A DNA stretch of 64,000 bases, taken from contig NC_092033.1 in the NCBI RefSeq assembly GCF_042242105.1, forward strand, positions 504,408-568,407, in the 5' to 3' direction. The stretch comes from Pempheris klunzingeri. Lineage: Eukaryota; Chordata; Actinopteri; Acropomatiformes; Pempheridae. The position numbers and the translations under genes are program-made. Below the pieces are notes generated by a model. It was given only the letters and a program-made list of their open reading frames with translations, was not told the origin of the DNA and searched no databases. This document shows, piece by piece, positions 1-64,000 of this stretch (position 1 is its first letter; each line of letters opens with the position of its first letter).

Positions 1-300
1 GTGCTGCGCTGGAGGAGGAGATGGGGGGGGTCACAGAGGCTCGGCGTCACTCCGCTGGACTCCCGGGAGGGGCCCGGCCGTGACCATATACTACCGGGCC
101 GGGGGGGCTCTAATCCGGCACGGACAGGGGGGCCGCAGCCTATTGGGCGGCGGCGGCGCGGGGGGGCGGGGACAGGCCGGACCCCCCCCTACAGGACCCG
201 GGGCTCCGCAGCCACGGTGACACCCCCGGATATTTTTAGAGACACGGTGGAGTGTGTGTGTGTGTGTGTGTGTGTGTTAAGGGGGGGGGGGGTCGTTGTA
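1..300. other. GC-rich left edge, gene end or promoter
   Basis: This stretch is very GC- and G-run-rich, unlike the AT-richer DNA that follows. It holds an inverted CCAAT box (CCTATTGGG near 139-147), Sp1-like GGGGCGGGG near 165, and a short (TG)n at about 252-275. An open frame on the plus strand from the window edge (codons from base 3) stops with TGA at 81-83 and could be the end of a gene entering from the left. I do not recognise the 26 residues. It could equally be a CpG-rich promoter of a gene leaving to the left. Confidence 0.3.
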
Positions 301-856
301 AAAATGCCACTCATAACCATGACGTCACGTGAGGGCAGCCAATCAGATCAGTCCTCTTTATTTACTCTTCCAAAGTGAGCAGCTAAACTTCCTGTTATTG
401 ATGTATTGATTATTAATCACCAGCATGATGGAACACTGAAGATCAATAAACCAACTGTTTACTGACAGTGAGAATCCCCAGAATGCTCTCTGGGGTAGTG
501 AAGGTGTTTTAAGGGAAAATAAAGGTGTGCCAACAGGTCATGTGACCAATCAGGACGCATGAGAGCCCAGAATCCACCTGCAGAGGACAATGAGGGCTTA
601 GTGCTCCTGTCTCTTTAAGAACCCCCCCCATTAAACCCAGTCTGCTCTGATTGGTCAGCTCCCACGAGACTAAGCAGGCCCCGCCCACCTACTCCTGCAT
701 TACCATGTGAATATGTTAGCATAGCAACATGCTAATGGTAAACAGGGTCACATGATCAACAGCTCCTGTGACATCACAACACAGAAACTTCCTCAGTCTT
801 CACCCCCCCACAGCCCCCCCACAGGGGCAGATAGACCCTGATGACCTGATGCCTCC

Positions 857-875
857 TGTCGCCCTCTGGGGGCAG
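857..875 (-). promoter_or_regulatory. CTCF-like site
   Basis: Read on the minus strand the bases are CTGCCCCCAGAGGGCGACA. This resembles the CTCF core (CCAC(C/T)AGRGGGCGC) with about two differences. The identification is by motif resemblance only. Confidence 0.4.
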
Positions 876-1028
876 TAAAGTGAGATTAAAAACACTTCTT
901 CTTCTTCTTCTTCTTCTTCTGCTGTTCTCACCTTTCTGTCCTCATCACACTGAAACACTGTCACAGACGGTTAATTATAGAAACAGCCTAAAATTAAAGG
1001 TGTGACTGAGTCATGATGCTCAGAGGGC

Positions 1029-1437
1029 TCATGACACCTGGTACTGACACCTGGTGATGACACCTGGTACTGACACCTGGTACTGACACCTGGTACTGAC
1101 ACCTGGTACTGACACCTGGTGATGACACCTGGTACTGACACCTGGTACTGACACCTGGTACTGACACCTGGTACTGACACCTGGTGATGACACCTGGTAC
1201 TGACACCTGGTACTGACACCTGGTACTGACACCTGGTACCGACACCTGGTGATGACACCTGGTGATGACACCTGGTACTGACACCTGGTACTGACACCTG
1301 GTACTGACACCTGGTACCGACACCTGGTGATGACACCTGGTACTGACACCTGGTACTGACACCTGGTACTGACACCTGGTGATGACACCTGGTACTGACA
1401 CCTGGTACTGACACCTGGTACTGACACCTGGTACTGA
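1029..1437. repeat. 13-bp minisatellite, about 31 copies
   Basis: A tandem array of TGACACCTGGTAC and TGACACCTGGTGA units runs without interruption. Open frames across it on the minus strand are by-products of the period. Each unit carries a CACCTG E-box. Confidence 0.95.
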
Positions 1438-1454
1438 TAACATATGTCATAGTT

Positions 1455-1555
1455 TAGGCATAACGTGTTTAAACATTAGCTAACGTGTTTAAACATAAGC
1501 TAACGTGTTTAAACATTAGCTAACATTTTTAGACATTAGCTTACGTGTTTAAACT
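1455..1555. repeat. 20-bp repeat, about 5 copies
   Basis: Units of the type TTAGCTAACGTGTTTAAACA are repeated with a few substitutions directly after the 13-bp array. Confidence 0.75.
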
Positions 1556-1795
1556 GACGTCTGTGTGTTTGAGCTCAGTGACACAAATATAAAAACACAT
1601 CTTATTAAAATTAAGAATAAAAAACTTTAAGAACACCAACGAGGGACATTAAAGGATAGACTACTTTTTATTGATCAGGTCATTTACAAAATGTACAGGC
1701 CCTTTAAATCATCACAAAAATTAGAACAAACACAAGAATTCATCTTTTAAAGTAGAAGCAGAACAAACAGCAGCCAGATGGCGGCGTGCCGGTTT

Positions 1796-1882
1796 GGACA
1801 GCACACCTGACACGCCTGACACACCTGACACGCCTGACACGCCTGACACACCTGACACACCTGACACACCTGACACGCCTGG
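1796..1882. repeat. 9-bp CACCTGACA tandem repeat
   Basis: About nine copies of CGCCTGACA/CACCTGACA stand in a row. The short open frames here on both strands are made by the repeat. Confidence 0.85.
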
Positions 1883-2039
1883 CGGCACAACGGGAACCGG
1901 AAGAGTTTAGAAACAGGCGGACATCTTGTTTTCTGTTGTTCCTCCCCAGAATCAAACGTGTCAGACAATCAGTTTCATCTCTAAAACAGAGATCAGGTCC
2001 AGACGTGGTTAGCCTAGCTTAGCACAAACACTGGCAACG

Positions 2040-3180
2040 GAGGGAAACTGCTAGCGTACATTTGCATTTCAACACAGACTTGGAGTCGCTGGAAGGTGGA
2101 TTTTTATCTCTTATTTTAATGAGCAGACCCCCCCAGCTTACATTATTTGTGCTAAGCTAAGCTAACTGTGTTCTGGCTACCATGACAACACATGTACTAA
2201 ATATCCTACAGAACTTTATGCTTGTATCTACCATAACAGCAACTAGCTATAAACAGCAAACTTAATGTGGGATATGCTAGATGATTGTTGCTACCATTAC
2301 TTTAGTTAGCTTCAAACAGCTAGCATAATGCTAGGTATAACCAGTATTACTCTAGGTACCGTAACATTAACTAGCTGTAAAAACTATAAATAAGATAATC
2401 ATGCTAGTAGTTTTATGGCAACACTGGCTGGCAGTTTGCTCCTGCTTCAGTGTTTGTGCTAAGCTAAGCTAAACACAGTTTAGGTTAAAACAGCTACCAT
2501 AACATGACATTAGTCACACACAGCTCGCATAATACGGCACGTTACTATCAACTAGCTACAAATAACGAGCGTAATGTTGAGTGTTTTAGCTACAATAACA
2601 ATATTCCAGTGATAACATTTTTTTATGGCTACAGTGGCTAGCAGACACCCCCTACTTTCAGCCTTTGTGCTAAGCTAGGCTAAACATGTCTTGGTTTAAA
2701 GTACCATAACATCACATAAGCTACGTAGCTATGAGAGATCAACTAGCTACAAACAGCTAGCATAATGGTGGATATACTCAGATTGGTACACATGGTAGTT
2801 AGCTACACTGGCTAGCAGTTTCCTTCTGCTTCCAGTCTTTGTGCTAAGCTATGCTAAACATGTCAACACCAGTTACAAACAGCTACATTGACTTATTGTA
2901 GGTAAAGCTATAATGACAACAGGTACCAATAGCTAGCATAAAGTTGGGTATGCTAACTGTTTGTTGTTTACCTTAAACTAGCTCATTAACAGTTAATATA
3001 ACAGTAATTATGTTAAATGTTCTAAATAAAAGATATAAGATGTAAATCAGACTGTTGCAGCTGTTTTCAGGGGGATTTTTGTTGTATTTTGATGAAGCTA
3101 GCATAGCATTTCCCCCTGCTTCCAGTCTTTGCGCTAGGCTAAGCTAAGCTAAACTAAGCTAAGCTAAGCTAAACATGCCC
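2040..3180. repeat. degenerate GCTA-rich repeat block
   Basis: Several imperfect copies of a paragraph about 200-330 bp long follow each other. Each ends in a stretch like CTTCCAGTCTTTGTGCTAAG followed by GCTAA repeats, near 2130, 2450, 2660, 2840 and 3125. A further copy lies near 20805-20850. No coding potential was seen. Confidence 0.7.
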
Positions 3181-6100
3181 TATTTCTGTATGAGATGAAA
3201 CTGATATCCATCTGAAACACATGATTGTGGGGAAGAGAACAAGAATATTTAAAACATTTTAAAACTACAGAATTGGTGCTAAAACAGTCGGAGTTAACTG
3301 GAAGGATCGGATCGCAGCGCTCATGCTACCACTGTCGCTGTTCGGAGAGCGTTGGCGAACTCTGCGGCTGCTACGGCGTCTGAATCTACTCAGTCGGCTA
3401 CTTTCATGCACAGTTTCTACTTTAAATCTAACATGCAACACTGAGCTGAAAACAGCGAGCTAATGATGCTAATGTGGCGTTTAAATCAACAACCACCAAA
3501 TAATCTGCCAACCGTGGACTCGTCCACTTCGCGTTTTTTTTCACTTTGTACATTGTGAAGTAAAAGTCACAAAAACAAGCAAATAAATCCACGTTTTAAT
3601 TCAGCCATGAACTGATCGTTTCTAAAAGTAGCTTCTTTCAGTAGTCAAATCTGATTTTATGCTACAACAAGTTTTATTTACGTGATTCAAACTTAAAAGT
3701 ACGAGTCTTTACGTAGTCGTTACAGGATCTTTGAACATTTCCGCACTAACGTCGACTTAACGTGGGAGGTTTCTGTTTCTGACGTCATTTTGAAAGATGG
3801 AATAAATGTTGTTGTATTCTTTGAGCTTTTACCGAAGAAAATCTGTAAAATCTGTAAAATGTGATCCTCCAATGAAGGAACTGTGAGAACTACGATCAGG
3901 ACCTTTTCACACCACGTCTGCACGTTTTTTAAATCCAATAAAACAAACTTCGCTCTCTGTTTATTATTCTACTGTAAAACTTCACAACTCAAAAGAAGAC
4001 AAATGAAAATCTACCATTTAGCTGCCAGGAAGACTTTACTGTACATCCGTCCTCCTTTAACTCCTGGTGTGTTCCATGTGAGGAGCTTCGTGCTCGGAGA
4101 CAAAGAGACTCAGGAACCACTTAGAGAGGTGACGTCTGCACGGACGGTGGCTCGGAGGGCTCAAACACCTCCTCAGACACTTTTGACGGAAGTTGTTCAG
4201 AAAACTTTCATGGAGGACGAAAGTTTCAGAGTCTGTTAACATGAGGTGAAAAATACAGACTTGGTGTGAAAAGGCCTTAAAATCGTCACCATTAAAACCA
4301 ACCAACGCTGCGGTGCTGCTCGTTTTGAACTGGAAGTGAGACATCAATCAGCTGGTAGATCAATACGATCAGCTTACTGTGTCTGTGAGGTTATTTCCTT
4401 TAAAACAAAGATTCACAGGTGCAGAGAGACGTTAGCATGCAGCACGAAGATTATTAGAGTCAACGTTAATATTCTACAACGTTTTGTTCTGCAGGTTAGA
4501 AATAAAACGCACAAATCACACGTTAGGACACATTTCTGACATCCAGAGACACGACGGTCAAAAACCACAACAACTCAGAGAATCAAAACTAAGGAAGCCC
4601 AGACGCACCAAGAACACAAGACCGACTAAGACCGAGACACAGTGTGATTTTAAAATCACAGGGTTTAGTTCATCACATTTACTACATGGAGTTACTAATC
4701 TGACACTTGATTCTTAAAACTTCTTCTCCTGTAGTTTTAACTCAGTATGTGTGACTTTCATCAGGACTTTTAATCCACTTGTCTCAGTGTTTCACTCCCC
4801 ATCAGTTCATTATATTATCATATATGAACATAATATAATATAATATAATATAATAAATAAGAAACAGTTTGAGTCACGTCTCAAACCAAACTACTGAGCG
4901 TGATGTTATTTACAGAGTTAGAACCTGATTAAATGAACTACACGTCACGTCTGTCATGCTAAACTACATAAAAGGTGTTATTGACACATGCTATCTATCA
5001 GTGCAGGACCTGTTACATCCTAATCAATGACCTGCTATTAACCACAAGACACAGGTCACATCATCATCTAGTGCTGAAGAATCTTTCTGCTATGACCTGG
5101 ATGTAGCTCACGTTAACGCCGTCGTCGATCGCCCGCACAGTTCGTCACAGTCTTTCGTCTTTAACTTCAGTTTCACATATCCTGTCCTCATTAAAGCGAG
5201 CGGGGGGGCGGGTTAGTTAAATATTCAAGTTCTCAGCTGTATCGTGTCACTAGTGGCTTCAGGTCAACTGGAATGTGTTTTAGGTCACAGATGACAGAAG
5301 AAGAGTTTTTAACCTAAATACCTGATTCCAACGTAAACGGGATCACAGTCGGTCGAACGGCTAGCTACGATGTTTGGTCACATTTGGTTAAAACATCAAT
5401 CAGGACAAAAATAGAAAAACTTATCTGTGTGCCTATAAGTAAGAAAACTAAAAGAAGAAGGCGGGGCGGGGTCAACCACCCTGATAAAAATATAGAAAAT
5501 ATATCAAAATATAATATGTTCATCTTTGAGAGAAGAGTTTAAAACAACACAGGCGGAAGTCCAGATGAGTAGTTTGAACTTTGCTCTACAGCCCTTCAGA
5601 CGGGATTCATTCACTTCCTTTATCAGGAGAACACACCTGTTCTACAGCTGTGGGAGGTTTATTATATAGACTGGTTTTATATCTTAAGGTAGAACTGAAG
5701 CAGTGGTTACAAGTTAAGGAACCAGCAGTAAAGGTGTCCCACAAGGCTCTATCCTCGGTCCTCCTCTTTTCACTCTGACACTAACTTTTTAACTCTTTTA
5801 CCATAACGGATATTCAACAAGAGATCAATTAATTTAAACGGAGTGTCTATTGATGGTTTAGGAACAGAACTTTCACCTCAGAGATCAGGGTTTCAGACTC
5901 ATTACTGGACCTTTTATTATCAGTTTTCAGTCGCAGTTCGGTTTAGGCACCAAAACTACGTGGTTAGGTTAAAAAAAGGTCAAGTTTGGATGCAAATAAT
6001 AATAATATTATGATAATATATTTCTATTTTCAAAAAACAGGATAAATTAAACTCTTTCCAACATAAACTCAGGTGCAAATTAAATCATTTTGTCCTGTAT

Positions 6101-6360
6101 TTTGCTTTATTCCGTATTAATCCCGTCCAGACTGGGCTGTAAAGACAAACTATCAACAGTGATTTCTAAAATATCTTCATCAAAGTCATTACTGTTCCAC
6201 CGTGTGCTGATCTTTCACATCTCCACTAACACATCATCTGCATAAATAACATATAGAATTTATATTTCTAGAAACAGCAGCACATTTTCATACAACAGCT
6301 CTACCGGCTTTTGTCTCCAAAATAATTCAGAATATTCTTCAAGATTATTCCTTTAAAATT
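3181..6360. other. intergenic stretch, no gene seen
   Basis: AT-rich DNA with a short (ATATA) run near 4820-4855 and no exon-like segment with family similarity. The longest open frame (3883-4239, plus) has no recognisable motif and no splice context. It is judged to be chance. Confidence 0.5.
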
Positions 6361-6361
6361 C

Positions 6362-6515
6362 AAAGCAACTCTGGCACAATCTGAGTTTAAACCTGGCACA
6401 ATCTGAGCTTAAACCTGGCACAATCTGAGTTTAAACCTGGCACAATCTGAGTTTAAACCTGGCACAATCTGAGCTTAAACCTGGCACAATCTGAGCTTAA
6501 ACCTGGCACAGTGAA
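6362..6515. repeat. 22-bp repeat, 7 copies
   Basis: Units around CTGGCACAATCTGAG followed by (C/T)TTAAAC are repeated seven times with almost no change. Confidence 0.9.
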
Positions 6516-8330
6516 ATCAGTCAACACAAATAATCTCATGTGAGCGAATCAGCTCCAACAAGTACGTTTCTAACGTTTAAAGCAAAGTGCTGCTTCACTT
6601 CTGTGTGTGAATACAGAACTACAGACAGATACAGACGTTTGATGGATCTGTGAAGGGATACGTGGGTCAAATAAAGCTCACTGACTTCTTTTTTCTTACA
6701 TCTGCTGTTATTTTCAGGCTACAAAACAAGTCTGTTAAATAATCCACACGTACGGTCACTGTAGGACGAACACGTGATGAGAGTATCAACACATCGAGAA
6801 CACCACGTTTTATCTGCTACGTTCGTCAACACTGTGACTCAGCGAGTGCAAAATGTTCTTTTAATCCAGTAAAAATAAGGCAAAGAACTTTAGAGCTGAA
6901 ATAACCAACAACAAACAATCAACTTATCATTGATTAATAAAGTAAAAACCTGATAATAATCTGTAATCTATAATCTGGACTTTAGTTTTGGTTGGAGCCA
7001 AAGAAGAATCAGTGCAGCTCTAAACTGAAGGCAGACGCTCCAGCAGCTGCTCGTGTTGATCGCGTCGTCTTCATCACTTGAAGCTAAATGATGTTCTCCA
7101 CAGTAACGAGCCATAAAAGGCTCCTGAGGCCTGAAGCTGGAGCTGCTGATCCCACTGAGAATCAACAGCTCAAACACAAGCCGAGCTAACGGGAGAGCGA
7201 GTGTCCGACTGTGATCCACCGGGTGGATTCAAACACCGACGATCACCAGGAAGGAGTTATTTAACTAAGTTCGTTTGGTCCTCCGTTCCCCAGATTCTAC
7301 TAATATAACTATACCTTATTCTTCGTTATTCAGTGAAACACGTTTCCTGACTTCACTCATTTATTCTCCGACTGTGGAGGAAAATAAACGAGTGCTTTTA
7401 TTCAAGAACTGAAGTACAATCTGGAGACACTTCTACTTTATGCTACATCGTACTTCAACCCGAGTGAAACATGACGCCATGAAGTCCACCACAGCTCTGA
7501 AAGCTCCGGTATGTCCACAAATAAAATATGACGTGAATATTAGATTAAAATCAGCTCCTCAACCAGCGACATGTCAGTTCTGCACTCATGTAAAGATATG
7601 ATCTCTGTGACACTGTGACCCCGGCTCCTTCTTCACGTTACCCCCCCGTACCTGGTTACTGAGCTGCTCACTCATCTTCAGCTTCTGGGAAAAACTTTTA
7701 CGGTTAAAATGACGACTTCCTGTCAGACTCTTGGATCGTGATGGTGGATGTTTGAAGACCTCGACAAACCGACCGGCCGCCCTTCGGCGCGGTGATGACC
7801 TGTGGGAGGAGTTTGGAGTCTCTGGGGACCTTATTGCTTTTCCCTCCAGCACTCACGGACGTCCGGGGCCTTCAGGTGAGCGATGGGACAAGCAGACAAC
7901 ATGTACGAGGGCGGCGCCGGATGGGTGACGGCGATCCCGCAATCCCACACTTCCCGGTGAGGTCACTTCCTGTGTGGTCCTCAGGCCCTGGTGAAGCCGG
8001 GGACGACCAGAACTACAATGGCCGCCACGGCAACCGCTGCTACCGCCAGGTTCCAGCCTTCGGCGTCGCTCTGCCGAAGACAAGACCAAGTCATTAAATG
8101 GATTCTGAAACCAACTCGATGACCAAGAAGAGTTTTAGACTAACTGAGCTTCTCCTCGTGTCTACAGAGTCTGAACACCGGCGTTCTCAGCTGATGTTCA
8201 ACCACAGACGGGATCTTCTAAATACTTTGGGTTAGTCCAAACAGCTAAACTCAACACTGTCATTCGTTACGACACAGTTGATGTCAAAACTACATTTAGA
8301 ATATGAAACCATGTCCTGGTGTCTGAATGA
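6516..8330. other. ccdc136 downstream region
   Basis: No convincing exon was found. Part of it may be the 3' untranslated region of ccdc136, whose stop codon lies at 8755-8757. The open frames at 7586-8097 overlap on both strands and show no family features. Confidence 0.4.
7397..7402 (-). terminator. possible ccdc136 poly(A) signal
   Basis: AATAAA on the minus strand, about 1.35 kb past the ccdc136 stop codon. It is one of two near each other, the other being near 7360. Assignment is a guess from position. Confidence 0.25.
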
Positions 8331-8334
8331 CAGC

Positions 8335-8530
8335 CGTTCTACCGCTCTCTGCACACACACCAGACTCCATTCACTAAAACAGTGATTTTAGCTCACAGGA
8401 CACAGGAGCTGCTGCTCTGCTGCTGCCTCCATCAGTCAGTGTGTTTGTGACTTTGGGGTTTTAAAGGGTCAGTTCAGACTAAAACTGACCCTTTAAAACC
8501 CCAAAGTCACAAACACTGTGTTCTGTGTCT
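8335..8530. mobile_element. foldback element remnant
   Basis: Contains the family arm CACACCAGACTCCATTCACT and a perfect hairpin, GACTTTGGGGTTTTAAAGGG against its reverse complement, at about 8450-8513. It is a shortened member of the TAAAGGG foldback family seen throughout the window. Confidence 0.65.
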
Positions 8531-8754
8531 GTATGAACGAAGCTGGGTTGGATTATCTAAGGGTTAGAGTTTTAGAAGTGCTGCCTCCAGCTGAGGCTTT
8601 GACGGTGTTTTGTTGTGAAGGAGCAGGAGGAGGCCCCCCCCACCTCCCCGTCCAGGACAAACAGAAACACTCTGTGCTCTCTGAGGCCAGTTAGCGTGGG
8701 TGTAGCCACCCTCAGGTGGTAGAGAAAGAAGGGCGTGGCCATACCTGGTCCCCT

Positions 8755-17189
<8,435 letters not shown>

Positions 17190-17219
17190 CTTCTCAGCCA
17201 GTCGGGGGGGGGGCTGCTG

Positions 17220-17420
17220 CAGAGAGACAGAGGATCAGGGGGGGGGGCCTCCTCACGGACCGGGGGGGCTGAGCTGCTCCTTCATCCTCCTAGAGCCGAG
17301 AGACGAGTGGAGGCTGGAGGGAGGACAGGAGGGGGGGGGGGCAGGATGGGGGAGACAGAGGGGGGAGGACAGGATGGGGGAGACAGAGGGGGGAGGACAG
17401 GAGGGGGGGGGGCAGTCAGA
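17220..17420. repeat. G-rich simple repeat
   Basis: Runs of G and units around GGGGGAGACAGAGG occur just upstream (minus sense) of ccdc136 coding exon 1. It could form G-quadruplex structure. The open frames here are repeat-driven. Confidence 0.7.
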
Positions 17421-17801
17421 CAGGAGCTGCGACATCACCACAGCACTGATCTTCACAGTCTGAACTATCCAATCAAACTTTATTGATCTTTTAGAGACCA
17501 AAACACACGAGAGCAATAAAAAGGATCTAAATGTAATCAACAGATTTAAATGTTGTATAAAAAATAAAATAGAGGATTAAAATTAGAAAGACAAAATAAA
17601 CACGATGAAATTATAATAAAATAGATTTAAACAATAAATACTGATAATAAAAATAATAGCAGCAGTAAAATAGAAAAACAGGTGAAAATAAATAGAGAAA
17701 ATAGATTCAAGCCAAAACAATAATAGAAATAATGACACAAAGACAATAAAATGTATTGATAAGCAATAATAAATCAGTTGTTTTTCTCCCTGCCTCTAAA
17801 C

Positions 17802-17820
17802 ACTACAACACCCATGAGCC
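17802..17820 (+). promoter_or_regulatory. ZNF143-type element
   Basis: ACTACAACACCCATGAGCC resembles the ZNF143/SBS motif (ACTACAAYTCCCA...). It belongs to a compact cluster with an X-box, a CCAAT box and a second, inverted ZNF143-type site. The cluster is a likely ccdc136 promoter, about 0.6 kb upstream of the start codon. Confidence 0.55.
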
Positions 17821-17829
17821 TCAGCTGCA

Positions 17830-17843
17830 GTTGCCATGGAGAC
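17830..17843. promoter_or_regulatory. RFX X-box
   Basis: GTTGCCATGGAGAC is close to the RFX consensus GTTGCCATGGCAAC. RFX factors drive ciliary and spermatid genes, which would suit a ccdc136 promoter, but that is inference. Confidence 0.55.
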
Positions 17844-17896
17844 GCAGTCAGGTCGTGCTGCTTGTGTGATCTTTATGTTCAGCGTGGAGCTCTGCG

Positions 17897-17901
17897 ATTG
17901 G
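17897..17901 (-). promoter_or_regulatory. inverted CCAAT box (NF-Y)
   Basis: CGATTGGCC on the plus strand reads as GGCCAATCG on the minus strand, the strand of ccdc136. It lies between the two ZNF143-type sites. Confidence 0.45.
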
Positions 17902-17918
17902 CCGTTTGTTGGTGAAAT

Positions 17919-17937
17919 GCACCCTGGGAGTCGTAGT
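17919..17937 (-). promoter_or_regulatory. second ZNF143-type element, inverted
   Basis: GCACCCTGGGAGTCGTAGT reads as ACTACGACTCCCAGGGTGC on the minus strand, a good match to the ZNF143 motif. Together with 17802-17820 it makes an inverted pair about 100 bp apart. Confidence 0.58.
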
Positions 17938-18004
17938 CAACTCCTCTGTTTTTATTTCCTCTGGTTTTTTGTTTCTGTGACATTTTAGTGAAAGAATCAG
18001 AGGA

Positions 18005-18055
18005 AGATGATGATGGTGATGGTGATGGTGATGATGATGATGATGATGATGAACA
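18005..18055. repeat. (GAT)n microsatellite
   Basis: GATGATGGTGATGGTGATG followed by pure (GAT)n. Confidence 0.85.
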
Positions 18056-18524
18056 GGAGTTAAAATAACTCATCTGACCTCAAAGTGAGGAGCTGAAATC
18101 TGTGAAAGCACAAAACCAAACCTCATTCTGGGTGAAGAATGTGAACTAAAACGATCTATTTGTTTCTCAGATCAGGTTACAGGTCGTGGTCAAACCTGCA
18201 GGATGAAGAATGGGTGAAACATAAAAAACATGGATCTGAAGAAGAAAAGTGATGCCAAACTGTAGATCAGTTAAAAAGACATAAAAGTCACCAAAAATCA
18301 AAGCGGCAGCAGCGGCAAAAGTTTGTCAAAGCGGCAGCACTTCCTGTTTCCAGAGGCTGTGTTTCAGCTCAGTGAGCGGTCACATCACTAAACGCCCAAA
18401 TACAACCTACAGGAAGTTCATCACTACCTAAAAACATCAACATCAGTTTAATTGGACGCCGTCTTCACAATATTTTCACCACTTTACCTCACTGTTCTGA
18501 ACTGAAGTTGCTATATAACTGTCC

Positions 18525-19068
18525 AAAGACACCAGACTCCATTCACAAAAACATACATTTTACCTTAAAGAACATGGGAGGTGCTGGTCTAGTTGCTGTG
18601 ACTTCAGTGTTTTAGCACGTTAGTTTGGATCTGAAGTAACTCTTTAAAACACCAAAGTCACACAATAACACAAACACACTGACTGATGGAGGCAGCAGCA
18701 GAGCAGCAGCTCCTGAGTCCTGTTCTCTAAAATCCCTGTTTTAGTGAATGTAGTCTGGTGTGTGTGCTGTTTGTGGTTAAACCAAAAGGATCTTCCAGGT
18801 CTCTCTCTGTAGGGATCCTTTCCATGATGCTGTCACACACTTAGAATAACACTCTGAGCCTGTCAGTGGATCAAACAAGCTCTTTTAGTGGACCTACTGT
18901 GATCAGGTGCAGTTGTCCCAAAGGATCACGTTGCAGCCATTGCAGCCCGTTTGGTGGCTGCTGGCTGAGGTGATCTACTGGACCAGTTCCAACACTTTTA
19001 CTACCTACCGGTCACTCAGACACCAGGATGTGGACACAGAGGGGTAGAAACAGTGGAGTGCCCCTTTA
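18525..19068. mobile_element. foldback element, right arm complete
   Basis: Begins with CACCAGACTCCATTCAC and ends with the outer end GGAGTGCCCCTTTA. The right arm includes the ladder typical of the family: GGATCTTCCAGGTCTCTCTC, AACACTCTGAGCCTGTCAGT, then CCAGTTCCAACACTTTTACT. The left outer arm is missing. Confidence 0.8.
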
Positions 19069-19255
19069 ATAAGCTGCCCCTATCACCACAATAGCTCTAA
19101 GGTCTCCAGGTATCTCTGAATGCTACCTGCTCGGTCAGCTGATCTGCAGCTCTGACATGTTTCCCTCTGAATGACCTTCCTCAGTTTGTCCTCCCTCATA
19201 AATCACCTCGTCCATCACCCCTCAACACATCAGACAACACGGAGGAAACACATAC

Positions 19256-19310
19256 CTGATAAAGAGACGCAGCTCAGCTGGGATTCGTCGAGTTAACTGC
19301 AGACCTCTGC
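19256..19310 (-). other. possible ccdc136 5' noncoding exon
   Basis: On the minus strand a fair donor, TCAG followed by GTATGTG, lies at 19256/19255 after a short GC-richer stretch. It could be an upstream noncoding exon of ccdc136 spliced to the acceptor near 17217. This is weak evidence, and the promoter-like cluster at 17.8-17.95 kb suggests a nearer start. Confidence 0.2.
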
Positions 19311-19474
19311 TCCTCCTCCTCCTCCTCTTCCTCCTCCTCCTCCTCCTGTTGTCCTATATTTCCTCTCGGTGTGATGCAGAGCGACGTCACTGCATGTTTC
19401 AGACACACAGATTCAGAGGACAGGACACGCATCCACAATGAGCCGCTTCCCCATCTGCAGCCAGGAACATCAGT

Positions 19475-19508
19475 TCATCAGTCAGCCAGTCAGTCAGTCA
19501 GTCAGTCA

Positions 19509-19562
<54 letters not shown>

Positions 19563-19686
19563 CAGTCAGTCAGTCAGCCAGCCAGCCAGTCAGTCAGTCA
19601 GTCAGTCAGCCAGCCAGCCAGCCAGTCAGTCAGTCAGTCAGCCAGCCAGCCAGCCAGCCAGTCAGTCAGTCAGTCAGTCAGTCAGT

Positions 19687-19717
<31 letters not shown>

Positions 19718-19726
19718 TCAGTCAGT

Positions 19727-19757
<31 letters not shown>

Positions 19758-19770
19758 TCAGTCAGTCAGT

Positions 19771-19802
<32 letters not shown>

Positions 19803-20039
19803 CAGTCAGTCAGTCAGTCAGCCAGCCAGCCAGCCAGTCAGTCAGCCAGTCAGTCAGTCAGCCAGTCAGTCAGTCAGCCAGTCAGCCAGCCAGCCAGCCA
19901 GCCAGTCAGTCAGCCAGCCAGTCAGTCAGCCAGTCAGTCAGTCAGCCAGTCAGTCAGTCAGCCAGTCAGCCAGCCAGTCAGTCAGCCAGCCAGTCAGTCA
20001 GCCAGTCAGTCAGTCAGCCAGTCAGTCAGTCAGTCAGTC
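19475..20039. repeat. (CAGT/CAGC)n tetranucleotide array
   Basis: About 140 tetramers, every one CAGT or CAGC, with no other interruption. Long Ser-Gln/Ala-Ser open frames in all plus frames come from the repeat and are not genes. Confidence 0.97.
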
Positions 20040-21170
20040 TGGTAAAAGAAAATATCCAGTTTTAACCAAACATCATTATTATAATATGAATAAATATAAA
20101 GTCTATAAATCCATATTTGACAATAATAAATAAATAAAAACACCGATCAGCTGTTAAAAGATGTTCGTGGACGTAGTGACGTCCTTCAGATTTAATATCC
20201 ACGTCACAGAGTCACATGATGCTTCACTTCCTTTTCCTGCTCAGGTCGTCTGTGTGTTTTAGATCTACTGAATCTTTCTAGATCTCATGAATCTAAATGT
20301 ATTAAATGTGATGATGACTTTTTTTTATTAAAGAACAAACAACATTAAACTGATTCACAATAGTTTTATCTAACTGATGAAATAATAATAATTATAATGA
20401 TAGAAACATTTCACATTTTGTCTGAAATGTCTTAAATAACTGATTCTTTAAACGGATGAAATCAGCAGTAAAGATGGAGCACAGCATGTTTGATCAGTGA
20501 TCGATCAGCTGCACCCCTCAGAGCTAGCCTGTACTGTTAGCCGTTAGCCTGTCGGACAAGCTAGCAGCTTAAAATACATCATTAAAACATGAATCTTTAG
20601 TTATTAAGAAGAAATCACACAGAGAACAAAAATCACTAACACAGCGCTAGCTAACATTTAGCGTTAGCATCAAGTTGGACTGTTGTGCTAGCATGAGAAC
20701 AGCTTTCCTTGTTGTTAGCGTGGTAAGCTAGTTAGCTTACCTAAGCTAGTTAGCTTACCAACAAAGCTGCGGATGGACGGCTGACTAGCTTGTTGATGGT
20801 GCTCGGCTAGCAGTTTCCCCCTGCCTCCAGTCTTTGTGCTAAGCTAACTAGCTTTGTATTGTCTGTGGTTTTACTTTGGTTGTGTGTTTGTACCTGAAGC
20901 TAACGGAATAAAGTCACATTTGTTTTGATGTGGATGAACAAAGAGAAGAAACTTAAACTCTTCAGTCTGCACGTCTCACCTCAGGTGTGTTTAACAGGTG
21001 ACCCCCCCCCCCAGTAAAAATGGAAATGCAGCAAACTCTCAACACCTCCTTCACTTCGGAGCGGTTGCTAGGCAACACCAACCCTGGCTGGATAACATTA
21101 GCATCTGACATGATGAGAGAGGAAACAAACTGTGGATGCTTCCTGCCTTTAAATGGTAACTCAGGTGTTT
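20040..21170. other. intergenic, GCTAGC-rich
   Basis: No exon seen. Contains many TTAGC/GCTAG motifs (20525-20870), including one copy of the GCTA-rich paragraph described at 2040-3180. Confidence 0.5.
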
Positions 21171-21174
21171 TAAT

Positions 21175-21580
21175 GGATCCAGTAGATCACAGTAGGTCCA
21201 CTAAAAGAGCTTGTTTGATCCACTGACAGGCTCAGAGTGTTATTCTAAGTGTGTGACAGCATCATGGAAAGGATCCCTACAGAGAGAGACCTGGAAGATC
21301 CTTTTGGTTTAACCACAAACAGCACACACACCAGACTACATTCACTAAAACAGGGATTTTAGAGAACAGGACTCAGGAGCTGCTGCTCTGCTGCTGCCTC
21401 CATCAGTCAGTGTGTCTGTGTTACTGTATGTTACACAGATGTTGTGTTGATCTGAACTCACACCAAAGTCACACAATAACACAAACACACTGACTGATGG
21501 AGGCAGCAGCAGACCAGCGGCTCCTGTGTTCTGTGAGGTAAAATCAGTGTTTTTGTGAATGTAGTCTGGTGTGTGTGCAG
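21175..21580. mobile_element. foldback element
   Basis: Left arm from GTAGGTCCACTAAAAGAGCT through GGATCCCTACAGAGAGAG and CACACACCAGACTACATTCA. Right arm returns as GAATGTAGTCTGGTGTGTGT. Stem about 150 bp, loop under 100 bp. Confidence 0.82.
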
Positions 21581-22086
21581 AGAGCGATATTCATTTGTCA
21601 TTTTAGCTCACAGAACACAGGAGCTGCTGATCTGCTGCTACATCAGTTCCTTAAAATAAGCCTAAAGATGAGGATTAACTTTAGTGCTTCTTGGTGTTTT
21701 CTAACCACTAATAATCTATTTGTATGGGTGCTATAGGTGGGACACAGAATAGATACATTATGATGAGTATTCAGTGACTTTGCAGTAAGAGTGTGTGACC
21801 TGGTTTCTCCCGGCTGCTGCCTGCAGAGTTCATTAATAAAATATGGAGAGAAGCAGCAGCGGAGGAGGAGGATGCTGATCAGAGGGAGGGCGAGGGAGGT
21901 TTAACTTCACTAGAGAGAGGGAGAGAGAGCTTAAATCAGTGATGGAAGGACGAAGAGGACGGATTAATTACTGATGTGTCTCACAGAGGGGAGTGAAGGG
22001 CCATCACTGCCACCACAGCTGGAGACAAACTGTCCATTCACACCTTCAGAACCCTTCAACTGGACCAGAACTTTGTCCAAACATTA

Positions 22087-22412
22087 TAGAAGCATCATGG
22101 AAAGGATCCCTACAGAGAGAGACCTGGAAGATCCTTTTGGTTTAACCACAAACAGCACACACACCAGACTACATTCACTAAAACAGGGATTTTAGAGAAC
22201 AGGACACAGGAGCTGCTGCTCTGCTGCTGCCTCCATCAGTCAGTGTGTTTGTGTTACTGTGTGTTATTTGTATCTGAATTAACCCTTTAAAACACTGAAG
22301 TCTCACAATAACACAGACACACTGACTGATGGAGGCAGCAGCAGAGCAGCAGCTCCTGTGTCCTGTTCTCTAAAATCCCTGTTTTAGTGAATGTAGTCTG
22401 GTGTGTGTGCAG
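22087..22412. mobile_element. foldback element
   Basis: GCATCATGGAAAGGATCCCT opens the left arm and the right arm ends GTAGTCTGGTGTGTGTGCAG. The left arm is nearly identical to copies at 39.9 and 58.9 kb, which suggests recent spread. Confidence 0.82.
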
Positions 22413-22557
22413 AGACACAAGTAATTGAGACATTGTGGATTATTTATTTTAACTTTGAGTTCACTTTCGTTTTATATGCTCACATACTGTCACTGAAGTA
22501 GGAAGTATTCTTACATAGTACTTTTACTTGTATTTACCTTTAAAAACTACATTTCGG

Positions 22558-22567
22558 CGCCATCTTG
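22558..22567 (-). promoter_or_regulatory. YY1-like site
   Basis: CGCCATCTTG is CAAGATGGCG on the minus strand, the YY1 core. It lies about 0.85 kb upstream of a plus-strand YY1 site at the sco2 5' region and may mark another promoter. Confidence 0.4.
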
Positions 22568-23398
22568 TGTGCGGCTTCAGTCGTGCATCTCTTTTCAGGA
22601 CGAGCACGAATCTGCTGATATAAACGGTGTAAATGTGCGCAGGTGAGGATTATTACTGATATTTTTATTTTATTTTAGTAGCTCATGGATGATAAGATAC
22701 TTTGGTGTTTTCCGTCTTTATTCGGCGCCTCGGAGTTAATTCTTAAACTCTGGTTTTGTGGAATCAGCGGAAGTGAACTCAGTTTCAGGTAAAAGCGGTT
22801 CACGCGTTTCACAACCGGCTCAGTTTGACTGAGACAGACAGTCTGTGGTTCCAGGTGAGGTTCCAGGTGAGACACGGGCCGCCGGACAGGAGACTGAAGG
22901 TCAGTGATTCTTCTGTCTGAACATTTTAACAACGAAGCTAACGGCTAGCCCCCTATGCTAATATCCGGGTCAGTTAGCGTCAGCTCCGCAACAGCAGGTT
23001 AAAGGTGACTGAGGAGCTTCTACACCAAAGCTGGACTGGTTAACTTTTAGTCAACGCTTAGCTAGTAACTAGTGGCCAGCTGTGCTCGTTGTGTTAGCTT
23101 TAGAGCCAGTCAAGTCTGCTAACACACAGCTGCTCATTAACCAGGTTAGCTAACCCGGACCCAGCGGTGCTGTTCGGCTAGCCCAGTGAAGCAGCGACTT
23201 ACTGCTTTCTGTGCGAATAAACATCGTTTCTAGTGTGATTATGAGGATGTAAACGAACCGGAGAGTAAATGATCCTCTCGGCTACAGTTCAGGAGGAGTC
23301 ACCTCGATGTCAGGAGGGTTTGAATCAACTATAAGGCGACTTATTCCCGTCAAGTGCTGCTGATTTTCAGTCAAATCGATACAAGCGCTGTAAAATCC

Positions 23399-23408
23399 AA
23401 GATGGCGG
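23399..23408 (+). promoter_or_regulatory. YY1 site, likely sco2 start region
   Basis: AAGATGGCGG matches the YY1 motif found at or just after the start of many housekeeping genes. It sits 740 bp before the sco2 start codon. I infer a noncoding first exon here, followed by an intron that holds the tandem array and ends in CTGCTGCAG at 24126. Confidence 0.5.
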
Positions 23409-23449
23409 ACACTCATTCCTCCTGCTCGGTGCTGCCGCCGGTGGCGGGA

Positions 23450-24003
23450 AGAAGTACTGCAGTACTGATGAGGTACAGGAAGTACTGCAGTACTGATGAG
23501 GTACAGGAAGTACTGCAGTACTGATGAGGTACAAGAAGTACTGATGAGGTACAGGAAGTACTGCAGTACTGATGAGGTACAGGAAGTACTGATGAGGTAC
23601 AGGAAGTACTGCAGTACTGATGAGGTACAGGAAGTACTGATGAGGTACAGGAAGTACTGCAGTACTGATGAGGTACAGGAAGTACTGATGAGGTACAGGA
23701 AGTACTGCAGTACTGATGAGGTACAAGAAGTACTGCAGTACTGATGAGGTACAGGAAGTACTGCAGTACTGATGAGGTACAGGAAGTACTGCAGTACTGA
23801 TGAGGTACAGGAAGTACTGATGAGGTACAGGAAGTACTGCAGTACTGATGAGGTACAGGAAGTACTGATGAGGTACAGGAAGTACTGCAGTACTGATGAG
23901 GTACAGGATGTACTGCAGTACTGATGAGGTACAAGAAGTACTGCAGTACTGATGAGGTACAGGAAGTACTGCAGTACTGATGAGGTACAGGAAGTACTGC
24001 AGT
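23450..24003. repeat. 20/28-bp palindromic minisatellite at sco2
   Basis: About 23 units around ACTGATGAGGTACAGGAAGT, many of them extended by a perfect 14-bp palindrome AGTACTGCAGTACT. The array lies between the presumed sco2 first exon and its coding exon. Open frames on both strands across it are artefacts. Confidence 0.95.
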
Positions 24004-24085
24004 ACTCTGTAGTATAAGTACTCTGTGGTATAAATACTCTGTGGTATAAGTACTCTGTGGTATAAGTACTCTGTGGTATAAGTAC
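24004..24085. repeat. 16-bp repeat, about 5 copies
   Basis: Units ACTCTGTGGTATAAGT repeated in tandem directly before the sco2 acceptor region. Confidence 0.85.
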
Positions 24086-24142
24086 CTTGTGACTAGTACT
24101 TCCTCCTCCCTGTGTTGCTGCTGCAGGCCGTCGGACTGAAGG

Positions 24143-24997
24143 ATGCTGGGGCTCAGGTGCATTGTGGGTAGGCTGCTGACAGGAGGAAGACTCCTGAGGA
24201 GCCTCCCTCTGGTCCACAGGTCGTCCGTCTCGTCTTCCTCGCCGACCTCAGACGCTCGGCGGCTCGGACCGGTCCCGCGTCCTCGCCGCGGTCTTCCCCA
24301 GCGGACCCCGAGGCGCTTCCTGTCGGGGGGGCCGGACCCGCCCGGCTCCGCGGCGCCGGCGAAGCTGAAGCTGAGGACTCGGCTGGCGGCGACGCTGCTG
24401 GTGGGCGGCGGGCTGCTGGGCGCCTGGTGGTGGGTGCACTCGGAGAAGCAGGAGCAGCTGCGGCGGCGGCGGGTGGAGCAGCTGCGGCAGGTGGCCGTGG
24501 GCCGGGGCACCTTCAGCCTGCTGGACCACCGGGGCCGGCGCCGCACCAAGGAGGACTTCCTGGGCCGCTGGGTGCTGCTGTACTTCGGCTTCACGCACTG
24601 CCCCGACATCTGTCCCGACGAGCTGGACAAGCTGAGCGCCGTGGTGGCGGCGCTGGACCAGGACGCCTCGCTGCCGCAGATCCAGCCCGTCTTCATCACC
24701 GTGGACCCGGAGAGGGACGACGTGCCGGCGCTGGCCCGCTACGTCGAGGACTTCCACCCCCGTCTGATCGGCCTGACGGGAACGCCGGAGGAGGTGAAGC
24801 ACGCGGGGCGGGACTACAGGGTGTACGCCAACGCCGGGCCCAAGGACGAGGACGGGGACTACATCGTGGACCACACCATCCTGATCTACCTGATCAGCCC
24901 GGACGGACTCTTCCTGGATTACTACAACCGGATGAAGAACCAGGACCAGATCGCAGAGAGCATCAGGAACCACGTCAAGACCTACGTCAGACTGTGA
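24143..24997 (+). CDS. sco2: SCO2 cytochrome c oxidase assembly protein
   Basis: A 284-residue copper chaperone of the mitochondrial inner membrane that delivers copper to the CuA site of cytochrome c oxidase subunit 2. The whole reading frame is in one exon, as in mammals. Residues 1-78 are arginine-rich, as for a mitochondrial presequence. Residues about 80-98 form the membrane segment ([17 protein letters not shown]). The thioredoxin-like domain follows, with the copper-binding CPDIC motif (C153, C157) and the distal histidine in YIVDHT (H244). The ending resembles SCO2 and SCO1 almost equally. SCO2 is preferred because ncaph2 lies tail to tail 0.9 kb away, as in human. The coding part is markedly GC-rich. 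The start has a noncoding acceptor 16 bp upstream. The dense antisense open frame is a GC shadow. Confidence 0.96.
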
Positions 24998-25028
24998 AGG
25001 AGCCAGAGTCCAGGAGGACACAGAGACC

Positions 25029-25040
25029 CTGTAGGGGGCA
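25029..25040 (+). promoter_or_regulatory. weak CTCF-like site
   Basis: TGTAGGGGGCAG in the sco2 3' untranslated region shares the AGGGGGCAG core only. Low confidence. Confidence 0.2.
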
Positions 25041-25081
25041 GAACCCCCAGACTGTCTGCCTTCTCACACCACATAGACCTG

Positions 25082-25159
25082 GACTGGACAGTTAACCCGG
25101 GTTAACCTGGGTCCTGGACTGGACAGTTAACCCGGGTTAACCTGGGTCCTGGACTGGAG
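25082..25159. repeat. 35-bp duplication with 16-bp palindrome
   Basis: Two and a part copies of a 35-bp unit in the sco2 3' untranslated region. Each full unit contains the perfect palindrome GTTAACCCGGGTTAAC (25091-25106 and 25126-25141), which could form a stem in the mRNA. Confidence 0.85.
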
Positions 25160-25345
25160 GCTCCACGCTGATGTTCTACCTGGTTAAACGTCCATTAGAG
25201 GCTTTGATGTTCTAGAAGAACATGTGATGTTGGTCTGGACCCTCATGGTTAACCTGCCTGGAGCGAACTACAGGGGCCGTCAGCTCCTCTGTAGCAGCCA
25301 CTGACTGTCAGGACTCATGAAACCTTATCTATCAGGTTGGAGTGA

Positions 25346-25351
25346 AATAAA
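25346..25351 (+). terminator. sco2 poly(A) signal
   Basis: AATAAA about 350 bp after the sco2 stop codon, followed by a GT-rich stretch (GTTGTGTTTATC). Confidence 0.7.
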
Positions 25352-25688
25352 ACTGTTGTGTTTATCAGCTCGTGTTCGGTCTCATTGTTCTAACGAGGCG
25401 GCGGCGGCGCTCCGTTACCCATCATGCAACACCTGAGGAAACTACAGATGTGGCTGCTTGAGACGAAGGAAGTTGAGTGAAAAACACTGAACGTCCTCCA
25501 TCAGGTGTGTTTGAGTTATTCAGACCTTCTCCTCACCTGACACCCTCATGTCCACCTCAACCAAACTCTTTGTGCTTTTCTGTTCTCTCACATGTAGTTT
25601 TAATGTTTCCTGTCTAGTTTCTGTGTTAATTATTAAATTAAAGCTGCACATGGGTGAGAACAAACACTCTGTTCTTAACATCTTTACA

Positions 25689-25694
25689 TTTATT
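25689..25694 (-). terminator. ncaph2 poly(A) signal
   Basis: AATAAA on the minus strand, 214 bp past the ncaph2 stop codon. With the sco2 signal at 25346 it leaves the two convergent genes about 340 bp apart. Confidence 0.5.
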
Positions 25695-25907
25695 TGTTCT
25701 AAAAACAGGAGACGTCAGCAGCAGCGTCCGCTCGTTAAATGCTGACGTGTGTTTAAAACCTGAAAATCAACCAGCAGCAAAATAAATTCAACACTGAGCG
25801 TTTTAATTCCAAAGTCATCGTCATAATCTACATGAAGTTCACGGGGAGACGGATCATGATTCACTCGTCGGCTGAAAGAGTTCAGACTAAACCTCTGATG
25901 GTGGAGC

Positions 25908-28900
25908 TCACGTCGTTTCGGTCGAAGCCGGCAGGGTTTTGAATCTGTCCGTCGCTCTGTGAGTGCTGAGCAGCGTCAGTCCCATCGAGTCCACGCTGTC
26001 CTCCAGACCGTCGGCGCTGTCGATGTCCACCGTGTAGTCGTTGGCCTGAGACACAAAACACACCCTGTTTCTAAACCTGGACCAGACCGTTACTCTGACA
26101 GCATGAGGGAAAGGATCCCTGCAGAGAGAGACCTGGAAGATCCTTTTGGTTTAACCACAAACAGCACACACACCAGACTACATTCACTAAAACAGGGATT
26201 TTAGAGAACAGGACACAGGAGCTGCTGCTCTGCTGCTGCCTCCATCAGTCAGTGTGTTTGTGTTGTTGTGAGACTTTGGTGTTTTAAAGGATCAGTTCAG
26301 CTCCAACACAATATCTGTGTATCACACAGTAACACAGACACACTGACTGATGGAGGCAGCAGCAGAGCAGCAGCTCCTGTGTCCTGTTCTCTAAAATCCC
26401 TGTTTTAGTGAATGTAGTCTGGTGTGTGTGCTGTTTGTGGTTAAACCAAAAGGATCTTCCAGGTCTCTCTCTGTAGGGATCCTTTCCATGATGCTGTCAC
26501 ACACTTAGAATAACACTCTGAGCCTGTCAGTGGATCAAACAAGCTCTTTTAGTGGACCTACTGTGATCTCCTGGACCAGTTCCAACACTTTTAGTACCCT
26601 CCAGTCATTCAGACAGGACATGGACAGAGAGGACTCAGGGTTAGAAACACTTGGTGTGTTCTGACTTTAACACATTTAAATTTGACTGTTAGAGCAACAC
26701 AATGGTCCATGAGGTGCTTTTTCTTGTTTAATTCATGGTGAGACAGCTTTTATGTAAAACAAGCCAACATCAATAAGAAGCTATAATTTAGGTTTTTTTG
26801 AATGGAGTCTGGTGCTGTTCTCTGTATTTACCAGCTGCAGTGAGGCCAGCAGGTATTTGCAGGCCTCGAAGTTATCCAGACCGGCCACGATGGAGGAGAA
26901 AGACCTGCGCTGACCAACGGCGCTCAGCGCTCCGACGATCCTGTCGCCGTAATCGTGGATGTCGAACACGGCACGCTGCTCCTGGAAACAGGAAGTGACA
27001 CGAACACAAGCGTCAGCACGTGAACAGGAAGCTCAGGACTGATGATGGTCCAGTGTTTTACCTGCAGCAGCAGCTCAGGTCTGATCTGGTCCTCCCAGTC
27101 CCTGACCCTCTGAGACAGGGCCGTCTCCTGAGTGTAGCCTCGGCTGTTCACCACCAGCTGATCCTGAACACACACACACACACACTTTCAATTAGCTGTT
27201 ATATCGTGCTCTTCAAAACAAACCAGACTACATTCACAACAAACAGGGATTTTAAGATCACAGAACACAGGAGGTAATGATCTACTTCTGCCCCGTTAGT
27301 TAGTTAGTTTGTGTTACTGTGTGACTTTAGTGTGTTACGATGTTGGTAGAGATCCAAACCAACCCTTTAAACCACCAAACCACCACAGAAATTAGAGCAG
27401 CAGCTCCTGTGTCCTGTTCTCTAAAATCCCTGTTTTAGTGAATGTAGTCTGGTGTGTGTGCTGTTTGTGGTTAAACCAAAAGGATCTTCCAGGTCTCTCT
27501 CTGTAGGGATCCTTTCCATGATGCTGTCATTTATTCACTGACACACAAATGGACGTACTGATCACTTACCACACGCAGCTTCACCAGATCTTCATAACTC
27601 AGCTCGTCTCTCTGAGCGTCTGCACACACAAAACATTTTCATTTCCCCTCAAGAGGCTTAAGTTCAGAAATAGAGTCGTCACAGCCATTGTTTTAATGTC
27701 TCTAATGTCTCGCGGCATCTTTTTTGGCAGAGTTGGGCTTCCGTACAGACTCATGTCTTCGTACGGCGTTGACCTTTGACCTCACGGCGTCTCTGTCAGA
27801 CTTATTTCCTGTCTTTTCTCGTTATATTTTTAGGAAGTGTGGTTGCTGTGACGTTCTCGTTGACCAACACGTGTGCGTCTCCTCGTCCCTGACCTCAGAC
27901 GAGTGATGTAATAACCGCTGCTGGACGGCAGGTGTGTTCTTACCTGGCGATATGAAGTCTGGTCCTCCGAGCAGCTCAGCCGGGACGTCGACAGGAAACG
28001 CTTCGTGTTCGTTGTCCGAGTTGTCGTCGTCTCCGCCTGTAAAAGATCGTTTCAGACTTTTAGGAATTTATGTTGAAAGCATCGGCAGCTCCAGAGACGC
28101 CTCCTGCTCCCCCACCTCCCCCACAGCCACTCCTTTCAGCTCATGATGTCTCCAGAGACGCCTCCTGCTCCCCCACCTCCCCCACAGCCACTCCTTTCAG
28201 CTCATGATGTCTCCAGAGACGCCTCCTGCTCCCCCACCTCCCCCACAGCCACTCCTTTCAGCTCATGATGTCTCCAGAGACGCCTCCTGCTCCCCCACCT
28301 CCCCCACAGCCACTCCTTTCAGCTCATGATGTCTCCAGAGACGCCTCCTGCTCCCCCACCTCCCCCACAGCCACTCCTTTCAGCTCATGATGTCTCCAGA
28401 GCGAAAGCAAAACCCTGTTTCCCTTTAAGCGGGGAACGCAAGAGTCTGTAAGAGGTAAAGAAAGGAGCTGAAACTAAAAGGAGCTGAAGTGAGAGTGCTG
28501 AAAGCTGAAGTGTCATTTACATTGTCAGCAGTGAAAGTAGTTGAAGTGTTTCCTCTCTAACCAGCAGCTAAACGCCGGTGAAGTGAAGCGCTAACGGTTA
28601 AGTAGTGAAAGAAGTTGAAGTGTCATGAAATGAAGCGTTGAAAGCAGTTCAGCGGCCACGCTGTCAGTAAACTGAAGCCAGAGGTCGTGTGAAGCGTCAG
28701 CAGTGAACGGAGCTGAAGTGGCTCCAGTGGAGGTGAGAGGGGCGTGTGCAGGTGTTTCACCCAACAGGTCGGCGCCTCTGAATCCGTCCACAGGCTCCTC
28801 CCCCTGCTGCTGTGGCCCCGCCTCCTCCGGCTGCAGGAGGGTCCTCCTGAGCTCCTCCTCCGAGACGACCACGCCCTGAGTGACATCACAGTACGCATCA

Positions 28901-31900
28901 TCAACCACGCCCTGAGTGACATCACAGTACGCATCATGGAGAGGTGAAGTCATGCAGGAACTTATTCCAGAAGAAATGGAATAAGGTCCTATGGAGAACG
29001 CCAGAGGGGGCGGGACTTCACCTCTATACTGACCCCACCCTGAGTGACATCACAACACATCACACACACACACACACACACACACCTACCGCCTTCCTGT
29101 TGATCCTCTTCCGGGTCTTCAGTCGGTCTTTCATCGTGCTCAAATAAACGTAGTTCAGATCTGAAATTAAAGTCGGATTTCAGCGGAATGGTTTCAGACT
29201 AAAGTTCTCAGATGCTGGAGCTAGCGGTGTTAGCCTGCAGGGTGGTGGAGCTAGCGGTGTTAGCCTGCAGGGTGGTGGAGCTAGCGGTGTTAGCCTGCAG
29301 GGTGGTGGAGCTAGCGGTGTTAGCCTGCAGGGTGGCGGCGCTAGCACTGCTAGCCTCACTCAGCTAAGTTCCTTATTTCAGTCCACTGGTCTAAATTTAA
29401 TCACCGTTGGTTTTCTGTTTATTTTCAGGTTAGCTTGCTGAACTTAGCTTTAGCATGCTGCTAACGTGGCCCCCCCTTTGGAGAGTTTGTGGGCGGGGCC
29501 AGTTCAGGCCTGTGGGAGCTGACCAATCAGAGCAGACTGGGGTCTTAAAGAGACAGGAGCTAAAAAGAAGCTGAACAGAGCAGGATGTAACGTACCGGCA
29601 TGTAAACTAACACGTCTCCTTTCTGACTGATAACCAGACGAGGACCTCACTAAATGCTGAACTGTTCCTTTAAGAGACAGCAGGTGATCGGACAGGTTAC
29701 CTGTAAACTTGGGTCCATTTTTTAACTTGTGCTCCGGAGGATCGACTGCAACAAAAACAAACGGTTTCAGTTCATTGACAGTAAAAACCAGCGTGGTGTC
29801 ACAGTCAGCTGATCAGACGGAGCCTTTAAACTGTTCCAGGATCTGAAGTGGGAACATTTGAGCTTTTCCTGAGTTTGGATCATATAAAGTGAATATTTTT
29901 GGGTTTCTGATGATCTGAGGGACAAACTGAGCCGATGATGAGCTCTCTGTGAGAGGTCGTCTAGTGGAACAGTGATTCACACTAATGTAAAAGCTTCTCA
30001 CAGGTTCCTCTGAACCAGCTCCTGAAGTCCTGGAGCGAAGCGCCGTGTTTCCGTTTCCTCTTCCCGCCGTCGTCCAGGCCGTCGGGGACCTTGTAGCATT
30101 TTCCTACGAAGGAAACACGACACGGTGAGCGAAGGCAGCGACTCCACGTCTGATGAACACCTGAGCGACGGCGGCTCACCCGCTCTGAAGGGTTTATCCC
30201 CCCCGAGGACGGCGTACGGGTCGTGGAGCGTCCAGACATTCACCTGAAACAACCAGAGAGCCGGTTCATCATCCTCAGGTGAGACAAACCTCATCACGTA
30301 ACATTTCACTGGATATTTCTGAACGTACGGCCGGCGGCGCCTCGTCCGTCCTCCTCAGTTTGTCGTCTTCGACCTGCCGACGCTCTCGGATCATCCTGCC
30401 CTCACTCAGAGCCTGACACACACGTCGGAGACAAACACTCAGATTTAAAGGGTCACTCCACTGTTTCTACCCATGATCCTCTCTGTCCACATCCTGGTGC
30501 GGGAATGGCTGGTAGGTAGTAAAAGTGTTGGAACTGGTCCAGTAGATGTGGGACACTGAAACCTTCCAGGACACCTGGAATTAAGTGTCTGATTTCCAAA
30601 GAAGAAAAACATAAATCTACACAGATCACATCATTCTTACCGTTCTATCGCTCTCTGCACACACACCAGACTACATTCAATAAAACAGGGATTTTAGAGC
30701 TGCTGCCTCCATCAGTCAGTGTGTTTGTGTTACTGTGAAACTTTGGTGTTTTAAAGGATCAGTTTGGATCCAACCCAACATCTGTCTGACTCACAGTAAC
30801 ACACACACACACTGACTGATGGAGGCAGCAGCAGCAGAGCAGCAGCTCCTGTGTCCTGTTCTCTAAAATCCCTGTTTTAGTGAATGTAGTCTGGTGTGTG
30901 TGCTGTTTGTGGTTAAACCAAAAGGATCTTCCAGGTCTCTCTCTGTAGGGATCCTTTCCATGATGCTGTCACACACTTAGAATAACACTCTGAGGTGATC
31001 TACTGGACCAGTTCCAACACTTTTACTACCTACCAGTCACTCAGACTCCAGGATGTGGACAGAGAGGATCATGGGGAGAAACAGGGGAGTTCTCCTTTAA
31101 TAAAACCAAACAGTCAGAGAGGGAAAAGTCTGTTTGAGACCTGCTGTCGCTCCACGTGCTCCTCTGGGTCCTGCTCCACCTCCTGCTCCACCTCCATGTT
31201 GTCGTCTATTGGCAGGAACTCGTCTGCAGCATCACCTCCGTTATCTTCAGCCTCAGCCGGAGCATCTGGAGGAAAACAGAGAGACTGAGATCCACATCAA
31301 CTGTTCATCTGGAGGAGAGGGAGTGAATTAACTCACTCTGTCTGAGCATCACAGCCTCGTTTATGTCTTTTTAATCTATGATCAGAACCGACGTCCTTTC
31401 AGAATAAAAGTTTAAATGTTGCGAGCAGTAACATCGAGTTGTAATATTCCAGCTCTGATTTGTTTGTAAAACGACGGCTTCATTTCTCTGATATTAAAAC
31501 TTTTCCTCCTCTGGAAACAGATTTTTCTTGAAATCTTAGTTTTATTTTGGAAAATCTTTCATCATTCTGATGAAATCACGTTTTCTCTGAATATTTAGAC
31601 TTTTTTCTCAAAGTATCAGATTCCCTGTCACGTGTCGCTGCTTCATTTAATTTGTGCTGATAGTTTACAGAATCTTTGACCGAACCGAAGGAACCAAGTC
31701 ATTAAAAGCTGCTTTTTAAAACATTAAACATTAAACTGACACTTTAAACATGTAAAACTTTCCTTCTGTTCTTTAGAGCCAAACGGTTCAAAGTTTCTGA
31801 GTTTTTGGTGGAGTTTTATGGCGTATGAAGCGGCGGGGGTGACGTGTGCGGCGCTGCAGACGGACCTGTGGGCGGCGCTGCAGACGGACCTGTGGGCGGC

Positions 31901-32331
31901 GCTGCAGACGGACCTGTGGGCGGCGCTGCAGACGGACCTGTGGGCGGCGCTGCAGACGGACCTGTGGGCGGCGGTTGGTGCAGACAGTCTGAAGGGAACT
32001 CGTCCAGCCTGCAGGTCGACCCGAACGTGAGGACGATCATGTCCTCGTCTCCTGGGACGAAAACGTTGATCCTGAAGTCCTTCTGACTGCACACGACCTC
32101 CCCTTTAAGACTGACACACAGACGGGATGCACCCGCCCTCATTAAAGGGAAGTTCTGGTGTTTTTAACCACGGCGTGGTACCGACCAATCAGAGGACACC
32201 ATGTGTGCGTGAGCTCAAACTGACCTGATCAGAGGGAACTTCTGCTTCTCGTGGGCTTCAGGAGGAATCAGAGACTCAGGAGGAAGAGGAGCGACGCTCA
32301 CAGACTGAACACCAGACGGAGATCACACACC

Positions 32332-32366
<35 letters not shown>

Positions 32367-33523
32367 AAACTACAGGACAGCTGTTACGGCCCGTCCACAT
32401 CTGTCTCATATAATCATCGCTGTAGTTATTGTACAGTTAGCATTATAGTTACTGTATAGCTAGCGCTAAAGCTAGCATAGCGTTCTAATAACTGTACAGT
32501 TACATATAGTTAGCGTTACAGTTAGCGTTACAGTTAGCGTTACAGTTAGCGTTACAGTTAGCGTTACAGTTAGCATTACAGGTAAACTATAAACTGACTG
32601 TGGTGCTGTCGGCCGTCTGTGAGTGCTCGGAGACGTCGAGGTCCAGAGGAGTGAACTGATGGAGACAAAACAACCTGTTAGTGACTGCCTACGTTACCCA
32701 GAATGCCCTGTGACAGGAGCACAGGACACCGTGTGAAGGAAACATGCAGGAGTTCACTTCCTGTTTCTTACCAGCTCGCCATCATCACCGTCAGCGTCGC
32801 AGCCGCTCGCCGCTCCGTCTGCGTCGCCCTGCTCAGCCGCCGCCTGTTTGTTCCGTCTGTCAGGAGCAGAGAGGAGGAAACCTGAGTCCTGATCAAACAC
32901 ACACTGTGATCCAGACCAGGAGGAGCGGCTCACCTCTTGTTCCTGTCGTTGATGTACTCCAGAGTCTGGTAGACCAGACTGTGCAGGAGCTCCACCTGAA
33001 ACACACACAGCAGCTTTCAATCAGGTTCTCTGTTCACACTGTAACCCTTCTGTGTCCTACAGCAGAGCCAGTATCTTAACCCCGGGTCCTGCTCCTACTC
33101 ATCCTGGTCTCTAAAGGACTGGTAGGTACACACCAGACTGCACTGACAAAAACAGGCATTTTGACACACAGCTGCTGCCTCCATCCGTCAGGGTGGTGTA
33201 AAACAGCGGATCTGTCCTTTAAGGCACCTTCTTGCTGTAGATGCAGGCTGAGCCCTGGATCAGCAGCGCTGCTTCTGCAAAGTTCAGTCTGGTTTTCCCT
33301 CCATCAAACGTGATGCACATCTCATCCAGCTGCAAACACAGAAGAAGAACTCTGATTACTCCACTGATGCGTCAGGTTCTCCTGAACCTTCACCAGAACA
33401 TCGGCGTCTCTTCACCTCCTCCAAATAGTCGTTCAACTCTGACGCCACGTCGATGTCCCAGTTCTTGGTGAGCTCTCTGATTGGCTGCAGCAGGTGAGCG
33501 AATCTGCTCTCAGTGGACTCCAT
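25908..33523 (-). CDS. ncaph2: condensin-2 complex subunit H2
   Basis: Kleisin subunit of condensin II, which compacts mitotic chromosomes in the nucleus. Nineteen coding exons (minus): 33416-33523, 33228-33329, 32934-32995, 32772-32856, 32599-32655, 32225-32304, 31962-32110, 31141-31265, 30329-30412, 30180-30243, 30002-30103, 29701-29745, 29090-29160, 28761-28875, 27944-28036, 27570-27619, 27062-27163, 26832-26981, 25908-26045. All close in phase, giving 593 codons (human 605). The N-terminal kleisin part reads [20 protein letters not shown], with [18 protein letters not shown] following. The middle has the [13 protein letters not shown] motif. The C-terminal winged-helix part has [15 protein letters not shown] and [16 protein letters not shown] 5' noncoding exon probably ends at 34377 and splices to 33561. 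Exon 7 ends in a repeated donor and exon 14 begins at a duplicated acceptor, so short in-frame variants are possible at both. Three introns hold foldback elements. Confidence 0.95.
26095..26650. mobile_element. foldback element in ncaph2 intron 18
   Basis: Left arm AAAGGATCCCTGCAGAGAGA to CAGTCAGTGTGTTTGTGT. The right arm is its inverse, extended by the outer ladder to about 26650. The inner stem is about 190 bp, with AGGATCAGTTCAGCTCCAAC in the loop. It fills most of the 786-bp intron. Confidence 0.85.
27164..27183. repeat. (CA)n tract before ncaph2 exon 17
   Basis: On the minus strand a short (TG)n run ends TGTTCAG at the acceptor of exon 17 (exon starts at 27163). Confidence 0.8.
27215..27530. 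mobile_element. foldback element in ncaph2 intron 16
   Basis: Right arm well preserved (TCCTGTGTCCTGTTCTCTAA to CCTTTCCATGATGCTGTC). The left arm is short and diverged (CCAGACTACATTCACAACAA). Confidence 0.78.
28082..28400. repeat. 62-bp minisatellite, 5 copies
   Basis: Five almost identical units beginning CTCCAGAGACGCCTCCTGCT lie in ncaph2 intron 14, starting about 46 bp before exon 15 in transcript direction. They are C-rich on the plus strand, so purine-rich in the transcript. Confidence 0.95.
28871..28942. repeat. 36-bp duplication of a splice acceptor
   Basis: Two tandem copies of a 36-bp unit (28871-28906, 28907-28942) starting ACGCCCTGAGTGACATCACA. Each includes, on the minus strand, GTCACTCAG followed by GGCGTGGT, the acceptor and first codons of ncaph2 exon 14. 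Exon starts are possible at 28875 and 28911. The distal one adds [12 protein letters not shown] without a stop. A degenerate third copy lies near 29036-29055. Confidence 0.9.
29062..29087. repeat. (CA)n tract after ncaph2 exon 13
   Basis: On the minus strand the donor of exon 13 reads GTAGGTGTGTGTG, so the intron opens with the (TG)n run itself. Confidence 0.85.
29218..29346. repeat. 30-bp repeat, 4 copies
   Basis: Units GGAGCTAGCGGTGTTAGCCT plus ten bases, in ncaph2 intron 12. Confidence 0.93.
30446..31099. mobile_element. foldback element, both outer ends present
   Basis: Outer ends TAAAGGGTCACTCC (30446-30459) and GGAGTTCTCCTTTA (31086-31099), with T and A outside giving TTAA at each end. 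Inside are the nested arms of the family. It lies in ncaph2 intron 8, ending only about 40 bp from exon 8 (31141). This is the best copy for defining the element's limits. Confidence 0.87.
31851..31972. repeat. 24-bp minisatellite on ncaph2 exon 7 donor
   Basis: Five units around GCGGCGCTGCAGACGGACCT. On the minus strand each contains ACAG followed by GTCCGT, a usable donor. Exon ends are possible at 31962, 31938, 31914, 31890 and 31866. Intron phase is the same for all, and each step inserts GPSAAPPT at about residue 214. If no donor is used the frame runs on to [10 protein letters not shown] and a stop. Confidence 0.93.
32332..32366. repeat. (ATC)n microsatellite
   Basis: About eleven ATC units in ncaph2 intron 5. 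Confidence 0.95.
32495..32582. repeat. 12-bp GTTAGCGTTACA repeat
   Basis: About seven tandem units in ncaph2 intron 5, ending next to exon 5. Confidence 0.9.
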
Positions 33524-34376
33524 GACGGCGGCGCTGTGAGCCGAGGGGGGGAGACTCCACCCTGGTCAAAGCAACGAAACATCAGTGCATGTTTGTTATT
33601 TCACCTAAAAGATGAGGACAAACTGATCCTGATAAAGTGATTTCATGTTAACTACTTTATAAACTAGTGGTCTGATCAGTGGCACTAGGGACCACTGGAA
33701 TAATACAGTGAGTGAAGTACTTCACATTTGGACCTGAGCAGGTGAGTTTAGGACAGATGACGCTACAGGCTGAGAGCCAATATTAATCAATAAGTTATCA
33801 ATAACATTGTGTTTGTATGTTAACCTGATGTTGACTGTTATTTCTACGAGCTAACCGCCAAACTCCATTCAAAAATCTGACACTTTTAGTAAACTACTGT
33901 CAGTAAACTTCATGTGAGACTCCTGCCAACTAGTTGACTTCTAACTTTTACCGATTTGTTTCCACTTTGTTCCGGTAACATCAACATTTAAATCTCCGGT
34001 TGTTTCTCTGACTTTGAGCAGCGATTAACGTTTAACAGCCACTTTTATGGTACAACAGCAGCGGAAGACTGAAGGAAACATTCAAAGCTGAACGCAGAAA
34101 ATACAACAGAGCCTCATGCCGATTAGTTAAATGTGTTAACTAGTCTCCTGTCAGATGGGTAGTTAACCTTAAACCGACATCGAGCACACAACGGACTGAA
34201 TTTATCACTAAATTCTGCTGAAGGTCTCCTCAATACAAACTCAGGCTCTGTGGGCTGGAACACGTTAACAGTTATATTTACCCACTGAGCTGCTGGTGGA
34301 TAATATTTAACTAACATTTGAGTTATGGTGACGTGAAGATGCTTCAGGAGAGAAGATATTTAAAAAAAAACCTCAC

Positions 34377-34500
34377 CGTGATGAAGAAGAGCAGCAGCTA
34401 ACAGCTAACAGCTAAATGTTATGTAGCAGTTAGCTAACAGTCAAACAACCCGCGCAACTTTCTTCTTCGCTGGTTTCACGTCCCGCCTTCTTCTTCTTCT
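34377..34500 (-). promoter_or_regulatory. ncaph2 5' noncoding exon and start region
   Basis: On the minus strand ATCACG followed by GTGAGG makes a donor at 34377/34376, after a stretch with CGCGGG and TTCGCTGGTTTCACG. A matching acceptor GACCAG lies at 33562, 38 bp before the ncaph2 start codon. The upstream limit is a guess. Confidence 0.45.
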
Positions 34501-34526
34501 TCTACGTTCACCAGTGAGCGGCAGCC

Positions 34527-34543
34527 GGGCGCCCCCTGGTGTC
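34527..34543 (-). promoter_or_regulatory. CTCF site
   Basis: The minus strand reads GGACACCAGGGGGCGCC, with an exact CACCAGGGGGCGC core. It sits at the ncaph2 start region, between ncaph2 and socs2, and points left. Confidence 0.7.
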
Positions 34544-34549
34544 CCGGAG

Positions 34550-35390
34550 GAGGCTTCCTGTAAACACCGGGGGGAGGAAGTACTCATAAAAATACCATTA
34601 CAGAGTAGAAATACACGTGGACGGTACTGTTACTGTGGAAGACGCCATTTTCTGCTCCTTCCCACGCGTTTATCAGACACCTTTAGTGAGTCCACAGATC
34701 AATAACTAACAACAGACTAGTGTGAAATATTAGCAGATTATAAAGTCATTCACAAGCTGCTGCGATATTAATGACGTCATCCGGAAACGAGTCACTCTGC
34801 ATTAGAAGCACGAAGTATATTTTTATATATTTAGAAATATGCAAACAAAATTACAAAATAAAGATCCTGTGCAGTGGCCTGGTCTTTTCATTTGTTCTTT
34901 TTTCTCTTCATGCCAGATTCCATTCAAAATTCTAGCAATTTAAGATCCTGTCATTAATCAGCTGGTGTACAATCCTGCTTAAACTAAAGTGCTATGTTGT
35001 TTTATCTAATACTGTCCAAAGTTTGATTCTGCAGACCATAAGATAAACATATATTATGTAGTAGCTCGGAGAGAGGAGATAATCAGAACATGTTCTAGGT
35101 AATATGAGCGTGTACTCCTCCCACACTGCACTCAGCAATGGAGAAAACTGCTATTCTCCACCAAACTCAATTCAAAATTCTATTAATTTAAGTTGAACTA
35201 GTGAGTCAGCTGGAGGACAGACGTGCCTACAGGAGAAATGTTCTTCTTCGTGTCCAGCTGCCTGCAGGTACAGGTGAGACCAGCAGAGACAGTCCGCGTC
35301 ATTCATTAAACCACTGCACAGCCTGTTTATGTTCTGGGGGGGTCTGAAGCCCGGATGTGCCCCTGTTTGTACCCGGTAACCCTGCGCGCG
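34550..35390. other. ncaph2-socs2 spacer
   Basis: No exon seen. Contains weakly conserved copies of the CCAAACTCCATTCAAAA motif near 34912 and 35161. Confidence 0.5.
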
Positions 35391-35394
35391 CGTG

Positions 35395-35401
35395 TGTGTC
35401 A

Positions 35402-35432
<31 letters not shown>

Positions 35433-35509
35433 TATCCACCTGTAATTTAAATATATGGAACAGCACCTGAGGGCACAGCCTGTGTGTGTGTGTGTGTGTG
35501 TGTGTGTCT

Positions 35510-35546
<37 letters not shown>

Positions 35547-35847
35547 TATGTGTGTCTCAGTGTGTGTGTCTGTGTGTGTCTCAGTGTGTGTGTGTGTCTC
35601 AGTGTGTGTGTGTCTCAGTGTGTGTGTGTGTCTCAGTGTGTGTGTCTGTGTGTGTCTCAGTGTGTGTGTGTGTGTGTCTCAGTGTGTGTGTGTGTGTGTC
35701 TCAGTGTGTGTGTGTGTGTGTGTCTCAGTGTGTGTGTGTGTCTCAGTGTGTGTGTGTGTGTCTCAGTGTGTCTCAGTGTGTGTGTCTCAGTGTGTGTGTG
35801 TGTGTGTGTGTGTGTGTCTCAGTGTGTGTGTGTGTGTGTGTGTGTCT

Positions 35848-35884
<37 letters not shown>
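35395..35884. repeat. (TG)n with regular TCTCAG breaks
   Basis: Pure (TG)n at 35407-35434, then from about 35480 to 35884 a compound array of (TG)n blocks broken by TCTCAG about twenty times. It ends 40 bp before the STAT-type sites of socs2. Cys/Val-rich open frames are artefacts. Confidence 0.95.
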
Positions 35885-35913
35885 GGACCACCTTAAATCG
35901 CTCCTCGCGGCAC

Positions 35914-35919
35914 CACGTG
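35914..35919. promoter_or_regulatory. CACGTG E-box
   Basis: CCACGTGACC, the USF/MITF/MYC type, just upstream of the paired STAT-type sites. Confidence 0.4.
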
Positions 35920-35925
35920 ACCGTG

Positions 35926-35945
35926 TTCCTGGAAAGTTCCTGGAA
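35926..35945. promoter_or_regulatory. tandem STAT5-type sites upstream of socs2
   Basis: Two identical TTCCTGGAA palindromes (35926-35934 and 35937-35945) stand 11 bp apart, one helical turn. TTCNNNGAA is the STAT5/STAT1/3 consensus, and paired sites can hold STAT5 tetramers. SOCS2 is a known growth-hormone/STAT5 target, so feedback control is a natural reading. Confidence 0.65.
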
Positions 35946-36041
35946 ACGCAGCTTTTGTGTTGATGCTGATGTCGGTTGTCGGTTATCAGGCGGCCCGGGG
36001 ACGCGCTCTGCCCGCAGCACGGTGACGGGCGGACGGACACC

Positions 36042-36083
36042 ATGCTCGGGACGTTCTTCTCTGTCTCCGGGACGCGGGAATAA
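36042..36083 (+). promoter_or_regulatory. socs2 upstream ORF
   Basis: ATG to TAA, 13 residues (MLGTFFSVSGTRE), in the presumed noncoding exon 1. It matters only if transcription starts before it. Confidence 0.3.
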
Positions 36084-36290
36084 ATCGGTGTTTTGTCGTT
36101 TTAACCGTCACGGTGACACATTAACGTTTGGCCGCAGAGGCTCGTTTCTTCGACGGCACCGACCCGCCATTAGGACACGGACCCGGACTGAGGCACCGAG
36201 ACCCGGACTGAGGCACCGAGACCCGGACTGAGGACGCAGACCTCCGTGGGCTCCGGTTCCGCGGGTCTGGACCGGACTGTCACCGCGGAC

Positions 36291-36338
36291 ATGTCGGGCT
36301 GCTGCAGCCGGAGGGCGGACTGCTGTCGCCGGTTCTGA
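36291..36338 (+). promoter_or_regulatory. socs2 upstream ORF, cysteine-rich
   Basis: ATG to TGA, 15 residues MSGCCSRRADCCRRF, with four cysteines in two pairs. It lies 42 bp before the exon 1 donor. A G follows the ATG context only weakly, so leaky scanning is likely. Confidence 0.35.
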
Positions 36339-36796
36339 TCCGGGCTAGCTAGCGGCTAGCTCCGACGGGGACCCTCTCAGGTACGGCGGCGGTCTGTGTG
36401 CTCCCCCCACGCTCAGCCTCACCTGGGGGGCTCTTCCTCATGTGACGGACAGGTGAGGCGGGCCGAGACACCTGTGCTGCTCCTCGGGTTGTCCCACAGC
36501 GGCACACTGTGCCAAACTCCATTAATAATTTTAGCAATTTAACGTTTAACCTGCGGTCTGAACCTGCTGGAAAATAAAGTGTCAACATTTTGTTTTTACA
36601 ACAGCCGAGTTCTAGTTTCTGCAGATCAGAGGAAACTCACCTGGAGTCTGGACTTAGAAAGAGATGATTCATAAAACATGATTATCAGGATACCAACTGA
36701 GACTCTGTTTGGCCTCGACTGTCCTCTAACGTGTAAACAGCCAACAAATAAGAGTCAGTGTTTTCTGTTCTTCACCCTCTGCTCTATAGCAACACT

Positions 36797-36860
36797 ATCT
36801 ATCTATCTATAGATATATATATATAGATAGATAGATATAATATAATACAGATATACAGAA
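36797..36860. repeat. (TATC)/(TATA) microsatellite
   Basis: TATCTATCTATC then a TATATA run and its inverse ATAGATAGATAG, which can fold as a hairpin. It is in socs2 intron 1. Confidence 0.85.
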
Positions 36861-37824
36861 AGATGTTATTTACTTATTTACGGTGTGAAACACAATAAAG
36901 CACTTATACAGTTGGCTGGACTTCAATTAGTCTCTTTCCCACCAAATCCCATCCAAAAGTCTGGTCATTTAACATCTGCCTGATGTGTAAATATATCAGA
37001 ACATTAATTTACAGTCTTCTCTCAAATTCAGCCCACAAAGAAGAAGTGTTTCAGACGCACTGATCAGGTCTCCAGCTGTAAAATGGAGAAACATCCCAGC
37101 TGCGCCAAACTCTGTTCAAAGTTCTTGTAATTTAAGGTCAAATACATTCAGACACTTTATTTTTCTGAATTCCACCTTCAAATGCAGATAATTGCTAAAT
37201 ACATCAAATGGTTTATTACAGTCAGTATTAAGTTTCTGTGCTGTGGCCTGATATTCAATAAGTGTGTTTGTCTGCTATAGAACAGATGAAACTGCTTCCT
37301 TACACCAAATTCTATTCAAAATTCTAGCAATTTAAGGTTCCCCTCGCTTATCAGCTGACACGTTTTTGTTTAGTTCTGGACACAATGAGATGAATATATG
37401 TTCTGTGACAACAACAGACAGTCCAGACTGTCAGCTCCTCTCTAGTTTTTAACTCACATCCACTGTGAACAAATGAACTGTATTAAAACGTCTTGTGAAC
37501 CTTTTTGTCCTGACAGCGTCGGCTTTCACTTGACTTTTATTGTTGAACGTTTTCTCAGTTAATTGTTTGGTCGCTAAAATGTAAGAAAACGGTTAAAAAC
37601 AGATTTGAGGTTCAGAGAACAGCTGAGAGTCAGAGGCTGTTTGATGAATCAGTGAAGAGAGAAGTTCCCAGTGTGATGCAGAACGTAGCAGAAGAAGGGC
37701 CGAGGTGGTCGTCTGGAGGAGTTCCTGCTGAGAGCAGAGCCGTGGGGTTACATGAGGTGAATGGGTTAGTCACAGTGTTGAAGCTGTTCACGCTGTTTTC
37801 ATGGATTTTATTTATTTCCAGGAC

Positions 37825-37844
37825 TGCCCCCCCCCCCCCCCCCC
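37825..37844. repeat. poly(C) tract as socs2 acceptor tract
   Basis: About 20 C directly before AG at 37845-37846, serving as the polypyrimidine tract of the first coding exon. Confidence 0.85.
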
Positions 37845-37856
37845 AGACCTCGTCAC

Positions 37857-37877
37857 ATGTCTGAGCTGAGGGCCTAA
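37857..37877 (+). promoter_or_regulatory. socs2 short upstream ORF
   Basis: ATG to TAA, MSELRA, 27 bases before the main start codon and out of frame with it. Such a short leader frame near the start could lower or tune translation. Confidence 0.45.
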
Positions 37878-37904
37878 GACTAGGCCAAAGCTTGGATCTG
37901 TCCA

Positions 37905-38031
37905 ATGACCTGCCAGTCCTCCGAGTCCACACAAACCATAGAGAGCAACAGACGAGCCGACAACAACTCCAGGACTGTGGAATCAGACGAGAGGCGCATC
38001 GCCTCAGCCATGAAGGACCTGAGGAACACCG

Positions 38032-38076
<45 letters not shown>

Positions 38077-39052
38077 TTAGACAGAGGCTAAAACAGAATA
38101 TAAGATAGAAGAAGAAGAATGTGCCTGATACCCATAACAGCCGTTCTATCGCTCTCTGCACACACACCAGACTACATTCACTAAAACAGGGATTTTAGAG
38201 AACAGGACACAGGAGCTGCTGCCTCCATCAGTCAGTGTGGTGGTGTTACTGTGTGACTTTGATGTTTTAAAGGGTTAATTTAGATCCAACAGAATAATTG
38301 TGTAACTCACAGTAACACAAACACACTGACTGATGGAGGCAGCAGCTCCTGAGTCCTGTTCTCTAAAATCCCTGTTTTAGTGAATGTAGTCTGGTGTGTG
38401 TGCTGTTTGTGGTTAAACCAAAAGGATCTTACTGGATCTCTTACTGGATCTCTGTATGGATTCCAGCACTCATTCAGGGCACAGACAGGACCGGGGTTAA
38501 AACCACCGCAGTGACCCTTTAATCGGTCTTGCTATTTAAAGGTGCTAACTGCCCCTCTGTGTGCTCTCAGGTTGGTACTGGGGCAGTCTGACCGCTAACG
38601 AGGCCAAAGAGATCCTCCAGGACGCCTCGGAGGGCACCTTCCTGGTGCGGGACAGCTCTCAGCGGGACTACCTGTTCACCATCTCCGCCATGACGTCGGC
38701 GGGTCCCACCAACCTGCGGATCGAGTACAAACACGGCAAATTCAAGCTGGACTCGGTGGTCCTGGTGAAGCCGAAGCTGAAGCAGTTCGACAGCGTGGTG
38801 CACCTGGTGGAGCACTACGTCCGCCTGTCCAGGACCGGAGACAAGGCGGCCGCGTCCAACTCTACACCCGCGGCGGCGGCGGCGCCCAACGGCACCGTGC
38901 AGCTGCTGCTCACCAGGCCGGTGTACACCGCCACGCCGCCGCTGCAGCACCTCTGCCGCATCGCCATCAACCGCAGGACGCGGCGGGTTCAGGACCTGCC
39001 GCTGCCCAACAGACTGAAGGACTACCTGACGGACTACTCCTACCACGTGTAG
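37905..39052 (+). CDS. socs2: suppressor of cytokine signalling 2
   Basis: Two coding exons, 37905-38031 and 38571-39052, joined inside a glycine codon; 202 residues (human 198). SOCS2 binds phosphotyrosine on receptors such as the growth-hormone receptor and recruits a Cullin5 ubiquitin ligase in the cytoplasm. The SH2 domain begins GWYWGSLTANEAKEIL (residue 43) with the phosphotyrosine arginine in FLVRDSS (R69) and GPTNLRIEYKHGKF. The C-terminal SOCS box has LQHLCRIAINRR and the Cul5 box LPLPNRLKDYL. Between them is an alanine-rich insert (about residues 133-152, GCG-type codons) not seen in mammals. The intron opens GTGAGT and runs straight into (GT)n. cradd follows downstream in the same direction, as in human. 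Confidence 0.97.
38036..38074. repeat. (GT)n at socs2 intron 2 start
   Basis: Begins within the donor GTGAGTGTGTGTG of the first coding exon. Confidence 0.9.
38140..38440. mobile_element. foldback element in socs2 intron
   Basis: CACACACCAGACTACATTCA to GCTGCCTCCATCAGTCAGTG and the inverse arm ending GGTTAAACCAAAAGGATCTT. It occupies more than half of the 539-bp intron. Confidence 0.83.
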
Positions 39053-39189
39053 GCCGCCTGGAGGAGCACGACGCCCGTCTGACCGCTGACCAATCCCATC
39101 ATGCTTTGCTCCTACCAGGAAGGGGACACGCAATAATCAGACCGGATGCGTCCCGGCTGCAGGACCACAGTGTGGGCTTCAGACACGAC

Positions 39190-39292
39190 CACGCCCCGCT
39201 GGTTAGTCAGCTAGCTGGTTAGCTAGTTAGCTGGTTAGCTGGTTAGCTGGTTAGCTAGTTAGCTAGTTAGCTGGTTAGCTGGCTGTTTAACT
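39190..39292. repeat. TTAGCTGG/TTAGCTAG tandem repeat
   Basis: Eight-base units repeated in the socs2 3' untranslated region. Confidence 0.9.
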
Positions 39293-39350
39293 AGAGCTGA
39301 GGGGGGAAGAGAACAGCACTAATAATTATTCTGATAATTAATCAGCTCTA

Positions 39351-39356
39351 AATAAA
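39351..39356 (+). terminator. socs2 poly(A) signal
   Basis: AATAAA 300 bp after the stop codon, followed by AT- then GT-containing sequence. Confidence 0.6.
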
Positions 39357-39426
39357 ACTGGTTTATTATTTTATCTTCACAGGACACAGAAGCAGTTTTT
39401 GACGTGACTCAAACAAACGTTATCTA

Positions 39427-39488
39427 TTGATCGACTGATCGGCTGATCGACTGATCGGCTGATCGACTGATCGGCTGATCGGCTGATA
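39427..39488. repeat. GATCGACTGATCGGCT repeat
   Basis: Eight-base units GATCGACT and GATCGGCT alternate just past the socs2 poly(A) signal. Confidence 0.9.
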
Positions 39489-39875
39489 GCCTTGAATCTT
39501 TAAACAGCTTTAATGAAACGTTGTTTAGCAGCTCTCTGAGAGTGAAGGAACCTTCGGGGCAGAAATCAGCCGTAACATAAAGCCCTTTAGAACCCAACCT
39601 TTTCCATCTGGCGACGCAGCACACGGAGGCCTCCGATTGGCCGACCGGCAGCCGTGACGGGTTCGGTCGGAGCAGGATGAGGTTTCCTGATCGATGAGCT
39701 GCGTAGAAAACAAACAGTGAACCGACGTCAGAGTCGCTTTAATAAGCCAGAGTTTGACCTCTCTCTTCTGCTAGACTTTGTCCCTGCTGGATGTAGTACT
39801 CTGCAGCTCTGAGCCAATCAGATCACAGCACAACACAGACCCAGTGTCACACCGGGCCGGGTGAACGGTTAAGAC

Positions 39876-40240
39876 CATTATGGAAAGGATCCCTACAGAG
39901 AGAGACCTGGAAGATCCTTTTGGTTTAACCACAAACAGCACACACACCAGACTACATTCACTAAAACAGGGATTTTAGAGAACAGGACACAGGAGCTGCT
40001 GCTCTGCTGCTGCCTCCATCAGTCAGTGTGTTGGTGTTACTGAGTGACTCTGTTCTGTTTTAAAGGGTCAGTCTGTATCTGAACCACTGTGAACCAAAAA
40101 CTACCAAAGTTACAGCAGCAGACCGGCAGCTCCTGTGTTCTGTTAAAATTACAGTTTTTTTAATGGAGTCTGGTGGCTTTGAAGTGAGCGATATAACGGC
40201 TGTTTGAGGTTAAAACTGACAGCATCATGGATCCAAACTG
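39876..40240. mobile_element. foldback element
   Basis: The left arm from ATTATGGAAAGGATCCCTAC is nearly perfect. The right arm is diverged (CAGACCGGCAGCTCCTGTGT, GGAGTCTGGTGG). Confidence 0.8.
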
Positions 40241-42600
40241 AGCCTTTAACACACCAAAGTCACCTTCCTGCAGTTCAGACCTAAAATATGTGAAGAGTTA
40301 CTCAGGTTTAAAAGCACTGATGTTTTCTTTGAGATTCTTACACGAACCAAAAACGTTCTGTCGTTCAGGGGAAGTAGGGAACTCATTTTCAGATTATTCC
40401 AGCACAACCATCACGTAGATACATTTATTCATTTCACGTTAAAACACCTACAGAAACCAGACATGAGGACTCATCTGAACATTCAGTTTTCTTTTTTTTC
40501 TGCTTTCTTCTATGGAGACCATGTAACCAAACTCCATTTAAAAATCTCACGTTTTTAGTTTTCCATGTTAATAATCTTAAACCTGCTGGAGGTTAAAATA
40601 TGAGTCTGTTTTAAAGTGTTTCAAGTGTTAAAGTGTTAAATTCGGCTGATATTTGACCAATCATGTCGCACTTTATTTCAGAATAACTTACATTTTGGCT
40701 CCGGCTGTTTTTATGTGCAACTACAGTTCTGAGGATTTCCTGTTAATCCAGAGTGTTGATCCAGAGTGTTTTCTAAATCTGCACAAACATGGCAGCCAGA
40801 CACGAGGACTCACCTGCTCACAAATACGTTCTCTAAACTTCATCTTTAAACATTTGAATGTTGTCCTCCTCCTGTGTTGAGACCATAGCACCAAACTCCA
40901 TTTAAAAATCTTACATTTTTAGGATTCCATTCGTGAAACCTTTAATGTGGCTCCAGCTCCTCTTGTTCCGACTCCTTTATCCTCGATCCGATCAAACATG
41001 GCCGCCAGACGTAGTGACTCCCGGTCTAAGAGTCAAACTAAACTCGAAGCCGCTTCTGTTCATCTTCTTCTTCATCAGCTCCTCTCAGCAAACATTCAGG
41101 TTCCTGCTCCTCCTCCGTCAGGCTCCGTGTCGGATCCACACTGTGGTCGCAGCAGCTCTGATGTGTCCACTCAGAAGGCCAATGATGGGGGGGGGGGGGG
41201 ATAAATAAAGGAGTAAATCTGTCCTGGTGAACATGAGCAGGACCACGGCTGCAGATCTTTGGACATGTCGCAGCTCTCGCAGGCCGTCTGGTTTCTACAT
41301 ATTTATTGATGGTGTCGCACTGTGTTTTCTGGTACCTGTTTTTTTGTAAAGAAGCTGCACAGACGGAGTCCGTCGCTCTGCAGCTCTGCCTCTGTACCCA
41401 CGAGACGAATAAAGGTTTTATATGGTGCTTCATCGTGGGGCTGCCGGCTTTTATTCCTAAACATCCCTTTATTCATCAGCAGGGTTTAAAGTTTGTCTTA
41501 GTGGAATGTGGATCTGCAGTATGTATTACTCTGTCCTGTGAGGTCCGATCATCAGGGATGATGGAAATATAAATGACATCCAGACAGTTTAACAGGTCCT
41601 TCTAGGAGAAACCTACGATCTCCATTCAAAAATCTTAGTATTTTAGGTTTGTTCTTTCATCTGTCGGTACAAACACCAAGCACTCAACAAAACTAAACAC
41701 CTTTAGTTATTCTAGTCAATTCGGCACAGATTTGATCTATCAAGTAAAAGTATATTAAATAAAAACATTAACTTTTACACTGGGTCACTGATGATAGCGA
41801 GAAGCTGCCAGGAGAAAACTGTAATATTTAAATCATCAGTGAAATCAGTTGTCACTAAGTCTGATTAATTCTACTTGTCACCACACGGTTGGTTGTCTAC
41901 TGTAAGGAAACAACAGAGCCGAACTCCATAGAGAAATGTGTCCATTTAAGGAATCATAACATAACAACCTTTAACAACAGGTAACTCTTACCGTAGTGAA
42001 AGCCACTCTAGCAGGAGCTCATGGTGTCTTTGATGTGATGTTACAGCCCTTTACTGTCTGCTGTTTTCCTCCTGTGGGTACCTGCTGCTCGGTGTGTTAA
42101 ATGTCTGGAGTTCCTGCTGATGTCTGACAGTCTTCAGCCTCAGCACGTCCACTGAGGACCACTCAGCCAAACTCCATTGAAAATCTTTCGGTTTTAAGTT
42201 TCGTCTCTTGTCGTTAACTATAATCACTTAATGAAACATTGAAGTATGAGTCTGCTGGATCTGTTTGATGCTTCTAGTAAATTCGGGATATATTTCAACC
42301 ACCAAATAACTTTAATAACTAACTTAATTTTAGCATTAGCATATGCTGCTAGTTGATTCCCACCATTTCAAAAGAGGTACTCGGTGCAAAAGGTTTTATT
42401 AAAACTGGTATTACCTGCTGTATTACCTGCCGAGCTGAAGAGCGCTCTGTAATGATTAACTAAGTTAAAAAAGTTAAACACTAACTAAAGACTAGAGGAT
42501 GTTTAGGCGTTCTGACAGTTAGAAAACCTTGGTTCCGCCGACACGTTTCCAGTCGGACATAATAACACAGGGGACAGGGTAGTTGTCCGGGCAAGTAGCG
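40241..42600. other. socs2-cradd spacer
   Basis: No exon seen. Degenerate copies of CCAAACTCCATTCAAAA lie near 40527, 40891, 41618, 41925 and 42169. One 13-G run near 41187-41200. Confidence 0.5.
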
Positions 42601-42688
42601 ACTAGTTGTCACGGCTTTAAACCAGGTTGGTTGGTTAAGGGATAACTAGTATGGTTTAGTGACGGGACAGCGGCCGTCGGCTCCCTAA

Positions 42689-45600
42689 ATGGACCCGGAG
42701 CACCGAGCCCTGCTGCGGACACACCGGCTGCAGCTGTCCGGGCAGCTGCTGGTCAGCGACACCATCGTTCCGTTTCTGTTCCAGGAGGACATTTTAACGG
42801 AGGCTCAGGTGCAGGTGATCGAGTCCCAGCCGACGGACCGGCAGAAGAGCCTGAAGCTGCTGGAGCTGCTGCCCGGACGGGGGCCCCGGGCCTTCGGCTC
42901 CTTCCTGCGGGCTCTGGAGGACTTCAGCTGGGTCCGAGACTGGCTGCTGCTGGAGCTCCAGACCAGACCCGGAACCAGCTCCACAGGTGAGCCCGGACAC
43001 ACCTGGTGTCGGCAGGTAGTCCACCTGGGGCTGAGGAGCATCACTGGTCCAGGTCCAGATCAAAAACCACCTTTAAAGCTGGACCGGATCATCACAGGGG
43101 CTCATTGAAGTGAACTCATGTAAACCACTTTAATGATGACCTGATCACTACATGATCACTAACTGATCACTGCCTGATCACTACATGATCACTGCCTGAT
43201 CACTAACTGATCACTAACTGATCGCTGCCTGATCACTACATGATCACTGCCTGATCACTAACTGATCACTAACTGATCGCTACCCGATCACTAACTGATC
43301 ACTAACTGATCACTGCCTGATCACTTACTGATCACTACCTGATCACTACCTGATCACTGCCTGATCACTAACTGATCACTACCTGATCACTAACTAGTTC
43401 TACGTTGATGATGCTTTTCTATTTCTATCTCTGTCTTTAACGTCTTAATCAATAAACCTGCTGATTGATTGTGTTTGAGAACTTTGAGGCGATTAAATCA
43501 GAAGTTTAAGACTTTAATCCAAAACCTGAGATTAACTTTAGTCCACATGGAACCAGAACTGGAGGTTTTTAGTGGAACAACGAAACCCTCAGTGGGATTT
43601 TACAGCCGGGACCTCCTCCTCCCCCCTCCTCAGTCCTCTCCCTCCTCCCTCCTCCCTCCTCAGTCCTCTCCCTCCTCCCTCCTCCCTCCTCAGTCCTCTC
43701 CCTCCTCCCTCCTCCTCCTCCCCCTTTTATTGCCTCCTGCTTTCCAGGAATCTTGGCAGCAGCAGCGCCTGTGTTAAAGCTGCAGAGCCCTGTTATTACC
43801 CCCCCTCCAACCCCCCCCACTCTCACAGTACTTCTACTACATACATTAAAACGTCCTCTGATTGGTCGGTATCAGTCTATAAAGAAGCGTCCTCTGATTG
43901 GTCGGTATCAGTCTATAAAGAAGCGTCCTCTGATTGGTCGGTATCAGTCTATAAAGAAGCGTCCTCTGATTGGTCGGTATCAGTCTATAAAGAAGCGTCC
44001 TCTGATTGGTCGGTATCAGTCTATAAAGAAGCGTCCTCTGATTGGTCGGTATCAGTCTGTGTAAAGAAGCGTCCTCTGATTGGTCGGTATCAGTCTATAA
44101 AGAAGCGTCCTCTGATTGGTCGGTATCAGTCTGTGTAAAGAAGCGTCCTCTGATTGGTCGGTATCAGTCTGTATAAAGAAGCGTCCTCTGATTGGTCGGT
44201 ATCAGTCTGTATAAAGAAGCGTCCTCTGATTGGTCGGTATCAGTCTGTATAAAGAAGCGTCCTCTGATTGGTCGGTATCAGTCTATAAAGAAGCGTCCTC
44301 TGATTGGTCGGTATCAGTCTATAAAGAAGCGTCCTCTGATTGGTCGGTATCAGTCTGTATAAAGAAGCGTCCTCTGATTGGTCGGTATCAGTCTGTAAAG
44401 AAGCGTCCTCTGATTGGTCGGTATCAGTCTGTATAAAGAAGCGTCCTCTGATTGGTCGGTATCAGTCTGTATAAAGAAGCGTCCTCTGATTGGTCGGTAT
44501 CAGTCTGTAAAGAAGCGTCTTCTGATTGGTCGGTATCAGTCTGTAAAGAAGCGTCCTCTGATTGGTCGGTATCAGTCTGTATAAAGAAGCGTCCTCTGAT
44601 TGGTCGGTATCAGTCTGTATAAAGAAGCGTCCTCTGATTGGTCGGTATCAGTCTGTATAAAGAAGCGTCCTCTGATTGGTCGGTATCAGTCTGTATAAAG
44701 AAGCGTCCTCTGATTGGTCGGTATCAGTCTGTATAAAGAAGCGTCCTCTGATTGGTCGGTATCAGTCTATAAAGAAGCGTCCTCTGATTGGTCGGTATCA
44801 GTCTATAAAGAAGCGTCCTCTGATTGGTCGGTATCAGTCTGTAAAGAAGCGTCCTCTGATTGGTCGGTATCAGTCTGTATAAAGAAGCGTCCTCTGATTG
44901 GTCGGTATCAGTCTGTATAAAGAAGTGTCCTCTGATTGGTCAGTATCAGTCTGTAAAGAAGCGTCCTCTGATTGGTCGGTATCAGTCTGTAAAGAAGCGT
45001 CCTCTGATTGGTCGGTATCAGTCTGTAAAGAAGCGTCCTCTGATTGGTCGGTATCAGTCTGTAAAGAAGCGTCCTCTGATTGGTCGGTATCAGTCTGTAT
45101 AAAGAAGCGTCCTCTGATTGGTCGGTATCAGTCTATAAAGAAGCGTCCTCTGATTGGTCGGTATCAGTCTGTAAAGAAGCGTCCTCTGATTGGTCGGTAT
45201 CAGTCTGTAAAGAAGCGTCCTCTGATTGGTCAGTATCAGTCTATAAAGAAGCGTCCTCTGATTGGTCGGTATCAGTCTGTAAAGAAGCGTCCTCTGATTG
45301 GTCGGTATCAGTCTGTAAAGAAGCGTCCTCTGATTGGTCGGTATCAGTCTGTAAAGAAGCGTCCTCTGATTGGTCGGTATCAGTCTGTATAAGGAAGCGT
45401 CCTCTGATTGGTCGGTATCAGTCTGTATAAAGAAGCGTCCTCTGATTGGTCGGTATCAGTCTATAAAGAAGCGTCCTCTGATTGGTCGGTATCAGTCTGT
45501 ATAAAGAAGCGTCCTCTGATTGGTCGGTATCAGTCTGTAAAGAAGCGTCCTCTGATTGGTCGGTATCAGTCTGTATAAAGAAGAGTCCTCTGATTGGTCG

Positions 45601-47579
45601 GTATCAGTCTGTATAAAGAAGCGTCCTCTGATTGGTCGGTATCAGTCTGTATAAAGAAGCGTCCTCTGATTGGTCGGTATCAGTCTATAAAGAAGCGTCC
45701 TCTGATTGGTCGGTATCAGTCTGTATAAAGAAGCGTCCTCTGATTGGTCGGTATCAGTCTATAAAGAAGCGTCCTCTGATTGGTCGGTATCAGTCTATAA
45801 AGAAGCGTCCTCTGATTGGTCGGTATCAGTCTGTATAAAGAAGCGTCCTCTGATTGGTCGGTATCAGTCTGTAAAGAAGCGTCCTCTGATTGGTCGGTAT
45901 CAGTCTATAAAGAAGCGTCCTCTGATTGGTCGGTATCAGTCTATAAAGAAGCGTCCTCTGATTGGTCGGTATCAGTCTGTATAAAGAAGCGTCCTCTGAT
46001 TGGTCGGTATCAGTCTATAAAGAAGAGTCCTCTGATTGGTCGGTATCAGTCTGTGTAAAGAAGCGTCCTCTGATTGGTCGGTATCAGTCTGTATAAAGAA
46101 GCGTCCTCTGATTGGTCGGTATCAGTCTGTATAAAGAAGCGTCCTCTGATTGGTCGGTATCAGTCTGTATAAAGAAGCGTCCTCTGATTGGTCGGTATCA
46201 GTCTATAAAGAAGCGTCCTCTGATTGGTCGGTATCAGTCTGTATAAAGAAGCGTCCTCTGATTGGTCGGTGTCTCAGTAACAAAGTGTTTTATACTGGCG
46301 TCTGAGGGGGTCCTTCAGACCGGACTCTTTCAGACCCTCTGGGGGGTCTGAGGGGGTCCTTCAGACCGGACTCTTTCAGACCCTCTGGGGGGTCTGAGGG
46401 GGTCCTTCAGACCGGACTCCTTGGGTCCAGCTGCTGAGTCACTTGATGACACACTGGAGGTTACCAGCGGCAGCACTTCCTGTGTCACAGTGACCTCAAA
46501 CACAAACTCTGCTTGCAACACATGTTGACTGAAGGAGAACTGATAGTATTTTTTCTGCTGTTGTTGTTGATGCTGTCGACCAATGAATGGAGACCAAACA
46601 GTACAGCCCCCCCAGACCCCCCCTGACCCCCCCACGGAGGGATAGATACTGAGAAATAAAGGTAAAGGGTAGCTCCGCTGTTTCTACCCCTCTCTGTCCA
46701 CACCCTGGTGTCTGAGTGACTGGTAGGTAGTAAAAGTGTTGGAACTGGTCCAGTAGATCAGCAGAAGTGTTGTGACAGCATCATGGAAAGGATCCCTACA
46801 GAGAGAGACCTGGAAGATCCTTTTGGTTTAACCACAAACAGCACACACACCAGACTACATTCACTAAAACAGGGATTTTAGAGAACAGGACACAGAAGCT
46901 GCTGCTCTGCTGCTGCCTCCATCAGTCAGTGTGTTTGTGTTGTTGTGAGTCAGACAGATGTTGGTTTGGATCCAAACTGATCCTTCAAAACACCAAAGTT
47001 ACGCAATCACACAAACAGACTGACTGATGGAGGCAACAGCAGAGCAGCAGCTCCTCCTGAGTTCAGTGAGGTAAAATCCCTGTTTTTGTGAATGGAGTCT
47101 GGTGGCTTTGACCCGCATGATCATACGTATAATAATAAAAATATGATGTAAACAAACATGATTAGATTTGAGTTTGGACAAGTTTGATTTTTAAGATCAA
47201 AGTTTAAACATTAAATTGAAAAAATAAGACGTCCTCCTCTTCCTCACCTCACTGTCCTCCTCTTCCTCTCCATGTCTCTGCAGACGTCCGTCAGATTCCC
47301 GACTCGGTTCTCCAGAAGGTTCCTTCGGATCGGGACTTGTCCCGGCTGGCGTCCCGGCTGGGAGCTGACTGGGAGGCGGTCCTGATGGACCTGGGTCTGT
47401 CGGCGGAGGCCCTGTTTCGCTGTCGGTCCGATCACGCCCTCAGCACCCACGGGGCGGCGCTGGCCGGCCTGGTCCAGTGGCGGCGGCGTGAAGGGAAGAA
47501 GGCCACGGTCCAGAGGCTGCTGCGGAGTCTGGAGGCCGCCGGCGTCCATCCGTCAGCGCTGGACGAGGTCCTGATGTGA
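42689..47579 (+). CDS. cradd: CRADD/RAIDD death-domain adaptor
   Basis: Two coding exons, 42689-42986 and 47284-47579, joined inside an aspartate codon; 197 residues (human 199). CRADD links PIDD1 to caspase-2 in the PIDDosome. Exon 1 is the CARD (about residues 1-88, with FLFQEDILTEAQVQVIESQ and LLPGRGPRAFGSFLRAL), which pairs with the caspase-2 CARD. Exon 2 is the death domain (about 105-190, LASRLGADWEAVLMDLGLS and QWRRREGKKATVQRLLRSLE), which pairs with PIDD1. The intron falls between the domains, as in mammals, and contains several tandem arrays and one foldback element. The start codon has T at -3 and G at +4, so its context is moderate. Confidence 0.96.
43130..43395. repeat. 11-bp CTGATCACTAA repeat
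   Basis: About 24 units of CTGATCACTAA, CTGATCACTGC and CTGATCACTAC in the cradd intron. Confidence 0.93.
43612..43725. repeat. CCTCC repeat with 33-39-bp higher order
   Basis: Three copies of CTCAGTCCTCTCCCTCCTCC plus CCTCCT filler. Confidence 0.9.
43849..46272. repeat. 36-38-bp minisatellite, about 66 copies, CCAAT and TATAAA
   Basis: A 2.4 kb array of almost identical units in the cradd intron. Each unit reads CCTCTGATTGGTCGGTATCA, then GTC(TG)TATAAAG and AAGCGT. Unit length alternates 36, 37 or 38 through the (TG)TA part. Nearly every unit has an inverted CCAAT box (ACCAATCAG on the minus strand, the NF-Y form) and most have TATAAA 17-19 bp further on. Open frames across it are artefacts. 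Confidence 0.97.
46296..46430. repeat. about 60-bp repeat, 2.5 copies
   Basis: Units starting GTCTGAGGGGGTCCTTCAGA in the cradd intron, directly after the 2.4 kb array. Confidence 0.9.
46663..47105. mobile_element. foldback element in cradd intron
   Basis: Left outer end TAAAGGGTAGCTCCGCTG, then TTGGAACTGGTCCAGTAGAT and GGATCCCTACAGAGAGAG. The right arm ends at GAATGGAGTCTGGTGG, so the outer right arm is missing. Confidence 0.83.
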
Positions 47580-48450
47580 GACTCCACCTTCATCCTGCTC
47601 CACCTGTCGGCCCCTCGGGGGTCAAACACGAGTTCTGGAAGAGACAAAACAAGTTTCTTCTGTTTTCTCACATTTTATCGGTTTTTATTTGACAAACAGC
47701 AAATATTTTCTTTCTGTTTTATTGTTCACATTTTAAAAGTTAAAGCTCCAACGATCAGCAGCTGCTTTACTCTGTGGACAGACGCCTCCGCCTCATTGGC
47801 TCACTGAGCCTTGAGCATCATTCGCTGCCAGCAGGTGGACTGAAGAAGAAGAAGAAGAAGAAGAAGAAGAAGAAGAAGCAGCTCCTCTCTGGACTGAAAC
47901 AGGGTGACACAGGGTAACAGCTAACTGTTAGCTTAGCATAGCTCCAGAGGAGTGGACGCAGGTAAACTGACAGCACCTCCTGTTACCATGACTACCACCC
48001 AGCCGGCCGCCATCGTGGCTGAGCGTCGGTGAGCCGAGCCGGACGGGTCCAAACCGGAGGACAGGTCCTGACCCTGTCCTCAGCCGGGACGGTAGACCAG
48101 CAGAGAGAGACAGGAAGAACCTGAAGAGACAAAGAGCAGCGACAGGACGGAGGTCAGAGGTCAGAGGTCAGAGGTCAGACACACGACCTGCTGCTTTTAC
48201 AGGTCTGAACACCTCAGGTGTGATTTTACTGAGCTGCTGCTGATTATTGATTATTTTCAGAATAAATAACTCAAATTTATATCTGCGTGTTTGTTTGTTA
48301 CGTTTAGTTTTTTGAGTAAAAGTTTGGTAAAGTTACACAGAAAGTCTCACAGGATACAGGTTATTGATTAGACACTGGGATCGATCGGTGCTTCATATCG
48401 GCTGATACCCAAAGCCGAAGTATCAGAGTGAAGGTGTGTTTCCACCAAAC
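47580..48450. other. cradd 3' region
   Basis: 3' untranslated and flanking DNA. Includes (GAA)n at about 47846-47878, a GGTCAGA repeat at 48150-48178 and an AATAAA at 48261-48266 that could be the cradd poly(A) signal. Confidence 0.45.
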
Positions 48451-48454
48451 ACAA

Positions 48455-48745
48455 AGCAGACCTGGAAGATCCTTTTGGTTTAACCACAAACAGCACACAC
48501 ACCAGACTACATTCACTAAAACAGGGATTTTAGAGAACAGGACACAGGAGCTGCTGCTCTGCTGCTGCCTCCATCAGTCAGTGTGTTTGTGTTAGTGTGG
48601 TACACAGATGTTGTGGACTGGATTTAAACCAACCCTTTAAATCGCGAACGTTGCACATTAACACAAATAAACTACGTGATGGAGCCGGCAGTAGACCCGC
48701 AACTGCCATGTAAAATGATTGTTTTTGTCAGTGGAGTCTGGTGAG
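48455..48745. mobile_element. foldback element
   Basis: Left arm from ACCTGGAAGATCCTTTTGGT. Right arm strongly diverged, ending GTGGAGTCTGGTGAG. Confidence 0.75.
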
Positions 48746-48795
48746 AAACATAATGACCCAAAATATGTATAATTTGGACCCTATTGTTTATGTCT

Positions 48796-48905
48796 ATCAG
48801 CATCATGGAAAGGATCCCTACAGAGAGAGACCTGGAAGATCCTTTTGGTTTAACCACAAACAGCACACACACCAGACTACATTCACTAAAACAGGGATTT
48901 TAACA
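48796..48905. mobile_element. foldback element, left arm only
   Basis: CAGCATCATGGAAAGGATCC to ACTAAAACAGGGATTTTA, broken off at that point. Confidence 0.75.
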
Positions 48906-49359
48906 GCTGACTCCTGCTGCCTCGATTGGCTGGATTACTTTTGTTATAGTCTGTTTCATGAAGATTGATCTGAACAAATCCTTTAAACATCGGAGTCACA
49001 ACCCAGAATAAGTAAAAAATAAGGCCCAAGTTTAAAAATACCAAAGTTCCCCTTTGAAGTTTGAGTGTTTGGGACCAGACAGAATGAGTGCGTAGAAACG
49101 GCCAGAATCCGTGAGGAGTTTGGTGTGCGTGACAGAGGCTGCAGCAGCTTCAGGTCCTCATGTGAGTTTCTGAGAAAGCCGTGAACACTGAGCTTTATAT
49201 CCGCACGCCTTCCAGGAAACTCTGCAAATATGTGAAAGGCTGACGGGAGACGCCTGCAGACGGTTTACTGTTTGATGAGGAGAGCAGTCACTGAAGTACA
49301 AGTACTGCAAGAAGAAGTACTCTGGTACATGTGAGAGAGCTGCACCGAAGAGCTGTCTG

Positions 49360-49998
49360 AAGTACAAGTACACAGGCACTCAGCCTCATGCAGTACAAGT
49401 ACACAGGCACTCAGCCTCATGCAGTACAAGTACACAGGCACTCAGCCTCATGCAGTACAAGTACACAGGCACTAAGCCTCGTGTAGTAAAAGTACACAGG
49501 CACTCAGCCTCGTGTAGTACAAGTACACAGGCACTCAGCCTCATGTAGTAAAAGTACACAGGCACTCAGCCTCATGTAGTAAAAGTACACAGGCACTCAG
49601 CCTCATGCAGTACAAGTACACAGGCACTCAGCCTCATGTAGTAAAAGTACACAGGCACTCAGCCTCATGTAGTAAAAGTACACAGGCACTCAGCCTCATG
49701 TAGTAAAAGTACACAGGCACTCAGCCTCATGCAGTACAAGTACACAGGCACTCAGCCTCATGCAGTACAAGTACACAGGCATTCAGCCTCATGCAGTACA
49801 AGTACACAGGCATTCTCAGCCTCATGTAGTACAAGTACACAGGCATTCTCAGCCTCATGTAGTAAAAGTACACAGGCATTCTCAGCCTCATGTAGTAAAA
49901 GTACACAGGCATTCAGCCTCATGCAGTACAAGTACACAGGCATTCTCAGCTTCATGCAGTAAAAGTATCTACATGCAGTAAAAGTACACAGGTATTCT
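49360..49998. repeat. 31-bp minisatellite, about 20 copies
   Basis: Units GTACAAGTACACAGGCACTC followed by AGCCTCATGCA, with CAGTA/TAGTA and ACTC/ATTCTC variants, between cradd and ptpro. Confidence 0.95.
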
Positions 49999-50107
49999 CA
50001 GCCCAGGATGTAAATTAACTCTTTTCTTCTTCTACTGATGTTTTTTTTTCTGATCCCGTCTGAGCTTTTTCCCAGAATCCCTCTGACTTCCTGGTAAAAT
50101 CTTCAGC

Positions 50108-50108
50108 T

Positions 50109-50164
<56 letters not shown>
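50108..50164. repeat. (TG)n microsatellite
   Basis: About 28 TG units. Confidence 0.95.
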
Positions 50165-50166
<2 letters not shown>

Positions 50167-50270
50167 AGTCACTCTGGGTTATATTAAACCTGATTGGTTC
50201 CTGCAGGGGGGTGTGGGGGGGTCAGATAGAAACATTTAACCACAAACAACAGTAAACAACAACTGTAGAG

Positions 50271-50386
<116 letters not shown>

Positions 50387-50635
50387 CCTCTGGTTTAGCT
50401 CCATTCATCAGAACCACCTTAAACCTCCTGTAACCAGTTTAAGGTGGAATGACCCACTTTTCTGGATCTTATGTGTGTGTTGCCCTGATTTCTGCCTGTC
50501 AGGCAGCAGGCAGCCGTCCTGCAGACGAGACTCAGGGCAGAACCACAGAAAGACCTCATTCATCGTCCTGATCGTGACCCCGACACGGGACCAACTTCCT
50601 GTTTACACTTTGGGATGATCAACTGAGATTCAAGC

Positions 50636-50745
50636 TGCTAATGTTAGCTAATGAGCTAATGTTAGCTAATGAGCTAATGTGAGCTAATGAGCTAATGTGA
50701 GCTAATGAGCTAATGTGAGCTAATAGCTAATGAGCTAATGTTAAT
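50636..50745. repeat. 16-bp GAGCTAATGTTAGCTA repeat
   Basis: About seven units GAGCTAATGTTAGCTA / GAGCTAATGTGAGCTA. Confidence 0.9.
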
Positions 50746-50974
50746 AATAATAGTTTATTAGTGATGATAATTAATTAATATGTCAGAACTAAATCATTTG
50801 TGGCGTCAAAGCAGCGTCTCAGTTTTTCATCGTTTCTTCAGTCTGATCTGGTATTGATCAATCAGACGCTCACAAACAAGCATCTAAATGATCAAAGCGA
50901 TTGTAAATGTTATTGGAATATTAATTTGATCGATTGATCTGAATGTGTGCGTGTTGGTGCGGCTGGAGGCAGAT

Positions 50975-51006
50975 TGATCTGATCTGATCTGATCTGATCT
51001 GATCTG
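50975..51006. repeat. (GATCT)n repeat
   Basis: Six GATCT units. Confidence 0.9.
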
Positions 51007-51009
51007 TTT

Positions 51010-51930
51010 TCCCTCCTGTGATTCTCCGTCCAGCCACAGGAGAGCAGAAGAGTGTGAACACACCAGACTCCATTCAGAAAATCAGCGATTTAAGCTCAGA
51101 ACAAAGAAGCTGCTGCCTCCATGCCGTTCAATTAACTGATCAATAATGAAACTGATCAGTTCTCAGATCGTAGTTTAACAATCTGATCAATCAAAACAGA
51201 GCTGACAGATAATAAATCTATTGATCTGAAGCTGAAACACAATCAGAGTGATTGATCCTTCATCAGTAGTGATGACATCATATCCTGCTGGTGGTTTGAT
51301 CTGTAGGAAAACATCATTGATTATTGATCTGAGTCTGATATTGATCAAATTATTGATCAGTCTGTGTTATTATAATTTTTTTTTAAATTCAATTATTTGA
51401 AATATAAAAACAAAGAGCGTGAGGTCATCATGGTGTTACATTTAAAATCTCAACACATTTTCCTCCATGTCACACTATTCTGAACAGAGTGAGAGACACC
51501 ATAGTTCAGTACGTTTCTCTAACTCAAGTCTTAGAACAAGAGTAAGTCTGTCCATACAGTAGATGTCTTTCACTATCCCACACCGCTGGGCCGATGTTGG
51601 AGAATCAACCTGCAGCCATGTTCAGGTCAGAGCTTTCCTGCTAAGTATCTTCAGTAAGTATTGATCTTTGTGTCGGAGTGTTTCAGGGATTTTACCAAGA
51701 TAGAAAGTAACAAAACAATAAACTAACTCCACTCCATTACTTTGTTTATCTCATTAGCCACCTCCCCCCAGTATGACTGGATCTTTGGGCAGGTCCAGAA
51801 CACACTGAGGTTCCACATGTTCTCCAACAGAAGCCCCGTCCATTCATCAGTCTGTGTTATTGATGAGATTATTGGTTGTGTTCACCTGTACAGGTGGTAA
51901 AGAGACTGATGCTGTTTACCTGAGGATGGA
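51010..51930. other. spacer before ptpro
   Basis: No exon seen. A degenerate foldback arm (CACCAGACTCCATTCAGAAA) at about 51060-51125 and a TTTTTTTTAAA run near 51377. Confidence 0.5.
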
Positions 51931-51936
51931 GAGGAC

Positions 51937-51939
<3 letters not shown>

Positions 51940-51972
<33 letters not shown>

Positions 51973-51975
51973 CTG

Positions 51976-52011
<36 letters not shown>

Positions 52012-52014
52012 CTG

Positions 52015-52052
<38 letters not shown>

Positions 52053-52088
52053 CTGATGTGTGTGTGTGTGTGTGTGTGTGTATGTCTG

Positions 52089-52124
<36 letters not shown>

Positions 52125-52127
52125 CTG

Positions 52128-52169
<42 letters not shown>

Positions 52170-52298
52170 CTCTGATGTGTGTGTGTGTGTGTGTGTGTGT
52201 GTATCTCTGATGTGTGTGCGTGTGTGTGTGTGTGTGTGTATCTCTGATGTGTGTGTGTGTGTGTGTGTGTATCTCTGATGTGTGTGTGTGTGTGTGTA
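51940..52298. repeat. (TG)n with ATGTCTGATG breaks
   Basis: About nine (TG)n blocks separated by TATGTCTGATG or TATCTCTGATG, ending 20 bp before the GC-rich ptpro 5' region. Thr/His and Cys/Val open frames are artefacts. Confidence 0.95.
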
Positions 52299-52299
52299 G

Positions 52300-52614
52300 G
52301 GCGGGGCTTCGCAGCAGCAGCAGCAGCTCCATCCCGCTGACGGACACCGACCTCCTGCTCGTCTCCAGGCCGCGGCATGGACGCCGGAGCCCGGCCTGTT
52401 CGCTCCGAATCTCCGCGGCTCCGGTTCGAGCAGTGAAGCCGGCTGATGAAGAGGATGATGAAGATGAGGAGGGCGCGCGGAGCTGCGGAGCGGAAACGCA
52501 GCGCACACTGAGCATCGCGCTCCGATGCAGCAGCAGAAAAATCGCCATTGTTTGGATGCGCAGCAGCCTGAGAGCAGAACCCCCCCCAGGAGAGAGCGGA
52601 GAGCCGGAGACAGC
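52300..52614 (+). promoter_or_regulatory. ptpro CpG-rich 5' region
   Basis: CpG-rich sequence (GCGCGCGGAGCTGCGGAGCG near 52470) upstream of the ptpro start. It is probably promoter and 5' untranslated region. An in-frame upstream ATG exists at 52525 but lacks a good context and would bury the signal peptide. Confidence 0.55.
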
Positions 52615-52983
52615 ATGCTGCCCCCGCTGCTCCTCACCGTGTGTCTGCACTGCTTCACCCGGGTAAGGACGCCTTTTTTCGGGGAAACCCTCGGCGCTGC
52701 CGCCGCCGGTCTGGATGTCTGGATGGGGCTTTGTTGGTGGAGCACAGAGCAGATAGATGGAGCTTATATAAGAGGTGATTAATGAGCGGGACCGTGAGCC
52801 AGGGCTCCGGGCCGGTGTGCCGGGGGGGTTGTGGAGGAGGGGGGGGGGGGGGCAGGACACGGACGCGTTGTGGCAGCACAGGTCGGTTTGTGAGGCAGCC
52901 AGCAGCTCGTTTGGCCCTGCGGAAAGTGGGTCAGTCGGCTGCAGCCTCAGAGAGTCCTGCAGGTCTGTCAGCATCACTGAGGA

Positions 52984-53051
<68 letters not shown>

Positions 53052-56000
53052 GAGAACAGCTGCATTTCACAGCATGATGAAGAGGAGGAGGAGGAGGAGG
53101 AGGAGGAGGAGGATGTTTCAGTAGCTGCACAGGTGAAACACACCTGAGTGTGACCAGCAGGGAGGATGCAGAGCTTCCTCTGCTCCACCTGAGAGGAGAC
53201 AGGGGGAGTGATGAAGATGACGGTGGCCCCTCCTGATGAAGGTCAGCAGAGGTTCCTCATCCTCACTGATCTTGAGGAAGGTAAACACCTGCTCAGAGCA
53301 GCTGCTGAGGATGAGGAGCTGCTCCGTCCTCTGATGGGGGAGAACGTCAGGACGATGCTGGAGATCTTTTATTGATCGTGCAGAAGAAGAAGAAGAAGCT
53401 GAACCCCACCAGGAGCGTCTGCGTCACGGCCCCCGGCACCGATGGCGTCCGCTCCACTTCACCCTTCAGACCCCCCCACGGGCGTCTCGGCGCTCCTGGT
53501 CCGTTCAGCTGAGAGCAGAGGAGGGGGCAGGAAGTCAGGCAGACAAACAGCAGAGAGAATCCACTCAGGTTTCAAAATAAAAGCCCCCCTGCAGACTGTC
53601 AGTGGTGTATTCTCTAATGGGGGGGGGGCACCAGGCCAGACGTCAGCCGCTCACAGGGTTTTTAACACCACCAGGTTAGAAACACATTTAAAGCAGCAGA
53701 AGAAGAAACGCAGCCTCGTCTGTAAACAGTGAAGAAGAAGATCTGTCTGTTCCTACTAACAGACACCAACACTCAACAGACACGTTTACCAGCAGCTGCT
53801 TTTAAATGAAACCATCAAGCCTTTAAAACTTTAAACCTTTAAACCATCGAACCTTCAAACCTTTAAACCATCGAACCTTTAAACCATCGAACCTTCAAAC
53901 CATCAAACCTTTAAACCATCGAACCTTCAAACCATCAAACCTTTAAACCATCGAACCTTCAAACCATCAAACCTTTAAACCTTCAAACCATCAAACCTTT
54001 AAACCATCGAACCTTTAAACCATCGAACCTTTAAACCATCAAACCTTTAAACCATCGAACCTTCAAACCATCGAACCTTTAAACCATCAAACCTTCAAAC
54101 CATCAAACCTTTAAACCATCAAACCTTTAAACCATCAAACCTTCAAACCATCAAACCTTTAAACCATCGAACCTTCAAACCATCAAACCTTTAAACCTTC
54201 AAACCATCAAACCTTTAAACCATCAAACCTTTAAACCACCAAACCTTCAAGCCATCAAACCTTTAAACCATCAAACCATCAAACCTTTAAACCATCAAAC
54301 CTTCAAACCATCAAACCTTTAAACGATGGAACCTTTAAACCTTTAAACGATGGAACCTTTAAACGATGGAACCTTTAAACGGTGGAACCTTTAAACGATG
54401 GAACCTTTAAACGGTGGAACCTTTAAACCTTTAAACGGTGGAACCTTTAAACGATGGAACCTTTAAACGGTGGAACCTTTAAACCTTTAAACGGTGGAAC
54501 CTTTAAACGATGGAACCTTTAAACGGTGGAACCTTTAAACGGTGGAACCTGTCCAGGTGTTCCTAATAAACTGGACACGTGTCAGAAAACATTTAAGACT
54601 TTAGATGAAAAACGTTTGATTGTTTTAGTGAATTCATGATTCTGTGGAAACGTTTAACTGTCTGACATTCAAAAATTGATCTTCAAGTAATTTCTAATCA
54701 GTTAACAGGTAATTATTGATCAGAGAATGAGAGGATGGTCGTTCAGTTCCACAGGTTCTGTTTTTATTTGAGTCTTGATGGACAAATAGAATAAAAAGGG
54801 TTCTAATCCTGATGTTTTCTTTGTTCCTCTGAACGTCGTCCGCTCACTTTATCTGATGCTTCCAGTTTCAAATTTCCTCTTTTATATCCTCTGCAGCGCT
54901 GATTCCTATCACAGTTATTATATTATTATATTATTATATTATTATTATTCCTCACGCTGCCTCCAGCCTGTGGAGCTGCTGCTAAATGTACTACTGGTGC
55001 TTTTTATCAGTGAGGCTGTTTTCCTCTCAGAGGGACTCAGGAGGAAAAACCATATTTACAATAAAAACTGGCGTCTACCTTTTATTTCTAGACGATCAAA
55101 AGTGGTTTAAAGGTTTAAAAGATCCTCGATTATTAGAAACGTACTTATTTAGTCTTTCCTCTAAACAACTATTGTTAACTGCTGCTAACGCTAGCTAAAA
55201 TAACACTAGCTAATGTAACGTTAGCTAAAATAACACTAGCTAATGTAACGTTAGCTAAAATAACACTAGCTAATGTAACGTTAGCTTCTATAACGTTAGC
55301 TAAAATAAAGTTTGCTAATGTAACACTTAGTAATAAGTAATAACAATTTAACGTTAGCTAATATAGCGTTGGTTAATGTTACATTTGATAATTTACCATT
55401 TGCTAACGTAACATTAGCTAAAGTAGCGTTTGCTAAGGTTATGTCAGCTTAAAATCCAAACATTATTTACTATCTGTTAGCGTTAGCTGTTGCTCAGTAT
55501 GCAAATAGAATGTAAAGATAATTTATATGTTAGCTGATATAATGTAAAACACAAGCTAACGTAAAGTTAGCTAATGTGATATTAGCTAATGTAAAACACA
55601 AGCTAACGTAAAGTTAGCTAATGTGATATTAGCTAAAGAAGAAGCCTCCAGCGGTGCTGAACATACTGAGACATGATCGTGTCCACATTGATCATAACTT
55701 CTCTGATAAGTCAAATGAAGAGTTGTTGTGTGGTTCCAGACTGTGAAGTGTTCCTCCAGTGATGATGTTAACATGGGATTAGATCACAGTAGATCTGATT
55801 AACCTTATTGATCCCCAGAGGGAACGTTTGGTTGCTGCAGCAGCACAAAGACAGAAATGGATCCTTGTGAAGAGAGACAGAGACAATAAGTAAATATAAA
55901 GAGATCCATGTTGTGAAAGTTAGATTGGTGTGATTCATATTTCCAAACTCTTCACAGACAGTTTTAGTTTTAGAGTTTGACTGTAAACTGTTTTCCTGTT

Positions 56001-59000
56001 GCACAGAAACACAAACAAACGTCCTGGTGTCGACATGAGTGGACTCTGCTCTGCTTCATCTCCTCAAACATCGTCGATGCCGAGTCGTACTTTAGAACAT
56101 TTCCTCAAAAATATTCAAACGACTGAAAGTAATTCTAGAAAACTGACGTGTTCGGATGATAAAGCTTCCTCGTCTCGCTCAGAGCCTGAGAGCTAACGGT
56201 GCTAACGGTGCTAACTCTGGTAGCGGCGCTAACAGAGAGGGGAGCAGCTGCCAGCTCGGCCTCGCTGCTCTCTCTGACTGCCAGGCGGCATAATGAGCCC
56301 AAACGGGTCATTAAGGAGAAGCTCATCCGTGAACGGACGGTTTCTGCACAGAAGGACGGAGATGAAAGGAAAGTCGACCAAATCCGGCGTGTGAAAGCGG
56401 AGCGGGACGCTTCCTCCTCCAGAGATCAGAAGAAAACAGTTCACACCGACAGCTGCCAAAACCTGAAGCCCTGAGGTAACCGGCTGGGAACCACAGAGCT
56501 GCATCCAGAAAGACCTCCAAACAGTTTACAGGAAACCAGGCAGAACCAGACAGAACCAGTCAGAACCAGGCAGAAACAGACAGAACCAGGAAGAACCAGT
56601 CAGAACCAGGCAGAACCAGGCAGAAATAGACAGAACCAGTCAGAACCACACAGAACCAGACAGAACCAGGCAGAACCAGATGTGCAGGAGGGAGTGAAGG
56701 TCTGAAAAGACTTCACAGCTGAGCTGGTCTCAGGACCGACCGACGGCACAAAACCTGATTTCATCCGTTCAGTTTGAAGATGCAGGTGAAGTGTGGGCAG
56801 GTGAAGTGTTGCAGGTGAAGTGTGGGCAGGTGAAGTGTGGGCAGGTGAAGTGTGGGCAGAAGAGAAGAGAAGAACAGTGAAGAGCTGATGAGACGAAGCA
56901 GCTCAAAGCTCTGGTTTAGTTTTGGTGTAAGTCCATAATGACCTTTCAGCGTGTGGCCTTCATGCTCCTGGAACATCTGGACGTGCTTGTTGATGAGGAT
57001 GCTAATAGTTTAGCCTCCTGCTAACAGTAGCCAAAGGCAGCGGCTAACGCCAGCTAGCATTATTACCTGAAAGAGCTTCACAGGTATCAGGTGCAGGAGA
57101 ACATGCTGGTTTGGTCCCTGTTAGCATGTTAGCATGTTAGCACAGAGGAGTCTTTCTTTGTGTAGCAGAAAGCTCAGACTTCGTTCTTGAGTCGTGTTGC
57201 AAGTTAATGACGTCATTAAATTACAAGCGATACAAAACGCCGTGACAGCACGTGGTGCCTGGTGTCGCCTGGGGGGGGGGGGGGGGCACGGCCTTAAAGA
57301 GGCAGCAGCTCCACAGTCAGAGTGAAGCTGTGTGTGATCACAGACTCCTGGTCCTCTGAGGAAGGATCAGACCCTCGACCTGCTGCTGGACCACATCCTG
57401 GTACCAAACACACTCAGAGCAGCGTTTCCTTCTGATGACAGATTTAAAACAGACAAAGAAGAAGACCAGGAGTCTGTGATCCTTCCTCAGAGGACCAGGA
57501 GTCTGTGATCCTTCCTCAGAGGACCAGGAGTCTGTGATCCTTCCTCAGAGGACCAGGAGTCTGTGATCCTCCATCAGAGGACCAGGAGTCTGTGATCCTC
57601 CATCAGAGGACCAGGAGTCTGTGATCCTTCCTCAGAGGACCAGGAGTCTGTGATCACACACAGCAGCTCAGAGAACATGAGGGACGTTAGCATGGGGACG
57701 TAGCAGCGTTAGCTCGCTAGCTAGCAGCTCTGACACCAGACTGAAGGGTTCTTTACCGTCTTCACCACAAACTGAGACTTTAATCATCTTTGACCTGATG
57801 AACATCCTGTGAGAGACTCAGGGTCGGGGGGGCAGTTTGTTATTCAGCTCATCTCTGAGTGTGTGTGTGTGTGTGTGTGTGTGTTGGTCTCCAGGCAGCA
57901 GGAAGAATGGCCTCAGTGTTTTCTCTCTGTGTCTAATTCACTCTGATTAAACTCTGGCTCTCATGCGAGCCCCCCCCCCCCCCCCCCCCCCCTCTGTTAG
58001 CTCACCAGACCTCATTGATAAAACCCTCAGATTATTAGAGCACTTTGATGTACAGGGATTAACCCTGACACTGATAATCCAAACAGCTCTTCACACTGGA
58101 GTCTGAGCGAGCTTCATCACCTCCATCCTTCAGATGGTGTACGGCAGGATGACACCTGGCCGGTGTTAGGAGGCTCACGGCAGGATGACACCTGGCCGGT
58201 GTTAGGAGGCTCACGGCAGGATGACACCTGGCCGGTGTTAGGAGGCTCACGGCAGGATTAAGGAGATGACTGCCCCGACACCAGATTAGATCCCAGCTAT
58301 TGTTTGCTTCTGTTCTTTGACAACAAAGACGAAATCTCCACATGTAAGCTAACATCAAGCTAACGTTAGCTTGTTAGCTTAAAGTTCAGTTCAGTTCTTA
58401 TTCTGACCAGGAAGTGTTCCAGTGGGATGTTTTTGTCAGGCAGCTATTGTGGAGCAGAGTCTTTGTCCTGCCGACCCCCGAGGAGAGCCACCAGACTCCA
58501 GAGAGAAAACTGTTGTTATTCAGCCTCCAGCTCAGAGAGACTGTGGAGCACAGAAACAGCAGCTCATCCACCAGACTGGGATGTGGTGAAAAGCCAGAGA
58601 GTGGAGCTTTAGTTAAAGGAGCAATCCCCTGTTTCTACCCATGATCCTCTCTGTCCACATCCTGGTGTGTGAGTGACTGGTAGGTAGTAAAAGTGTTGGA
58701 ACTGGTCCAGTAGATCACCTCAGCCAGCAGACACCAAACGGGCTGCAATGGCTGCAACGTGATCCTTTGGGACAACTGCACCTGATCACAGTAGGTCCAC
58801 TAAAAGAGCTTGTTTGATCCACTGACAGGCTCAGAGTGTTATTCTAAGTGTGTGACAGCATCATGGAAAGGATCCCTACAGAGAGAGACCTGGAAGATCC
58901 TTTTGGTTTAACCACAAACAGCACACACACCAGACTACATTCACTAAAACAGGGATTTTAGAGAACAGGACACAGGAGCTGCTGCTCTGCTGCTGTGACT

Positions 59001-60046
59001 CTGATATTTTAAAGGGTTAAATCAGATCTGAACGAGCATATTAAAACACCAAAGTCACACAATAACACAAAGTTACTGGCCACTGGAGGCAGCAGCAGAG
59101 CAGCAGCTCCTGCTTACTGTGAGCTAAAATCCCTGTTTTAGTGAATGTAGTCTGGTGTGTGTGCTGCTCTCTGTAGGGATCCATAATGCTGTCAGTTATC
59201 TTCTAAACTCTTTGAGGCCTTTTTTCCAGTGCGTGGTGCGTTCATGTTGTTTTGTAAATCCTACAGTGTGATGAATTGAAGTCTGTCTGCCCAGACCTCA
59301 TTGAGAAAACATGAAAATGTTCCCTAGCTGAGCTCTGAACCAGGACAGAGACGTGCTGTGAAATGCCGTCAGTGTCGCCCTCATTCATAGTCTAATGGAC
59401 TCCGGGCGTCCCCGTCTCCCCCCTAGTCAGAGCTGTCAAAGGTCCGTCCTCTCTCCCTGCCCCCCCTCCACAGGGAAACAAAAAGCTGGAGGTTTGCATG
59501 ATAATGTTGGCAGCTGCCCGAGGGCGACGCCTCCTGCCCCCCCCGGCCCGGCGCTCTTTCACAGGGTCAGATCCTCCATTCATCCCCCGGCCGCCTCAGA
59601 GCGACAGTGTTCAGAGAATAAAGACGTTTCCACCAAACCTCAGAGGGAAAAGTTGGGTTTTTACTGCGCTGCTCTGAGGAGACGTGTTAAAACACCTGCA
59701 GCCCCTCACAGGTGTTCCAGTCATGTGGCTGATTAGACCAATCAGGTGGAGGCTCTGTTGGACGTGTGATGTCACACAAGGTGGTGGTTTTAAATAGATG
59801 TTCGATCTTTTACAGAGCGAATATAAGGAACACATATTAACATGTAATTAACGTCACTTTGGCACCTTTTCAAATTAAAAGCCTGTTTTTATTTTTAAGA
59901 TTATTTCAGGACGTGTGTGATATGAAACCATGAATAAACAGGAACATTAGCATACTGTCCTCACCGCCCCAAGGCTCCCTCCCCCTCCCTCCCTCCCTCC
60001 CTCCCCCTCCCTCTCTCTCTGTCTCTCCCTCTCTTTCTCCCTCCCC

Positions 60047-60081
<35 letters not shown>

Positions 60082-63000
60082 CCCCCCTCTCTCCCCCCGT
60101 CGTGTCCATGGTGATCCTGGAATCAGACAGACAATAACGAGCATCTCCTCCCACCCCGAATGTGTCTCTGCTTTCATCTCTGTTGCCATGGCGACGGCAG
60201 CAGAGCAGCCATGAATTGAATTGAATGAATTGGTATGGATTTATGTTTTTTTGTCCCCCCCCCCCCCCCCCCCCCCCCCAGGCCGAGGCCACGAATCTGT
60301 GTGTGTGTCTACAAGATGGCCGCCGTCACCTTTGACCCGCTGAGCTTTATTTTAGGCTTCACTACGCCGAGCAGCCTGTTGCCATAGATACCACACACTC
60401 AGTGTGGATTCATCCGCCGGTTAAAATAGTCCCCAACCACAAACACCAGCCAGCAGCTGTTTGACTGATTGAAACATGAACCTCAACATCTAATAATAAT
60501 CCTCAACATGTTCAATACTTTGATTTCTGATCAAACAGCTGCAGAACTGGGGGTCACTGCTAATTAGCTAGCGTTAGCATGCTAACGCTGAACTTTAGAG
60601 GGTTAAACATGAAGTCAGCTTACCTGTTCAATTTACCTGTTCACTCTGCGACTGTCCTCTCACTTCCTCGTGGGCCAGGAAATAGTTACAGTAAAGCCCC
60701 CCCCCCCCCCCGCCGCCGCCGCCTCGCATCACCTGTCAGCACCTGTTCATTAAAATACTGCAGCAAGGTCATTAGAGCGGCGTTCAGGTGCATTATGGGA
60801 ATCAGCACCTCCAGACACGGACTGTAAAACAAGAAGAAAGGCCTGAGGTCATCATGGAGCTTTTTGAGATTTCCTGTGTTCCCCAGTGGCGTCCTCTTCC
60901 TCTTCCTCCTCCTCCTCCTCCTCTTCCTCCTCTTCCTCTTCCTCCTCTTCCTCTTCCTCTTCCTCCTCCTCCTCCTCCTCTTCCTCTTCCTCTTCCTCTT
61001 CCTCTTCCTCTTCCTCCTCCTCCTCTTCTTCCTCCAGAGCTGCTTCACCTGGAAACAGAAACATGTCATGTGACCTTCGCTGTAAAGGTGCAGGTTCCCT
61101 TTAAACAACCTACCAGTCACATCAAAACCCTCCAGTTTACGTCGCTCACCTGACGCTGCCCTTAGTTACTGTTGCTACGCAGCGTGCGTCACATTCAGGA
61201 ACAGACGTGGAGTTAAAGTTCTAGTCCTTGTTGCCGTGGAAACGACAGCAGGACGAACGTCGTCTTATTTTGTAGTTTAAATGAACGATCGCTCCAACCT
61301 CGATGACAAATATGATGCTCCACAATAAAAGTGTTTCCTGTGACGGCTTCACAATAAAAGCCTCCCCTCAGGAGGAAATGTGTTAGCATTAGCGTTAGCG
61401 TTAGCGGCCGCTAAATCTGTGAGTCTGACGCTGTTGATCAATCAGATCAAATAACAATCAGCAACATGATGCATCACTTCCTGTCGGCCATGTTTAGGGG
61501 GGCAGTTTGAAGCCAGTGGGGGGATGGCGGACCCCGCCACTGACATTAGGCTACTACATGGAAAGATGTCAAACTATTGATCATGTTCTGAAGATCTAAA
61601 GGATTATAACTGGATCTGGTCTCTCTTCTCGTTTAGCGCTGATTGCTGATGCTAGCTGATGCTAGCTGATTAGCATTAGCGTTCAGAGCAGCAGGATGAA
61701 GCCGGTTTGCTGCTGACGAGTCTCTGATGAAGTATCTTTAATTTAAGAGGTTGAAATCAGCAGATCAATGATCTACACGATGGCTCAGTGGATTTACTGG
61801 AAATCACATCCTGCACTTTGATTCATATTTAGCAGAAATCACTTTAATCACTCCTGATCAATGGTCTCGTCCTCTGATGTCAGACTCATGTTTTCACCTC
61901 GCTCCCGTCGGACAGACGGCGCTCAGCGAGGACTCCGCTCTCCTGCTGACACACTTAATGAAACAACAGCTGACGGCGTCGGAGGCACCTGCCCGAGACG
62001 CACCTGAACCACAGGAAGTCAGATCAGCTGATACAGAGCTGCTGAAAATAACAACCAGCAATCAGATCACATCCACGTCTCCCACAGCCGCAGGGTTATT
62101 GATTCTGACCACCAGGAAATATGAAACCAATCAAACCAATATGACGTCCTCTGATCACCTGACGTCCTCTGATCACCTGACATCCTCTCAGAGAAGAAGA
62201 AGTGTTGGGTCTGGTGGTGCATTTCCAGGTTAGTTCAGGTGGTGTGGGAACATTGAGCATCACACCGAGCACCCACAGGAACACAGTGATGGAGCTGGTG
62301 GGTAGTTCAGGGTGCCTGGGATTAAGGAGCTCTCTCTGTATCTGAATAGAGGGACTGGATTGTGCGATAACTATTTTCAGCAGATACACAGAGCCTGTGG
62401 GTAGTTCAGGGCGCCTGGGAGAGCTCAGTTCTGGTTGTTTTCAGTAAACCCAGTAAAATATGTCGTCCTGCAAAGATTCTGTTTCTTTTATTTGCAGTTT
62501 GCTGTAAATAATATTGAGTTATCGTGGTTATTAATCAGAAGGTGTTCTGGTCAGTGTGAGTGTGAGGAAGAGGAGGAAGAGGAGTGAGCGGTGCTGCTGA
62601 AGCATCCTCAGGTGGTTTATTATTCACACGGTGACGATGAAGTCGACCTTTGTGTCTGTTTGAAGGATCTGAATGATTCATGAGGAGAATAAATTATAGA
62701 CGTGATAAATATTCTTTAATATAAAATCATCATCATCAGTGATTCATCAATGGACTGGTTTGATAAGTGATCGGACGTTTGTCATCTGAAGCTGGTTAAA
62801 GATTCAGCAGCTGTTTGGGCTGTTATTTAGTCATTATTTAAAGGACTAAGTCTGGAATTTTAAATCTTTGTAAGTGTTGGAACTGGTCCAGTCGATCACC
62901 TCAGCCAGCACACGTGATCCTCCACCAGATTCCATTAACAAAACCAGTCGTTTTAGCTCACAGGACACAGGAGCTGCTGGTCAAGCTGGTCTGACTTTGC

Positions 63001-63679
63001 TGTTTTAACACATCGGCTCAGATGTGAACCAACTCTTTAAAACACTAAAGTCACACAACAACACAAACACACTAACAAACAGAAACAGCAGCAGAGCAGC
63101 AGCTCCTGTGTCCTGTTCTCTAAAATCCCTGTTTTAGTGAATGTAGTCTGGTGTGTGTGCTGTTTGTGGTTAAACCAAAAGGATCTTCCAGGTCTCTCTC
63201 TGTAGGGATCCTTTCCATGATGCTGTCACACACTTAGAATAACACTCTGAGCCTGTCAGTGGATCAAACAAGCTCTTTTAGTGGACCTACTGTGATCAGG
63301 TGCAGTTGTCCCAAAGGATCCTGAGGTGATCTACTGGATCTACCTGGAGGTTGGACTTGTGTGGACGACTTCATGGTAACGAGTCCTCGTGTCTCTTCCC
63401 GTCTCTTCATGTTTCAGGGCGTCTCGGCGTTCCAGGCGTTTGTGAATGACGACGGTTTGATCGTGGCGGCGCTGGAGCGCTCGGACCTGCAGGAGAACGT
63501 CACGGCGTACGCGGCTCAGATCTCCGGGGAACCCCGACCCCTCCTGGTCCAGTTTGCGAACAGCAGCGAGCCTCTGCTGGTCAACACGTCGTTCCACGGG
63601 CTCTGCTACACCGTGGGCCTGCTGCTGAAACGGGGCCAGAGCTGGTCCAGGCCCGTCCAAAGCGTGCCCGTCCTCACCA
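52615..63679 (+). CDS. ptpro: receptor tyrosine phosphatase O, 5' part
   Basis: The first two coding exons of a gene that continues off the window: 52615-52662 (16 codons, donor GTAAGG) and 63418-63679 (donor GTAAGA), phase 0 between them. PTPRO is a plasma-membrane phosphatase with extracellular fibronectin III repeats, known from podocytes and neurons. Residues 1-20 are a signal peptide (MLPPLLLTVCLHCF...). Exon 2 is the first extracellular module: AFQAFVNDDGLIVAALERSD, YAAQISGEPRPLLVQF, SFHGLCYTVGLLL and the exon-closing VPVLT. This parallels the human PTPRO start ([20 protein letters not shown] ... SYHGLYYIITL ... ITVLT). The transmembrane and phosphatase parts are outside the window. The ATG has A at -3. 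Confidence 0.9.
52984..53050. repeat. (CA)n microsatellite
   Basis: About 33 CA units in ptpro intron 1, followed at 53084-53113 by (GGA)n. Confidence 0.95.
53813..54550. repeat. 9-10-bp AAACCTTT/AAACCATC array
   Basis: About 75 units of CCTTTAAAC, CATCAAACC, CATCGAACC and, in the last third, GATGGAACCTTTAAACGG. The family changes gradually from left to right. It is in ptpro intron 1. Confidence 0.93.
55190..55300. repeat. 31-bp TTAGCTAA repeat, 3-4 copies
   Basis: Units CTAGCTAATGTAACGTTAGC plus TAAAATAACA, continuing as looser GTTAGCTAA motifs to about 55630. Confidence 0.85.
55793..55860 (-). mobile_element. retroposon 3' end fragment
   Basis: AACCTTATTGATCCCCAGAG is the reverse of the GGGGATCAATAAAG ending seen at 17046-17066, so both belong to one retroposon family. 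Confidence 0.45.
56500..56690. repeat. 10-bp CAGAACCAGG repeat
   Basis: About 17 units CAGAACCAGG / CAGAACCAGA / CAGAACCAGT in ptpro intron 1. Confidence 0.93.
56776..56862. repeat. 16-bp GCAGGTGAAGTGTGGG repeat
   Basis: Five to six units, one shortened. Confidence 0.9.
57262..57284. repeat. poly(G) run
   Basis: About 18 G with flanking GG. Confidence 0.85.
57455..57660. repeat. 29-bp minisatellite, 7 copies
   Basis: Units AGGACCAGGAGTCTGTGATC plus CTTCCTCAG or CTCCATCAG. Its reverse complement occurs once nearby (57340-57370: GATCACAGACTCCTGGTCCT), so a hairpin with one arm is possible. Confidence 0.93.
57966..57992. repeat. poly(C) run
   Basis: More than 20 C in ptpro intron 1. Confidence 0.9.
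58139..58258. repeat. 38-bp minisatellite, 3 copies
   Basis: Units ACGGCAGGATGACACCTGGC plus CGGTGTTAGGAGGCTC, followed by one short part-copy. Confidence 0.93.
58614..59187. mobile_element. foldback element, left arm complete
   Basis: Left end TAAAGGAGCAATCCCCTG, then the full outer ladder (CATCCTGGTGTGTGAGTGAC, TTGGAACTGGTCCAGTAGAT, TGATCCACTGACAGGCTCAG) and inner arm. The right arm stops after CTCTCTGTAGGGATCCATAA. It is the mirror of the copy at 18.5-19.07 kb. Confidence 0.85.
59370..59610. promoter_or_regulatory. possible conserved noncoding element
   Basis: A non-repetitive stretch in ptpro intron 1 with an octamer-like site followed by TAAT (TTTGCATGATAATG, 59493-59506), TCATTCATAGTCTAATGGAC and GGCAGCTGCC. 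It looks like enhancer DNA but this is only an impression. Confidence 0.3.
59975..60098. repeat. (CT)n/(CCCT)n low-complexity tract
   Basis: CCCTCC and CTCTCT runs. The Arg/Glu-rich open frame on the minus strand is an artefact. Confidence 0.92.
60182..60195. promoter_or_regulatory. RFX X-box-like site
   Basis: GTTGCCATGGCGAC differs from the palindromic RFX consensus GTTGCCATGGCAAC at one base. It is in ptpro intron 1. A second partial match, GTTGCCGTGGAAAC, lies at 61230-61243. Confidence 0.5.
60256..60281. repeat. poly(C) run
   Basis: About 25 C. A second C run with (CGC)n lies at 60697-60722. Confidence 0.9.
60893..61036. repeat. (CCT/TCT)n tract
   Basis: About 48 CCT or TCT triplets. 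Poly-Glu, poly-Ser, poly-Lys/Arg and Leu/Pro open frames on both strands result from it and are not genes. Confidence 0.95.
61040..62860. other. ptpro intron 1, no exon seen
   Basis: Unique or weakly repeated DNA. Open frames at 61877-62233 (plus) and 62096-62389 (minus) overlap each other and show no family features. A TGCCTGGGA/TTCAGGGYGCC motif is duplicated near 62305 and 62405. Confidence 0.45.
62868..63345. mobile_element. foldback element next to ptpro exon 2
   Basis: GTTGGAACTGGTCCAGTCGA opens a diverged left arm. The right arm is well preserved to GATCTACTGGATC, ending about 75 bp before exon 2 (63418). Confidence 0.82.
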
Positions 63680-63894
63680 GTAAGAGGAGTCATGGTGGGG
63701 GGGCTCAGTCTGAGGCCCCTCACTGTTTAGGATCACTCATTCATTATCCACACTAATTAATGAACTTACTCTTAGGCAGCACTCTGTAGTACGTACTACA
63801 TTAGATGATTAAATATGTAAATATTCTAAATTTGCTTCATGAAATTTAAATTCGCCTTTAAAATTGCCCAACAGCCAATTTATCACTGTCTTCA

Positions 63895-64000
63895 AATCCA
63901 CCAAACTCCATTGACAAAAAGAGCAATTTTAGCCGGGAGCTGCTGCTGCATCTCGTAGTTAGTTTGTGTTTCTGTGTGACTTTGATGTTTTGGACGGTTT
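63895..64000. mobile_element. foldback element arm, cut by window edge
   Basis: CCACCAAACTCCATTGACAA, then GGAGCTGCTGCTGCATCTCG and TGTGTGACTTTGATGTTTTG. It is a diverged left arm in ptpro intron 2. Confidence 0.55.

Follow-up and report, generated by a model that had tools for sequence, protein, structure and literature searches.

The ncaph2 locus

In the 64,000-nucleotide stretch of DNA analysed here (the window), a complete ncaph2 gene could be modelled (Table 1), in which all 18 introns have GT-AG ends and the predicted protein is uninterrupted. Specifically, the model protein carries both the N- and the C-terminal CAP-H2 domains by which we tested for NCAPH2, the condensin II kleisin (Pfam CNDH2_N, 2e-45; CNDH2_C, 1.4e-49), and it matches the human condensin-2 subunit H2 (PDB 9f5w_H) with an E value of 2.9e-104. 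At E 0.001, no match to the Pfam middle-domain model CNDH2_M was reported; the human protein nonetheless aligns over residues 215-588. The gene identity put forward in the initial annotation is thus backed by the complete model, by the Pfam domains and by the human homologue. The source is probably a fish, judging by the gene and by the genome size.

In addition, all 16 assembly matches map to this locus, and no paralogue was reported among them, so that ncaph2 is single copy within the reach of the assembly search. A search of viral contigs for relatives with the first 86 residues returned nine stretches that fit a pattern, none of them a relative. Near ncaph2, one plus-strand frame (34001-48988) encodes SH2, SOCS box, CARD and transglutaminase N domains, which points to a SOCS/CISH-like gene and others in the neighbourhood.

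Table 1. Features of the ncaph2 locus, in window coordinates; the slash in the donor motif marks the cut
Feature	Positions	Strand	Description	Basis
ncaph2 coding span	25908..33523	-	19 coding exons, 593 aa using the first array donor	model from window DNA
Exon 7 core	31962..32110	-	149 nt if donor 1 is used, reaching 245 nt (end 31866) if donor 5 is	gene model; donor scan
Exon 8	31141..31265	-	acceptor needs a phase-1 donor upstream	gene model
Five 24-bp units GCCGCCCACAGGTCCGTCTGCAGC	31853..31972	-	all identical, each with donor CAG/GTCCGT	TRF; unit found nowhere else
Sixth unit	31829..31852	-	degenerate, without donor	sequence inspection
Donor 1	31961..31962	-	last exon base 31962, GT from 31961	motif; donor scan
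Donor 2	31937..31938	-		motif; donor scan
Donor 3	31913..31914	-		motif; donor scan
Donor 4	31889..31890	-		motif; donor scan
Donor 5	31865..31866	-	nearest the intron	motif; donor scan
36-bp tandem duplication	28868..28937	-	two identical exon 14 acceptors	TRF; acceptor scan

An array of identical 24-bp units at the predicted end of exon 7

The array at the predicted end of exon 7 is reported by TRF at 31844-31973, with a period of 24, 5.4 copies, 99% matches and a score of 253. The motif ACAG/GTCCGT occurs exactly five times on the minus strand within 32200-31700, and the context common to all five donor sites extends over 30 identical bases, 12 before the cut and 18 after it. Five exact 24-bp copies are not a product of chance. 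Both the exact units and their donor motifs were located where the initial annotation had placed five in-frame copies of the exon 7 donor; of the span that it assigned to them, 31851..31972, the right edge holds, while the left edge lies two bases past the last exact unit, which ends at 31853.

When the unit was searched through the 645.9-Mb assembly at up to two mismatches, five matches were obtained, every one inside the ncaph2 array, and the backward control gave none; a dispersed origin of the unit is therefore unsupported. For the array as a whole, one place was reported in this single assembly. None of the six frames of the pure unit contains a stop, so that an open reading frame across the array is weak evidence of donor use, and we rejected it as a sign of coding.

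The exon 7 donor is predicted to lie within the array

Exon 7 is entered in phase 2 (from 32110) and exon 8 requires phase 1 (from 31265). All five array donors leave phase 1, which matches the earlier proposal that the exon 7 end leaves one base of a codon and that every donor of the array satisfies this. An in-frame stop at 31818 ends the open frame of exon 7.

Candidate donors were scored with an approximate vertebrate matrix; the main scan began 20 bases into exon 7, and these first 20 bases were scored separately. The array donors reach +1.25, the seventh weakest value among the 18 donors of the model. CAG/GTCCGT differs from the donor consensus at +3 and +4, and a C at +3 is also found in the ncaph2 donors of exons 5, 6 and 8. 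The remaining phase-1 GT sites before the stop score -3.6 (32088) and -5.7 (31986), and GT sites of other phases within the open part of exon 7 do not exceed -3.3. The separately scored 20 bases contain three GT sites, none of phase 1, with scores from -3.3 to -5.7, and the two phase-1 GC sites found score -6.8 (32091) and -1.2 (32013) when only the remaining matrix positions are counted and no GC penalty is applied. Across exon 7 and intron 7 together, a score of at least +1.2 is attained by the five array sites and by one other GT, at 31337, past the stop.

This vertebrate matrix is weakly selective, as +1.25 is reached by 31 of the 510 other GT sites of the gene span, array donors 2-5 included. 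When the matrix was instead derived from the 17 remaining donors of the model, the array donor scored 3.89; this value is attained by eight of the 510 other GT sites, half of them array donors 2-5. On the scores of the competing phase-1 GT and GC sites, a donor outside the array was rejected. Therefore, as no phase-1 site before the stop other than the array donors has a positive score, the real exon 7 donor very probably lies within the array, and it is there that the DNA very probably places the exon 7 boundary.

Assemblies frequently give tandem repeats a wrong length, and the copy number, or even the modelled end of exon 7, might accordingly be an artefact. The cleanness of the 5.4-copy TRF array argues against such an error, as do the values of -3.6 and below of the alternative phase-1 GT donors, and we regard it as extremely improbable. 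Small introns inside the array, running from a donor to the TCTGCAG of a later unit, were judged unlikely, as pyrimidine tract and branch site are missing. By a folding estimate, donor 1 is less accessible (0.13 unpaired) than donors 2-5 (0.34-0.44); such estimates are unreliable for exact repeats, and little weight is given to this difference.

Predicted consequences for the protein

Translation of the five predicted isoforms gave proteins of 593, 601, 609, 617 and 625 aa for donors 1 to 5, with no internal stop in any of them and with one GPSAAPPT added per step, as the initial annotation had proposed for each further donor. The inserted residues come after residue 214. Human NCAPH2 aligns to the model protein in two stretches, the first ending at residue 188, to which the first part of exon 7 (21 residues) belongs, and the second running from 215 to 588. 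The insertion point thus marks the end of a stretch of low conservation. This bears out the location of the insertion in what had been called the disordered middle of the protein, namely next to residues that do not align to human NCAPH2; as for the disorder itself, we infer it for the linker around the insertion. Selection acts against human tandem splice sites 3, 6 or 9 nt apart, and more so in ordered protein regions, according to the available part of PMC2279118; a weaker selection outside ordered regions fits a tolerance of GPSAAPPT insertions in the ncaph2 linker.

On one point the initial annotation has to be corrected: a change in copy number alters NCAPH2 only to the extent that downstream donors are used. 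With donor 1 (31962) as the sole donor, the array would be intronic and silent, and with donor 5 (31866) as the sole donor it would be an ordinary exonic coding repeat.

One donor or several

The almost exclusive use of a single donor, be it the last, which would make the array an ordinary exonic coding minisatellite, or the first, which would make it a silent intronic repeat, is a possibility that we take seriously, though on balance we do not expect it. Identical donors may still be used unequally according to their position, and among equal duplicated donors the one nearest the intron tends to be preferred. The equal scores of the five sites, which follow from their 30 identical bases of context, speak against a single winner. 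In human IFI6, a 130-aa form is predominant and two downstream repeat units serve as further donors, as far as the available text of PMC4526556 describes it. The evidence on which position would win points both ways, the intron-nearest preference favouring one end of the array and the predominant IFI6 form the other.

In our preferred reading, to which we assign a probability of about 60%, amplification of the exon boundary produced interchangeable donors, more than one of which is used in an unregulated manner, with near-neutral length variation as the outcome. Under this mechanism, a 24-bp segment across the exon 7/intron 7 boundary of ncaph2, 5' splice site included, would have been tandemly amplified to five identical copies, in an event that would be recent or followed by homogenisation. 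U1 snRNP would then be able to bind any of five equal, moderately weak donors, and each choice would keep the frame, adding between zero and four GPSAAPPT to the poorly conserved linker that joins the N- and C-terminal domains. More than one donor would be used stochastically, without regulation, and the resulting variation in protein length would be nearly neutral. Of this reading, the DNA itself displays the array, the gene, the phase and the absence of a credible donor elsewhere, while the use of several donors, the neutrality of the length variation and a variable copy number are inferred. Altogether, the array is best read as a donor-bearing minisatellite that is lineage-specific, probably near-neutral and located in a linker of low conservation.

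Variation in the copy number of the ncaph2 array seems plausible by comparison with a fish gene, as polymorphic, copy-number-variable intronic minisatellites are described for the GH gene of Sparus aurata in the available part of PMC3045353.

A function for the five-fold donor would require either that several weak donors jointly raise U1 occupancy or that the length of exon 7 shifts by tissue or stage, giving a regulated NCAPH2 linker length. The available text of PMC4267661 offers some precedent in GYNNGY tandem donors, a closer-spaced and different kind of site, where tissue regulation is given for about 20% of the alternatively spliced cases in humans and 3% in mice; the same text judges GYNNGY variation to be primarily noise. 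In ncaph2, identical copies carry no readable sign of selection, and all frames of the array are open. We hold a regulated function to be very unlikely.

Comparison with known systems

The nearest parallel to the unregulated multi-donor reading of ncaph2 is human IFI6 (6-16, G1P3), whose minisatellite has a repeat unit of 12 bp. In that gene the repeat units act as alternative splice donors and give rise to several mRNA species and isoforms, as outlined in the accessible part of PMC4526556 (Turri, Cuin and Porter 1995, Nucleic Acids Res 23:1854, as cited there). Judged in the same terms, each of the five exact ncaph2 units, unlike the degenerate sixth, carries a frame-keeping donor motif, and the array overlaps the predicted exon-intron boundary. 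Within what that source describes, the two cases are thus alike in having minisatellite units that bear splice donors; they differ in gene and organism, in the 24-bp length and complete identity of the five ncaph2 units, and in that transcripts are reported for IFI6, where the ncaph2 isoforms are predicted. By this comparison, the ncaph2 array is of a type already known from IFI6/6-16.

Other systems are more distant. In human duplicated genes, boundary minisatellites can change splicing patterns and exonic ones protein length (De Grassi and Ciccarelli 2009, PMC2812944, available part); these are genes in segmental duplications, in which boundary repeats form novel introns, whereas ncaph2 is one locus with an amplified donor. 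Close alternative sites, such as GYNNGY donors and NAGNAG acceptors, yield subtle length variants (excerpts of PMC2279118 and PMC4267661). Sites of this class lie 2-12 nt apart in the portion of PMC2878309 that was available, and the five ncaph2 sites, spaced at 24 nt, fall outside it. In the literature searched, no paper linking NCAPH2 to a minisatellite was found, and the accessible portions of PMC3045353 (fish myostatin-2), PMC3039753 (DDX3Y) and PMC12783039 (earthworm metallothionein) contain no donor-multiplying array.

If several donors are used, ncaph2 would be another natural case, after IFI6, of a minisatellite that multiplies a splice donor in frame, and an illustration of how, in a genome rich in repeats, a conserved chromosome protein can be altered yet not disrupted. 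As all five donors are identical, they would also constitute a natural test of how position by itself settles the choice among equal 5' splice sites. If a single donor is used, the array is an ordinary repeat.

Tandem repeats in the window and in the genome

Tandem repeats make up 22% of the window, with long arrays at 43852-46270 (36-bp unit, 65.5 copies) and at 13482-14866. Two of the 36 ncaph2 junctions lie within arrays, compared with means of 4.2 and 7.9 when the arrays were shifted over the gene span and over the window, respectively. As few as two junctions or fewer in arrays were obtained in 16% (gene span) and 11% (window) of the shifts, and in about 99% of the shifts one or more junctions fell within an array. 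The idea that arrays are drawn to junctions is thus unsupported, the observed number being below both means, and an array on an ncaph2 junction is expected in a window of this repeat content.

Across the whole assembly, clusters of three CAGGTRAG motifs with gaps of 4-34 bases were found at 1198 overlapping places (718 + 480), compared with 159 (51 + 108) for the backward pattern, indicating that donor-like arrays are common in this genome. Among the first of these places, those listed, are minisatellites and an apparent dispersed repeat. Two features of the exon 7 array still stand out after these background tests, namely the presence of five equal donors and a unit whose length is a multiple of three.

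A duplicated acceptor at exon 14 and further repeats in ncaph2

The tandem duplication at exon 14 provides two acceptors with first exon bases at 28911 and 28875, identical over 22 bases of context, both of phase 0 and 12 codons apart, so that use of the upstream one would add 12 in-frame codons. Combining five donors with two acceptors gives ten predicted isoforms, all of them free of internal stops. Within 29085-28830, further open phase-0 acceptors are present, one on the upstream side (29028) and four on the downstream side (between 28857 and 28830); because of these nearby sites, the exon 14 acceptor is assigned with less certainty than the exon 7 donor. The intron 13 stretch 28876-29060, considered as a dispersed element, had one match in the search, namely itself.

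It is conceivable that the five equal exon 7 donors and the two equal exon 14 acceptors, both created by tandem duplication in multiples of three, form a dial with two ends, in which ten open isoforms (593-637 aa) and a copy number that varies between individuals would set the length of the NCAPH2 linker; we consider this doubtful.

Two further repeats were observed in the gene. Exon 8 holds a 12-bp repeat (2.2 copies, 31169-31195) that encodes EVEQEVEQ, so that two neighbouring ncaph2 exons contain tandem repeats. In intron 14, a 61-bp unit is repeated 5.1 times with 100% matches (28089-28401), and this is another very young or homogenised array.
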